Part shown: positions 1-39,821 of the stretch, in pieces | Layout: each line of letters starts with the position of its first letter | Position numbering within the stretch: position 1 is the stretch's first letter | Source: Paracoccaceae bacterium | Lineage (GTDB): Bacteria > Pseudomonadota > Alphaproteobacteria > Rhodobacterales > Rhodobacteraceae | Assembly (NCBI GenBank): GCA_007128135.1 | Contig: SKYA01000005.1 | Span: 1 to 39,821 of the forward strand | Length of the DNA stretch: 39,821 nucleotides | Reading direction: 5' to 3' | Position numbers and translations under genes: made by a program | The notes under the pieces: model-generated | What the model was told of the DNA's origin: nothing | Seen by the model: the letters and a program-made list of their open reading frames with translations, nothing else | Databases searched by the model: none

Positions 1-71
1 CACGCCCCTGAGCAGAGCAGAACCCCGACGGCGGCCGGCATCTATTGCCATCCTGCCTGACGGTTCCCGCG

Positions 72-90
72 CCCGGCCCGCAGGGCCGGG
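72..90. terminator. GC-rich hairpin downstream of the ceramidase-like gene
   Basis: A perfect 8-bp stem (CCCGGCCC / GGGCCGGG) closes a GCA triloop. It lies about 43 bp beyond the stop codon of the minus-strand ceramidase-like gene. No T-run follows on either strand, so this is at best a weak or factor-assisted terminator. Bases 1-132 otherwise show no gene I can support. Confidence 0.35.
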
Positions 91-132
91 GCCTCCGCGA
101 GAAGCACGATCCTGCATCCTGCCAGCACCGCT

Positions 133-786
133 CTACCCGGCTGACGACCCCCTCATGCCCTTCATGTGACGACAATAGACATGGATCATCCAGCCCAGCA
201 TGACCCCGTTCAGGATATGCCACATGAAATGCGTTCCCGTGGGAAAGACCGCGCAGACAGCATCGTCCGCCATACGAAAGCCAAGCGAGACACACAGGAT
301 TCCCGCACCCGCCAGCATCCCCTTTCCCGTGGGGCTGTCGCGCAGCCATAGCCCGTAGGCTGCAATCAGCACCGCCACGCTGAAATAGGCCGCATTTGCT
401 CCCAGCCCCGGGACGACCAGCCCCATCCCCCAGACAAAGCCAGCCGCATAGGGCAGGAACAACAGCACCGCAGCCAGCGCCCAGACCGGACGCAGCCCCA
501 GGAAATGGCGTGTGGCGGCAAACAGATAGAGCAGGATGAAGACCAGGATCGGCAGCACATCGGCAAGCCCGGCCCAGCGCGTGGCATGCGTGTGCCACAG
601 CAACGAACCCAGCCCGATCGCGGCCAGCACCACCACCATCGCCCGTGCGAGCGGCAGCCCGCCTGTCTGCCGCCAGACAATCGCGGCCGCAATCAGGAAA
701 GAGACATTTGAAAGCGCGTTTACCGGCTCGGACCAGTAGCTGAAATCCGTCCGCTCGCAATAGGCGATGACCTGTTCGTTCAGCAT
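133..786 (-). CDS. Ceramidase-family (CREST superfamily) membrane hydrolase
   Basis: This 217-residue protein is almost entirely hydrophobic, with about seven membrane segments. It resembles alkaline ceramidases, which cleave the amide bond of ceramides using a membrane-embedded zinc. The expected active-site set is visible with the right spacing: Ser61, His65 (S-x3-H), Asp76 (11 after the His), and His186 and His190 in a H-x3-H near the C-terminus. The N-terminal DFSYWSEPVNALSNVSF block is also typical. An ATG preceded by GGAGGGGG supports the start. It begins 9 bp after the tadA stop, so the two genes are probably co-transcribed. The family is clear from these residues. The natural substrate in a bacterium is unknown and may not be ceramide. 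Confidence 0.82.
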   Translation of the reverse strand: MLNEQVIAYCERTDFSYWSEPVNALSNVSFLIAAAIVWRQTGGLPLARAMVVVLAAIGLGSLLWHTHATRWAGLADVLPILVFILLYLFAATRHFLGLRPVWALAAVLLFLPYAAGFVWGMGLVVPGLGANAAYFSVAVLIAAYGLWLRDSPTGKGMLAGAGILCVSLGFRMADDAVCAVFPTGTHFMWHILNGVMLGWMIHVYCRHMKGMRGSSAG

Positions 787-795
787 GCCCCCTCC

Positions 796-1248
796 TCAGC
801 GCAACCCGGCGAAGAAACCGCGCAAGAGCGCCTCGGCCTCGGCTGCGTCGATCCCGTCATAGAGTTCGGGCACATGGTGGCATTGTGGATGCGCGAAGAT
901 CCTCGGTCCCTGCATCAGCCCGCCGGACTTCGGATCAGCCGCACCGAAGTAAAGCCGCCGGATCCGCGCCTGCGCGATGGCCGAGGCGCACATCGGGCAG
1001 GGTTCGAGCGTGACATACAGATCGCATCCCTGCAGCCGCTCCTGCCCGAGCGCTGCACAGGCCGCGCGGATGGCGAGGATCTCGGCATGGGCCGTGGGGT
1101 CACGCTGCGCGCGGGTGCGGTTACCCTGTGCCGCGATGACCTGTCCCTCGGGCGAGACGATCACCGCCCCCACCGGCACTTCGCCACGCGCGGCGGCTGC
1201 GCGCGCCTCGGCAAGGGCATGATGCATATGCGAACGGAACGGACCCAT
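796..1248 (-). CDS. tadA: tRNA-specific adenosine deaminase TadA
   Basis: TadA converts adenosine-34 of the tRNA-Arg(ACG) wobble position to inosine and is normally essential in bacteria. The 150-residue protein has the full cytidine-deaminase-fold zinc site: HAE at 54-56 (His ligand and catalytic Glu) and PCPMC at 83-87 (two Cys ligands). The segment EVPVGAVI near residue 23 is typical. Length is normal for the family. It is the first gene of a short minus-strand pair with the ceramidase-like gene, separated from upstream purD by a 369-bp gap, so it may have its own promoter there. Confidence 0.95.
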   Translation of the reverse strand: MGPFRSHMHHALAEARAAAARGEVPVGAVIVSPEGQVIAAQGNRTRAQRDPTAHAEILAIRAACAALGQERLQGCDLYVTLEPCPMCASAIAQARIRRLYFGAADPKSGGLMQGPRIFAHPQCHHVPELYDGIDAAEAEALLRGFFAGLR

Positions 1249-1617
1249 CGCCGCACCCTAGCACGACACCATGACGGGCGGGAGGGCCGATGCTGCATGC
1301 GCGCAATCCGGGCGCGCCGCCCGTGCGGGCGGGCATAGGCAATTGCGATTTGCATGACCCGAAGGTGCGGTGCATGCGCCGCTTTCGAAATGCCCGGCTT
1401 GTTCATGTCTCTGACCGCCATTCTGCGTCCGGACGCGCGCCGCAGGCGCGCGCCCCCGGAAGGCATCTGTCCCTCCTTAGCCGCTGGGCCAGTAACCCTC
1501 GCTCGGGAAGCAGCAAGGCGAGAAACAGGACTGACCGCGCGCGGTCGCCCTGCCGACACTGGCCGCCCCCGGAGCCCGCAAGGGTGTGAGCGGAGCGCGG
1601 GCCAGCCGCGCCCTGCC
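1249..1617. other. 369-bp intergenic region between purD and tadA
   Basis: No convincing gene is seen. The region holds several palindromes: an 8-bp hairpin with a GCA loop at 1434-1452, a perfect GACCGCGCGCGGTC at 1533-1546, and a larger imperfect fold in which CTGGCC near 1560 can pair with GGCCAG near 1600. On the minus strand, GGAGG precedes an ATG at 1466, but that reading frame runs into tadA and its product is unlike any family I know. The folds just after the purD stop could terminate purD. A structured RNA is possible but unproven. Confidence 0.4.
1434..1452. terminator. 8-bp hairpin with GCA loop
   Basis: CGCGCGCC and GGCGCGCG pair perfectly around a GCA loop. It sits between purD and tadA on the transcribed strand of both. 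There is no T-run, so the terminator assignment is tentative. Confidence 0.3.
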
Positions 1618-2880
1618 CTACCTGAGAGCGCGCCAGCCGATATCGCGGCGACAGAACCCTTCGGGCCAGTCGATCCGGTCCACCATTGCATAGGCGCGGT
1701 CGCGGGCCTCCTGCAGCGAAGCCCCGCGCGCGGTCACGTTCAGCACCCGACCGCCAGCAGCGACGAGCGCTCCGTTCTCGCGGGCCGTGCCGGCATGAAA
1801 GACCATATGCGCGCTGTCCTCGGGGCAGGAGCCGACCCCCTCGATGACACTGCCCCGCACATAGGCCCCGGGATACCCCTGCGCTGCCAAGACAACTGTC
1901 AGGGCATGATCGTCGGCCCAGGTCACGCGCGCCTCGTGCAGGCGCCCTTCGGCGCAGGCCAACATCAGATCGAGCGCCTGCGCCCCGAGCCGCATCATCA
2001 GCACCTGGCATTCGGGATCGCCGAATCGTACATTGTACTCCACCAGCCGCGCGCGCCCGTCCCTGATCATCAATCCGGCATAGAGCACCCCCTGGTACGG
2101 TGCGCCGCGCCGCGCCATCTCGGCCATGGTGGGGCGGATGATCTCGTCCATTGCCTGCCGGGCGATGGCGTCGGTCAGCACCGGGGCGGGGGAATAGGCA
2201 CCCATGCCGCCCGTGTTCGGGCCGGCATCGCCCTCGCCGACGCGCTTGTGATCCTGCGCAGTGCCGATGGGCAGGCAGGTCTCGCCATCGACCAGCACGA
2301 AGAACGACGCCTCCTCGCCCTCCATGAATTCCTCGATCACGACAGTTTCGCCAGCATCGCCATAATTGCTGAAGATGGTCTTGACCGCGTCCAGCGCGAT
2401 GTCGAGTGTCTCGGGAATGACCACACCCTTTCCGGCGGCCAGCCCGTCCGCCTTGATGACCAGCGGAATCCCGGTATCCGCAATGTAGCGCCGCGCCGCG
2501 TCCACATCCTCGAACCGTGCCCAGGCCGCTGTGGGCGCAGCGACCGCGTCGCATATTTCCTTGGTAAAGGCTTTTGATGCCTCCAGCCGCGCCGCTGCAG
2601 CGGAGGGACCGAAGCAGAGGATACCCGCCGCGCGCAGACGGTCAGCGACACCAGCGGCCAGCGGGGCTTCCGGGCCGATAATGACGAAATCGACCGCCAC
2701 TTCCTCGCAAAAGGCCACGACGGCACTGCCATCGGTGATGTCGAGGTCCGCGCATTCGGCAATCGCCTCCATCCCCGCATTGCCCGGCGCGCAGATCAGC
2801 CGGTCGCATTTGGGGTTCTGCATGATCGCCCAGGCCAGCGCATGTTCTCGCCCGCCACTGCCCAGAACCAGAATATTCAT
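1618..2880 (-). CDS. purD: Phosphoribosylamine--glycine ligase PurD
   Basis: PurD (GAR synthetase) joins glycine to 5-phosphoribosylamine using ATP, the second step of purine synthesis. The 420-residue protein has the N-terminal signature MNILVLGSGGREHALAW, the ATP-grasp lid segment VIKADGLAAGKGV at 141-153, and the family motif NVRFGDPECQ further on. The frame stays open 36 codons upstream, but the conserved N-terminus starts exactly at the ATG ending at 2880, so that start is chosen. It is divergent from xseA, with 74 bp between the two starts serving as a shared promoter region. Confidence 0.97.
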   Translation of the reverse strand: MNILVLGSGGREHALAWAIMQNPKCDRLICAPGNAGMEAIAECADLDITDGSAVVAFCEEVAVDFVIIGPEAPLAAGVADRLRAAGILCFGPSAAAARLEASKAFTKEICDAVAAPTAAWARFEDVDAARRYIADTGIPLVIKADGLAAGKGVVIPETLDIALDAVKTIFSNYGDAGETVVIEEFMEGEEASFFVLVDGETCLPIGTAQDHKRVGEGDAGPNTGGMGAYSPAPVLTDAIARQAMDEIIRPTMAEMARRGAPYQGVLYAGLMIRDGRARLVEYNVRFGDPECQVLMMRLGAQALDLMLACAEGRLHEARVTWADDHALTVVLAAQGYPGAYVRGSVIEGVGSCPEDSAHMVFHAGTARENGALVAAGGRVLNVTARGASLQEARDRAYAMVDRIDWPEGFCRRDIGWRALR

Positions 2881-2954
2881 CGCCCGCCCTCTCTTGGCCT
2901 CAGCCTTCGCGCGTTCTAGGGTGCCCGGGCGTGCATGACAAGCGAGAGAGGCGC

Positions 2955-4370
2955 ATGGAACTGATCGACGAGCCAGCCAGCAACACACCCGAATTCTCGG
3001 TCTCGGAAATCTCGGGAGCGGTGAAGCGCGTGCTCGAAGGCGAGTTCGGGCGCGTGCGGGTCCGTGGCGAGGTCGGCCGGGTCGTGGTGGCGCGCACCGG
3101 ACACATGTATTTCGATCTCAAGGACGACCGCGCGGTGATCGCCTCGGTCAGCTGGAAGGGCCAGGTCGCGCGCATGACCGTGCGGCCCGAAGAAGGCATG
3201 GAGGTTATCGCCACCGGGCGGCTGACAACCTTTGCACCGCAGTCGAAATACCAGCTGCAGGTCGAGAGCATCGAGCCTGCGGGCGCAGGCGCGCTCATGG
3301 CGATGCTGGAAAAGCGCAAGGCGGCGCTTGCGGCCGAAGGACTGTTCGCAACCGAACGCAAGCGCGCCCTGCCCTATCTGCCGCGCGTGATCGGGGTGGT
3401 GAGTTCGCCGCAGGGCGCAGTGATCCGAGACATCCTGCACCGGCTTCAGGACCGATTCGGAGTGCATGTGCTGCTCTGGCCCGTGGCAGTCCAGGGCCAG
3501 TCCTGCGCCCCCGAAGTGGCCCGCGCCATTGCGGGCTTCAATGCGCTGCCCGCAGGCGGACCGATCCCGCGCCCCGACCTGCTGATCGTCGCGCGGGGCG
3601 GCGGCTCGATCGAGGATCTCTGGGGGTTCAACGAGGAAATCGTCGTGCGCGCAGCGGCGGCAAGCGCCATCCCGCTGATCTCGGCGGTCGGGCACGAGAC
3701 CGACACCACGCTCATCGACCATGCCGCCGACCGGCGCGCGCCCACGCCCAGCGCCGCTGCCGAAATGGCCGTGCCGGTCCATGCCGACCTCGGCGCCCAT
3801 CTCGCCACGCTGGAGGCCCGACTCCTGCGCGCCGGCGCGCAGGCCGTCGTTGCCCGCCGCCAGCGGCTGAGCGACCTCGCCCGCGCCGTGCCGCGCCCCG
3901 AGGCGCTGATCGCCCCTTCGGCCCAGCGATTCGACCAGTGGGCCGAACGTTTCCCCGGCAGCCTGCGCGCACTGCTCGCGGCCAAGCGGCAGGAGATGCG
4001 CAGCACCTCTGCCGGGCTGCGACCGGCCACGATCCTCATGCAGATCGACAAGGCCCGCGAGCGGCTGGCCGACCGGGCCGACCGGGCCGCGCGCGCCAAC
4101 AGGACACAAATCAACCGCCTCCAGACCGAACTCGCATCACTCGAGAGGCTCCGGCAGTCGCTCGGCTATCCCGCTACGCTGCGGCGCGGCTATGCGGTGG
4201 TGCGCGATGGCGCGGACAACTTGCTGACCAGTGCCGCCAGTGCCGCGAAAGCCACGGAACTGCAGATCGAATTCAGCGATGACATTATCACGGCCCTGCC
4301 TGCGAAACCCGTCCGCAGCAAACGCGCCTCACCCACCGAGCCGCCCGCCGGGCAGGGCAGCCTGTTCTGA
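2955..4370 (+). CDS. xseA: Exodeoxyribonuclease VII large subunit
   Basis: XseA is the catalytic large subunit of exonuclease VII, which degrades single-stranded DNA and acts with XseB. The 471-residue product starts with the OB-fold domain (FSVSEISGAVKRVLE, then VRVRGEVGR and GHMYFDLKD), followed by the nuclease core (VIGVVSSPQGAVIRD, LLIVARGGGSIEDLW, SAVGHETDTTLID) and a coiled-coil-rich tail ending in LRRGYAVV. The ATG at 2955 follows GAGAGG and is preferred over an in-frame ATG 24 bp upstream. xseB is not in the window. The gene is followed directly by a truncated copy of the dispersed repeat. Confidence 0.96.
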   Translation: MELIDEPASNTPEFSVSEISGAVKRVLEGEFGRVRVRGEVGRVVVARTGHMYFDLKDDRAVIASVSWKGQVARMTVRPEEGMEVIATGRLTTFAPQSKYQLQVESIEPAGAGALMAMLEKRKAALAAEGLFATERKRALPYLPRVIGVVSSPQGAVIRDILHRLQDRFGVHVLLWPVAVQGQSCAPEVARAIAGFNALPAGGPIPRPDLLIVARGGGSIEDLWGFNEEIVVRAAAASAIPLISAVGHETDTTLIDHAADRRAPTPSAAAEMAVPVHADLGAHLATLEARLLRAGAQAVVARRQRLSDLARAVPRPEALIAPSAQRFDQWAERFPGSLRALLAAKRQEMRSTSAGLRPATILMQIDKARERLADRADRAARANRTQINRLQTELASLERLRQSLGYPATLRRGYAVVRDGADNLLTSAASAAKATELQIEFSDDIITALPAKPVRSKRASPTEPPAGQGSLF

Positions 4371-4392
4371 CATTTTCTTGCCGGAAATACTC
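4371..4392 (+). repeat. Dispersed roseobacter intergenic repeat, copy A (partial)
   Basis: The bases directly after the xseA stop read TTCTTGCCGGAAATACTC, matching the left part of two other copies in the window (31348-31397, and 20758-20806 in reverse). This copy lacks the GC-rich hairpin found at the other two. Its orientation relative to the upstream gene is the same in all three. Confidence 0.6.
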
Positions 4393-4426
4393 GAATTCCA
4401 CATCTGCACCCGGGCGCCACGCCCGT

Positions 4427-4834
4427 TCAGACTCCCACTTCCGGCCCCGGACAGATCAGCGGCCGCGAGGAGCGTTGCACCTCGTAGAGTTCGGTGCTCG
4501 ATCCCTCGCCCATGAAACGGGCGCGCAGCCCGGTCTCGCCGCGCCAGAAGATCCAGCAGTGCTCTTCCCCGGGGCGGTCGTCATAGATGAAACAGATCTG
4601 CTCGTCGCGGTCGAACCACTGCCCATGGCGGCATTCCTCGCCAATGAACGCCCAGGTGGTCCGGCGACCGGGGCGGAATTCCTCGATCCCGTAAGGCATC
4701 CCCTCGAACCCGAAGGTCAGCGTGCGGCCAGTGACATAGGTTTCGAATTCCTCTGCGGTCATGGGGGTCTGGGCAACCGCAAGGGGCGCCCATCCCATAA
4801 GGACGACCGTGGCAAGGACCTTGTTCAACCGCAT
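4427..4834 (-). CDS. Small exported protein of unknown function
   Basis: This 135-residue protein has a clear signal peptide: MRLNK, a hydrophobic core, and a probable cleavage after AVA near residue 21. The mature part is rich in aromatic residues and has four cysteines, in GEECRHGQW, QICFIYDD, EEHCWIFW and a final PLICPG, which could form two disulfides in the periplasm. I do not recognise a named family with certainty; it resembles small DUF995-like periplasmic proteins of roseobacters. The chosen ATG is the one that yields the signal peptide. It is transcribed toward xseA and has no obvious functional partner nearby. Confidence 0.7.
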   Translation of the reverse strand: MRLNKVLATVVLMGWAPLAVAQTPMTAEEFETYVTGRTLTFGFEGMPYGIEEFRPGRRTTWAFIGEECRHGQWFDRDEQICFIYDDRPGEEHCWIFWRGETGLRARFMGEGSSTELYEVQRSSRPLICPGPEVGV

Positions 4835-5131
4835 GACACTTCCTTCTATCCCTGGCCCGCGCAGAACCCGCGCAACCTTCCGACGGTGCATCTTGAACCA
4901 CATGGGCGGGTTCGGCGCAATCACACCCGCGCGAGCCACGCAATGAGAGCGACTGTTGCGTCTTGCTGCACCACAGCGGCCTGAGAACGGGATACGCAGG
5001 CCTTTGCGCACCGTCTGCGGACCATCACCTTGCGCGCTGGAGGAAATTGCCCCTGCCCTGCGGCGCGGGCGCTTTTCATTGGCCGGGGCATGGGGTAGCT
5101 CTGGATCAGCCCGTCACAGAAAGCCGTGCCC

Positions 5132-6163
5132 ATGTCCTTTTTCCAGAAGCTCAAGCAGCGCATGTTCCGCTCTTCCTCCAAGCTCGACGAGGGGCTGGAG
5201 GCGCTGGTGGATGAGGTGCCGGAATCGGACGATGCGCCCGCCCCGCCGCCCGCTGCCCCGCCTCTTGCCGAAACCGGCAAGCCGGGTCTCATGGGGCGGC
5301 TTCTGGGGCGTGATGCAGCTCCGCGCCGGGTGCTGGATGACGAGATGCTCGAAAGCCTCGAGGATCTGCTCATCCAGGCCGACATGGGGGTCGAGACCGC
5401 CGCGCGCGTGGCGGCCAATCTGGCAGAAGGACGCTTTGGGCGCAGGCTCTCGGTGGCCGAGATCAAGGCCGCACTGGCAGAAGAGATCGCGCGCATCATG
5501 GAGCCGGTGGCACGCCCGCTGCCGCTCTATCCTGCCCGCCCGCAGGTGGTGCTGGTGGTGGGCGTGAACGGCGCGGGCAAGACCACGACCATTGGCAAGC
5601 TTGCCAGCCAGTTCCGGGCGGCCGGCAAGTCGGTCATCATCGCGGCAGGCGACACGTTCCGTGCGGCAGCCGTCGAACAGTTGCAGATCTGGGGCACGCG
5701 CGCCGGGGTTCCGGTGATGACGGCGCCCGAGGGCTCGGACCCGGCCAGTCTGGCGCATGACGCGCTCACACGTGCGCGCGCCGAAGGGGTGGACCTGCTG
5801 ATGATCGACACTGCCGGGCGGCTTCAGAACCGGACGGACCTGATGGAGGAACTGGCCAAGATCCTGCGCGTTCTGCGCAAGATCGACCCGGACGCGCCGC
5901 ACAACACATTACTGGTGCTCGACGCGACCACCGGACAGAACGCGCTCAATCAGGTCGAGATTTTCCGCAAGCTGGCCGATGTCACCGGGCTGGTGATGAC
6001 CAAGCTGGACGGCACGGCGCGCGGAGGCGTGCTGGTGGCGCTGGCCGACCGCTTCGGCCTGCCGATTCATGCCATCGGCGTGGGTGAGCAGATCGACGAT
6101 CTGCAACCCTTCGACCCCGAGGAATTCGCCGCCGCCCTTGTCGGGACTGCGGGTCAGGCGTGA
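5132..6163 (+). CDS. ftsY: Signal recognition particle receptor FtsY
   Basis: FtsY is the membrane-associated GTPase that docks SRP-ribosome complexes at the Sec translocon. The 343-residue protein has a short N-terminal amphipathic stretch ([10 protein letters not shown]), an acidic/proline-rich linker, a helical N domain, and the G domain. In the G domain, [15 protein letters not shown] is the P-loop near 144-158, [16 protein letters not shown], and [10 protein letters not shown] is the G4 region. The ATG at 5132 is chosen over a GTG two codons upstream because family members start with MSFF. The 3' end overlaps the convergent yqgE by 10 bp. The 297 bp upstream show no other gene I can support. 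Confidence 0.96.
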
Positions 6164-6732
6164 CCGGTCGCGCCTGACAGCAGCCTTGGATCAACCCCCA
6201 TGGTCTTGAGCGTCGCCGACCATTTGCCGCTGTCATCAGCGTCGAAGACCATCGCGCGGCTGGCCTCGGTCAGCAGCCAGCCGCCGGCCTGGATTTCCTG
6301 TTCGAGCTGATTCGGGCCCCAGCCGGCATAGCCCAGCGCCGTGATGACCTGTGCCGGCCCTTGGCCGCGCGCCATCTCGGCCAGTATCTCGACCGAGGTG
6401 CTCAGGACGATACCACTGGCCACCTCGAGACTGCCCTCCTCGGTCATGACATCGGGCGAATGCAGCACGAAACCGCGCGAGGTCTCGACCGGACCACCGT
6501 AATGCACGACACCGTGCGGTGCATTGCCAAGGCCGGTGGTACTGCCTGCAAGTGGCATCTCGAGATGTTCGAGCAGCCGGCCGAGCGTCAGGTCAGGCAG
6601 GGGCTTGTTGATGATGACCCCCATCGCCCCTTCTGCCGAATGCGCGCAGAGCAGCACCACCGAATACGCGAATCGCGGATCGGGCATGGTGGGCATGGCA
6701 ATCAGCAGCTTGCCGACAAGCGACTCCATCAT
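6154..6732 (-). CDS. yqgE: YqgE/AlgH family protein (UPF0301)
   Basis: This is a 192-residue member of the YqgE/AlgH (DUF179) family, whose biochemical role is still unclear. Typical segments are LVGKLLIAMPTMPDPRF at the N-terminus, SAEGAMGVIINKPL near residue 45, HYGGPVE, and the YAGWGPNQLEQEI block. The start is the first of two tandem ATG codons, preceded by AGAAGGAACA. A longer frame reaching 6825 has no family match. The stop overlaps the end of ftsY by 10 bp (convergent). Confidence 0.93.
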   Translation of the reverse strand: MMESLVGKLLIAMPTMPDPRFAYSVVLLCAHSAEGAMGVIINKPLPDLTLGRLLEHLEMPLAGSTTGLGNAPHGVVHYGGPVETSRGFVLHSPDVMTEEGSLEVASGIVLSTSVEILAEMARGQGPAQVITALGYAGWGPNQLEQEIQAGGWLLTEASRAMVFDADDSGKWSATLKTMGVDPRLLSGATGHA

Positions 6733-6887
6733 TGTTCCTTCTGGGTTTGCCGTGGGGGCAGAATGACCCTGTTCCGCGGGCTTGCCAAGGGGCTGCACTG
6801 TCGCGCCCTGACGCGAAACGGTCACAGCGTGGCGAAGTCGCGCGGATGTGACTTCCGTTTCCCGGCCCCGGGGTGAATAGCTGGGGC

Positions 6888-7688
6888 ATGAATCTCATCC
6901 GCTCCCTGACCCTATGTCTGAGCCTGAGCCTGCCGCATGTTTCACAGGCGCAGGCCCCGCAGTTGTCCGAAATCATCGAGGCCCAGATGCGACCCGGCTG
7001 GCGCACCGACCAGGGCACGCATATCGCGGCGCTCCATCTGCGGCTGGCCGACGACTGGATCACCTATTGGCGCCATCCCGGCGAAAGCGGGCTTGTGTCG
7101 CAATTCGACTGGTCGGGCTCGCGCAATCTGGCGCAGGCGCGTATCCACTGGCCAGAGCCACGCCTCTACATCAAGGCCGGTGCGCGCAGCATCGGCTATT
7201 CAGACGAACTGGTCCTGCCGATCGAGCTGACCCCGATCCGGTCGGAAGAGCCCATCGAGCTTGACGGCGCCATGATGCTTGGTGTGTGCAACGATATCTG
7301 CATCCCGGTCGACTTGGCCCTTCGGGTCTCGGTATCGGGTGCGGGTCGGCATGATCACGTCATTGCCACTGCGCTGGACAGCAGACCGGGCAATGCGCGG
7401 GCCGCAGGGCTGCGCAGCGTCGCCTGCGAGGTTTCGCCGGACCGGCGAGGCCTGGTGTTGAGCGCATCGCTGGACATGCCCCGCATGGGGGCCGAGGAAT
7501 TCGTTCTGGTCGAGATGGCGGGAACACAGATGCCCGCGCGGGTGCTTGGCACGCAACGCGATGGCGACGCGATTCTCGGGCATACGCTGTTCCAGACAAG
7601 GGGTGCCGGAATTGATCGTTCTGCCGTGCGCGTCAGCGTTATCAGCGAGAACGGAACCGTGGTTCATCAGGGCTGTTCTCTGAACTGA
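6888..7688 (+). CDS. Stand-alone DsbD N-terminal (thiol:disulfide interchange) domain protein
   Basis: The 266-residue product has a signal peptide (MNLIRSLTLCLSLSLPHVSQAQA) and a periplasmic domain resembling the DsbD/ScsB N-terminal domain. The key motif is LGVCNDICIP, giving a Cys134-x3-Cys138 pair that could take electrons from a membrane partner. Two more cysteines (ACEV and a C-terminal QGCS) may form a structural disulfide. The membrane and thioredoxin domains of full DsbD are absent, so it must work with another protein or serve another role, such as copper handling. An alternative GTG start lies 15 bp upstream. It is divergent from yqgE across about 155 bp in which I see no gene. Confidence 0.75.
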   Translation: MNLIRSLTLCLSLSLPHVSQAQAPQLSEIIEAQMRPGWRTDQGTHIAALHLRLADDWITYWRHPGESGLVSQFDWSGSRNLAQARIHWPEPRLYIKAGARSIGYSDELVLPIELTPIRSEEPIELDGAMMLGVCNDICIPVDLALRVSVSGAGRHDHVIATALDSRPGNARAAGLRSVACEVSPDRRGLVLSASLDMPRMGAEEFVLVEMAGTQMPARVLGTQRDGDAILGHTLFQTRGAGIDRSAVRVSVISENGTVVHQGCSLN

Positions 7689-7917
7689 CCGCTGCACTCT
7701 CGGACGCATTCCCGCAGGCGGTTGAAAGCTGCCGGATGGACGACTGTCCCTTCCCATATGTCGCGGAACTGCCTTGGGCGGGGTCTGGAGTGCGATCCGA
7801 CCGAAGCGAGGATCGGAAAAATTGTGCGGCAAAACAGGATCTGGAGACGCCAAGTCGATCCAACCTGATCGGCGCCGACTCTGGTATAATGCCAGTGATC
7901 GCGCGCCCGCGACGCGC

Positions 7918-10900
7918 TCAGGACGCCGCATCTCCGGTGTCTGGCCGCGAATTGCGCGCGGCAATCCACAGCCCAAGCGCCCCGATGACCCAGATCACGG
8001 CAAGGCCGAGGGCCGCTCCGCCCAGGAACAACACCAGAGCCGCGCGCAGCGGATCATCGGCAAGCGGCAGCAGCGCCAGCACCTCAGGCAGGGCACCGCG
8101 CGCGATGACCGAACCGAACGTCGCGGCGAACCATGCGACCAGCGCAAGGGCGGCGATCAGCGGCACGGCAAGCACCCCGCGCGCAGGCTGGCTGAGAGCT
8201 CGGCGCAACGAGACGATCTGGCGGTGCAGGTCATGCCCGATGGCCAGCACAGAAGGCACCAGCAGCAGCACGATGAACATGCCGAAACCCAGACCATAGA
8301 CCAGCGTGATCACCGTCGGCTTGAGAAACGCCGCCTGGGTCGAGCCTTCGAACATCAGCGGCGTCAGGCCAAAAACCGTCGTGAGCGTGGTCAGCAAGAC
8401 CGGGCGCAGGCGGTCGCAGGTCGCGTCGATGATCGACGGAATCAGCCCCCGGTCGCGGGCATACTGGTCCACGGTCGTCACCAGCACGATCGAATCGTTG
8501 ATGATGATGCCCACCATCCCCATCATCCCCACGATGGAGAACATCGACATCGCCATCTCCCAGCTCATATGGCCGTAGATCACCCCGATCAGGCCGAAGG
8601 GAATGACCGCCATGACCACCAGAGGGCGCAGCCAGCTTGCGAATACCCAAGCCAGCGTCAGGTAGATGAGGATCAGGCAGAGTACGAGACCGATGGCCGC
8701 ATCGGACATGAATTCGCGTTCCTGCTCGGCCTGCCCCGAAAGCCGCGTCGTTATGCCGAAATCGGCCTCGAGGTCGGGCAGTATGCGCTCGGTCAGGGCG
8801 CGGGTCACCTCTCGGGCGCGGGCCGGGTCATCCTCTGACAGATCGCCAGAAACCGTGACCACCCTCACACCGTTCTCGCGCCGCACTGTCGAGAACCCCT
8901 GCCGCTCGGTGACCGAGACAATATCGCCCAGCAGGACCTGCGCCCCCGATGGCGCGCGCATCTGCATGCTGTCAAGGAAGTCGGCAGCGCGTTCGGCCTG
9001 CGGCACTTCGACCCGGATACGGCCCGTGCGCAACCCGTCGGGGAAGGTCGCGGCCTCGATACCCGACAGCCGGTTGCGCAGGTCGCGCGACAGGCCCTCG
9101 ATGGTAAAGCCCAGCGCCTGGCCCTGCGGCGTCAGTTGCAGGATGAGTTCCTGCTTGTCATAGGGCAGGTTGTCCTCGAGCCCCGTCACCTCCGGGAAGG
9201 GCACAAGAGCTGCGCGCAGTGCCTCGGACGCGGCCTTGAGTGTCTCGGCATCGGACCCGCTCAGATCCACCGACAGCGTATCGCCCCCCGGACCGCCGCC
9301 CCAGGACCGGAAACTCAGTTCCTCCAGTCTCGGGTGGGGGCGCACCTCGTCCTGCACCATGCCGGCAAAGGCAAAGCTCGACACAGGGCGGAAGTCGGCA
9401 TCGACCAGATCGATGGAGATCCCGCCCAGCAGATCGCCATCCTTGTTCTCGGCCGAAGCCAGCGCGCGGCCTGCATTGCCGCCAAGTTCGACCATGGCGA
9501 AAGTGACCGGGTTGGTGCCGGACTGTTCTTCCAACCGCGCCGCCACTGCCTCGGTCGCACGCTGCATCTCGCGCAGCATGTCCAGCGTGTCGGCGCGGGT
9601 GGCACCATCGGTCATCACGATATTGCCTGTGATCGAGCCCTGCTCCGGCGGGGCAAAGAAGCGGAAGGGCAGATTGCCACTGACCAGATTCGACGCCTGC
9701 ACCGTCAGCAGCGCGATCAATCCCGCGACGACAGGGTAACGCGCCGTCACCACGAAGCGGATAAACGGGCGGAAGGCACGCTCGCGCGCCCAGCGGAAAC
9801 CGCGATTGACCTGGCGCGAGGGCCAGTCATACCAGCGTTCCTTCAACCCGCTGGCAATGGCATGATACATGTGGTTCGGCAGGATCAGGAAACACTCGAC
9901 GAGCGACGCCAGCAGCACCGCGATCACGGTCAGCGGTATGTCGGCAATCAGCGTGCCGAAGCGACCGCCCACGAGGATAAGCGCGCCAAAGGCCAGAACC
10001 GTCGTGACAGTCGCGGCAAAGACCGGTTGCGCCATGCGGGTGGCGGCGTTCTCGGCGGCTTCGGCAGGTGATTCCCCCAGTTCGCGCGCGCGGTAATCGG
10101 CGTGCTCGCCCACAACGATGGCGTCATCGACCACGATCCCCAGCGTGATGATCAGCGCAAAAAGCGAGATCATGTTGAAGCTGAGCCCCATCAGATACAT
10201 GACCGCGATGGCGGCCATCATCGCGGCAGGAATGCCCGCCGATACCCAGAAGGCCGTTCGGGCATTGAGAAACAGGAACAGCAGCACCACCACCAGCCCC
10301 AGACCCAACAGCCCGTTCTTGAGCAGCAGCCAGATCCGCCCCGAGATGAACTCGGCCCGGGTCGAGACAAGCTCGATCCGCGTGCCTTCGGGCAGCGAGC
10401 GGTTCATCGCTTCGGCGACCTGCTCGACCGTGGACTGAATCGCAATCGCGTCACCGCGCTCGGAGCGATCGACGCGCAGGGTGATTGCCGGATCCGGACC
10501 CACGAAAAAGGCACGCTCACGGTCGATGCTTCCTTCCTCGATCTGCGCGACATCCCCCAGCCGCAGCACTGTGCCGTCCGGGCGCGTACGCAGCGCGATC
10601 TCGCCGACCTCGTCGGCCGAGCGCCGCTCGGTTCCTGTGCGCACGCGCGAGGTGCCGGACGAGACCTCGCCGGTCGGGTCTGTCGTCACGGTCGCGCGAA
10701 TTGCCTGGGCAATCTCGGCCATGGTGAGGTCATGCTCGATCAGGTTGCGGGTCGGCACCTCGACCGTCACCTCGGCGCTGGCCACGCCACGGATGGTGGT
10801 CCGGGTGATGCCTGCATCATAAAGCCGCGCTCCGAACTCGTCGGCAAAGCGGGCAAGTTGTTCCACGGCCACCGGGCCGGTGATGACCACATTGGTCACG

Positions 10901-11349
10901 CGATCGGCCCAGCTCGAACGCCGCGTGACCGGGTCATCGGCGTCCTCGGGCAGGTTGGAGAGCGTGCCCAGCGCATCCTGCACATCGGAATTGGCGCGCG
11001 CCATGTCCCAGCCGGTCTCGAATTCCAGCGTGAAGCTTGCCCGGCCCTCGCGCGATTGCGCCGTGACCTTGGTGACACCGTCAACCGCCTGCAGGACTGG
11101 CCCGGCAAGCTGCACGATGCCCCGGTCCACATCCTCGGCCCCGGCCCCTTGCCAGCGGATATCGACCGAAATGTTGTCGACCACCACATCGGGGAAGAAC
11201 TGCGCACGCATCTGCGGAATGGCGGCAAGCCCGGCCACCAGCATCACGACCAGCAGCAGATTGGCCGCGGTCTTGTGCCGGGTGAAATAGCGAAAGACGC
11301 CAAGCGCCTGAACGGCAAGCCGGTCGCGGGTGCTGCGGGTTACGCTCAT
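7918..11349 (-). CDS. RND-type efflux transporter, inner-membrane permease
   Basis: This 1143-residue protein is an AcrB-like resistance-nodulation-division pump that uses proton import to expel substrates. It has an N-terminal transmembrane helix, two large periplasmic loops, and transmembrane bundles around residues 340-540 and 900-1060. The proton-relay aspartates are present (VVDDAIVV, Asp408-Asp409). The second bundle has a matching GIIINDSIVLV segment. About 60-90 extra C-terminal residues add hydrophobic segments. It starts 3 bp after the adaptor stop, so the two form an operon; no outer-membrane channel gene is present. Substrate cannot be read from sequence. The 229-bp gap beyond its end (7689-7917) shows no gene. 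Confidence 0.92.
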   Translation of the reverse strand: MSVTRSTRDRLAVQALGVFRYFTRHKTAANLLLVVMLVAGLAAIPQMRAQFFPDVVVDNISVDIRWQGAGAEDVDRGIVQLAGPVLQAVDGVTKVTAQSREGRASFTLEFETGWDMARANSDVQDALGTLSNLPEDADDPVTRRSSWADRVTNVVITGPVAVEQLARFADEFGARLYDAGITRTTIRGVASAEVTVEVPTRNLIEHDLTMAEIAQAIRATVTTDPTGEVSSGTSRVRTGTERRSADEVGEIALRTRPDGTVLRLGDVAQIEEGSIDRERAFFVGPDPAITLRVDRSERGDAIAIQSTVEQVAEAMNRSLPEGTRIELVSTRAEFISGRIWLLLKNGLLGLGLVVVLLFLFLNARTAFWVSAGIPAAMMAAIAVMYLMGLSFNMISLFALIITLGIVVDDAIVVGEHADYRARELGESPAEAAENAATRMAQPVFAATVTTVLAFGALILVGGRFGTLIADIPLTVIAVLLASLVECFLILPNHMYHAIASGLKERWYDWPSRQVNRGFRWARERAFRPFIRFVVTARYPVVAGLIALLTVQASNLVSGNLPFRFFAPPEQGSITGNIVMTDGATRADTLDMLREMQRATEAVAARLEEQSGTNPVTFAMVELGGNAGRALASAENKDGDLLGGISIDLVDADFRPVSSFAFAGMVQDEVRPHPRLEELSFRSWGGGPGGDTLSVDLSGSDAETLKAASEALRAALVPFPEVTGLEDNLPYDKQELILQLTPQGQALGFTIEGLSRDLRNRLSGIEAATFPDGLRTGRIRVEVPQAERAADFLDSMQMRAPSGAQVLLGDIVSVTERQGFSTVRRENGVRVVTVSGDLSEDDPARAREVTRALTERILPDLEADFGITTRLSGQAEQEREFMSDAAIGLVLCLILIYLTLAWVFASWLRPLVVMAVIPFGLIGVIYGHMSWEMAMSMFSIVGMMGMVGIIINDSIVLVTTVDQYARDRGLIPSIIDATCDRLRPVLLTTLTTVFGLTPLMFEGSTQAAFLKPTVITLVYGLGFGMFIVLLLVPSVLAIGHDLHRQIVSLRRALSQPARGVLAVPLIAALALVAWFAATFGSVIARGALPEVLALLPLADDPLRAALVLFLGGAALGLAVIWVIGALGLWIAARNSRPDTGDAAS

Positions 11350-11352
11350 GGC

Positions 11353-12837
11353 TCAGCCACCACCCTGAGGGCGTCCGCCGCCACCACCGCTTTCAAGCCG
11401 CTCAATCATGGTGGCGGGCACCTGCTCCTCGGCAAGTTGCGCCAGCATCCGGGCGCGCACCGTCTCGGGCATCCGGGTATTGCCCTCGACCTGCGCGATC
11501 AGGCGCGCACGGCGCTCCGCGTCGAGCGTGACCATTTCGGGCTCCTCAGCGACCACCTCGCCCGAGGCGCTCTCGCGCTGCGGGCGCACGAGGATACCGC
11601 TGCCCAGCATCGGACCAATCTCGCGCACAATCTCGCGTCCGGCAAGCGCCTCGGCCGCGACGATCACGTTTTCGCCCTGCCGACGCAGGATGCTGACCGG
11701 CACTGCCTGAAGCCGGTTGTCCTCGCCCAGGGCCAACACATTGCCCGCTGCATTGACTGCTGTGGCAGGCAGCAGCGCGACATTGCCCATCGCAGGCTCC
11801 TGCAGGCGCACGGTCACGAAATCACCCGGCCGAAAACCGCGCGGCGCCAGCAGATCGACAAAGAGTCGCCGTCCGCTCTGGCCCTGCTCGACGGTGGCAG
11901 AGGCGCGCACCAGCCGCCCCGGCGAGGTGATCTCGTATCCCGCCACCTCGAGCGCGACTTCGGCTTCTGTGCTCAGCAACTGCCCTGAATCGTCAATAAG
12001 GCGCAGATACTGCGCGGTCGAAACCCGCACCGACACCTCCAGTGCCTGCGGGTCGATGATACGGCCGAGCTGCTCGTTGGCGCTGACAAGGCGCCCCTCT
12101 ACCGCATTCACATCGGCAAGCGTGCCCGTGAAGCTGGCATGAACGCGCGTGTCCGCCAGCCGCCGCTCGGCCTCGGCAAGGGTGATGCCCTGCCGCCCGA
12201 GCGCGGTCTGCGCCTGATCGCGGCGCGCTTCGGCCTGCGCCTCGGCCTGCCTGCGCCCGACAAGGGACTGGCGGGCAGAGGCCAGCGCAAGTTCAGCCTC
12301 TTCCAGAGCGGCCTCGGTCGCGACACCGCGCTGCGCAAGGTCAGTGCGTCGCGCAAGGGCGCGGGCGCGCAATTCCACCTGCTCCTGAACGGCAGCGACA
12401 TCTTCGGCCGCGAGGACCAGCGCGCGGGTCGCATCCCGCAGTTCGGCCTCGGCGCGGGCCATGTCGGAGCGCGCCATTGCCAGCGCGGATTCCGCATCTG
12501 CCGGATCGATGCGGAACAGAAGCTGGCCTTCCTCGACCTCGGCACCATCCTCGAAGCCTGACGCGACCTCAAGCACACGCCCGCTGACCGGGGCGCGCAA
12601 TTCCAGCGACCGGCGTGTGCGGACTTCGCCAAAGGCCGACAGGACGGGCGTCACCTGGTCGGGGATCACAGTCATCACCCGCACGGTAAAGACGCGCTCG
12701 CGCCCCTGGCCCGGCCCGCCCGGCGCCTCGGCGCGGCTCTGGATGGCCGAAACGAGCGTGTAGCCTGCATAGCCCAGCGCAGCGGCGGACATCGCCGCCA
12801 GAAACAGCGCCATGAGGCTACGGGTCAGAAAACGCAT
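11353..12837 (-). CDS. RND efflux periplasmic adaptor (membrane fusion protein)
   Basis: This 494-residue HlyD/AcrA-type adaptor bridges the RND pump to an outer-membrane channel. It starts with an uncleaved membrane anchor (residues 7-30), followed by a barrel-sandwich half (LELRAPVSGRVLEVASGFED), a long alanine/glutamate-rich coiled-coil hairpin at about 110-230, the second lipoyl half (VHASFTGTLADVNAVEG), and beta-barrel domains. The C-terminal tail is unusual: a charged helical stretch ends in a run of glycines. It is the promoter-proximal gene of the pump operon, starting after GGGAGCGGCC, with a palindrome 55-70 bp upstream that may be a repressor site. Confidence 0.9.
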   Translation of the reverse strand: MRFLTRSLMALFLAAMSAAALGYAGYTLVSAIQSRAEAPGGPGQGRERVFTVRVMTVIPDQVTPVLSAFGEVRTRRSLELRAPVSGRVLEVASGFEDGAEVEEGQLLFRIDPADAESALAMARSDMARAEAELRDATRALVLAAEDVAAVQEQVELRARALARRTDLAQRGVATEAALEEAELALASARQSLVGRRQAEAQAEARRDQAQTALGRQGITLAEAERRLADTRVHASFTGTLADVNAVEGRLVSANEQLGRIIDPQALEVSVRVSTAQYLRLIDDSGQLLSTEAEVALEVAGYEITSPGRLVRASATVEQGQSGRRLFVDLLAPRGFRPGDFVTVRLQEPAMGNVALLPATAVNAAGNVLALGEDNRLQAVPVSILRRQGENVIVAAEALAGREIVREIGPMLGSGILVRPQRESASGEVVAEEPEMVTLDAERRARLIAQVEGNTRMPETVRARMLAQLAEEQVPATMIERLESGGGGGRPQGGG

Positions 12838-12891
12838 GGCCGCTCCCGTCGATAATTTCCTGCCATGAGCGTTATACGCAGCAGTTGGCGG

Positions 12892-12908
12892 ATCAGTTCA
12901 ATACTGAT
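12892..12908. promoter_or_regulatory. Candidate operator upstream of the RND operon
   Basis: ATCAGT and ACTGAT form a 6-bp inverted repeat around TCAAT. On the minus strand this overlaps a possible -35 (TTGAAC), with a possible -10 (TATAAC, 12871-12876) at a long 19-bp spacing. A TetR- or MarR-type repressor site is possible, but no such regulator is next to it. Confidence 0.3.
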
Positions 12909-12923
12909 TCACGCAAGAGCGCG

Positions 12924-13466
12924 TTACTTCCGTCGCAGATGCTCATCCAGGCGCGGAAAAATCTCGACAAAGTTGCAGGGAAGGTGACGATAGTCGAACT
13001 GATGAACGAGGATCTCGTCCCAGGCATCCCTGCACGCCCCCGGCGAGCCGGGCAAAGCGAACAGATAGGTCCCCTTCGCGACCCCCGCACAGGCGCGGGA
13101 CTGGATCGCCGAAGTGCCGATCTTCTGCATCGAGATGATGGTAAAGACCGTGCTGAAGGCTTCGATTTCCTTTTCATAGACGTCGCGATGCGCCTCGACC
13201 GTGACATCACGCCCCGTAAGCCCGGTGCCACCCGTGGTCAGGATGGCGTCTATTGCGGGATCGTCGCACCAGGCGCGCAACCGGGCAGCGATTTCCGGAC
13301 GCTCGTCGCGGATGATGGCGCGGGCAGCCACGCTGTGCCCGGCCCCATCGATCCGCGCGACAAGCGTATCGCCCGACCTGTCCTGCGACAGATCGCGCGT
13401 GTCGGAAACGGTCAGCACGGCAAAGCGCACCGGGGCGAAGGGTCGGCTCTCGTCGATGCGGCTCAT
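12924..13466 (-). CDS. moaB: Molybdenum cofactor biosynthesis protein MoaB
   Basis: The 180-residue protein belongs to the MoaB/MogA family, which adenylylates molybdopterin before metal insertion. Visible motifs are FAVLTVSDTRDLSQDRSGD at the N-terminus, the MPT-binding TTGGTGLTGRDVT segment, and ALPGSPGACRDAWDEIL near the C-terminus. The start ATG overlaps the stop of the upstream uracil-DNA-glycosylase-like gene (ATGA), so the two are translationally coupled. A MoaB function is clear at family level. Whether it acts as MogA or is redundant cannot be told here. Confidence 0.93.
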   Translation of the reverse strand: MSRIDESRPFAPVRFAVLTVSDTRDLSQDRSGDTLVARIDGAGHSVAARAIIRDERPEIAARLRAWCDDPAIDAILTTGGTGLTGRDVTVEAHRDVYEKEIEAFSTVFTIISMQKIGTSAIQSRACAGVAKGTYLFALPGSPGACRDAWDEILVHQFDYRHLPCNFVEIFPRLDEHLRRK

Positions 13467-14266
13467 GTCAACTCCCGAAGTCTGGCTTGCAATTCCAGCA
13501 GGTCGGCCCAGGCCTCGCGCTTGGCCGCAGGGTTGCGCAACAGGTAGGCCGGGTGAAACATGGGCAACGCCGGGCGACCGCCGACCTCGCGCCACTGGCC
13601 ACGGATGCGCGTGATGCCTTCGCTGGTCTCCAGCAGCGTCATTGCCGGGATGCGGCCCATCAGCAGAAGGATGTCCGGTGCGGCGAGTTCGATATGGCGC
13701 AGCACGAAAGGGCGCATCATGGCGCGTTCCCCGGGGCTGGGGTCGCGGTTCTGGGGCGGGCGCCAGGGCAGGATATTGGTGATGTAGAGCGCGCGGCGCG
13801 GGTCGGGATGTGCCCGGCCCATCGCGATCGCGGCAAACATTCGGTCGAGAAGCTGGCCTGCCTCGCCCACGAAGGGCTTGCCCTGCAGGTCTTCCTCGCG
13901 CCCCGGAGCCTCGCCCACGATCATCACCCGCGCGCCTTCCTGCCCGTCGGAAAAGACCAGATTGCGCGCGCCCTGGCGCAACTCACAATGCGGATACGCC
14001 GCCAGTTCATCGCGCAGCGCCGCAAGACTGGTGGCCACGCCAGCCGCAGCCCGGGCGGCGGCGACCGGATCAGCAGTCGCGGGCTGCCCGGAAGCGCCTG
14101 CGGGAGGAACCGCAACCGGGCGGGCTGCGCGCTCCACCCGACCGGGCAGATCGTAGCGATTTATCGGCGCGTCGCAAATGGCCTCATCTACGCCCATCTC
14201 GACCTGCCAGTCGAGCGCGGCGCGGGCAATCTCGAAATTGCGCTCCCAGTCAGGCCACATCGTCAT
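13463..14266 (-). CDS. Uracil-DNA glycosylase, family-4-like, lacking most Fe-S cysteines
   Basis: The 267-residue protein has the catalytic motifs of family 4 uracil-DNA glycosylases: GEAPGREED at 119-126 and FHPAYLLR with His238 (motif B). It also has GKPFVGEAGQLLDRMF and the NILPWRPPQNRDP loop. It should excise uracil from DNA. Oddly, the four cysteines that bind the [4Fe-4S] cluster in this family are nearly gone: the region around Cys94 keeps one, while Trp168 and Met184 occupy the usual third and fourth positions. Only Cys31 and Cys94 exist in the whole protein. The N-terminal 85 residues form an extra proline/alanine-rich extension. It overlaps moaB by 4 bp. Confidence 0.85.
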   Translation of the reverse strand: MTMWPDWERNFEIARAALDWQVEMGVDEAICDAPINRYDLPGRVERAARPVAVPPAGASGQPATADPVAAARAAAGVATSLAALRDELAAYPHCELRQGARNLVFSDGQEGARVMIVGEAPGREEDLQGKPFVGEAGQLLDRMFAAIAMGRAHPDPRRALYITNILPWRPPQNRDPSPGERAMMRPFVLRHIELAAPDILLLMGRIPAMTLLETSEGITRIRGQWREVGGRPALPMFHPAYLLRNPAAKREAWADLLELQARLRELT

Positions 14267-14361
14267 GCACGCCAAGCTACTGCCGCGCGCCGTCAGCGTA
14301 AAGCGGCCTTGTCGTCGCGCGAAGCGGTTTCTATAACGCAGGCAGTTCGTTTGGGGGGGTC

Positions 14362-15330
14362 ATGACATTCACGCAGAAGCATCTGCTGGGCATAGAACCG
14401 CTGCACCCGGTCGAAATCACCACGATCCTTGACCTTGCCGAGGACTATGTCGCGCTGAACCGGTCGGCCGAAAAGCACGCCTCGGTGCTTGACGGCATGA
14501 CGCAGATCAACATGTTCTTCGAGGCCTCCACCCGCACCCAGGCCAGTTTCGAACTTGCCGGCAAGCGACTGGGCGCAGATGTGATGAGCATGGCCATGGC
14601 GCAGACGAGCCTCAAGAAGGGCGAGACGCTGATTGACACGGCCCTGACGCTCAACGCCATGCATCCCGACCTTCTGGTGGTGCGCCATCCCCATTCCGGA
14701 GCGGTGAACCTGCTCGCCGAGAAAGTGACCTGCGCCGTGCTCAATGCGGGCGACGGGCGGCATGAGCACCCCACCCAGGCGCTGCTCGACGCGCTGACGA
14801 TCCGGCGCAAGAAGGGGCGGCTGCACAGGCTGACCGTCGCCATATGCGGCGATATCGCCCATAGCCGGGTCGCGCGGTCGAACCTGATCCTGCTGGGCAA
14901 GATGGAAAACCGCGTGCGGCTGGTCGGCCCTCCGACCCTGATGCCCGCGCAGGTAGGCACGTTCGGGGTCGAGGTGTTCGACGACATGCGCGCGGGGCTG
15001 GAAGGCGCGGATGTGGTGATGATGCTGCGACTGCAACGCGAGCGGATGGACGGCGCATTCGTGCCCTCGGAGCGCGAATATTTCCACCGCTACGGACTGG
15101 ACGCCGAAAAGCTGGCCTATGCGAAGGATGACGCCATCGTCATGCATCCGGGCCCGATGAACCGGGGGGTGGAGATCGACGGTGCGATTGCCGATGACAT
15201 CAACCGCTCGGTGATCCAGGAGCAGGTCGAGATGGGGGTCGCGGTGCGCATGGCCTGCATGGACCTGCTGGCGCGCAACCTGCGCTCGTCTCGTGAACGT
15301 GCGCGCCTGCGGGAAGTGACCGATGGCTGA
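14362..15330 (+). CDS. pyrB: Aspartate carbamoyltransferase catalytic subunit
   Basis: PyrB condenses carbamoyl phosphate and aspartate to carbamoyl aspartate in pyrimidine synthesis. The 322-residue protein has the carbamoyl-phosphate loop STRTQASFE (from residue 56), HPTQALLD (136-143), the aspartate-binding MLRLQRERM region, and [12 protein letters not shown] near the end. The ATG follows a G-rich ribosome binding site (GGGGGGG). It opens an operon in which every gene overlaps or nearly touches the next. No pyrI is seen. A pseudo-dihydroorotase lies downstream, which suggests a PyrB-PyrC' complex as known in Pseudomonas. Confidence 0.97.
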
Positions 15331-15793
15331 GCAGATCCGCGAGAGCAGGCTGGGAGATACCCTGGTCGAACTGGAACCCGGCGAGAAACGGCTGCGCGAG
15401 ATCCGCTCGGACCGCGCCACCTATATCCGTGACCATGCCGCGATGGCGGTGCTGGGCATGGGGATGGTGGGCATGGTTCTGGCCCTGATCGGCTCGGACC
15501 ACGTGCTGATCGGCTCGCTCGGGGCGGTTCTGGCGCTGATCGTGCGCGGATTGTGGCTCTATTCGGAACAGATGAAATTCCACTGGGTGCTGACCTCTGC
15601 GCGCCTTGTCGGCCCCGGCGGTCGCCAGACCTATCTGCTCGAACTGGACAGGGTGCGCAGGCTCTTCGACGATATCCAGCTGGTGACGAAGGGGGGCGAC
15701 AAGCATCTCATCAAGCATGTCGCGGGTGCAGAGGCGATCGTGGCCGAGATCGAGGCCGCGCGCGAGAAGCGCGCAAAGCGCAAGGGCGGCTGA
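15323..15793 (+). CDS. Small membrane protein with bacterial PH-like domain (first)
   Basis: The 156-residue protein overlaps the end of pyrB by 8 bp. A charged N-terminus (about 40 residues) is followed by two hydrophobic helices (about 40-78). A cytoplasmic part starts [15 protein letters not shown] and resembles the bacterial PH-like (bPH2, YdbS-type) fold, ending in a basic lysine/arginine tail. No enzyme motif is seen. Its place between pyrB and the pyrC-like gene, together with a similar neighbour, suggests the two function as a pair in the membrane. The role is unknown. Confidence 0.7.
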
Positions 15794-15794
15794 G

Positions 15795-16250
15795 ATGGAC
15801 CGATTGCCTGCGCATGTCGAGTTGCAACGCGGCGAGCAGGTCATCGCGCTGATCCGGCCCGATTTCCAGATCCAGATTCTGGGCGAGGCGCTGCTCGGGG
15901 TGCTGGCGCTGATCGGGGTGGTGCTGTTTATGATCGGACTTGACCTAGCGATGGAGCGCCCCCTGCGCGGCATCGGCTCGGGCATGATGCTGACCTTCGC
16001 GCTGATGGTGGGTCCGATACTCGCACAGCGCATCCTGTCACCGCGACCTGTCCATGTGCTGACCTCCCACCGGCTGATCGTGAACGAGGACACCACGATC
16101 CCGCTCGAGCGCATCACACGCCTGCAGATCTGGCTGACCGGGCTACTGGTGCAGGGCGTTGGCCAGCGGGTCTATCTGCAGCACCTGATCGGCCCGGCCG
16201 CCGTTGCAAGGCTGATCCGCGACACAATCGCCACTGTTCGGAGGGCCTGA
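15795..16250 (+). CDS. Small membrane protein with bacterial PH-like domain (second)
   Basis: This 151-residue protein starts 1 bp after the preceding stop and ends overlapping the next start (TGATG). It has two membrane helices at about 28-50 and 60-80. After them, the segment HVLTSHRLIVNEDTTIPLER is typical of bPH2/YdbS-like domains, where the polypeptide folds into a PH-like barrel at the membrane. It resembles the gene before it in layout (two helices, then the LTS-x-R-L motif), so the pair probably arose by duplication or forms a hetero-complex. The function is not known. Confidence 0.72.
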   Translation: MDRLPAHVELQRGEQVIALIRPDFQIQILGEALLGVLALIGVVLFMIGLDLAMERPLRGIGSGMMLTFALMVGPILAQRILSPRPVHVLTSHRLIVNEDTTIPLERITRLQIWLTGLLVQGVGQRVYLQHLIGPAAVARLIRDTIATVRRA

Positions 16251-17530
16251 TGCTCTGGTTTCACAACGCGCGCCTGATCGATCCGGAAACCGGCACCGAC
16301 CACGTCGGTACGCTGCTGGTCCGCGACGGTGCCATTGCCGAGCGTGACGGTCCCTGCCCCGATGGCGCGCAGGCGATTGACGCCGGCGGCAAATGCCTTG
16401 CTCCGGGCATCGTCGATCTGGGCGTGCAGGTGGGCGAGCCGGGTGCCCAGCACAAGGAGAGCCTGCGCACTGCCGGGCTGGCTGCCGCCAGAGGGGGCGT
16501 GACCACCATCATCATGCGCCCCGACACAAGCCCTGCCATCGACACGCCGGAGGTGCTGGAATATGTCACCCGCCGCGCCCAGGCCCGGACGCCGGTGAAC
16601 ATCCGCGCGATGGCCGCGCTCACCCGCGGGCGCGAGGGGCGGGAAATGGCCGAGATCGGGCTGCTGCTTGATGCCGGTGCGGTTGCCTTCGGCGATGGCG
16701 AGCGCGTGCTGCGCGACACCAGGGTATTTGCCCGCGCCATGGCCTATGCGAGGGGCCTTGGCGCTCTGATCGTGGGGCATCCGCAGGATGCAGGCCTGTC
16801 CGCCGGCGCCTGCGCGACCACTGGCAAGTTCGCCTCGCTGAAGGGCCTGCCCGCAGTCTCGCCGATGGCCGAGCGGATGGGGCTGGATCGCGATCTCGGG
16901 CTCGTCGAGATGACGCGCGCGCGTTACCATGCCGACCAGATCACCTGCGCGCGTGCCCTGCCCGCACTGGAACGCGCCAAGCAGAACGGGCTTGATGTGA
17001 CCGCAGGCATCTCGATCCATCATCTGACGCTCAACGAATTCGACGTGGGTGACTACCGCACCTTCTTCAAGCTCACACCGCCGCTTCGCGGCGAGGATGA
17101 CCGCCGCGCAGTGGTCGAGGCAGTGCGCGAGGGGCTCATCGACATCATCTGCTCGATGCACTCGCCGCAGGACGAGGAATCCAAGCGCCTTCCCTTCGAG
17201 GAAGCCGCGCCAGGCGCGGTCGGCCTTGAAACCTTGTTGCCGGCAGCGATGCGTCTCCATCATTCCGAAGGGCTGGGCCTGCCGCAGATCTGGCGTGCAC
17301 TGGCGTTGAACCCTGCGCGCAGGCTCGGGCTGGCGTCAGGGCGGCTCGGCGAGGGGGCCCCGGCCGATCTGGTGCTCTTTGACCCCGAGACACCTTTCGT
17401 GCTGGACCGTTTCTCGTTGCTGTCGAAATCCAAGAACACGCCCTTTGACGAAGCGCGAATGCAGGGACGCGTGCTTGCCACCTATGTCGCTGGCAGGCAG
17501 GTCTATCCCCGGGGGGCGGACGATGCCTGA
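16250..17530 (+). CDS. pyrC: Dihydroorotase-like protein without metal-site residues (PyrC')
   Basis: The 426-residue protein has the overall layout of class I dihydroorotases (amidohydrolase barrel). Its active site is degenerate: the H-x-H metal ligands and substrate arginine of the normal VDVHVHLREPG segment are replaced in VDLGVQVGEPG (Gly58, Gln60, Gly62). The DHAPH motif, which carries the catalytic aspartate, reads MHSPQ (303-307). It is therefore most likely a non-catalytic partner that assembles with PyrB, as described for PyrC' in Pseudomonas aeruginosa. A functional dihydroorotase should be encoded elsewhere. The gene overlaps its neighbours on both sides (1 bp and 8 bp). The symbol follows usual annotation. 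Confidence 0.88.
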   Translation: MLWFHNARLIDPETGTDHVGTLLVRDGAIAERDGPCPDGAQAIDAGGKCLAPGIVDLGVQVGEPGAQHKESLRTAGLAAARGGVTTIIMRPDTSPAIDTPEVLEYVTRRAQARTPVNIRAMAALTRGREGREMAEIGLLLDAGAVAFGDGERVLRDTRVFARAMAYARGLGALIVGHPQDAGLSAGACATTGKFASLKGLPAVSPMAERMGLDRDLGLVEMTRARYHADQITCARALPALERAKQNGLDVTAGISIHHLTLNEFDVGDYRTFFKLTPPLRGEDDRRAVVEAVREGLIDIICSMHSPQDEESKRLPFEEAAPGAVGLETLLPAAMRLHHSEGLGLPQIWRALALNPARRLGLASGRLGEGAPADLVLFDPETPFVLDRFSLLSKSKNTPFDEARMQGRVLATYVAGRQVYPRGADDA

Positions 17531-18128
17531 ACTGGTCACACCTCTCTGGGCGCTCGGTCTCGTCGGGCTCGGGGCCTACCTTCTGGGGTCGGTACCCTTT
17601 GGCGTGGTGATCGCACGCCTGATGGGACTCGGCGATCTGCGCCAGATCGGCTCGGGCAATATCGGGGCCACGAATGTCATGCGCACCGGCAACAGGCTTG
17701 CGGGCAGGCTGACCTTCGTGCTTGATGCAGGCAAGGGGGCGGTGGCAGCACTGCTGGCCTGGTGGGCGCTCGGCGAGGATGCCGCGCAGATGGCTGCCCT
17801 CGCCGCCTTTCTGGGCCATCTCTATCCGGTTTTTCTGGGCTTCCGGGGCGGCAAGGGCGTGGCGACCTTCATTGGCACCCTGCTCGCGCTGGCCTGGCCT
17901 GTGGGGCTTGCGGTCTGCGCGCTGTGGCTCGCAGTGTTCAGGCTGTCGCGCTATTCCTCTCTGGCGGCCCTGGTGGCGAGCGGGCTGAGCCCGCTGCTGG
18001 CCTGGGGGGCTGGCTACGGGTCGATGCTGGCACTGTTTGTCATGCTGGGCGTGATGATCTTCCTGCGGCATGGCGAGAACATCAGTCGGCTGCTCTCGGG
18101 GACCGAGGCGCGGTTCGACAAGCAGTGA
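17523..18128 (+). CDS. plsY: Acyl-phosphate:glycerol-3-phosphate acyltransferase PlsY
   Basis: PlsY transfers the acyl group from acyl-phosphate to glycerol-3-phosphate, the first acylation in phospholipid synthesis at the inner membrane. The 201-residue protein has several membrane helices and the three signature motifs: GSVPFGVVIARL near 22, the GSGNIGATNVMRTG motif near 40-53, and the FRGGKGVATFIG motif near 110. It overlaps the end of the pyrC-like gene by 8 bp and is the last gene of the operon. Downstream is a convergent 176-bp gap with a hairpin. Confidence 0.95.
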   Translation: MPELVTPLWALGLVGLGAYLLGSVPFGVVIARLMGLGDLRQIGSGNIGATNVMRTGNRLAGRLTFVLDAGKGAVAALLAWWALGEDAAQMAALAAFLGHLYPVFLGFRGGKGVATFIGTLLALAWPVGLAVCALWLAVFRLSRYSSLAALVASGLSPLLAWGAGYGSMLALFVMLGVMIFLRHGENISRLLSGTEARFDKQ

Positions 18129-18208
18129 TGAGGCGAAACCGGGAGGCGCTGCCGGTGTGATCACGGTCCCGGCATCGATCACGCGCAGATGACAGCCGGC
18201 ACCCGGGA

Positions 18209-18227
18209 ATCAACCGGAACGGTTGAT
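18209..18227. terminator. Hairpin between convergent plsY and CDF genes
   Basis: ATCAACCG and CGGTTGAT form a perfect 8-bp stem around a GAA triloop. It lies 81 bp past plsY and 78 bp past the convergent CDF gene, so it could end transcription from either side. There is no T-run. The surrounding gap (18129-18304) shows no gene. Confidence 0.45.
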
Positions 18228-18304
18228 GGAATGGTGTTGGCCTGCACCGTTGCATTGTGCACCGCCCCAAGCGGATAGCGCGCCGAAACCGCCAGGATGA
18301 CGTG

Positions 18305-19450
18305 TCATCGCGATGATGCCCAGAGCAGACGGATTTCCGACAGGTCGCTCCGTGCCCGCTGCAGGCGAAGGGCGACGAGGTTCTGCGCGTCGCAGGCCGG
18401 CTCCTGGCAGAGTTCCACCAGGGCGATCACGCCCTCGTCACGGTAATCGAGGCTCAACTGGCGGATGGCATCGGGGGTAACGATACCCTCCAGACAGTCG
18501 CGCACCACGCGGGCAAGTTCGGGGCGCAGCGCCGCATCATGCGCGGCCGGTCCATCGGCATGGCCAAAGGGCTCGGGGTGGATGATGATCTCGGCCATGT
18601 CGGGCACCCGCGCCAGAACCCGTGCGCGGGCGGCTTCGGACAGGCGATGCGCCTCGGACAGGGTCATGGCCGGGTCGAGCGCAATATGAACATCGGCCTG
18701 GATGCTGCCGCCCATGTAGCGCAGGCGCAGGTCATGGGCATCGCGAATGCCGGGCGTTGCCATCAGCGCAGCGATGATCCTGTCGCCAATCTCGCCGGAG
18801 GGGGCGGTATCCACGAGTTCGCGGATCGCGGGCCGCCCATATCCGAAAGCCACGCGCGCCAGCATCAGCGCAATGATCCCGGCGCCCAGCGCATCCGCCC
18901 AGGGCGCGCCCAGCATGGCCGCACCGATCCCTGACAAGGCCACGACCGACGTTATTGCGTCCGAGCGATGGTGCCAGGCATTGGCCGCCATCATCGTCGA
19001 GCCGGTGCGCTTCGCAACCGCGCTTGTGTAGAGATACAGCCCCTCCTTCAGCGCAATGGCCACCGCCGCAACGCACAAGGCCAGGACACCCGGCGCGACA
19101 TCAGGCGGGTCCAGCAGGCGCGCGCCCGCGTCAATCAGGATACCTGCCGACGCCAGCGCCAGCATCGCGGCGATGGCAAGGGTGGCAAGGGTCTCGAAAC
19201 GCCCATGTCCGAAAGGGTGCTCGGTGTCGGGCGGGCGGTGGGAATGCCTGAGCGCCCAGATCACGGTGGCATCCGAGGCCAGATCCGACAGCGAATGCAC
19301 GCCGTCCGCGACGAGCGCCTGACTTTGCGCCACAATACCCGCGATGATCTTCGCAGCCGCCAGAGGCGCATTCAGCAGGACCCCGGCCCATCCCGCGCGG
19401 CGCTTGTCACGCAGCGCCTGGGCGTCGGTCTGTGCTTGGGGCGCTGTCAT
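18305..19450 (-). CDS. Cation diffusion facilitator (CDF) metal transporter
   Basis: The 381-residue protein is a CDF family metal/proton antiporter of the inner membrane, FieF/ZitB-like. It has about six helices and the family segment TEHPFGHGRFETLATL after helix 2. The helix-2 site reads H52-SLS-D56, and helix 5 carries H160-HRS-D164. Two HxxxD halves are the pattern of zinc-type members. The C-terminal cytoplasmic domain (IRDAHDLRLRYMGGSIQADVHI) is the metal-sensing ferredoxin-like fold, followed by a further 80 or so residues. The ATG after AGGAG is chosen; a GTG 9 bp upstream is the alternative. The 283-bp upstream gap (19451-19733) shows no gene. Confidence 0.9.
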   Translation of the reverse strand: MTAPQAQTDAQALRDKRRAGWAGVLLNAPLAAAKIIAGIVAQSQALVADGVHSLSDLASDATVIWALRHSHRPPDTEHPFGHGRFETLATLAIAAMLALASAGILIDAGARLLDPPDVAPGVLALCVAAVAIALKEGLYLYTSAVAKRTGSTMMAANAWHHRSDAITSVVALSGIGAAMLGAPWADALGAGIIALMLARVAFGYGRPAIRELVDTAPSGEIGDRIIAALMATPGIRDAHDLRLRYMGGSIQADVHIALDPAMTLSEAHRLSEAARARVLARVPDMAEIIIHPEPFGHADGPAAHDAALRPELARVVRDCLEGIVTPDAIRQLSLDYRDEGVIALVELCQEPACDAQNLVALRLQRARSDLSEIRLLWASSR

Positions 19451-19733
19451 GTGCGACACTCCTACAGACGTTCGACAGGGGTCATGTGGTCAACATAGTG
19501 CCTCGGGGATGGGGGGTGCGCAAGACCGGGACAACCCCGAACAGATCGGCGCGGTCATGAGCAAGCCGCGCGGGCGCCTTGCGGTTCTGTCGCCCCACAA
19601 TGGCGATCCGGGACACGCCGGGCAGCAGGGCAAGGCAGCGGCACCGCCCTGGCCTGTCACCCCGGCGTTCACGACGGACTCCGCAAGCAGCTCCCGGGCT
19701 TGCCGGTTTGCGGCTCTGGCCGCTTTTCCATCC

Positions 19734-20726
19734 TCAGGAGGACTTCCGCAGTTCTTCGAGCACATCGACACCCTGCATCTTCAGGAAATGCAGCATGTCG
19801 ATGAAAACCCAGTTCTCGGCCAGCTTGTCGCCCTCGCGCCGGTAGATATCGACCACGCGCATGTCGCCTTTCGTTCCCGGCGGCAGCCCCATGAACCCGC
19901 CCGCAGAGGTCAGCGTCAGATTGGGCCAGCCGAAGAACCCGCCATACGACCCTTCGGCCAGTCGCGCGACATGGCCGTTGAACCGACGGTCACTCAGCCG
20001 CGTGCGGAAGGGACGCTGGTGCTGCTCGATATAGCGCGGGATGGTATAGGTCGCGCCAATCCCCTCGGGTCCCCACCAGAGCATGTCGTCATTCCAGGTC
20101 TGACCAAGTTCTTCCTCGGGGCTGCGAAACTGGTGATGGTGATTGATCCCGCCGATCATCCGCTCGATGAGATCAAGCGTGAGGGCCCCCTCGGCCTCGG
20201 GCTGCGGCGCGGTCAGGATACCGTCATGCGTGGCTGGCCCGGGCTGGATGAGATGGGCGCCGGTCTGTTCTGGCAGAGGGGTGTAGCCCGCCTGCCGCAT
20301 CAGGTGCAGAAGGTCGCAGAAGAAGGCCGTCTCGGCAATCCGGCCTGACGCCACGCGATGAAACTCGGCATAGCGCAGCATGACGATTCGCCGCGTCGGG
20401 GTCAGGCCCAGAAAGGGCGCGTCGAACAGCGCCATCAGATGACCCATGGACACCACCCATACCGACTGGAAGCCGTCGATCTGGTTGTGCCCGGCAAGGA
20501 AGATGTCCTCGCGGCGCTGCACGCGGCTCATCGAGCGCAGGAACGGCTGCCAGAAGGCGCGCGCAACAGCTTCTGCGCCCTGCTGTTCATGCCAGGGATG
20601 CATCCCGCGCCAGTGCCAGTCGGCATGGGTATGCGCGGCAAGGATGCTGGCCACGGTTTCGGCTGTGGCGTCAAGCAGGGCGGCGTGATGGGCGCGGATC
20701 AGGCTTTTCTCGGCGTGGAATGACAT
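19734..20726 (-). CDS. Double SnoaL-like (NTF2-fold) protein A
   Basis: This 330-residue protein consists of two SnoaL/NTF2-like halves, each about 130-150 residues. Such domains act as small-molecule cyclases, isomerases, dehydratases or hydrolases. It is a clear paralogue of protein B at 26612-27649: both share a GP-x-GIGA segment followed by HQ-x-PF, and a C-terminal ENWV-x2-D-x-L...GVDVL block. It lies 88 bp downstream of the second permease gene, with a dispersed repeat between, and is the last gene of the leftward transporter operon. No catalytic residues can be assigned from sequence alone. Confidence 0.82.
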   Translation of the reverse strand: MSFHAEKSLIRAHHAALLDATAETVASILAAHTHADWHWRGMHPWHEQQGAEAVARAFWQPFLRSMSRVQRREDIFLAGHNQIDGFQSVWVVSMGHLMALFDAPFLGLTPTRRIVMLRYAEFHRVASGRIAETAFFCDLLHLMRQAGYTPLPEQTGAHLIQPGPATHDGILTAPQPEAEGALTLDLIERMIGGINHHHQFRSPEEELGQTWNDDMLWWGPEGIGATYTIPRYIEQHQRPFRTRLSDRRFNGHVARLAEGSYGGFFGWPNLTLTSAGGFMGLPPGTKGDMRVVDIYRREGDKLAENWVFIDMLHFLKMQGVDVLEELRKSS

Positions 20727-20757
20727 GTCTCGGCTCGCGGCTGGAGGCAGGCGAAGG

Positions 20758-20806
20758 CCGGGGGTTTCACCCCCGGACTCCCAGAGTATTTGAGGCAGGA
20801 AATCGG
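20758..20806 (-). repeat. Dispersed roseobacter intergenic repeat, copy C
   Basis: Read on the minus strand, just after the permease stop, the element has the conserved CAAATACTC core and then a perfect 8-bp stem (CCGGGGGT / ACCCCCGG) with a 3-base loop. It matches copy B at 31348-31397 closely, including orientation relative to the upstream gene. It may form a terminator or an mRNA-end structure between the transporter genes and double-SnoaL protein A. Confidence 0.65.
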
Positions 20807-20814
20807 AACAAGGT

Positions 20815-21693
20815 TCAGCCCTTCACGGCACCTGCAGTAAGGCCCGAGACGATCTGGCGCTGGAAGAACAGGATCAGCACGAAGAGCGGTGCCGTGGCCG
20901 AGACCACGGCGGCAACGGCGAACATCACATTTCCCTCGACCTGGGTAGAGCCGAGGAAGGAGGCGATCTTGGGCACCATGGTCTGGTTCTGCTGGCTGAG
21001 CAGCATTGCGGTGACAGCGAAATCGTTATAGGCGAGCAGGAAGCTGAACAGCCCCGTGGTGATCACGCCGGGCCACATCACCGGCACGATGACATGGCGA
21101 AAGGCCTGAAAGCGGGTGCAGCCATCGACCATGGCGGATTCGTCCAGATCCTTGGGGATGTTGAGAAAGAAGCTGTGCAGCATCCACAGCGTGAAGGGCT
21201 GATTGATCGCAACAAGCACGATGATCGCCGTGGGAAGATGGCCCCAGACATTCCACTGGAAGAAGGGTAGCAGATAGCCCGAGACCAGCGTGATATGCGG
21301 CATGGCGCGGAACACGAGCGCGATCATCAGGAGCCAGAAGGTGTAGCGGAAGCCCGAGCGCGCCAGCGCATAGCCGCCCAGCGTGCCGAAGGTCAATGAA
21401 ATCACGACGACGCAGACCACCACGATCAGGGTGTTCATGGCCGCGCGCCAGAATTCCTCCTGCACCCAGGCACCGTGATAGCCCTGCCCTGTGAAGGCGC
21501 TCCCGGTTTGCGCCATGGTGAAGGTGCCGCGCAGCGCGTTGCGCCAGTCGGAGAGGCTGAAAAAATCCGCCTGCACCTTGAAGCTGCCCCAGAGTGTCCA
21601 GAGAAACGGGAACGAGGCGATCACGACCCAGAGCAGCACCAGAGCCGTCGAGACCGTGACCAGCAAGGGCGAACGACGTTGTGTAGCGGCCAT
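20815..21693 (-). CDS. Sugar-type ABC transporter permease (MalG-like)
   Basis: The 292-residue inner-membrane protein has six hydrophobic helices, the first at about 12-32. The cytoplasmic EAA loop that docks the ATPase reads DLDESAMVDGCTRFQAFRHV (about residues 190-209), followed by IVPVMWPG. This is the MalG/carbohydrate ABC permease family. It starts 1 bp after the stop of the MalF-like gene, so the two are coupled. Together they form the channel for the substrate captured by the binding protein at 22776-24017. Confidence 0.93.
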   Translation of the reverse strand: MAATQRRSPLLVTVSTALVLLWVVIASFPFLWTLWGSFKVQADFFSLSDWRNALRGTFTMAQTGSAFTGQGYHGAWVQEEFWRAAMNTLIVVVCVVVISLTFGTLGGYALARSGFRYTFWLLMIALVFRAMPHITLVSGYLLPFFQWNVWGHLPTAIIVLVAINQPFTLWMLHSFFLNIPKDLDESAMVDGCTRFQAFRHVIVPVMWPGVITTGLFSFLLAYNDFAVTAMLLSQQNQTMVPKIASFLGSTQVEGNVMFAVAAVVSATAPLFVLILFFQRQIVSGLTAGAVKG

Positions 21694-21694
21694 G

Positions 21695-22723
21695 TCAGTG
21701 CCCCTTCCGGTTGAAGTCGCGCCATGTGCGGATCAGCACGGGTGCCAACAGCACGACCACGCCCAGGATGGTCAGCATCGAGGTGGTGGCGGCGGCCCCG
21801 AACTGGGCGGCATCACCGCGCAGATAGTTGAAGATATTGTAGCTCAGTGAGGTTGCGCTGGCCTGCGCCTGAAAGCCCACGATCGGCTCGAACACGCGGA
21901 AATTGTCCATCAGTTGCATGAGCGTGATGAAGATGGCCAGCGGCATCAGATGCGGGATCACGACATAGCGGATGCGCTGCCAGCGGTTTGCGCCATCGAT
22001 CATTGCGGCCTCAAGCGGTTCTTCAGGCACGGTCTGCAACCCTGCATAGAAGACAATGAAGGCAAAGGGTGCAGAGGACCAGACGCCATAGACGATCAGC
22101 ATGATCCATGTCAGCGTTGGCGAGGCCCGGAGCGAGAGGGTCGGGTCGTTGGTGACCGTCTGCAGAAAGGCCCCGAGAACCCCTCGACTGTCCACCATCC
22201 AGTACAGCACCAGCGAGCCGATCAGGGGTGTCACGATCATGGGCAGCAGGGACACGAAGATCGTGGGTCCGCGGAAGATGCGCGGCAGGGAATTGACGCC
22301 CAGCGCGATCGCAAGCCCCAGCACCAGCACGAAGGGCGTGACGACGAAGGTAAAGGTAAGCGTGAAGGCAAGCGCGCGCCAGAAAGGCAACGTCATGGCG
22401 CGGCGGGTGAAATCGGCGATACTGTCCGACCGCTCCCACATGCCACGGATCTCGGTTATGGCCAGGTGATTGCGGTCAAGATAGTTGCTGAAGCCGGCGA
22501 AACGTCCCAGAGGTCGCGCCTCGCGCAGTTCCCGCGTTGCCTCGCGGTCCACGATGGTTTCCTCGGCACAGCCGAAAGGGCCGCAATTCTCGACCGTGCG
22601 CAAGACCTGCTCATGCTCGACATGCAGCGACTGGATGAACACCGATACCACCGGCAGCGCAATGAACAGGATCATCGCCAGTGCCGAAGGGAGGATGAAC
22701 CAGAAGAATGTGCGGTGTTTCAT
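21695..22723 (-). CDS. Sugar-type ABC transporter permease (MalF-like)
   Basis: The 342-residue protein is the second transmembrane subunit. Helix 1 (about 8-30) is followed by an unusually long periplasmic loop of roughly 90 residues that includes a Cys-x4-Cys pair (NCGPFGCAEE). The remaining five helices come after. The EAA loop reads EEPLEAAMIDGANRWQRIRY. It lies between the binding-protein gene, from which it is separated by a strong stem-loop, and the MalG-like gene. The large loop could contact the binding protein, as the P2 loop does in MalF. That role is inference. Confidence 0.93.
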   Translation of the reverse strand: MKHRTFFWFILPSALAMILFIALPVVSVFIQSLHVEHEQVLRTVENCGPFGCAEETIVDREATRELREARPLGRFAGFSNYLDRNHLAITEIRGMWERSDSIADFTRRAMTLPFWRALAFTLTFTFVVTPFVLVLGLAIALGVNSLPRIFRGPTIFVSLLPMIVTPLIGSLVLYWMVDSRGVLGAFLQTVTNDPTLSLRASPTLTWIMLIVYGVWSSAPFAFIVFYAGLQTVPEEPLEAAMIDGANRWQRIRYVVIPHLMPLAIFITLMQLMDNFRVFEPIVGFQAQASATSLSYNIFNYLRGDAAQFGAAATTSMLTILGVVVLLAPVLIRTWRDFNRKGH

Positions 22724-22745
22724 GGTCCCTGCCCTGCAAGACGGC

Positions 22746-22766
22746 GGGCGGCCCTGCGGGCCGCCC
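22746..22766 (-). promoter_or_regulatory. Intercistronic stem-loop after the binding-protein gene
   Basis: GGGCGGCCC and GGGCCGCCC pair over 9 bp around a 3-base loop, between the binding-protein stop and the MalF-like start. Such structures after binding-protein genes are known to protect the upstream mRNA and lower downstream expression. It could also act as a partial terminator; there is no T-run. Confidence 0.55.
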
Positions 22767-22775
22767 GGATGTGGT

Positions 22776-24017
22776 TCAGTTCAGGAAACCCTGCGACCGG
22801 GCGGCCGTTGCATAGGCGGCCTCGATCGTGGCGAGCGTTTCCTCTGCGCTGGCCGATCCCTGCAGGAAAGGTGCAAGGTTATCGCCAAGCGCGGTGTGCA
22901 TCAGCCCCATGTAAGGCGTCATCGGATAGGGCGCGGCCCCGCCCTGCGCCGAAGCGATCACGCCTGCCGAGGCGGGTGTCGGCTCGTAGCCTTCGCCCAG
23001 CCAGACCGCCAGTTCCGAATTGGCAGCGATGCGCTCGGGCGTGATGCCGTTGAGCATGGCGAGAAAGCTGGCCTCGGCATTCTCGTCCGAGGTATTGGCG
23101 GCAATGGTGAACCCGTCCCACCACAGCGTCGTCGCGGGGCGGCTCTGGCCCTCGACTGTCGGCGCAGCGGCCAGAACGGTCGAGGCGACGATCTCGGGTG
23201 TCGAGTTCTCGCCTGACAGGATCCCTGCCCCGCGCGAGCCCCAGTGCAGCATCAGCGCCACTTCACCAGCCTCCCAGAGCGCCTGGATCGCGTTGGAATC
23301 GAAGGTCAGGTAGTCGGGATTGGAGAAACCGGTCAATGCCTTGAGCGCCTCGAGCGTAGCGATGCCTGCCTCATTGTTGATCGCCGGTGCAGCCGAACCG
23401 GGCTCGAAGAAACTGCCGCCGTGGCCGAGATAGAGGTTCACGAATTCCTGCGCAAGGTTCCAGCCCGCGCCCGAGACGATCGCGACGGGGTGGTCCATGA
23501 TGCCCTGCGACCTGATCGCCTCTGCAGCCGAGAGCACATCGGACAGGGTTTGCGGCGCACCGACACCGGCCTGTTCCAGAACATCCGAACGGTAGAACAG
23601 ATGCTGGGCATTGGCCATGAAGGCCACGGCCATCACCTGCCCCTCGACGCGCACCATCTGGGTGGGCAGCAGGTCGGAGCCGTGTTTCTCGATCAGATCG
23701 TCGAGCGGGCGGATCAGTCCGGCATTCATCAGCGGCACGATCGAGCCATTCGCCACGACCGCGACCGAATATTGCGACGGATTGGCCGTCAATGCTGCAA
23801 CCTGAAGGTCGCGGTGATCGCGCGTCAGGTTGGTCGTGACGGTCACGCTGCCTGTGGCGCATTCCTGTGCCCCTGCTACAACCGCCTGAAGCGCCGGGAA
23901 ATCATTGCCCAGGATCGAGACATCGCCAGAGGAAATCCCGCAATCGGCCAGCGCGGCCGAGCTCATCCCCATCGCCAGCACCGATGCGCAGGCCATCAGT
24001 TTCAGTCGCATGTTCAT
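22776..24017 (-). CDS. ABC transporter solute-binding protein (sugar-type)
   Basis: This 413-residue periplasmic protein belongs to the family 1 extracellular solute-binding proteins (MalE/UgpB-like). A signal peptide ends at ALA-D (residues 1-24). The mature protein carries two cysteines (about 26 and 52) that may form a disulfide. The segment WWDGFTIAANT resembles the conserved motif of sugar-binding relatives. It is the first gene of the leftward operon and starts after GGGAGAAGG. A LacI-type operator is centred about 50 bp upstream. The ligand is unknown; the family suggests a small polyol, sugar or sugar-acid-like compound. Confidence 0.92.
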   Translation of the reverse strand: MNMRLKLMACASVLAMGMSSAALADCGISSGDVSILGNDFPALQAVVAGAQECATGSVTVTTNLTRDHRDLQVAALTANPSQYSVAVVANGSIVPLMNAGLIRPLDDLIEKHGSDLLPTQMVRVEGQVMAVAFMANAQHLFYRSDVLEQAGVGAPQTLSDVLSAAEAIRSQGIMDHPVAIVSGAGWNLAQEFVNLYLGHGGSFFEPGSAAPAINNEAGIATLEALKALTGFSNPDYLTFDSNAIQALWEAGEVALMLHWGSRGAGILSGENSTPEIVASTVLAAAPTVEGQSRPATTLWWDGFTIAANTSDENAEASFLAMLNGITPERIAANSELAVWLGEGYEPTPASAGVIASAQGGAAPYPMTPYMGLMHTALGDNLAPFLQGSASAEETLATIEAAYATAARSQGFLN

Positions 24018-24054
24018 TCACCTTCTCCCGTTATCGGCAGCCACGAATCGGCGC

Positions 24055-24097
24055 CATCTTTGCATACGAATGCATTAAAACACAAATCGCAAAGATG
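24055..24097. repeat. 9-bp inverted repeat in the divergent promoter region
   Basis: CATCTTTGC (24055-24063) and GCAAAGATG (24089-24097) are perfect inverted copies separated by 25 bp. The left arm overlaps the first LacI-type operator by 3 bases. The surrounding 24018-24221 region is AT-rich compared with the genome and contains the promoters of both operons. I cannot place -35/-10 boxes confidently. Confidence 0.5.
24061..24074. promoter_or_regulatory. Candidate LacI-family operator, site 1
   Basis: TGCATACGAATGCA is a near-perfect palindrome with the central CG typical of LacI-family sites. It is the exact reverse complement of site 2. It is 44 bp upstream of the binding-protein start codon, in the expected promoter area. 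The LacI-type regulator at 28413-29432 is the likely binder. Confidence 0.72.
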
Positions 24098-24181
24098 AGA
24101 AGAAAAATATATTCAGAGGCCTGTTTTCGAAGATTCACCAAAAAATACTTGTCAGGTGGGCGGATTGCTGCCAGCTTGTGT

Positions 24182-24195
24182 TGCATTCGTATGCA
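24182..24195. promoter_or_regulatory. Candidate LacI-family operator, site 2
   Basis: TGCATTCGTATGCA is identical to site 1 in the opposite orientation. It lies 27 bp before the ATPase start codon, where a bound repressor would block transcription. The two sites are 121 bp apart centre to centre, which would allow looping by a tetramer or two dimers. Confidence 0.72.
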
Positions 24196-24221
24196 TCACC
24201 GACTCATTGGCGGAGGCGCCC

Positions 24222-25268
24222 ATGGCCCAGATCGAATTGCGGAACCTGTCAAAGCGCTGGGGCAGCTTTGTCGGCGTGCATGCCTTTGACCTCATGATTG
24301 CCGACAGGGAATTCGTCGTGCTGCTGGGTCCCTCCGGTTGCGGAAAAACCACCACGATGCGCATGATTGCCGGGCTGGAGGAGATCACAGAGGGCGATGT
24401 CCTGATCGACGGCAAGCGCGTGAACGATCTGGACCCGAAGGACCGCGACATTGCCATGGTGTTCCAGTCCTACGCGCTCTATCCGAACATGAATGTCTAT
24501 GACAACATCCGCTTCCCGCTGAAGGTGCGCGGCGTCCCGCAGTCAGAGCATGACGGCAAGGTGCGCCGCGCGGCCGATATGGTCGAACTGGGGCCCTTCC
24601 TGCACCGCCGCCCGGCCGAGCTTTCGGGCGGGCAGCGGCAGCGCGTGGCACTGGCCCGTGCCGTTGTGCGCGAACCCAACCTGTTCCTGATGGACGAACC
24701 GCTTTCGAATCTGGACGCAAAGCTTCGTGTCTCGACCCGCGCGCAGATCAAGCATCTCAGTCATGAGCTGGGCGTGACCACGATCTATGTCACGCATGAC
24801 CAGATCGAGGCGATGACCCTCGCCGACCGGGTGGTTGTGATGAACTCGGGCGTCGTTCAGCAGGTGGGAACACCGACCGAGATCTACGACCGCCCGGCCA
24901 ATACCTTTGTCGCGGGTTTCATCGGCACACCGGCGATGAACCTGATGGAGGGGCAGGTCTCGAGTGGCACGTTCCACGGCGAGAATGTCGAGCTTCACGG
25001 TCTGGACGCGCCGGACGGGCGCGTCACGCTGGGCTTTCGCGCCGAAGACGCGTGCATGCTGCCCGATGGCGGCCAAATCAGCGCACCCATCTATTCGCTG
25101 GAGCTTCTGGGAGACGCGACAATGGCAACCGTGCGCGCAGGCGGTGCGATTGTCTCGATCAAGTGCCCCAAGGATTTCCGCGCCGAGATCGGCGCGCCGT
25201 TCGTGGCCGGGATTCCGGCCCAGGCAGTGCATCTTTTCGACCACGATAGCGGCGCACGGATCGCGTGA
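24222..25268 (+). CDS. Sugar-type ABC transporter ATP-binding protein (MsmK/UgpC-like)
   Basis: The 348-residue protein is the ATPase of the carbohydrate ABC class. Visible motifs are GPSGCGKTT at 36-44 (Walker A), the Q-loop MVFQSYALYPNM, LSGGQRQRVALARA (signature), LFLMDEPLSNLDAKLR (Walker B and D-loop), and the switch THDQIEAMTLADR. A C-terminal TOBE-type regulatory domain follows. The ATG after GGAGG matches the family start. It is encoded divergently from its permeases, at the head of the enzyme operon, so transporter and enzymes share control through the two operators. Confidence 0.96.
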   Translation: MAQIELRNLSKRWGSFVGVHAFDLMIADREFVVLLGPSGCGKTTTMRMIAGLEEITEGDVLIDGKRVNDLDPKDRDIAMVFQSYALYPNMNVYDNIRFPLKVRGVPQSEHDGKVRRAADMVELGPFLHRRPAELSGGQRQRVALARAVVREPNLFLMDEPLSNLDAKLRVSTRAQIKHLSHELGVTTIYVTHDQIEAMTLADRVVVMNSGVVQQVGTPTEIYDRPANTFVAGFIGTPAMNLMEGQVSSGTFHGENVELHGLDAPDGRVTLGFRAEDACMLPDGGQISAPIYSLELLGDATMATVRAGGAIVSIKCPKDFRAEIGAPFVAGIPAQAVHLFDHDSGARIA

Positions 25269-25304
25269 CCGCGCCCGCCCCGACTTCACTTCAAGGTAGA
25301 CCTC

Positions 25305-26615
25305 ATGCCCATGACCTTTCTGAAAACCGCCAAGCCCGAGTCCGAGCGCGCCGAGGATGACGCAAGGGTGCGCGCCACGGTCGAGCAGATCCTGCGCGAC
25401 ATCGAAACCCGTGGCGATGCTGCCGTGGCGGATCTGAGCGCGAAATTCGACGGGCTCCGCCGCCCGAGCTTCCGGCTGACGACCTCCGAGATCGAAGCTG
25501 CGATGTCCAGGGTCAGCACCCGCGACATGGAAGATATCCGCTTCGCACAGACCCAGATCCGCCGCTTTGCCGAGGCACAGCGCGCTTCCATGACCGATAT
25601 CGAGGTCGAGACCCTGCCCGGCGTGACCCTCGGGCACCGCAACATCCCGGTCCAGTCCGTGGGCTGCTATGTGCCCGGCGGCAAGTTTCCCATGGTCGCC
25701 AGCGCGCATATGTCGGTACTGACCGCGACTGTGGCAGGCGTGCCGCGCATCGTTGCCAGCGCCCCCCCGGTAAATGGCGAACCGCACCCCGCGATCGTCG
25801 CCGCCATGCATCTGGGCGGGGCGCATGAGATCTATGTCTTGGGCGGCATTCAGGCCGTGGGCGCCATGGCCATCGGAACGCACACCATCGAGCCTGTGCA
25901 TATGCTGGTCGGACCCGGCAATGCCTTCGTGGCCGAGGCCAAGCGCCAGCTTTACGGGCGTGTCGGCATCGACCTCTTTGCAGGCCCGACCGAAACCATG
26001 GTCATCGCCGACGACACGGTGGACGCCGAACTGGTGGCAACCGACCTTCTGGGGCAGGCCGAACACGGCTACAACTCGCCGGCCTGCCTTATCACCAATT
26101 CGCGCAAACTGGCCGAGGCGTCTCTGGCCGAGGTCGAGCGCCTGCTGGCCATCCTGCCTACGCGCGATACCGCCGCCGTCAGCTGGCGCGATTATGGCGA
26201 GGTGATCCTCTGCGACAGCCATGAGGAAATGCTGCGGCTGGCCAATGACATGGCCTATGAGCATGTGCAGGTCATGACCGACCGCGACGACTGGTATCTG
26301 GAAAACATGCTCAGCTACGGCGCGCTGTTCCTGGGGGCGCGCACCAATGTCGCCAATGGCGACAAGGTCATCGGCACCAACCACACGCTGCCCACGAAGA
26401 AGGCGGGGCGCTACACCGGCGGGCTCTGGGTCGGCAAGTTCCTCAAAACCCATTCCTACCAGCGCATCACGACTGACGCGGCTGCGGCACAGATCGGGGA
26501 ATACGGCTCGCGCCTGTGCATGCTGGAAGGCTTCGTCGGCCATGCCGAACAATGCAACATCCGCGTGCGCCGCTATGGGGGCAGGAATGTGCCCTACGGG
26601 GTCGCCGCGGAATGA
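25305..26615 (+). CDS. Histidinol-dehydrogenase-like NAD-dependent enzyme (HpsN-like)
   Basis: The 436-residue protein belongs to the histidinol dehydrogenase superfamily, which oxidises an alcohol to an acid in two NAD-dependent steps with zinc. All catalytic and zinc residues are retained: Gln251 and His254 (GQAEHG), Glu319-His320 (YEHVQV), Asp353 (NGDK) and His413 (EGFVGHAE). The segment from 370, [12 protein letters not shown], resembles the sulfopropanediol dehydrogenase HpsN clade rather than true HisD. In an operon with an ABC importer and SDR it is surely catabolic, not for histidine synthesis. The neighbours include no sulfonate lyase, so dihydroxypropanesulfonate is not established as substrate. 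It ends overlapping the next gene by 4 bp. Confidence 0.85.
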
Positions 26616-27649
26616 CCCCTGACCAGATCAAAGCAGTGGTGGCGCCCTTTCGCAAGGCGATGGAAACTGCAACGACTGACGGAACGCGTGCCGCCCTGGA
26701 TTCCATGCTGGTGCCCGAGGCCTCGATCCACATGTGCCATCCCTTCGGCGGTCTTGCCGGACCAGCCCAGCTATGGCAGGCCTGCTGCGCACCCCTTCTG
26801 ACCGCCATACCCGATCTGGAGCGGCGCGACATGATCGTGCTGGCCGGGACAACCCCGGAAGGGCAGGACTGGGTCGGCTGCATGGGCAACTACATGGGCA
26901 CCTTCACCGCGCCGTTTCTGGACATCCCGCCCACCGGGCACCTCGCACATATGCGTTATCACGAGTTCTTTCGGCTGGATGCGGAGCGCGTGGTCGAGAT
27001 GCAGGCGATCTGGGACATCCCCGAACTGATGATGCAGGCGGGCGCCTGGCCCATGGCGCCGCAGCTTGGCGCATATCTGGCAACACCCGCGCCAATGACG
27101 CAGGACGGTTTGCGCGCTTCGGGCGACGGACAGGCGGCGATGGCGCACGTCCTTGCAATGCTGACAGATCTGTGCCGCCACCCTGCCGATCCCGACCCCG
27201 AAGTGATGAACCTGCCCGCATACTGGCACCCGCGCTTCAACTGGTACGGGCCTGCAGGCATCGGCGCTGCACGCGGTATTGCCGGGTTCCGGCACTGGCA
27301 TCAGATCCCCTTCCTGCGCGCCATGCCGGATCGTGGACTGGACAGCGGCGGGCTTCTCAGCCACTGGATTGCACAGGGCGATTACGCTTGCGAAACCGGC
27401 TGGCCCAACATGCGGATGACACTCACGCAGGATGGCTGGCTGGGTATCGCGCCCGCAGACCAGCCCGTCACGCTGCGCTCTCTGGATTTCTGGCGGCTCG
27501 AAGATGGCTTGATCCGTGAGAACTGGGTGCTGGTCGATTTGCTGGACATGTGGGCGCAGATCGGTGTCGATGTGCTGGGGCGGATGCGTGAGTTCAACAA
27601 GCGGCGCAATCCCGCCCGGGTTTTGCTCGATCAGGGACTCGGCACATGA
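26612..27649 (+). CDS. Double SnoaL-like (NTF2-fold) protein B
   Basis: The 345-residue protein has two SnoaL/NTF2-like halves and is a paralogue of protein A. The second half includes [14 protein letters not shown] followed by HQIPF, and the end reads [11 protein letters not shown] with GVDVLGRM, closely like protein A. The first half carries HMCHPFGG and a MRYHEFF segment. The start overlaps the preceding stop (ATGA), as does its own end with the SDR. Two paralogues kept in both arms of one regulon suggest distinct steps on related intermediates, or a heteromeric enzyme. Reaction unknown. Confidence 0.82.
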
Positions 27650-28416
27650 TACCGGACCTTCCCCGAACCCCGTCCTTCCGGCTTGATGGCCGGCGCGCCA
27701 TTGTCACCGGGGCCTCTTCGGGCATCGGGTTTGCCTGTGCCTGCGCCCTGGCCGAAGCCGGGTCCGAGGTCATGATGGTCGCGCGCGGGGCCGCGCGTCT
27801 GGACGAGGCCGCCGCAGCGATCCGTGCGGCCGGGGGCGCGGCACGGGCGCAGGCGCTCGATATCACGGATATCCCTGCACTGCAGGGCTTTGTCTCTGCC
27901 CGGGGCCCGTTCGATGTGCTGGTCAATGCGGCTGGCCTCGCCCGGCACGGCCCTGCACTTGACACCACCGAGGAAGATTTCGACGCGGTCGCCGCCGTCA
28001 ACATCCGGGCCGCCTATTTCGCGGCCCAGGCGGTGGCCCGGGGGCTGGTCGCGGCGGGCAAGACTGGCAGCATCATCCAGATATCCAGCCAGATGGGCCA
28101 TGTCGGCGGTATTGACCGCGCCGTCTATTGCGCCACGAAACATGCCGTAGAGGGCATGACAAAGGCGATGGCGATGGAATGGGGTGCGAAGGGCATTCGC
28201 GTGAACACAATCTGTCCCACATTCATCCGCACCCCCCTGACCGAATCCACCTTCCGCAACCCCGAGCGCCGCGCCTGGATCGAGGCGAGGATAAAACTCG
28301 GTCGCGTCGGCGTCGTCGAGGATGTGATGGGTGCCGTGCTCTATCTTGCCTCGGATGCCAGCGCACTGGTCACGGGGACATCCCTCAGGGTCGATGGCGG
28401 GTGGATCGCGGGATGA
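27646..28416 (+). CDS. Short-chain dehydrogenase/reductase (SDR)
   Basis: The 256-residue protein is a classical SDR, an NAD(P)-dependent alcohol/ketone oxidoreductase with a Rossmann fold. The cofactor motif TGASSGIG is at 21-28 and NAAG at 94-97. The catalytic set is Ser147/148 with Tyr161-x3-Lys165 (YCATK). The C-terminal end (LVTGTSLRVDGGW) is typical. The position between a double-SnoaL gene and the LacI gene, with 4-bp overlaps on both sides, places it in the pathway. The substrate is probably a hydroxylated intermediate or the transported compound itself. Confidence 0.93.
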   Translation: MIPDLPRTPSFRLDGRRAIVTGASSGIGFACACALAEAGSEVMMVARGAARLDEAAAAIRAAGGAARAQALDITDIPALQGFVSARGPFDVLVNAAGLARHGPALDTTEEDFDAVAAVNIRAAYFAAQAVARGLVAAGKTGSIIQISSQMGHVGGIDRAVYCATKHAVEGMTKAMAMEWGAKGIRVNTICPTFIRTPLTESTFRNPERRAWIEARIKLGRVGVVEDVMGAVLYLASDASALVTGTSLRVDGGWIAG

Positions 28417-29432
28417 GCGCAGGCGGAAAGATCACCTCGATCGATGTCGCGCGGCTGGCAGGCGTGAGCCAGTCGGCAGTCAGCCGCGTCTTCACCCCGG
28501 GGGCCAGCGTCGCCCCAAAGACCGCGGCCAAGGTGCGCGCGGCGGCCAAGGCCCTCGGCTACCGTCCCAATTCGCTGGCACGCGCCATGATCACCGGCAA
28601 GAGCCGGATCATCGGGCTGGTCGTGGCCTATCTGGACAACCAGTTCTACCCTGTCGCGATCGAGAAGCTCAGCCATGCGCTGCAGAACAAGGGGTATCAT
28701 GTACTGCTGTTCATGGCATCGAACACGGCGGGCGAGATGGAGCGCCTGATGGAAGACCTGCTCGCCTATCAGGTGGACGGGATCATCACCGCCTCGGTCG
28801 CGATCAGCAACGACGTCACGCGCCGATGCGCCGATGCCGGCATTCCGCTTGTGATGTTCAATCGCGGCCAGCCCGGATCGGGGCTGTCCTCCGTCACCTC
28901 GGCCAATGCGCTGGGCGGTCGCAAGGTCGCGCATTTCCTGGTTGCGGGCGGGCATCGGCGCATCGCCCATATCAGCGGCTGGCAGGGGGCCAGCACCGGC
29001 CGCGACCGGGCGCGCGGGCTGTTCGAGGGACTGGCCGAGGCGGGCCTTGAACCCCACGCAGCCATCGATGGCCTCTATGATCGCGCCACGGCGGCCGCGG
29101 CCGCCCACCACATGATGCAGGCCGCGACGCCGCCCGATGCGATCTTCGTGGGCAATGACCACATGGCCTTTGCCGTGATCGATGCCCTGCGCGCCATCGG
29201 GCTGCGCGTACCGCAGGATGTCTCGGTGGTAGGCTATGATGACGTGCCCATGGCCGCCTGGGGGGCCTATGACCTGACCACGGTGCGCCAACCCCTGGCG
29301 CGCATGGTCGAGGCAACAGTCGAGACCCTTCTTGCCCAGATCGAGGACCCTGCGCGCGCGGCACAGTCCATAGAGATCGACGCCCCGCTCATCCTTCGCG
29401 GCTCTGCGCGTCAACCCGGGGAGGCACCATGA
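28413..29432 (+). CDS. LacI-family transcriptional regulator
   Basis: The 339-residue protein has an N-terminal LacI helix-turn-helix (SIDVARLAGVSQSAVSRVF at about 9-27), a hinge helix region (RPNSLARAM), and a periplasmic-binding-protein-like effector domain (IIGLVVAYLDNQFYP onward, with VGNDHMAFAV and VSVVGYDDVPMA). It presumably senses a pathway compound and binds the two TGCATTCGTATGCA sites at 24061 and 24182. The gene lies inside the enzyme operon it should control, giving feedback. The start overlaps the SDR stop and the stop overlaps the next start. Confidence 0.95.
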   Translation: MSAGGKITSIDVARLAGVSQSAVSRVFTPGASVAPKTAAKVRAAAKALGYRPNSLARAMITGKSRIIGLVVAYLDNQFYPVAIEKLSHALQNKGYHVLLFMASNTAGEMERLMEDLLAYQVDGIITASVAISNDVTRRCADAGIPLVMFNRGQPGSGLSSVTSANALGGRKVAHFLVAGGHRRIAHISGWQGASTGRDRARGLFEGLAEAGLEPHAAIDGLYDRATAAAAAHHMMQAATPPDAIFVGNDHMAFAVIDALRAIGLRVPQDVSVVGYDDVPMAAWGAYDLTTVRQPLARMVEATVETLLAQIEDPARAAQSIEIDAPLILRGSARQPGEAP

Positions 29433-30385
29433 CCAACCTGTTATGGGGCGAATGGTCAAGCTTCCCCGACTATATCATCGACATCACGCACCGCATCTGG
29501 GAGGGGCGCGACATCGAGAGCCTGAACCGGCTCTACGCGAGCGATATCCCGGTGCGCACGCCCATGGGCATGGCGCGCGGCAATGCCGGCGTGATCGCCT
29601 CGACCATGGCGACGCTGGCGGAGTTTCCCGACCGACAGTTGCTGGCAGAGGATGTGATCTGGTCCGAGGAGGCAGGGCATTACCTGTCCTCCCACCGCAT
29701 CCTGTCCACGGGCACGCATCTGGGCGCGGGCTTCTTCGGCCCTGCAACGGGCAAGAACTTTGCAATCCGCGTGATCGCCGATTGCGCCGCGCGCGACGGG
29801 GTCATCGATGATGAATGGCTCGTGCGCGACAATGGCGGTCTGATCCGGCAGCTGGGGGGTGATCCGCGCGTCTTTGCCGCCGATATGATCTCCCGTGATG
29901 GCCCTTCGGCGCCCTTCTCACCGCAGATAGATGTCGCGGGCCCCTACCAGGGGCGGGGCAATGACAGCGAATGGGGTGCAAGCTATGCGGGGGCATTGCG
30001 TGCGCTGATGACCGGCCGACTTGCGCCCGGGGATTACGACCGCGCCGCAATTGGCGACCATGCGGGGGCGCGACATCTGCCCGGCGCCAGCGATATCGGG
30101 CAGAGCTGGCTCGCGCTGCGCGCGGCCTTCCCCTCCGCGCGTTTCACGGTCCACCACCAGATCGGGCGCGACGACCCGCTGATGCCTCCGCGCGCCGCGC
30201 TTCGCTGGTCGCTGGACGGCACGCATGACGGCTGGGGGGCTTTCGGTCGGCCCACTGGTGCACGCGTTCATGTCATGGGACTTGCCCATGCCGAATACGG
30301 CCCCCGGGGCATCCGCCGCGAGTGCGCGCTCTGGGACGAAATCGCCATCTGGAAACAGATTCTCCTTCACACAGGTGAGACATGA
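29429..30385 (+). CDS. SnoaL-like protein C (two NTF2-type halves, divergent)
   Basis: The 318-residue protein appears to be a third member of the double-SnoaL group, though much more distant from A and B. The first half has SDIPVRTPMG and a conserved acidic segment; the second holds a predicted NTF2-like part with DIGQSWLALRAAFPSARF and a C-terminal ECALWDEIAIWKQIL. It is preceded by GGGGAGG and starts within the LacI stop. No catalytic residues can be assigned. The shared cluster and similar length suggest a related function. Confidence 0.7.
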   Translation: MTNLLWGEWSSFPDYIIDITHRIWEGRDIESLNRLYASDIPVRTPMGMARGNAGVIASTMATLAEFPDRQLLAEDVIWSEEAGHYLSSHRILSTGTHLGAGFFGPATGKNFAIRVIADCAARDGVIDDEWLVRDNGGLIRQLGGDPRVFAADMISRDGPSAPFSPQIDVAGPYQGRGNDSEWGASYAGALRALMTGRLAPGDYDRAAIGDHAGARHLPGASDIGQSWLALRAAFPSARFTVHHQIGRDDPLMPPRAALRWSLDGTHDGWGAFGRPTGARVHVMGLAHAEYGPRGIRRECALWDEIAIWKQILLHTGET

Positions 30386-31347
30386 CCCCCGAGCAAACGG
30401 AACCCCGCATCGTCCGCTATGGCGAGTTGAAACCCTGCAAGACCGCCTTCATCGACGCCCACACGCCGGGCAGCGACCAGAAGGAGAATTTCACCATCAT
30501 CGGCGGTGGTGTATCGGAATCCGCCGATCAGCATGTGCATATCCGCGAAACGCCGGGTTTCAACATCGGCGCGGCAGGCCAGCCACCCAAATGCCGCAAC
30601 TCACTTCATTCCCACCGCACGGCAGAGGTGTTCTTCGTACTCAAGGGCCGCTGGCGTTTCTTCTGGGGGCGCTGGGGCACCGCGGGCGAGGTGGTTCTGG
30701 AAGAAGGCGACATCTTCAACATTCCGACCGGGATTTTCCGCGGTTTCGAGAATATCGGCACCGATTACGGAATGATCATGGCCATCCTCGGCGGCGATGA
30801 CGCAGGGGGCGGGGTGATCTGGGCACCTCAGGTGATCGAGGATGCCCGCGCACATGGACTGGTGCTGGCCGAAAACGGTAAGCTCTACGACAGCAAGCGC
30901 GGCGAGCACCTGCCCGAAGGCGTTGCCCCAATGCCGCTGCTGACAGTGGCGGAACTCAAGACCTTCCCCGAACCCACGACTGTCGATGTCATACCGGATT
31001 ACGTCGCCCGCTACTGGGATCTGGTGGCGCTGGCCGACCGCCAGCCTGCCAGCGTCATCGGCGAGAGGGGTCTCCTGCGCGATCGCCCCGGCTTCGAGGT
31101 GGGCTTTCTCACCCGTGCGTCTGCGAGCGACGAACTCCACGGCCATGATCGCCCTTCGGTGCTCATGCCCCTGCGTGGGCACTGGCGGCTGAAATGGCCG
31201 GACGGCGAGGCCACGCTCAACCCGGGCGACACCTGCCTCGTCCCCGAGAACCTGCCCCATACCGCCGTGCCCGCCATGACCGGCGAGGCGAGCCTCTATC
31301 AGGTCATCGGCACAGATGACCCGTCAGGCCCGACCCACCGGTTCTGA
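30382..31347 (+). CDS. Bicupin-domain protein
   Basis: The 321-residue protein holds two cupin barrels. The first cupin has HSHRTAEVFFVLKG (about 75-88), with the H-x-H...E metal pattern, and EEGDIFNIPTGIFRGFEN as the second box. The second repeats it with ELHGHDRPSVLMPLRG and LNPGDTCLVPENLPHT. Bicupins include dioxygenases, isomerases and oxalate decarboxylases, so the reaction here is undefined. It overlaps the SnoaL-like gene C by 4 bp and ends directly before repeat copy B. Confidence 0.82.
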   Translation: MTPEQTEPRIVRYGELKPCKTAFIDAHTPGSDQKENFTIIGGGVSESADQHVHIRETPGFNIGAAGQPPKCRNSLHSHRTAEVFFVLKGRWRFFWGRWGTAGEVVLEEGDIFNIPTGIFRGFENIGTDYGMIMAILGGDDAGGGVIWAPQVIEDARAHGLVLAENGKLYDSKRGEHLPEGVAPMPLLTVAELKTFPEPTTVDVIPDYVARYWDLVALADRQPASVIGERGLLRDRPGFEVGFLTRASASDELHGHDRPSVLMPLRGHWRLKWPDGEATLNPGDTCLVPENLPHTAVPAMTGEASLYQVIGTDDPSGPTHRF

Positions 31348-31397
31348 TTTCATCTTGCCGAAAATACTCCGGGGGGTCCGGGGGGCAGCGCCCCCGG
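31348..31397 (+). repeat. Dispersed roseobacter intergenic repeat, copy B
   Basis: Directly after the bicupin stop comes TTTCATCTTGCCGAAAATACTC, a G-rich spacer, and a 7-bp stem (CCGGGGG / CCCCCGG). It is the most complete copy in the window. It may act as a terminator or partial terminator between the bicupin and the MetE-like gene, which starts 75 bp downstream of the bicupin with its own AAGGAAAAACC ribosome site. Confidence 0.65.
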
Positions 31398-31422
31398 CCT
31401 TCCCAAGGGAAGGAAAAACCAC

Positions 31423-32544
31423 ATGCCGCTTCTCACAACCCATGTCGGCTCGCTCCCCCGCACGCAAGACGTCGTGGATTTCCTTTTCGCCCGCGAGCGA
31501 GGGGAGGATTACGACCCGGAGGCTTTCGACGCCTGCATGGCGAGCGCCGTGATGGAGAATGTTCGCCGCCAGCAGGAGGCAGGTATCGACATCGTGTCGG
31601 ACGGTGAATGCTCCAAGATCAGCTACGCCACCTATGTCAAGGATCGCTATACCGGCTTTTCCGGCGACAGCCCGCGCAACGCGCCTGCCGATCTCAAGAT
31701 GTTTCCGTCCTTTCTGGACAGGCTGGCCAAATCAGGCGGAACTCCGAGTTATGCGCGCCCGCAATGCACCGCGCCGGTCCTGAGCAAGGGGCAGGCAGAG
31801 TTGCGAAAGGACATCGCCAATCTGAAATCCGCCATGGCCGCGCATGGGCTCGCGCGTGGTTTCATGAACGCGGCGTCTCCGGGGGTGATCTCGCTCTTTC
31901 TGCAAAACGCCTACTACCCGGATCGCCAAGCCTATCTGGACGCCCTGGCCGACGCGATGCGCGACGAATACCGCACGATCCTCGATTCGGGTCTGGCGCT
32001 GCAACTCGACTGCCCTGACCTGGCGCTGTCGCGCCATATGCTGTTTGCAGACCTCACGGATGCCGAATTTCTGAGCGTCGCCGAAACGCATGTTGCGGCA
32101 TTGGAGCGCGCGCTTGACGGCTTGCCGCGCGACAACATCCGCCTGCATATCTGCTGGGGGAATTACGAGGGGCCGCATTGCTGTGATATCGACATGGCCA
32201 CGATGTTTCCGCTGCTGATGCGTGTGCCCGCCCGCTATGTCCTGTTCGAGACCGCCAATCCCCGCCACGGTCACGAATGGGCCGTGTTTCGCGACCGCGC
32301 GAATGACATCCCGTCCGACAAGGTTCTGGTGCCCGGTGCGATTGACACGACCACGAATTTCATCGAGCACCCTGACCTTGTTGTCCAGCGCCTCGAACGC
32401 TTTACCAGTATCGTGGGGCCAGAGCGGGTTATCGCGGGCAGCGATTGCGGCTTCGGTACTTTCGCGGGCTTCGGCGCCGTCGACCCGGAAATCGCCTGGG
32501 CCAAGCTTGCGACCCTGTCCGCGGGCGCGAAGCGCGTCGCATGA
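31423..32544 (+). CDS. Cobalamin-independent methionine-synthase-like (MetE C-terminal) zinc transferase
   Basis: The 373-residue protein is a single-domain relative of the MetE C-terminal barrel, a group that includes methyltransferases and epoxyalkane:coenzyme M transferase. It starts LLTTHVGSLPR, a family signature. The zinc-binding ligands that activate thiols are visible: His242-x-Cys244 (LHICWGN) and Cys342 (GSDCGFG). A zinc-dependent alkyl or methyl transfer to a thiol is therefore plausible. It lies in a catabolic operon, so the role is unlikely to be ordinary methionine synthesis. It overlaps the following hydrolase by 4 bp. Confidence 0.88.
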   Translation: MPLLTTHVGSLPRTQDVVDFLFARERGEDYDPEAFDACMASAVMENVRRQQEAGIDIVSDGECSKISYATYVKDRYTGFSGDSPRNAPADLKMFPSFLDRLAKSGGTPSYARPQCTAPVLSKGQAELRKDIANLKSAMAAHGLARGFMNAASPGVISLFLQNAYYPDRQAYLDALADAMRDEYRTILDSGLALQLDCPDLALSRHMLFADLTDAEFLSVAETHVAALERALDGLPRDNIRLHICWGNYEGPHCCDIDMATMFPLLMRVPARYVLFETANPRHGHEWAVFRDRANDIPSDKVLVPGAIDTTTNFIEHPDLVVQRLERFTSIVGPERVIAGSDCGFGTFAGFGAVDPEIAWAKLATLSAGAKRVA

Positions 32545-33224
32545 CCCCGCTTGTCCTCATCCCCGGCATGATGTGCGACGCGCGCATGTGGGGCAAGGTG
32601 CCTGCCGCCCTGCCCTGCCCCATCCACCACGCCCTGCCTGTGCAGGGCAAAAGCATCCCCGGGATCGCCTCTGCCATCCTGCGCGAGGCGCCCGAACGGT
32701 TCGCGCTGGCAGGGCTGTCGATGGGCGGGATCGTGGCGATGGAAATGCTCGAGCAGGCTCCGGCACGGATCGAACGGCTTGCCCTTCTGGACACCAACCC
32801 TCTGGCCGAGGCCCCCGAGGTGCAGGCACGGCGCGGGGGCCAGATCGCGCGCGCGCTGGCGGGCGACCTGGCGGGCGTCATGCGCGACGAGATGAAGCCG
32901 AGCTACCTCGCAGACCCCGATGACAGGGTAACGCTCGACCTGTGCATGGACATGGCCCGCAGCCTTGGCCCCGAGGTCTTTCGCTGCCAGTCGCTGGCGC
33001 TGCGCGACCGGGCGGACCGGACGGATACGCTGCGCCGTTTCACCAGACCAGCACTTGTGTTGACGGGCGAACAAGACCGCCCCTGCCCGCGCGACAGACA
33101 TGACCTGATGCACAGCCTGATGCCGCAGTCGCGGCTTGTCGTCATCCCGCAGGCCGGTCATCTGCCGCCACTGGAGCGACCCGCCCCCACGATCACAGCC
33201 CTGAAGGAGTGGCTAGAGACATGA
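32541..33224 (+). CDS. Alpha/beta hydrolase
   Basis: This 227-residue protein is a small alpha/beta-hydrolase-fold enzyme. The nucleophile elbow is GLSMGG (Ser60), an acidic candidate lies in TGEQDRPCP, and the catalytic His in QAGHLPPLERP. The N-terminal VLIPGMMCDARMW includes the oxyanion-type loop. It could cleave an ester, lactone or C-C bond of a pathway intermediate. The start overlaps the MetE-like stop and the stop overlaps the RraA-like gene, so it belongs to the same operon. Confidence 0.9.
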   Translation: MTPLVLIPGMMCDARMWGKVPAALPCPIHHALPVQGKSIPGIASAILREAPERFALAGLSMGGIVAMEMLEQAPARIERLALLDTNPLAEAPEVQARRGGQIARALAGDLAGVMRDEMKPSYLADPDDRVTLDLCMDMARSLGPEVFRCQSLALRDRADRTDTLRRFTRPALVLTGEQDRPCPRDRHDLMHSLMPQSRLVVIPQAGHLPPLERPAPTITALKEWLET

Positions 33225-33913
33225 CCCCCGAGTTGCTGACCCTGCTGGAACACGTCGATACGCCCACTGTCTGCAACGCCATCGAGGTGGTGCAGGGGCG
33301 ACGCGGCTTTGACGCCTTCACGCGCGGCACGATGCTGTGCTCGGAACCCGGGCGCGCGGTCGTGGGCCATGCGGTGACTGCCCAGATTGCCGCCCATGAC
33401 CCTCCGACCGAGGCACCGGATGTGATCCGCGCGCGGCGCATGGCCTATTACAAGGCCATGCATGATGCCCCGAAACCCTCGCTCGCCGTGATCGAGGATG
33501 CGGATTATCCCGACTGCATCGGCGCCTATTGGGGCGAGATCAATACCACTATCCACAAGGGGTTCGGCATGTCCGGCGCACTGACCAATGGCGTGATGCG
33601 CGACCTGGGAGACCTTCCCCCCGGCTTTCCGGTGATTGCGGGCAGTATGGGCCCGAGCCACGGCTTCGTGCATGTGCGCGCGCTGGGCACGCCTGTGACC
33701 GTCTTCGGGCTACGCGTGACACAGGGCGATCTGGTCCATGCCGATCGCCACGGCGCGCTCGTGATTCCGCCCGAGGTCATTCCGCACCTTGCCAACGGGA
33801 TCGAAAGGCTGCTCGCAACCGAAAGGCTGATACTCAAGCCCGCCCGCGCACCGGGCTTCGATTTCGCTGCCTTCGAGACCGCCTGGGCCGCTTTCGAGAA
33901 GTCGCGGACCTGA
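33221..33913 (+). CDS. RraA-like protein (HMG aldolase/decarboxylase family)
   Basis: The 230-residue protein belongs to the RraA/DlpA family. Members include 4-hydroxy-4-methyl-2-oxoglutarate aldolases and oxaloacetate decarboxylases as well as RNase E inhibitors. The catalytic segment reads SGALTNGVMRDL, with Arg127-Asp128 in the usual places (an Asn replaces the common Asp before the Gly). In this operon a lyase acting on a keto-acid product is the likely role. Start at the ATG overlapping the hydrolase stop; AAGGAG lies 12 bp upstream. It is the last gene of the rightward cluster. Confidence 0.85.
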   Translation: MTPELLTLLEHVDTPTVCNAIEVVQGRRGFDAFTRGTMLCSEPGRAVVGHAVTAQIAAHDPPTEAPDVIRARRMAYYKAMHDAPKPSLAVIEDADYPDCIGAYWGEINTTIHKGFGMSGALTNGVMRDLGDLPPGFPVIAGSMGPSHGFVHVRALGTPVTVFGLRVTQGDLVHADRHGALVIPPEVIPHLANGIERLLATERLILKPARAPGFDFAAFETAWAAFEKSRT

Positions 33914-33923
33914 CACTTCTGCA

Positions 33924-33943
33924 CGGCCCGCATGCCAGGGCCG
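33924..33943. terminator. Hairpin between convergent RraA-like and LysR genes
   Basis: CGGCCC and GGGCCG form a 6-bp stem with an 8-base loop shortly after the RraA-like stop. There is no T-run, so it is a tentative end of the long operon. The 91-bp gap shows nothing else. Confidence 0.35.
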
Positions 33944-34004
33944 GACCGGCGCGCGCGGCCTGCCGCGCAACACCAGTACGCGCCCGACAAACGCTGCGCG
34001 CGCG

Positions 34005-34895
34005 TCAGTCCGTCCTGGCGCTGCTCACAAGCCAGTCATAGACCAGCCGCGCGCGGCGCGAGAGCGGCGCGTGCAGCGTGACATGGAAATCCTCGCGCGG
34101 CTCCACCTGATCGGGCAGCAGCGGCACCAGTTCACCTGTCGTCAGATAAGACCGTGCCAGACGCACCCAGCCCAGCACGGCGCCCATGTCGTCGCGCGCG
34201 GCCTGTAGCGCGATCATGTAGTTGTTGACGCGATGCGAATGGCGCACCGGAGCGGCATTTCCCAATGCCCGGAACCAGCCGGTCCAGTCGGTCCATCCTG
34301 CGACATGGGTCTCGAAATGGATCAGCGGCAGGGCCGCGAGGTCCGCGACGGTCCTGACAGGATGCGCGGCTGCAAAGCGCGGGCTGGCCAGCGCCATCAA
34401 CCGGTCGCGAAACAGCACGCTGCACTCCGTCCGGTCCCGCGGCACGATCCCATAGCGTATGCTGAGATCACATTCGGCCGGCGCCTCGCCCGTGTCGCTG
34501 ACGATCTGCGTGACCGAGACATCGCCATGTGTCTTCCAGAATTGCGCCAGCTTCGGCGTCAGCCAGAGCGAGCTTACCGCCGTCGTGACCCCGATCGTGA
34601 CCGAGGCCCCGCTGGCACGGCGGCGCAGTTGCCCGATGGCATCGGCCATCCCCTCGAAGCCGCGTTGCAACGCGACCAGCAGATAGGCGCCCGACTCGGT
34701 CAGGCTGACACCCCGGTGATGGCGCTGGAACAGGCTGCATTGCAGTTCGGCCTCCAGCGCCTTGATCTGATGGCTGATGGCCGCTGGCGTCACGTTCAGT
34801 TCCCGCGCGGCAGTCGTGAAACTCACATGCCTTGCCGCGGCCTCGAAGGCGACAAGCATCGTCAGGGAAGGCAGGTCGTAGGGGCGCTGGGGCAA
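34005..34895 (-). CDS. LysR-family transcriptional regulator (GcvA-like)
   Basis: The 296-residue protein has the LysR helix-turn-helix near the N-terminus (LVAFEAAARHVSFTTAARELNVTPAAISHQI split over residues 14-44) and the substrate-binding effector domain after residue 95. The GcvA-like subgroup fits (SLTMLVAFEAAARH). No ATG or GTG precedes the conserved N-terminus; the frame begins with TTG at 34895, preceded by GAGG, so a TTG start is chosen. It is divergent from the MttB-family gene and probably controls it. Confidence 0.88.
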   Translation of the reverse strand: MPQRPYDLPSLTMLVAFEAAARHVSFTTAARELNVTPAAISHQIKALEAELQCSLFQRHHRGVSLTESGAYLLVALQRGFEGMADAIGQLRRRASGASVTIGVTTAVSSLWLTPKLAQFWKTHGDVSVTQIVSDTGEAPAECDLSIRYGIVPRDRTECSVLFRDRLMALASPRFAAAHPVRTVADLAALPLIHFETHVAGWTDWTGWFRALGNAAPVRHSHRVNNYMIALQAARDDMGAVLGWVRLARSYLTTGELVPLLPDQVEPREDFHVTLHAPLSRRARLVYDWLVSSARTD

Positions 34896-34962
34896 ACTGA
34901 CCTCAGTTGAAACTCTTGTTTCTTCCTCAATTTATATATTTTGCAGGGCTTTGCATTATTTG

Positions 34963-34981
34963 AATTCATGTAACGTGAATT
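34963..34981. promoter_or_regulatory. Inverted repeat in the LysR/MttB intergenic region
   Basis: AATTCA and TGAATT are a perfect 6-bp inverted pair around TGTAACG. The stretch 34930-34985 is strongly AT-rich for this genome and is the likely promoter area between the divergent LysR and MttB genes. A regulator site is plausible; which protein binds is unknown. Confidence 0.35.
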
Positions 34982-35085
34982 TTTCTGTCATTGCCAGAAC
35001 CTGTCTGCTGTCGCAGGGTCGGCGTCAGAGATGTGCACGTCCGCAGGGCTTGCGGCATCGGGTCAACCCAAACGGAGTTCCAGGC

Positions 35086-36678
35086 ATGTTGCAGAACACC
35101 ACCAAGACCGACAGTCTCCCGTCAGACCGTCCTGCCCGGCGCGCGCGAAAGGGCCGCGTCCAGACCACCCGCAACCCCGAGCCGGGGCAGAACCTGCACC
35201 TGCGCACGCCCTACATCACCCGGCGCATTCCCACCTATGACCTGCTGGACGACGAGGCGCTGAGCCGGATCGAAGCCACGGCAGACCGTATCCTTGCCGA
35301 AATCGGGATCGAGCTGCGCGACGACGCCGAGGCCATGCGGCTCTATCAGGACGCGGGCGCGCAGGTGACGCATGTTTCGGGCGAGATCTGGCGCATTCGG
35401 TTTGCACCCGGCATGCTGCGCGAGATCCTGAAATCTGCGCCCGCACGCTTTACCCAGCACGCGCGCAACCCCGCGAACAGCGTCGAGATCGGCGGCGATG
35501 CGATGGTGTTTGCGCCAGCCTATGGATCACCCTTCGTGATGGATCTGGATCAGGGACGGCGCTATGGCACGATTGCCGATTTCGAAAACCTGATCAAACT
35601 GGCGCAATCCTCGCCCTGGCTGCATCATTCCGGCGGCACGATCTGCGAGCCGACCGACGTGCCGGTCAACAAGCGCCATCTGGACATGGTCTATGCCCAT
35701 ATGCGTTATTCCGACCGCGCCTTCCTCGGCTCCATCACCGCGCCCGAACGCGCCGCCGACAGTATCGAGATGTGCCGCATCCTGTTCGGGGCCGAGTTTG
35801 TCGAGAATAACTGCGTGATCATGGGCAATTTCAACACCACCTCGCCCCTTGTTCTGGACGGAGTGACGACTGCGGGCATCCGCACCTATGCCGCGGCCGG
35901 GCAGGGGTCGATCCATCTGCCATTTCTGCTGGGCGGAGCCGTGGCGCCGCTGACCATGGCAGGGACAGTAGCACAGTGCCTGGCCGAGTCGATGGCATCC
36001 TGCGCACTGGCGCAACTGGTGCGGCCCGGCGCTCCAGTGGTCTTCGCGGGGTTCCTGTCATCCATGTCGCTGCGCACCGGATCGCCCACATTCGGCACAC
36101 CCGAACCTGCGCTGGGCTCACTGGTGATGGGACAACTTGCGCGGCGGTTGAACCTGCCCTTGCGCTGCGCGGGCAATTTCAGCACCTCGAAATCGCCTGA
36201 CGGGCAGGCGATGCAGCAGGCGATGATGTCGATGATGTCGGCCATTCAGGGCGGGGCGAACTATATCCTGCATGCGGCGGGGTTTGTGGACGGGCTGTTG
36301 TCGATGTCGTATGAAAAGATGATCATGGACATGGACATGTGCGGCGCACTGCACGCCTATCTCGCGGGGATCGAGGTCACTGACGACACGCTGGCCTTTG
36401 ACGCGCTGGCGCAATTCGGGCCGGGCGAGCATCTGTTCGGCACGGACCACACGTTGCGGCACTATGAAACCGCCTATTGGGACAGCGGCCTGAATGATGA
36501 TCGTACCCATGAGACATGGTCGGAAACCGGCAGCATTGACGCAGCCAGCCGCGCCAACCAGCGCTGGAAGGACACGCTGGCGCGCTATGTGCCGCCCACC
36601 ATTGACCCCGGGATTGACGAGGCGTTGAAGGATCATGTGGCGCGCCGAAAGGCCGCCATGCCCGATGCGTGGTATTGA
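35086..36678 (+). CDS. MttB-family (trimethylamine methyltransferase-like) protein, non-pyrrolysine
   Basis: The 530-residue protein is a member of the trimethylamine methyltransferase MttB superfamily (COG5598), with an N-terminal RTPYITRRIPTYDLLDDE and segments such as LHHSGGTICEPTDVP and SGLNDDRTHETWSETG. No in-frame UAG is present, so it is a pyrrolysine-free member like the glycine-betaine methyltransferase MtgB. Such enzymes pass a methyl group from a quaternary amine to a corrinoid protein. No corrinoid protein is present in the window. The ATG after GGAG is chosen although the frame is open 135 bp further upstream. The next gene begins 9 bp after it. Confidence 0.87.
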   Translation: MLQNTTKTDSLPSDRPARRARKGRVQTTRNPEPGQNLHLRTPYITRRIPTYDLLDDEALSRIEATADRILAEIGIELRDDAEAMRLYQDAGAQVTHVSGEIWRIRFAPGMLREILKSAPARFTQHARNPANSVEIGGDAMVFAPAYGSPFVMDLDQGRRYGTIADFENLIKLAQSSPWLHHSGGTICEPTDVPVNKRHLDMVYAHMRYSDRAFLGSITAPERAADSIEMCRILFGAEFVENNCVIMGNFNTTSPLVLDGVTTAGIRTYAAAGQGSIHLPFLLGGAVAPLTMAGTVAQCLAESMASCALAQLVRPGAPVVFAGFLSSMSLRTGSPTFGTPEPALGSLVMGQLARRLNLPLRCAGNFSTSKSPDGQAMQQAMMSMMSAIQGGANYILHAAGFVDGLLSMSYEKMIMDMDMCGALHAYLAGIEVTDDTLAFDALAQFGPGEHLFGTDHTLRHYETAYWDSGLNDDRTHETWSETGSIDAASRANQRWKDTLARYVPPTIDPGIDEALKDHVARRKAAMPDAWY

Positions 36679-36687
36679 GAGGGCATC

Positions 36688-38733
36688 ATGTCGAACGATC
36701 CGCTGTTGCAGCCGTATCAACTCAAGCATCTTACCTTGCGCAACCGGATCATGACCACGGCGCATGAACCGGCCTATCCCGAGGACGGAATGCCGAAAGC
36801 GCGCTATGTCGCCTATCATGCGGAACGGGCGAAAGCGGGCGTGGCGCTGGCCATGACGGCAGGCTCTGCCGCAGTCTCACGCGACAGCCCGCCCGTGTTC
36901 AACAATATCCTGGCGTGGCGCGACGAGGTGGTGCCCCATATCCGCGCGCTGACCGACGCCTGCCACGACCACGGCTGCGCGGTGATGATCCAGCTCACCC
37001 ATCTGGGCCGCCGCACCGGCTGGAACAAGGGCGACTGGCTGCCTTCGGTCTCCTCCAGCAGACACCGCGAACCGGCGCACCGGGCGTTTCCGAAGCTGGC
37101 CGAGGATTGGGATATCGAGCGCATCATTGCAGATTTTGCCGATGCGACGGAACGGATGAAGGCAGGCGGCATGGACGGCATCGAGTTGCAGGTCTATGGC
37201 CATCTGCTCGATCAGTTCTGGTCACCCCTGACCAACGATCTCGACGGCCCCTATGGCGGCGAGAGCCTCGAGACGCGGATGCAGCTTCTGATGGACGTGC
37301 TGCGTGGCATCCGTGCGCGTGTTGGCGACGGGTTCATCGTCGGCGTGCGCTACACCGCCGATGAGGCCGTCACGGGCGGGATTGATGCTGCCGAAGGATT
37401 GGAAATCTCGAAGCGGCTGGCCGAATGCGGGATGGTGGATTTCCTGAACGTCATTCGCGGGCGTATCCATACCGACCCCGCCATGACCGATGTGATCCCT
37501 GTGCAGGGCATGAAATCGGCGCCGCATCTGGATTTCGCGGGCGCCGTGCGCGCGGCGACCGGCATGCCGACCTTTCACGCCGCGCGCATTCCGGATGTGG
37601 CCACCGCGCGCCATGCGGTGGCCTCGGGCTTGTTGGACATGGTCGGCATGACCCGCGCGCATATGGCCGACCCGCATATCGTGCGCAAGATCATCGAGGG
37701 ACGCGAGGACGACATCCGCCCCTGCGTCGGCGCGACCTACTGCCTCGACCGGATCTATCAGGCCGGTGAGGCGCTGTGCATCCACAACGCTGCCACCGGG
37801 CGCGAATTGACTCTGCCGCATGTCATCACACCTGCACGCGCGCGCAGGCAAGTCGTGGTGGTCGGCGCTGGCCCCGCCGGGCTGGAAGCTGCACGCGTCG
37901 CCGCCGAGCGCGGGCATGACGTGACAGTGTTCGAGGCCCAGCCCGACCCCGGCGGCCAGATCAGGCTGACCGCGCAAAACCCGCGCAGGCGCGAGATGAT
38001 CGGCATCATCGACTGGCGCATGGCCCAGTGTGCTGCGCGCGATGTGGTGTTTCACTTCAACAGTTTCGCCGAAGCGGAGGACGTGACGGCGCTGGCCCCG
38101 GATGTGGTGATCGTGGCCACGGGCGGGCTGCCCAATACGGAACTGTTTGAAGGCGGCGCCGAGAACCCGCATGTGGTCAGCGCCTGGGACATTATCGCGG
38201 GCGACGTGAAACCCGCTGGCCGCGTGCTGGTCTATGACGAGTCGGGCGATCATCCGGGGCTGATGGCGGCGGAAGTGGCCGCCAATGCCGGGGCGCAGGT
38301 CGAGGTGATGACCCCCGACCGGACCTTCGCGCCAGATATAATGGGCATGAACCTTGTCCCCTATATGCGCGCGCTGCAGGACAAGGATGTCACCTTCACC
38401 GTCACCCGCCGCCTGCTGGACGTGACGCGCGACGGCAACCGTCTGCGCGCGACCATCGGCACCGATTACAGCAGCTTCACCCGGGATCAGCACTACGACC
38501 AAGTGGTGGTGAATTACGGCACCATGCCGCTGGCCGATCTCTATTTCACGCTCAGGCCACTGTCATCGAATGGTGGCGCAGTGGATTACGACTCGCTCAC
38601 CTCAGGCCGGGCGCAGGACATGACCCGCAACAGCGATGGCCAGTTCCAACTGTTCCGGATCGGTGACGCGGTCAGCGCGCGCAACACGCATGCCGCCATC
38701 CATGACGCGCTGCGCCTGATGAAGGATATCTGA
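36688..38733 (+). CDS. NADH:flavin oxidoreductase / trimethylamine dehydrogenase-like protein
   Basis: The 681-residue protein has the layout of the trimethylamine/dimethylamine dehydrogenase and 2,4-dienoyl-CoA reductase family: an FMN barrel (1-about 340), a cysteine-rich Fe-S segment (346-364), and a FAD/NAD(P)-binding C-terminal half starting VVVGAGPAGLEAARVA. The active-site region GIELQVYGHLLDQF carries Tyr170 and His172. The Fe-S segment reads CVGATYC...C (Cys346, Cys352, Cys364). The second of the four usual cysteines is Ala349. Oxidative demethylation of a tertiary amine is the most likely role. It is coupled to the MttB-family gene. Confidence 0.9.
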   Translation: MSNDPLLQPYQLKHLTLRNRIMTTAHEPAYPEDGMPKARYVAYHAERAKAGVALAMTAGSAAVSRDSPPVFNNILAWRDEVVPHIRALTDACHDHGCAVMIQLTHLGRRTGWNKGDWLPSVSSSRHREPAHRAFPKLAEDWDIERIIADFADATERMKAGGMDGIELQVYGHLLDQFWSPLTNDLDGPYGGESLETRMQLLMDVLRGIRARVGDGFIVGVRYTADEAVTGGIDAAEGLEISKRLAECGMVDFLNVIRGRIHTDPAMTDVIPVQGMKSAPHLDFAGAVRAATGMPTFHAARIPDVATARHAVASGLLDMVGMTRAHMADPHIVRKIIEGREDDIRPCVGATYCLDRIYQAGEALCIHNAATGRELTLPHVITPARARRQVVVVGAGPAGLEAARVAAERGHDVTVFEAQPDPGGQIRLTAQNPRRREMIGIIDWRMAQCAARDVVFHFNSFAEAEDVTALAPDVVIVATGGLPNTELFEGGAENPHVVSAWDIIAGDVKPAGRVLVYDESGDHPGLMAAEVAANAGAQVEVMTPDRTFAPDIMGMNLVPYMRALQDKDVTFTVTRRLLDVTRDGNRLRATIGTDYSSFTRDQHYDQVVVNYGTMPLADLYFTLRPLSSNGGAVDYDSLTSGRAQDMTRNSDGQFQLFRIGDAVSARNTHAAIHDALRLMKDI

Positions 38734-38843
38734 ACCGGCACCGCGCGTGGATCAGGACCATCAAGGACGGTGTCTGCGCCGACAGGACTGCTGTCGCCGC
38801 GCCTGGGAAGACATCTCTTTACGCGCAGTATTTCCAGGGCTAC

Positions 38844-38857
38844 TTTCATCCATGAAA
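38844..38857. promoter_or_regulatory. Candidate IclR-type operator
   Basis: TTTCAT and ATGAAA form a perfect 6-bp inverted repeat with a CC spacer, 40 bp before the IclR start. IclR-family sites are often of this kind, so autoregulation is possible. It lies in a 164-bp gap (38734-38897) with no other gene seen. Confidence 0.45.
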
Positions 38858-38897
38858 TATCCCTCCATGGATGATCCCCGCACAGGACATATGGCAC

Positions 38898-39725
38898 ATG
38901 ACGGAAGCCCGAAAATATACGGCGCCCGCGCTTGAAAAGGGGCTGGACATACTGGAACTGCTGGCAAGCCGCGACGCGGGCTTGTCACAGGCCGAGATCG
39001 CCCGCGAGCTTGGCCGCTCGGTGAGCGAGATTTTCCGTATGCTGGTTGTCTTGCAGGACAGGGGCTATCTCGCGCAGGACCCGGACAGCGACCGCTATGT
39101 GTTGACCGCGCTGCTGTTCGAACTCGCCCATCGCACGCCGATGCTGCGCCGCCTGACCACGCTGGCCGGTCCAGTCATGCAGCGCCTGGCCAGATCCGTG
39201 AACCAGTCCGTCCACCTCGCCGTCATCTCGGACGCGGCGGTTCTGGTGGTTGGTCAGGTCGACAGCCCCGGAAACAATGTCATGTCAGTGCGGTTGGGCG
39301 CCAGGATCGACCTGTGGCGTGCCTCGTCCGGCCGGGTGATCCTTGCCCATCTGCCGCCCGAGGATCTGGACAAGATGGTCGCGCGCGTTCCCCTGCCTGC
39401 TGACATGGACGAGACCCGCGTGCGGGCCGAACTGACACATATCGCGCGGACCGGACACGAGGTTATGGACAGTTTCGTGATGCGCGGCGTGGTCAACATC
39501 TCGGCCCCGATCATCGACCATACCGGCCACGCCATCGCCGCCCTGACAATCCCGCATGTCGAACGATATCACGACACCATCGGATTCAATGAATGCCGCG
39601 ACGGGGTCATCGGGGCGGCAAATGCCCTGAGCAAGAGCCTCGGCGGCGGGGCTGCCGCGCGGGTGCAGACCGGCGTGATGACCGCCCCCGACAGGCACGG
39701 GGAAACCATCACGCCGACCCGTTAG
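38898..39725 (+). CDS. IclR-family transcriptional regulator
   Basis: The 275-residue protein has the IclR winged helix at the N-terminus (ALEKGLDILELLASRDAGLS and IARELGRSVSEIFRML) and the C-terminal effector domain (VRLGARIDLWRASSGRVILA, then FVMRGVVNISAPIID). The ATG at 38898 with AGGA upstream is chosen; an in-frame ATG lies 27 bp earlier. It follows the demethylation module and may control it or the convergent dehydrogenase. Its end overlaps the convergent partial gene by 4 bp. Confidence 0.92.
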   Translation: MTEARKYTAPALEKGLDILELLASRDAGLSQAEIARELGRSVSEIFRMLVVLQDRGYLAQDPDSDRYVLTALLFELAHRTPMLRRLTTLAGPVMQRLARSVNQSVHLAVISDAAVLVVGQVDSPGNNVMSVRLGARIDLWRASSGRVILAHLPPEDLDKMVARVPLPADMDETRVRAELTHIARTGHEVMDSFVMRGVVNISAPIIDHTGHAIAALTIPHVERYHDTIGFNECRDGVIGAANALSKSLGGGAAARVQTGVMTAPDRHGETITPTR

Positions 39726-39821
39726 TCCAGTTGCAGCGGCACTGCCGGGCGCTGCATGGCGTTGAAGCAGGCCTCGACCAGCGCCATCGTGTGATAGGCA
39801 TCCTCGATGCCCGAGAACAGC
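39722..39821 (-). CDS. C-terminal end of a Gfo/Idh/MocA-family dehydrogenase (cut by window)
   Basis: Only the last 32 residues are present, ending MQRPAVPLQLD. The segment GIEDAYHTMALVEACF is typical of the C-terminus of Gfo/Idh/MocA NAD(P)-dependent oxidoreductases, which act on sugars, inositols and related compounds. The gene continues beyond the right edge on the minus strand and converges on the IclR gene with a 4-bp overlap. The family call rests on a short segment. Confidence 0.6.
   Translation of the reverse strand, partial: LFSGIEDAYHTMALVEACFNAMQRPAVPLQLD

Follow-up and report, generated by a model that had tools for sequence, protein, structure and literature searches.

Does a protein that resembles methionine synthase act in the breakdown of a compound when its gene lies in a degradation operon? 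The question is raised by a gene in a window of 39,821 nucleotides, the whole stretch of Paracoccaceae DNA analyzed here. The original prediction described its product as a zinc transferase of the MetE type inside a degradation operon, compared it with epoxyalkane:coenzyme M transferase and suggested a thiol-adduct or demethylation step. We named the protein MesL. Its operon is conserved and found mostly in marine bacteria, and a mutant of what is very probably the corresponding gene already exists in Phaeobacter inhibens (PMC12366255). Relatives of MesL are annotated as methionine synthases.

MesL belongs to a run of nine genes on the same strand, which extends from the HisD gene (25305) to the RraA gene (33913) in the conserved order HpsN/HisD-like, SnoaL, SDR, LacI, SnoaL, cupin, MesL, hydrolase and RraA (Table 1). 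Adjacent genes overlap by 4 bp, except for the 75 bp between the end of the cupin gene (31347) and MesL; some of the start codons were inferred, and two overlaps were read directly. The close linkage to the hydrolase and RraA-like genes was predicted correctly: the MesL stop codon shares 4 bp (32541-32544) with the hydrolase ATG. Likewise, 4 bp (33221-33224) are common to the end of the hydrolase gene and the RraA-like ATG, an earlier GTG start for RraA being present at 33209. Genes for a sugar-type ABC transporter are located upstream of the nine-gene run. A scan of the window for defence systems gave no match.

Table 1. Coordinates of MesL and of the surrounding genes in the window.
Feature	Coordinates	Strand	Remarks
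Third SnoaL-like protein	19734-20726	-	divergent arm
Permease	20815-21693	-	divergent arm
Permease	21695-22723	-	divergent arm
Sugar-type binding protein	22776-24017	-	divergent arm (19734-24017)
ABC transporter ATPase	24156-25268	+	uncertain start codon; match to MalK OB-fold slightly below cut-off; conserved across loci
Histidinol-dehydrogenase-family alcohol dehydrogenase, HpsN/HisD-like	25305-26615	+
SnoaL_A, SnoaL-like tandem-domain protein	26612-27649	+	ATG start at 26612 inferred
Short-chain dehydrogenase (SDR)	27646-28416	+
LacI-family regulator	28413-29432	+	ATG start at 28413 inferred
SnoaL_B, SnoaL/NTF2-fold tandem-domain protein	29429-30385	+
Bicupin protein	30382-31347	+	no significant solved relative
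MesL (name coined here), core MetE-like zinc methyltransferase	31423-32544	+	ATG start, 373 aa
Alpha/beta hydrolase, weakly PcaD/BioH-like	32541-33224	+	GLSMG motif
RraA-like aldolase/decarboxylase-superfamily protein	33221-33913	+

The Pfam model Meth_synt_2 (PF01717) matches MesL with 42.8 bits (gathering score 21), its best stretch covering residues 4-66 only. Seven NCBIfam methionine synthase models match as well, all below their cut-offs (best 80.7 vs 406 bits), and the best solved structure found by sequence is MesD (3rpd), with a weak E value of 3.3e-5. The fold, the residues, their invariance and the conservation of the operon were computed. An AlphaFold2 model built from 43 family sequences (mean pLDDT 92.6, pTM 0.92) predicts a single MetE barrel that is closest to MesD, a structure that contains selenomethionine. 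It matches 3rpd_B with a Z score of 36.5 (2.2 Å over 315 residues) and residues 402-729 of Thermotoga maritima MetE with homocysteine (1xdj_A) with a Z score of 33.3, both matches running from MesL residue 1 to 373. The model also matches uroporphyrinogen decarboxylase (UROD, Z ~21) and the Methanosarcina methyltransferase 4ay7 (Z 21.2). Domain score and predicted fold agree with the proposed thiol-activating zinc barrel of the MetE type.

To describe the active site, 121 family sequences, which are not all independent and from which matches covering less than 330 residues were omitted, were aligned together with references; E. coli MetE numbering was verified in this alignment against the letters of the protein itself. 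The predicted zinc site, H242-x-C244 and C342, is present at these positions of the window translation, and E276, which the prediction had missed, is the fourth ligand according to the alignment to MetE. Each of the four residues is identical in 121/121 relatives. The same holds for each of the predicted homocysteine contacts S10, E62 and D196, the Ser/Glu/Asp signature of core methionine synthases. The MetE catalytic domain is thus retained at all seven positions (MesL/E. coli MetE: S10/S433, E62/E484, D196/D599, H242/H641, C244/C643, E276/E665, C342/C726), their roles in MetE, zinc binding or homocysteine contact, being those assigned in the accessible part of PMC7857596; the N-terminal barrel of MetE is absent from MesL. 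The invariance in 121 relatives and the full-length fold match show that the H-x-C...C motif is more than a chance occurrence, and judged from these residues MesL would bind zinc.

Residues that we take to serve folate in MetE have a different fate, namely H694, presumably the proton donor to the pterin, and R515, C516 and W561, presumably folate contacts. In the H694 column, MesL of the window has Thr and 120/121 relatives have Thr, Cys, Ser or Ala; R515, C516 and W561 are not retained in the alignment. Since none of these residues is kept, MesL is unlikely to use methyl-THF in the manner of MetE. The family has conserved residues of its own: H282, H284 and E285 are each identical in 121/121 relatives and H252 in 120/121. 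H282, H284 and E285 were found in none of the eight references aligned with the family; the alignment is uncertain in this loop, where the E285 column holds an Asp in five of the eight references and the H252 column a His in one of them (Aminobacter). According to the secondary structure of the predicted model, the four residues are located in or just after the loops that follow the zinc-ligand strands, and they may form a donor site or a site for a second metal.

Known enzymes of this fold were compared with MesL. Canonical MetE was rejected, as the 373 aa of MesL do not reach two-barrel length and TIGR01371 gives 18.8 instead of 929.95 bits. The cut-offs of NF003317 and NF002119, which we take to be models tied to MesA/MesC, are likewise not reached. 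MesD (3RPD; PMC7857596) shares the single MetE barrel and the same zinc and homocysteine residues, but it is otherwise different: NF006589 gives 54.3 instead of 392 bits (a MesX-linked protein used as control scores 688), Acinetobacter MesD is 24% identical to MesL and belongs to a separate clade, and MesD lacks H282, H284 and E285 of the MesL family. In addition, MesX adjoins MesD, whereas no MesX was recognised among the scanned window neighbors of MesL.

In a 36-row tree, the 28 MesL family rows form a single clade (stem length 3.06, support 100/99). Outside it fall E. coli MetE, two MesD proteins whose genes adjoin MesX, two YxjG-like rows and a second Meth_synt_2 protein from the same genome. 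Phylogenetic placement had been proposed as a check of the prediction, and in this tree MesL does not fall within a MetE lineage of methionine synthesis; the tree was calculated without MesA, MesB and MesC, several of its branches are flagged as long, and two of the reference sequences were trimmed at the N-terminus. The MesL family is a distinct, biochemically uncharacterised core MetE-type family that is widespread and little studied.

The nearest non-family row to the MesL clade is a presumed EtnE (95/83, with a long-branch warning; the join may be an artefact). This Nocardioides JS614 plasmid protein (L148:4269-5360), annotated as methionine synthase II family protein, was taken as EtnE because its gene adjoins those for monooxygenase subunits and is close to genes for phosphosulfolactate synthase, presumably a member of CoM biosynthesis. 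As a single reference protein it belongs to the same Pfam family as MesL, keeps the zinc ligands and the Asp and is 25% identical to window MesL, but it has Asn and Lys where MesL (121/121) and E. coli MetE have the contact Ser and Glu. The Lys would bind the sulfonate of CoM. No alkene monooxygenase or CoM-biosynthesis gene was recognised with Pfam among 30 window ORFs, whereas both surround the presumed EtnE. Because EtnE differs at two contacts that are invariant in the MesL family (N and K against S10 and E62), the proposed likeness to epoxyalkane:coenzyme M transferase did not hold despite the position in the tree, and a CoM enzyme of the XecA/EtnE type was rejected for MesL. Going by these contacts, homocysteine is a likelier thiol than CoM, and the site could serve another amino-acid thiol.

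MesL was found in 105 of the 244 genomes sampled from the order and in 49 of 100 genera. It can be absent even within the genus, as one same-genus genome has no MesL match. Gene neighborhoods were compared at 55 window-type loci, defined by a MesL protein identity of at least 58%, with neighbors counted within 9 kb at identity thresholds of their own (40-60%) and genes past a contig end scored as misses. SnoaL_B was present at 50 of these loci, the cupin at 49, HisD at 48, SDR at 47, LacI at 46, the hydrolase at 41, SnoaL_A at 40 and RraA at 35, confirming the place of MesL inside a conserved degradation operon. Neither a LigM-like nor an MTHFR-like gene was found near MesL (0/55 each), and these Rhodobacterales-type loci contain no recognised demethylase or one-carbon gene. 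The 55 loci, and the 56 more distant ones described below, are not all independent, since L047 and L132, whose contigs have the same length (619,715 bases), probably represent one genome.

The wider context was inspected at 22 loci (20 hand-picked from the 105 genomes and two plasmids). HisD, SDR, LacI, SnoaL_B, cupin and MesL follow in this order on one strand at 16 of them; both the hydrolase and RraA come next in seven cases, one of them in seven, and neither was recognised in two. The other six comprise one rearranged locus (L041), one partial locus (L043), one that is partial at a contig end (L056) and three in which MesL is accompanied by at most the hydrolase (L044, L054, L057). In an uncultured alphaproteobacterium (L137), MesL is surrounded by HisD, SDR, LacI, hydrolase, SnoaL and cupin in a different order, and this retention of a reordered gene set argues for a functional link between the operon genes. 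Accessory genes vary: a SAM methyltransferase is present at 4/22 loci, and single loci that were tested encode an M19 dipeptidase, a GMC oxidoreductase, an alcohol dehydrogenase or a PNPOx-like protein. In one genome (G155, contig C59, 107019-108129) the MesL frame is split in two and has an in-frame TAA, the operon being otherwise recognisable, and an Acetobacteraceae MAG carries two MesL copies side by side (L110:8980-11293).

The dehydrogenase at the start of the run bears on the nature of the substrate. It matches HpsN (sulfopropanediol dehydrogenase; E 2.6e-113) better than HisD (5.6e-77), which suggested a DHPS pathway. The accessible part of PMC11382572 describes His126 of HpsN as the residue that recognises the sulfonate and distinguishes HpsN. 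Met occupies this position in the window, and among 48 operon copies there are 44 with Met, one with Leu and three that are unreadable. The DHPS pathway was therefore rejected; since the distinguishing His is replaced, the enzyme is probably a dehydrogenase of another primary alcohol.

A second gene context was found among more distant relatives; of 572 relatives in the scan of genome contigs, the best 80 were retained. At 26 of 56 such loci (by record titles, 25 from sphingomonads and one from Steroidobacteraceae), the MesL relative has a LigM/DesA-like gene within 9 kb, and at 30 this gene is missing from the range; NTF2-like (33), FolD-like (17) and MTHFR-like genes (16) are also nearby. 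The only demethylase copy scanned, from Croceicoccus, scores above the NCBIfam thresholds of both syringate O-demethylase (839.9 vs 800) and LigM (619.9 vs 580). In this organism the MesL relative is preceded by genes for MTHFR, purU, folD and dihydroneopterin aldolase and followed by an NTF2-like gene and an IclR regulator. The window hydrolase is 31% identical (232 columns) to the hydrolase encoded beside the Croceicoccus DesA-type gene. Window SnoaL_B and the sphingomonad NTF2-like neighbor have no BLASTP similarity and thus share at most the fold family. LigM and a reversed MTHFR form a one-carbon module in Sphingobium, according to the accessible part of PMC12585457; genes like those of this LigM-S6MTHFR module often neighbor sphingomonad MesL relatives, whereas neither is near MesL at the 55 window-type loci. 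In Rhodococcus, Dietzia, haloarchaea, Pantoea, Acidobacteria and other groups, the partners of MesL relatives differ or are not evident, so that one MesL family may serve several pathways.

Experimental data come from P. inhibens DSM 17395, whose PGA1_c27430 ("Mes-like") is very probably the same operon member. One published outer knock-out primer matches the window cupin gene in 20/21 bases at 30444 (next best site 6 mismatches), and the second outer primer matches the RraA gene in 19/21 at 33516 (next best 5 mismatches), making Mes-like the MesL ortholog by position (PMC12366255). The remaining four of the six primers have no clear site in the window (5 to 10 mismatches); this was expected, because two abut the gene and two are verification primers, and it gives no confirmation either. 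The part of PMC12366255 that is accessible gives Mes-like no role in an operon; it presents the protein as possibly a core methionine synthase and as not involved in lag shortening: the mutant retains the lag shortening induced by DMSP, and the gene is down-regulated 15 min after DMSP addition. These data give no support for demethylation of DMSP. The same source reports low residual, slow growth of the delta-bmt strain without methionine, possibly due to Mes-like. From what is accessible of PMC12478193, a P. inhibens mtgCDE mutant is a methionine auxotroph despite its core-MetE homolog, and synthesis under cobalamin limitation is called plausible. The literature suggests that Mes-like does not replace the main methionine synthase in P. 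inhibens and has at most residual activity.

Our reading is that MesL is a core methyltransferase that uses homocysteine and is linked to catabolism, demethylation being the most likely step. More specifically, we give slightly less than an even chance to a catabolic methyltransferase that passes a methyl group of the operon-encoded degradation pathway to homocysteine. Zinc on H242, C244, E276 and C342 would activate the thiol group of an alpha-amino acid, either homocysteine or a close analogue, held by S10, E62 and D196. The thiolate would take the methyl group from a methylated catabolic intermediate or from a carrier charged by it, yielding methionine and a demethylated intermediate, which the overlapping hydrolase and RraA-like lyase would break down further. 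Here we infer the binding of zinc itself, the identity of the thiol, methyl as the transferred group, the donor and the order of steps. As the Rhodobacterales-type loci have no recognised demethylase, demethylation is argued from the sphingomonad relatives, whose frequent proximity to a LigM/DesA-like O-demethylase gene makes it plausible. The demethylation half of the predicted pathway role can thus be kept as plausible, while specific evidence for the thiol-adduct half was not found. Against a catabolic role, several MesL relatives have no evident catabolic partners. If true, a link between demethylation of algal compounds and methionine formation would connect nutrient breakdown and methyl supply in marine bacteria in a new way and would correct the common methionine synthase annotation of MesL relatives.

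Alternatively, MesL could be a back-up core methionine synthase, using methyl-corrinoid or another general methyl donor, perhaps made under cobalamin limitation, and placed in the operon incidentally. The complete zinc and homocysteine signature, MesD as the closest solved structure and a Rhodococcus relative directly behind a full-length metE fit this idea, as do the delta-bmt residual growth (PMC12366255, as far as accessible) and the plausibility granted to such synthesis in the accessible text of PMC12478193. It is nevertheless doubtful, given the conserved linkage to degradation genes, the auxotrophy of the mtgCDE mutant in the latter source and scores below the cut-offs of all seven matching methionine synthase models. 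Two genes of the homocysteine-methyltransferase type (PF02574), found elsewhere in the genome, could serve methionine synthesis.

Two further explanations concern reactions other than methyl transfer. An enzyme that uses an amino-acid thiol to open or add to a pathway intermediate, as in the XecA-type adduct, and that transfers no methyl, is favoured by the conserved H252, H282, H284 and E285, which suggest a special second-substrate site, and by the tree, where the presumed EtnE (a member of this Pfam family) is the closest row outside the MesL family; the possible long-branch artefact, the N and K of EtnE at the homocysteine-contact Ser and Glu and the lack of recognised monooxygenase and CoM-biosynthesis genes in the window make it quite improbable. 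A homolog with another activity that retains the zinc site, for instance a lyase or isomerase, is unlikely as well: uroporphyrinogen decarboxylases share the fold and are not methyltransferases, but the invariance of the homocysteine contacts has no evident reason unless an amino-acid thiol is used.

Within catabolic methyl transfer, MesL could also be a direct demethylase, an enzyme that demethylates an algal methoxylated ring compound onto homocysteine without folate or cobalamin, which we consider a long shot. A ring of the 4-deoxygadusol (mycosporine-like) type would fit the operon gene content, from which this substrate is drawn. Following the chemistry of 4-deoxygadusol and the analogy to scytalone dehydratase, the SnoaL proteins would act as aromatising dehydratases and the HpsN-like enzyme would oxidise CH2OH to COOH. 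MesL would remove the O-methyl group; its donor site would be made up of H252, H282, H284 and E285 and might include a second metal. The cupin, hydrolase and RraA would carry out ring opening and aldol cleavage. Nothing related was found in the literature on this gene combination, nothing recognisable as describing this operon appeared in listings of the homarine or mycosporine literature, and in the aromatic O-demethylation literature "MetE" in the accessible part of PMC8091115 denotes an E. coli genotype only.

Several other features were observed in the window and in the genome. A GC-rich near-palindrome, GGGGGCAGCGCCCCC, is located at 31381-31395, within the 75 bp in front of MesL, the one place in the nine-gene run where adjacent genes do not overlap; as many matches were reached in 8 of 100 shuffles. 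Downstream, at 34951-38733, a gene for an MttB-superfamily methyltransferase (PF06253, 722 bits) lies beside genes for an OYE/FadH-type flavoenzyme and an IclR regulator, preceded by a divergent LysR gene. MttB, OYE and LysR are within 9 kb of MesL at none of the 55 window-type loci, so that the MttB/OYE genes were rejected as operon members; the cluster possibly represents a separate pathway for an N-methyl compound. The second Meth_synt_2 protein of the genome (L144:1474-2496, contig C14, 340 aa) groups with an Aminobacter protein that is annotated as uroporphyrinogen decarboxylase family and encoded in the same row of genes as an extradiol dioxygenase.
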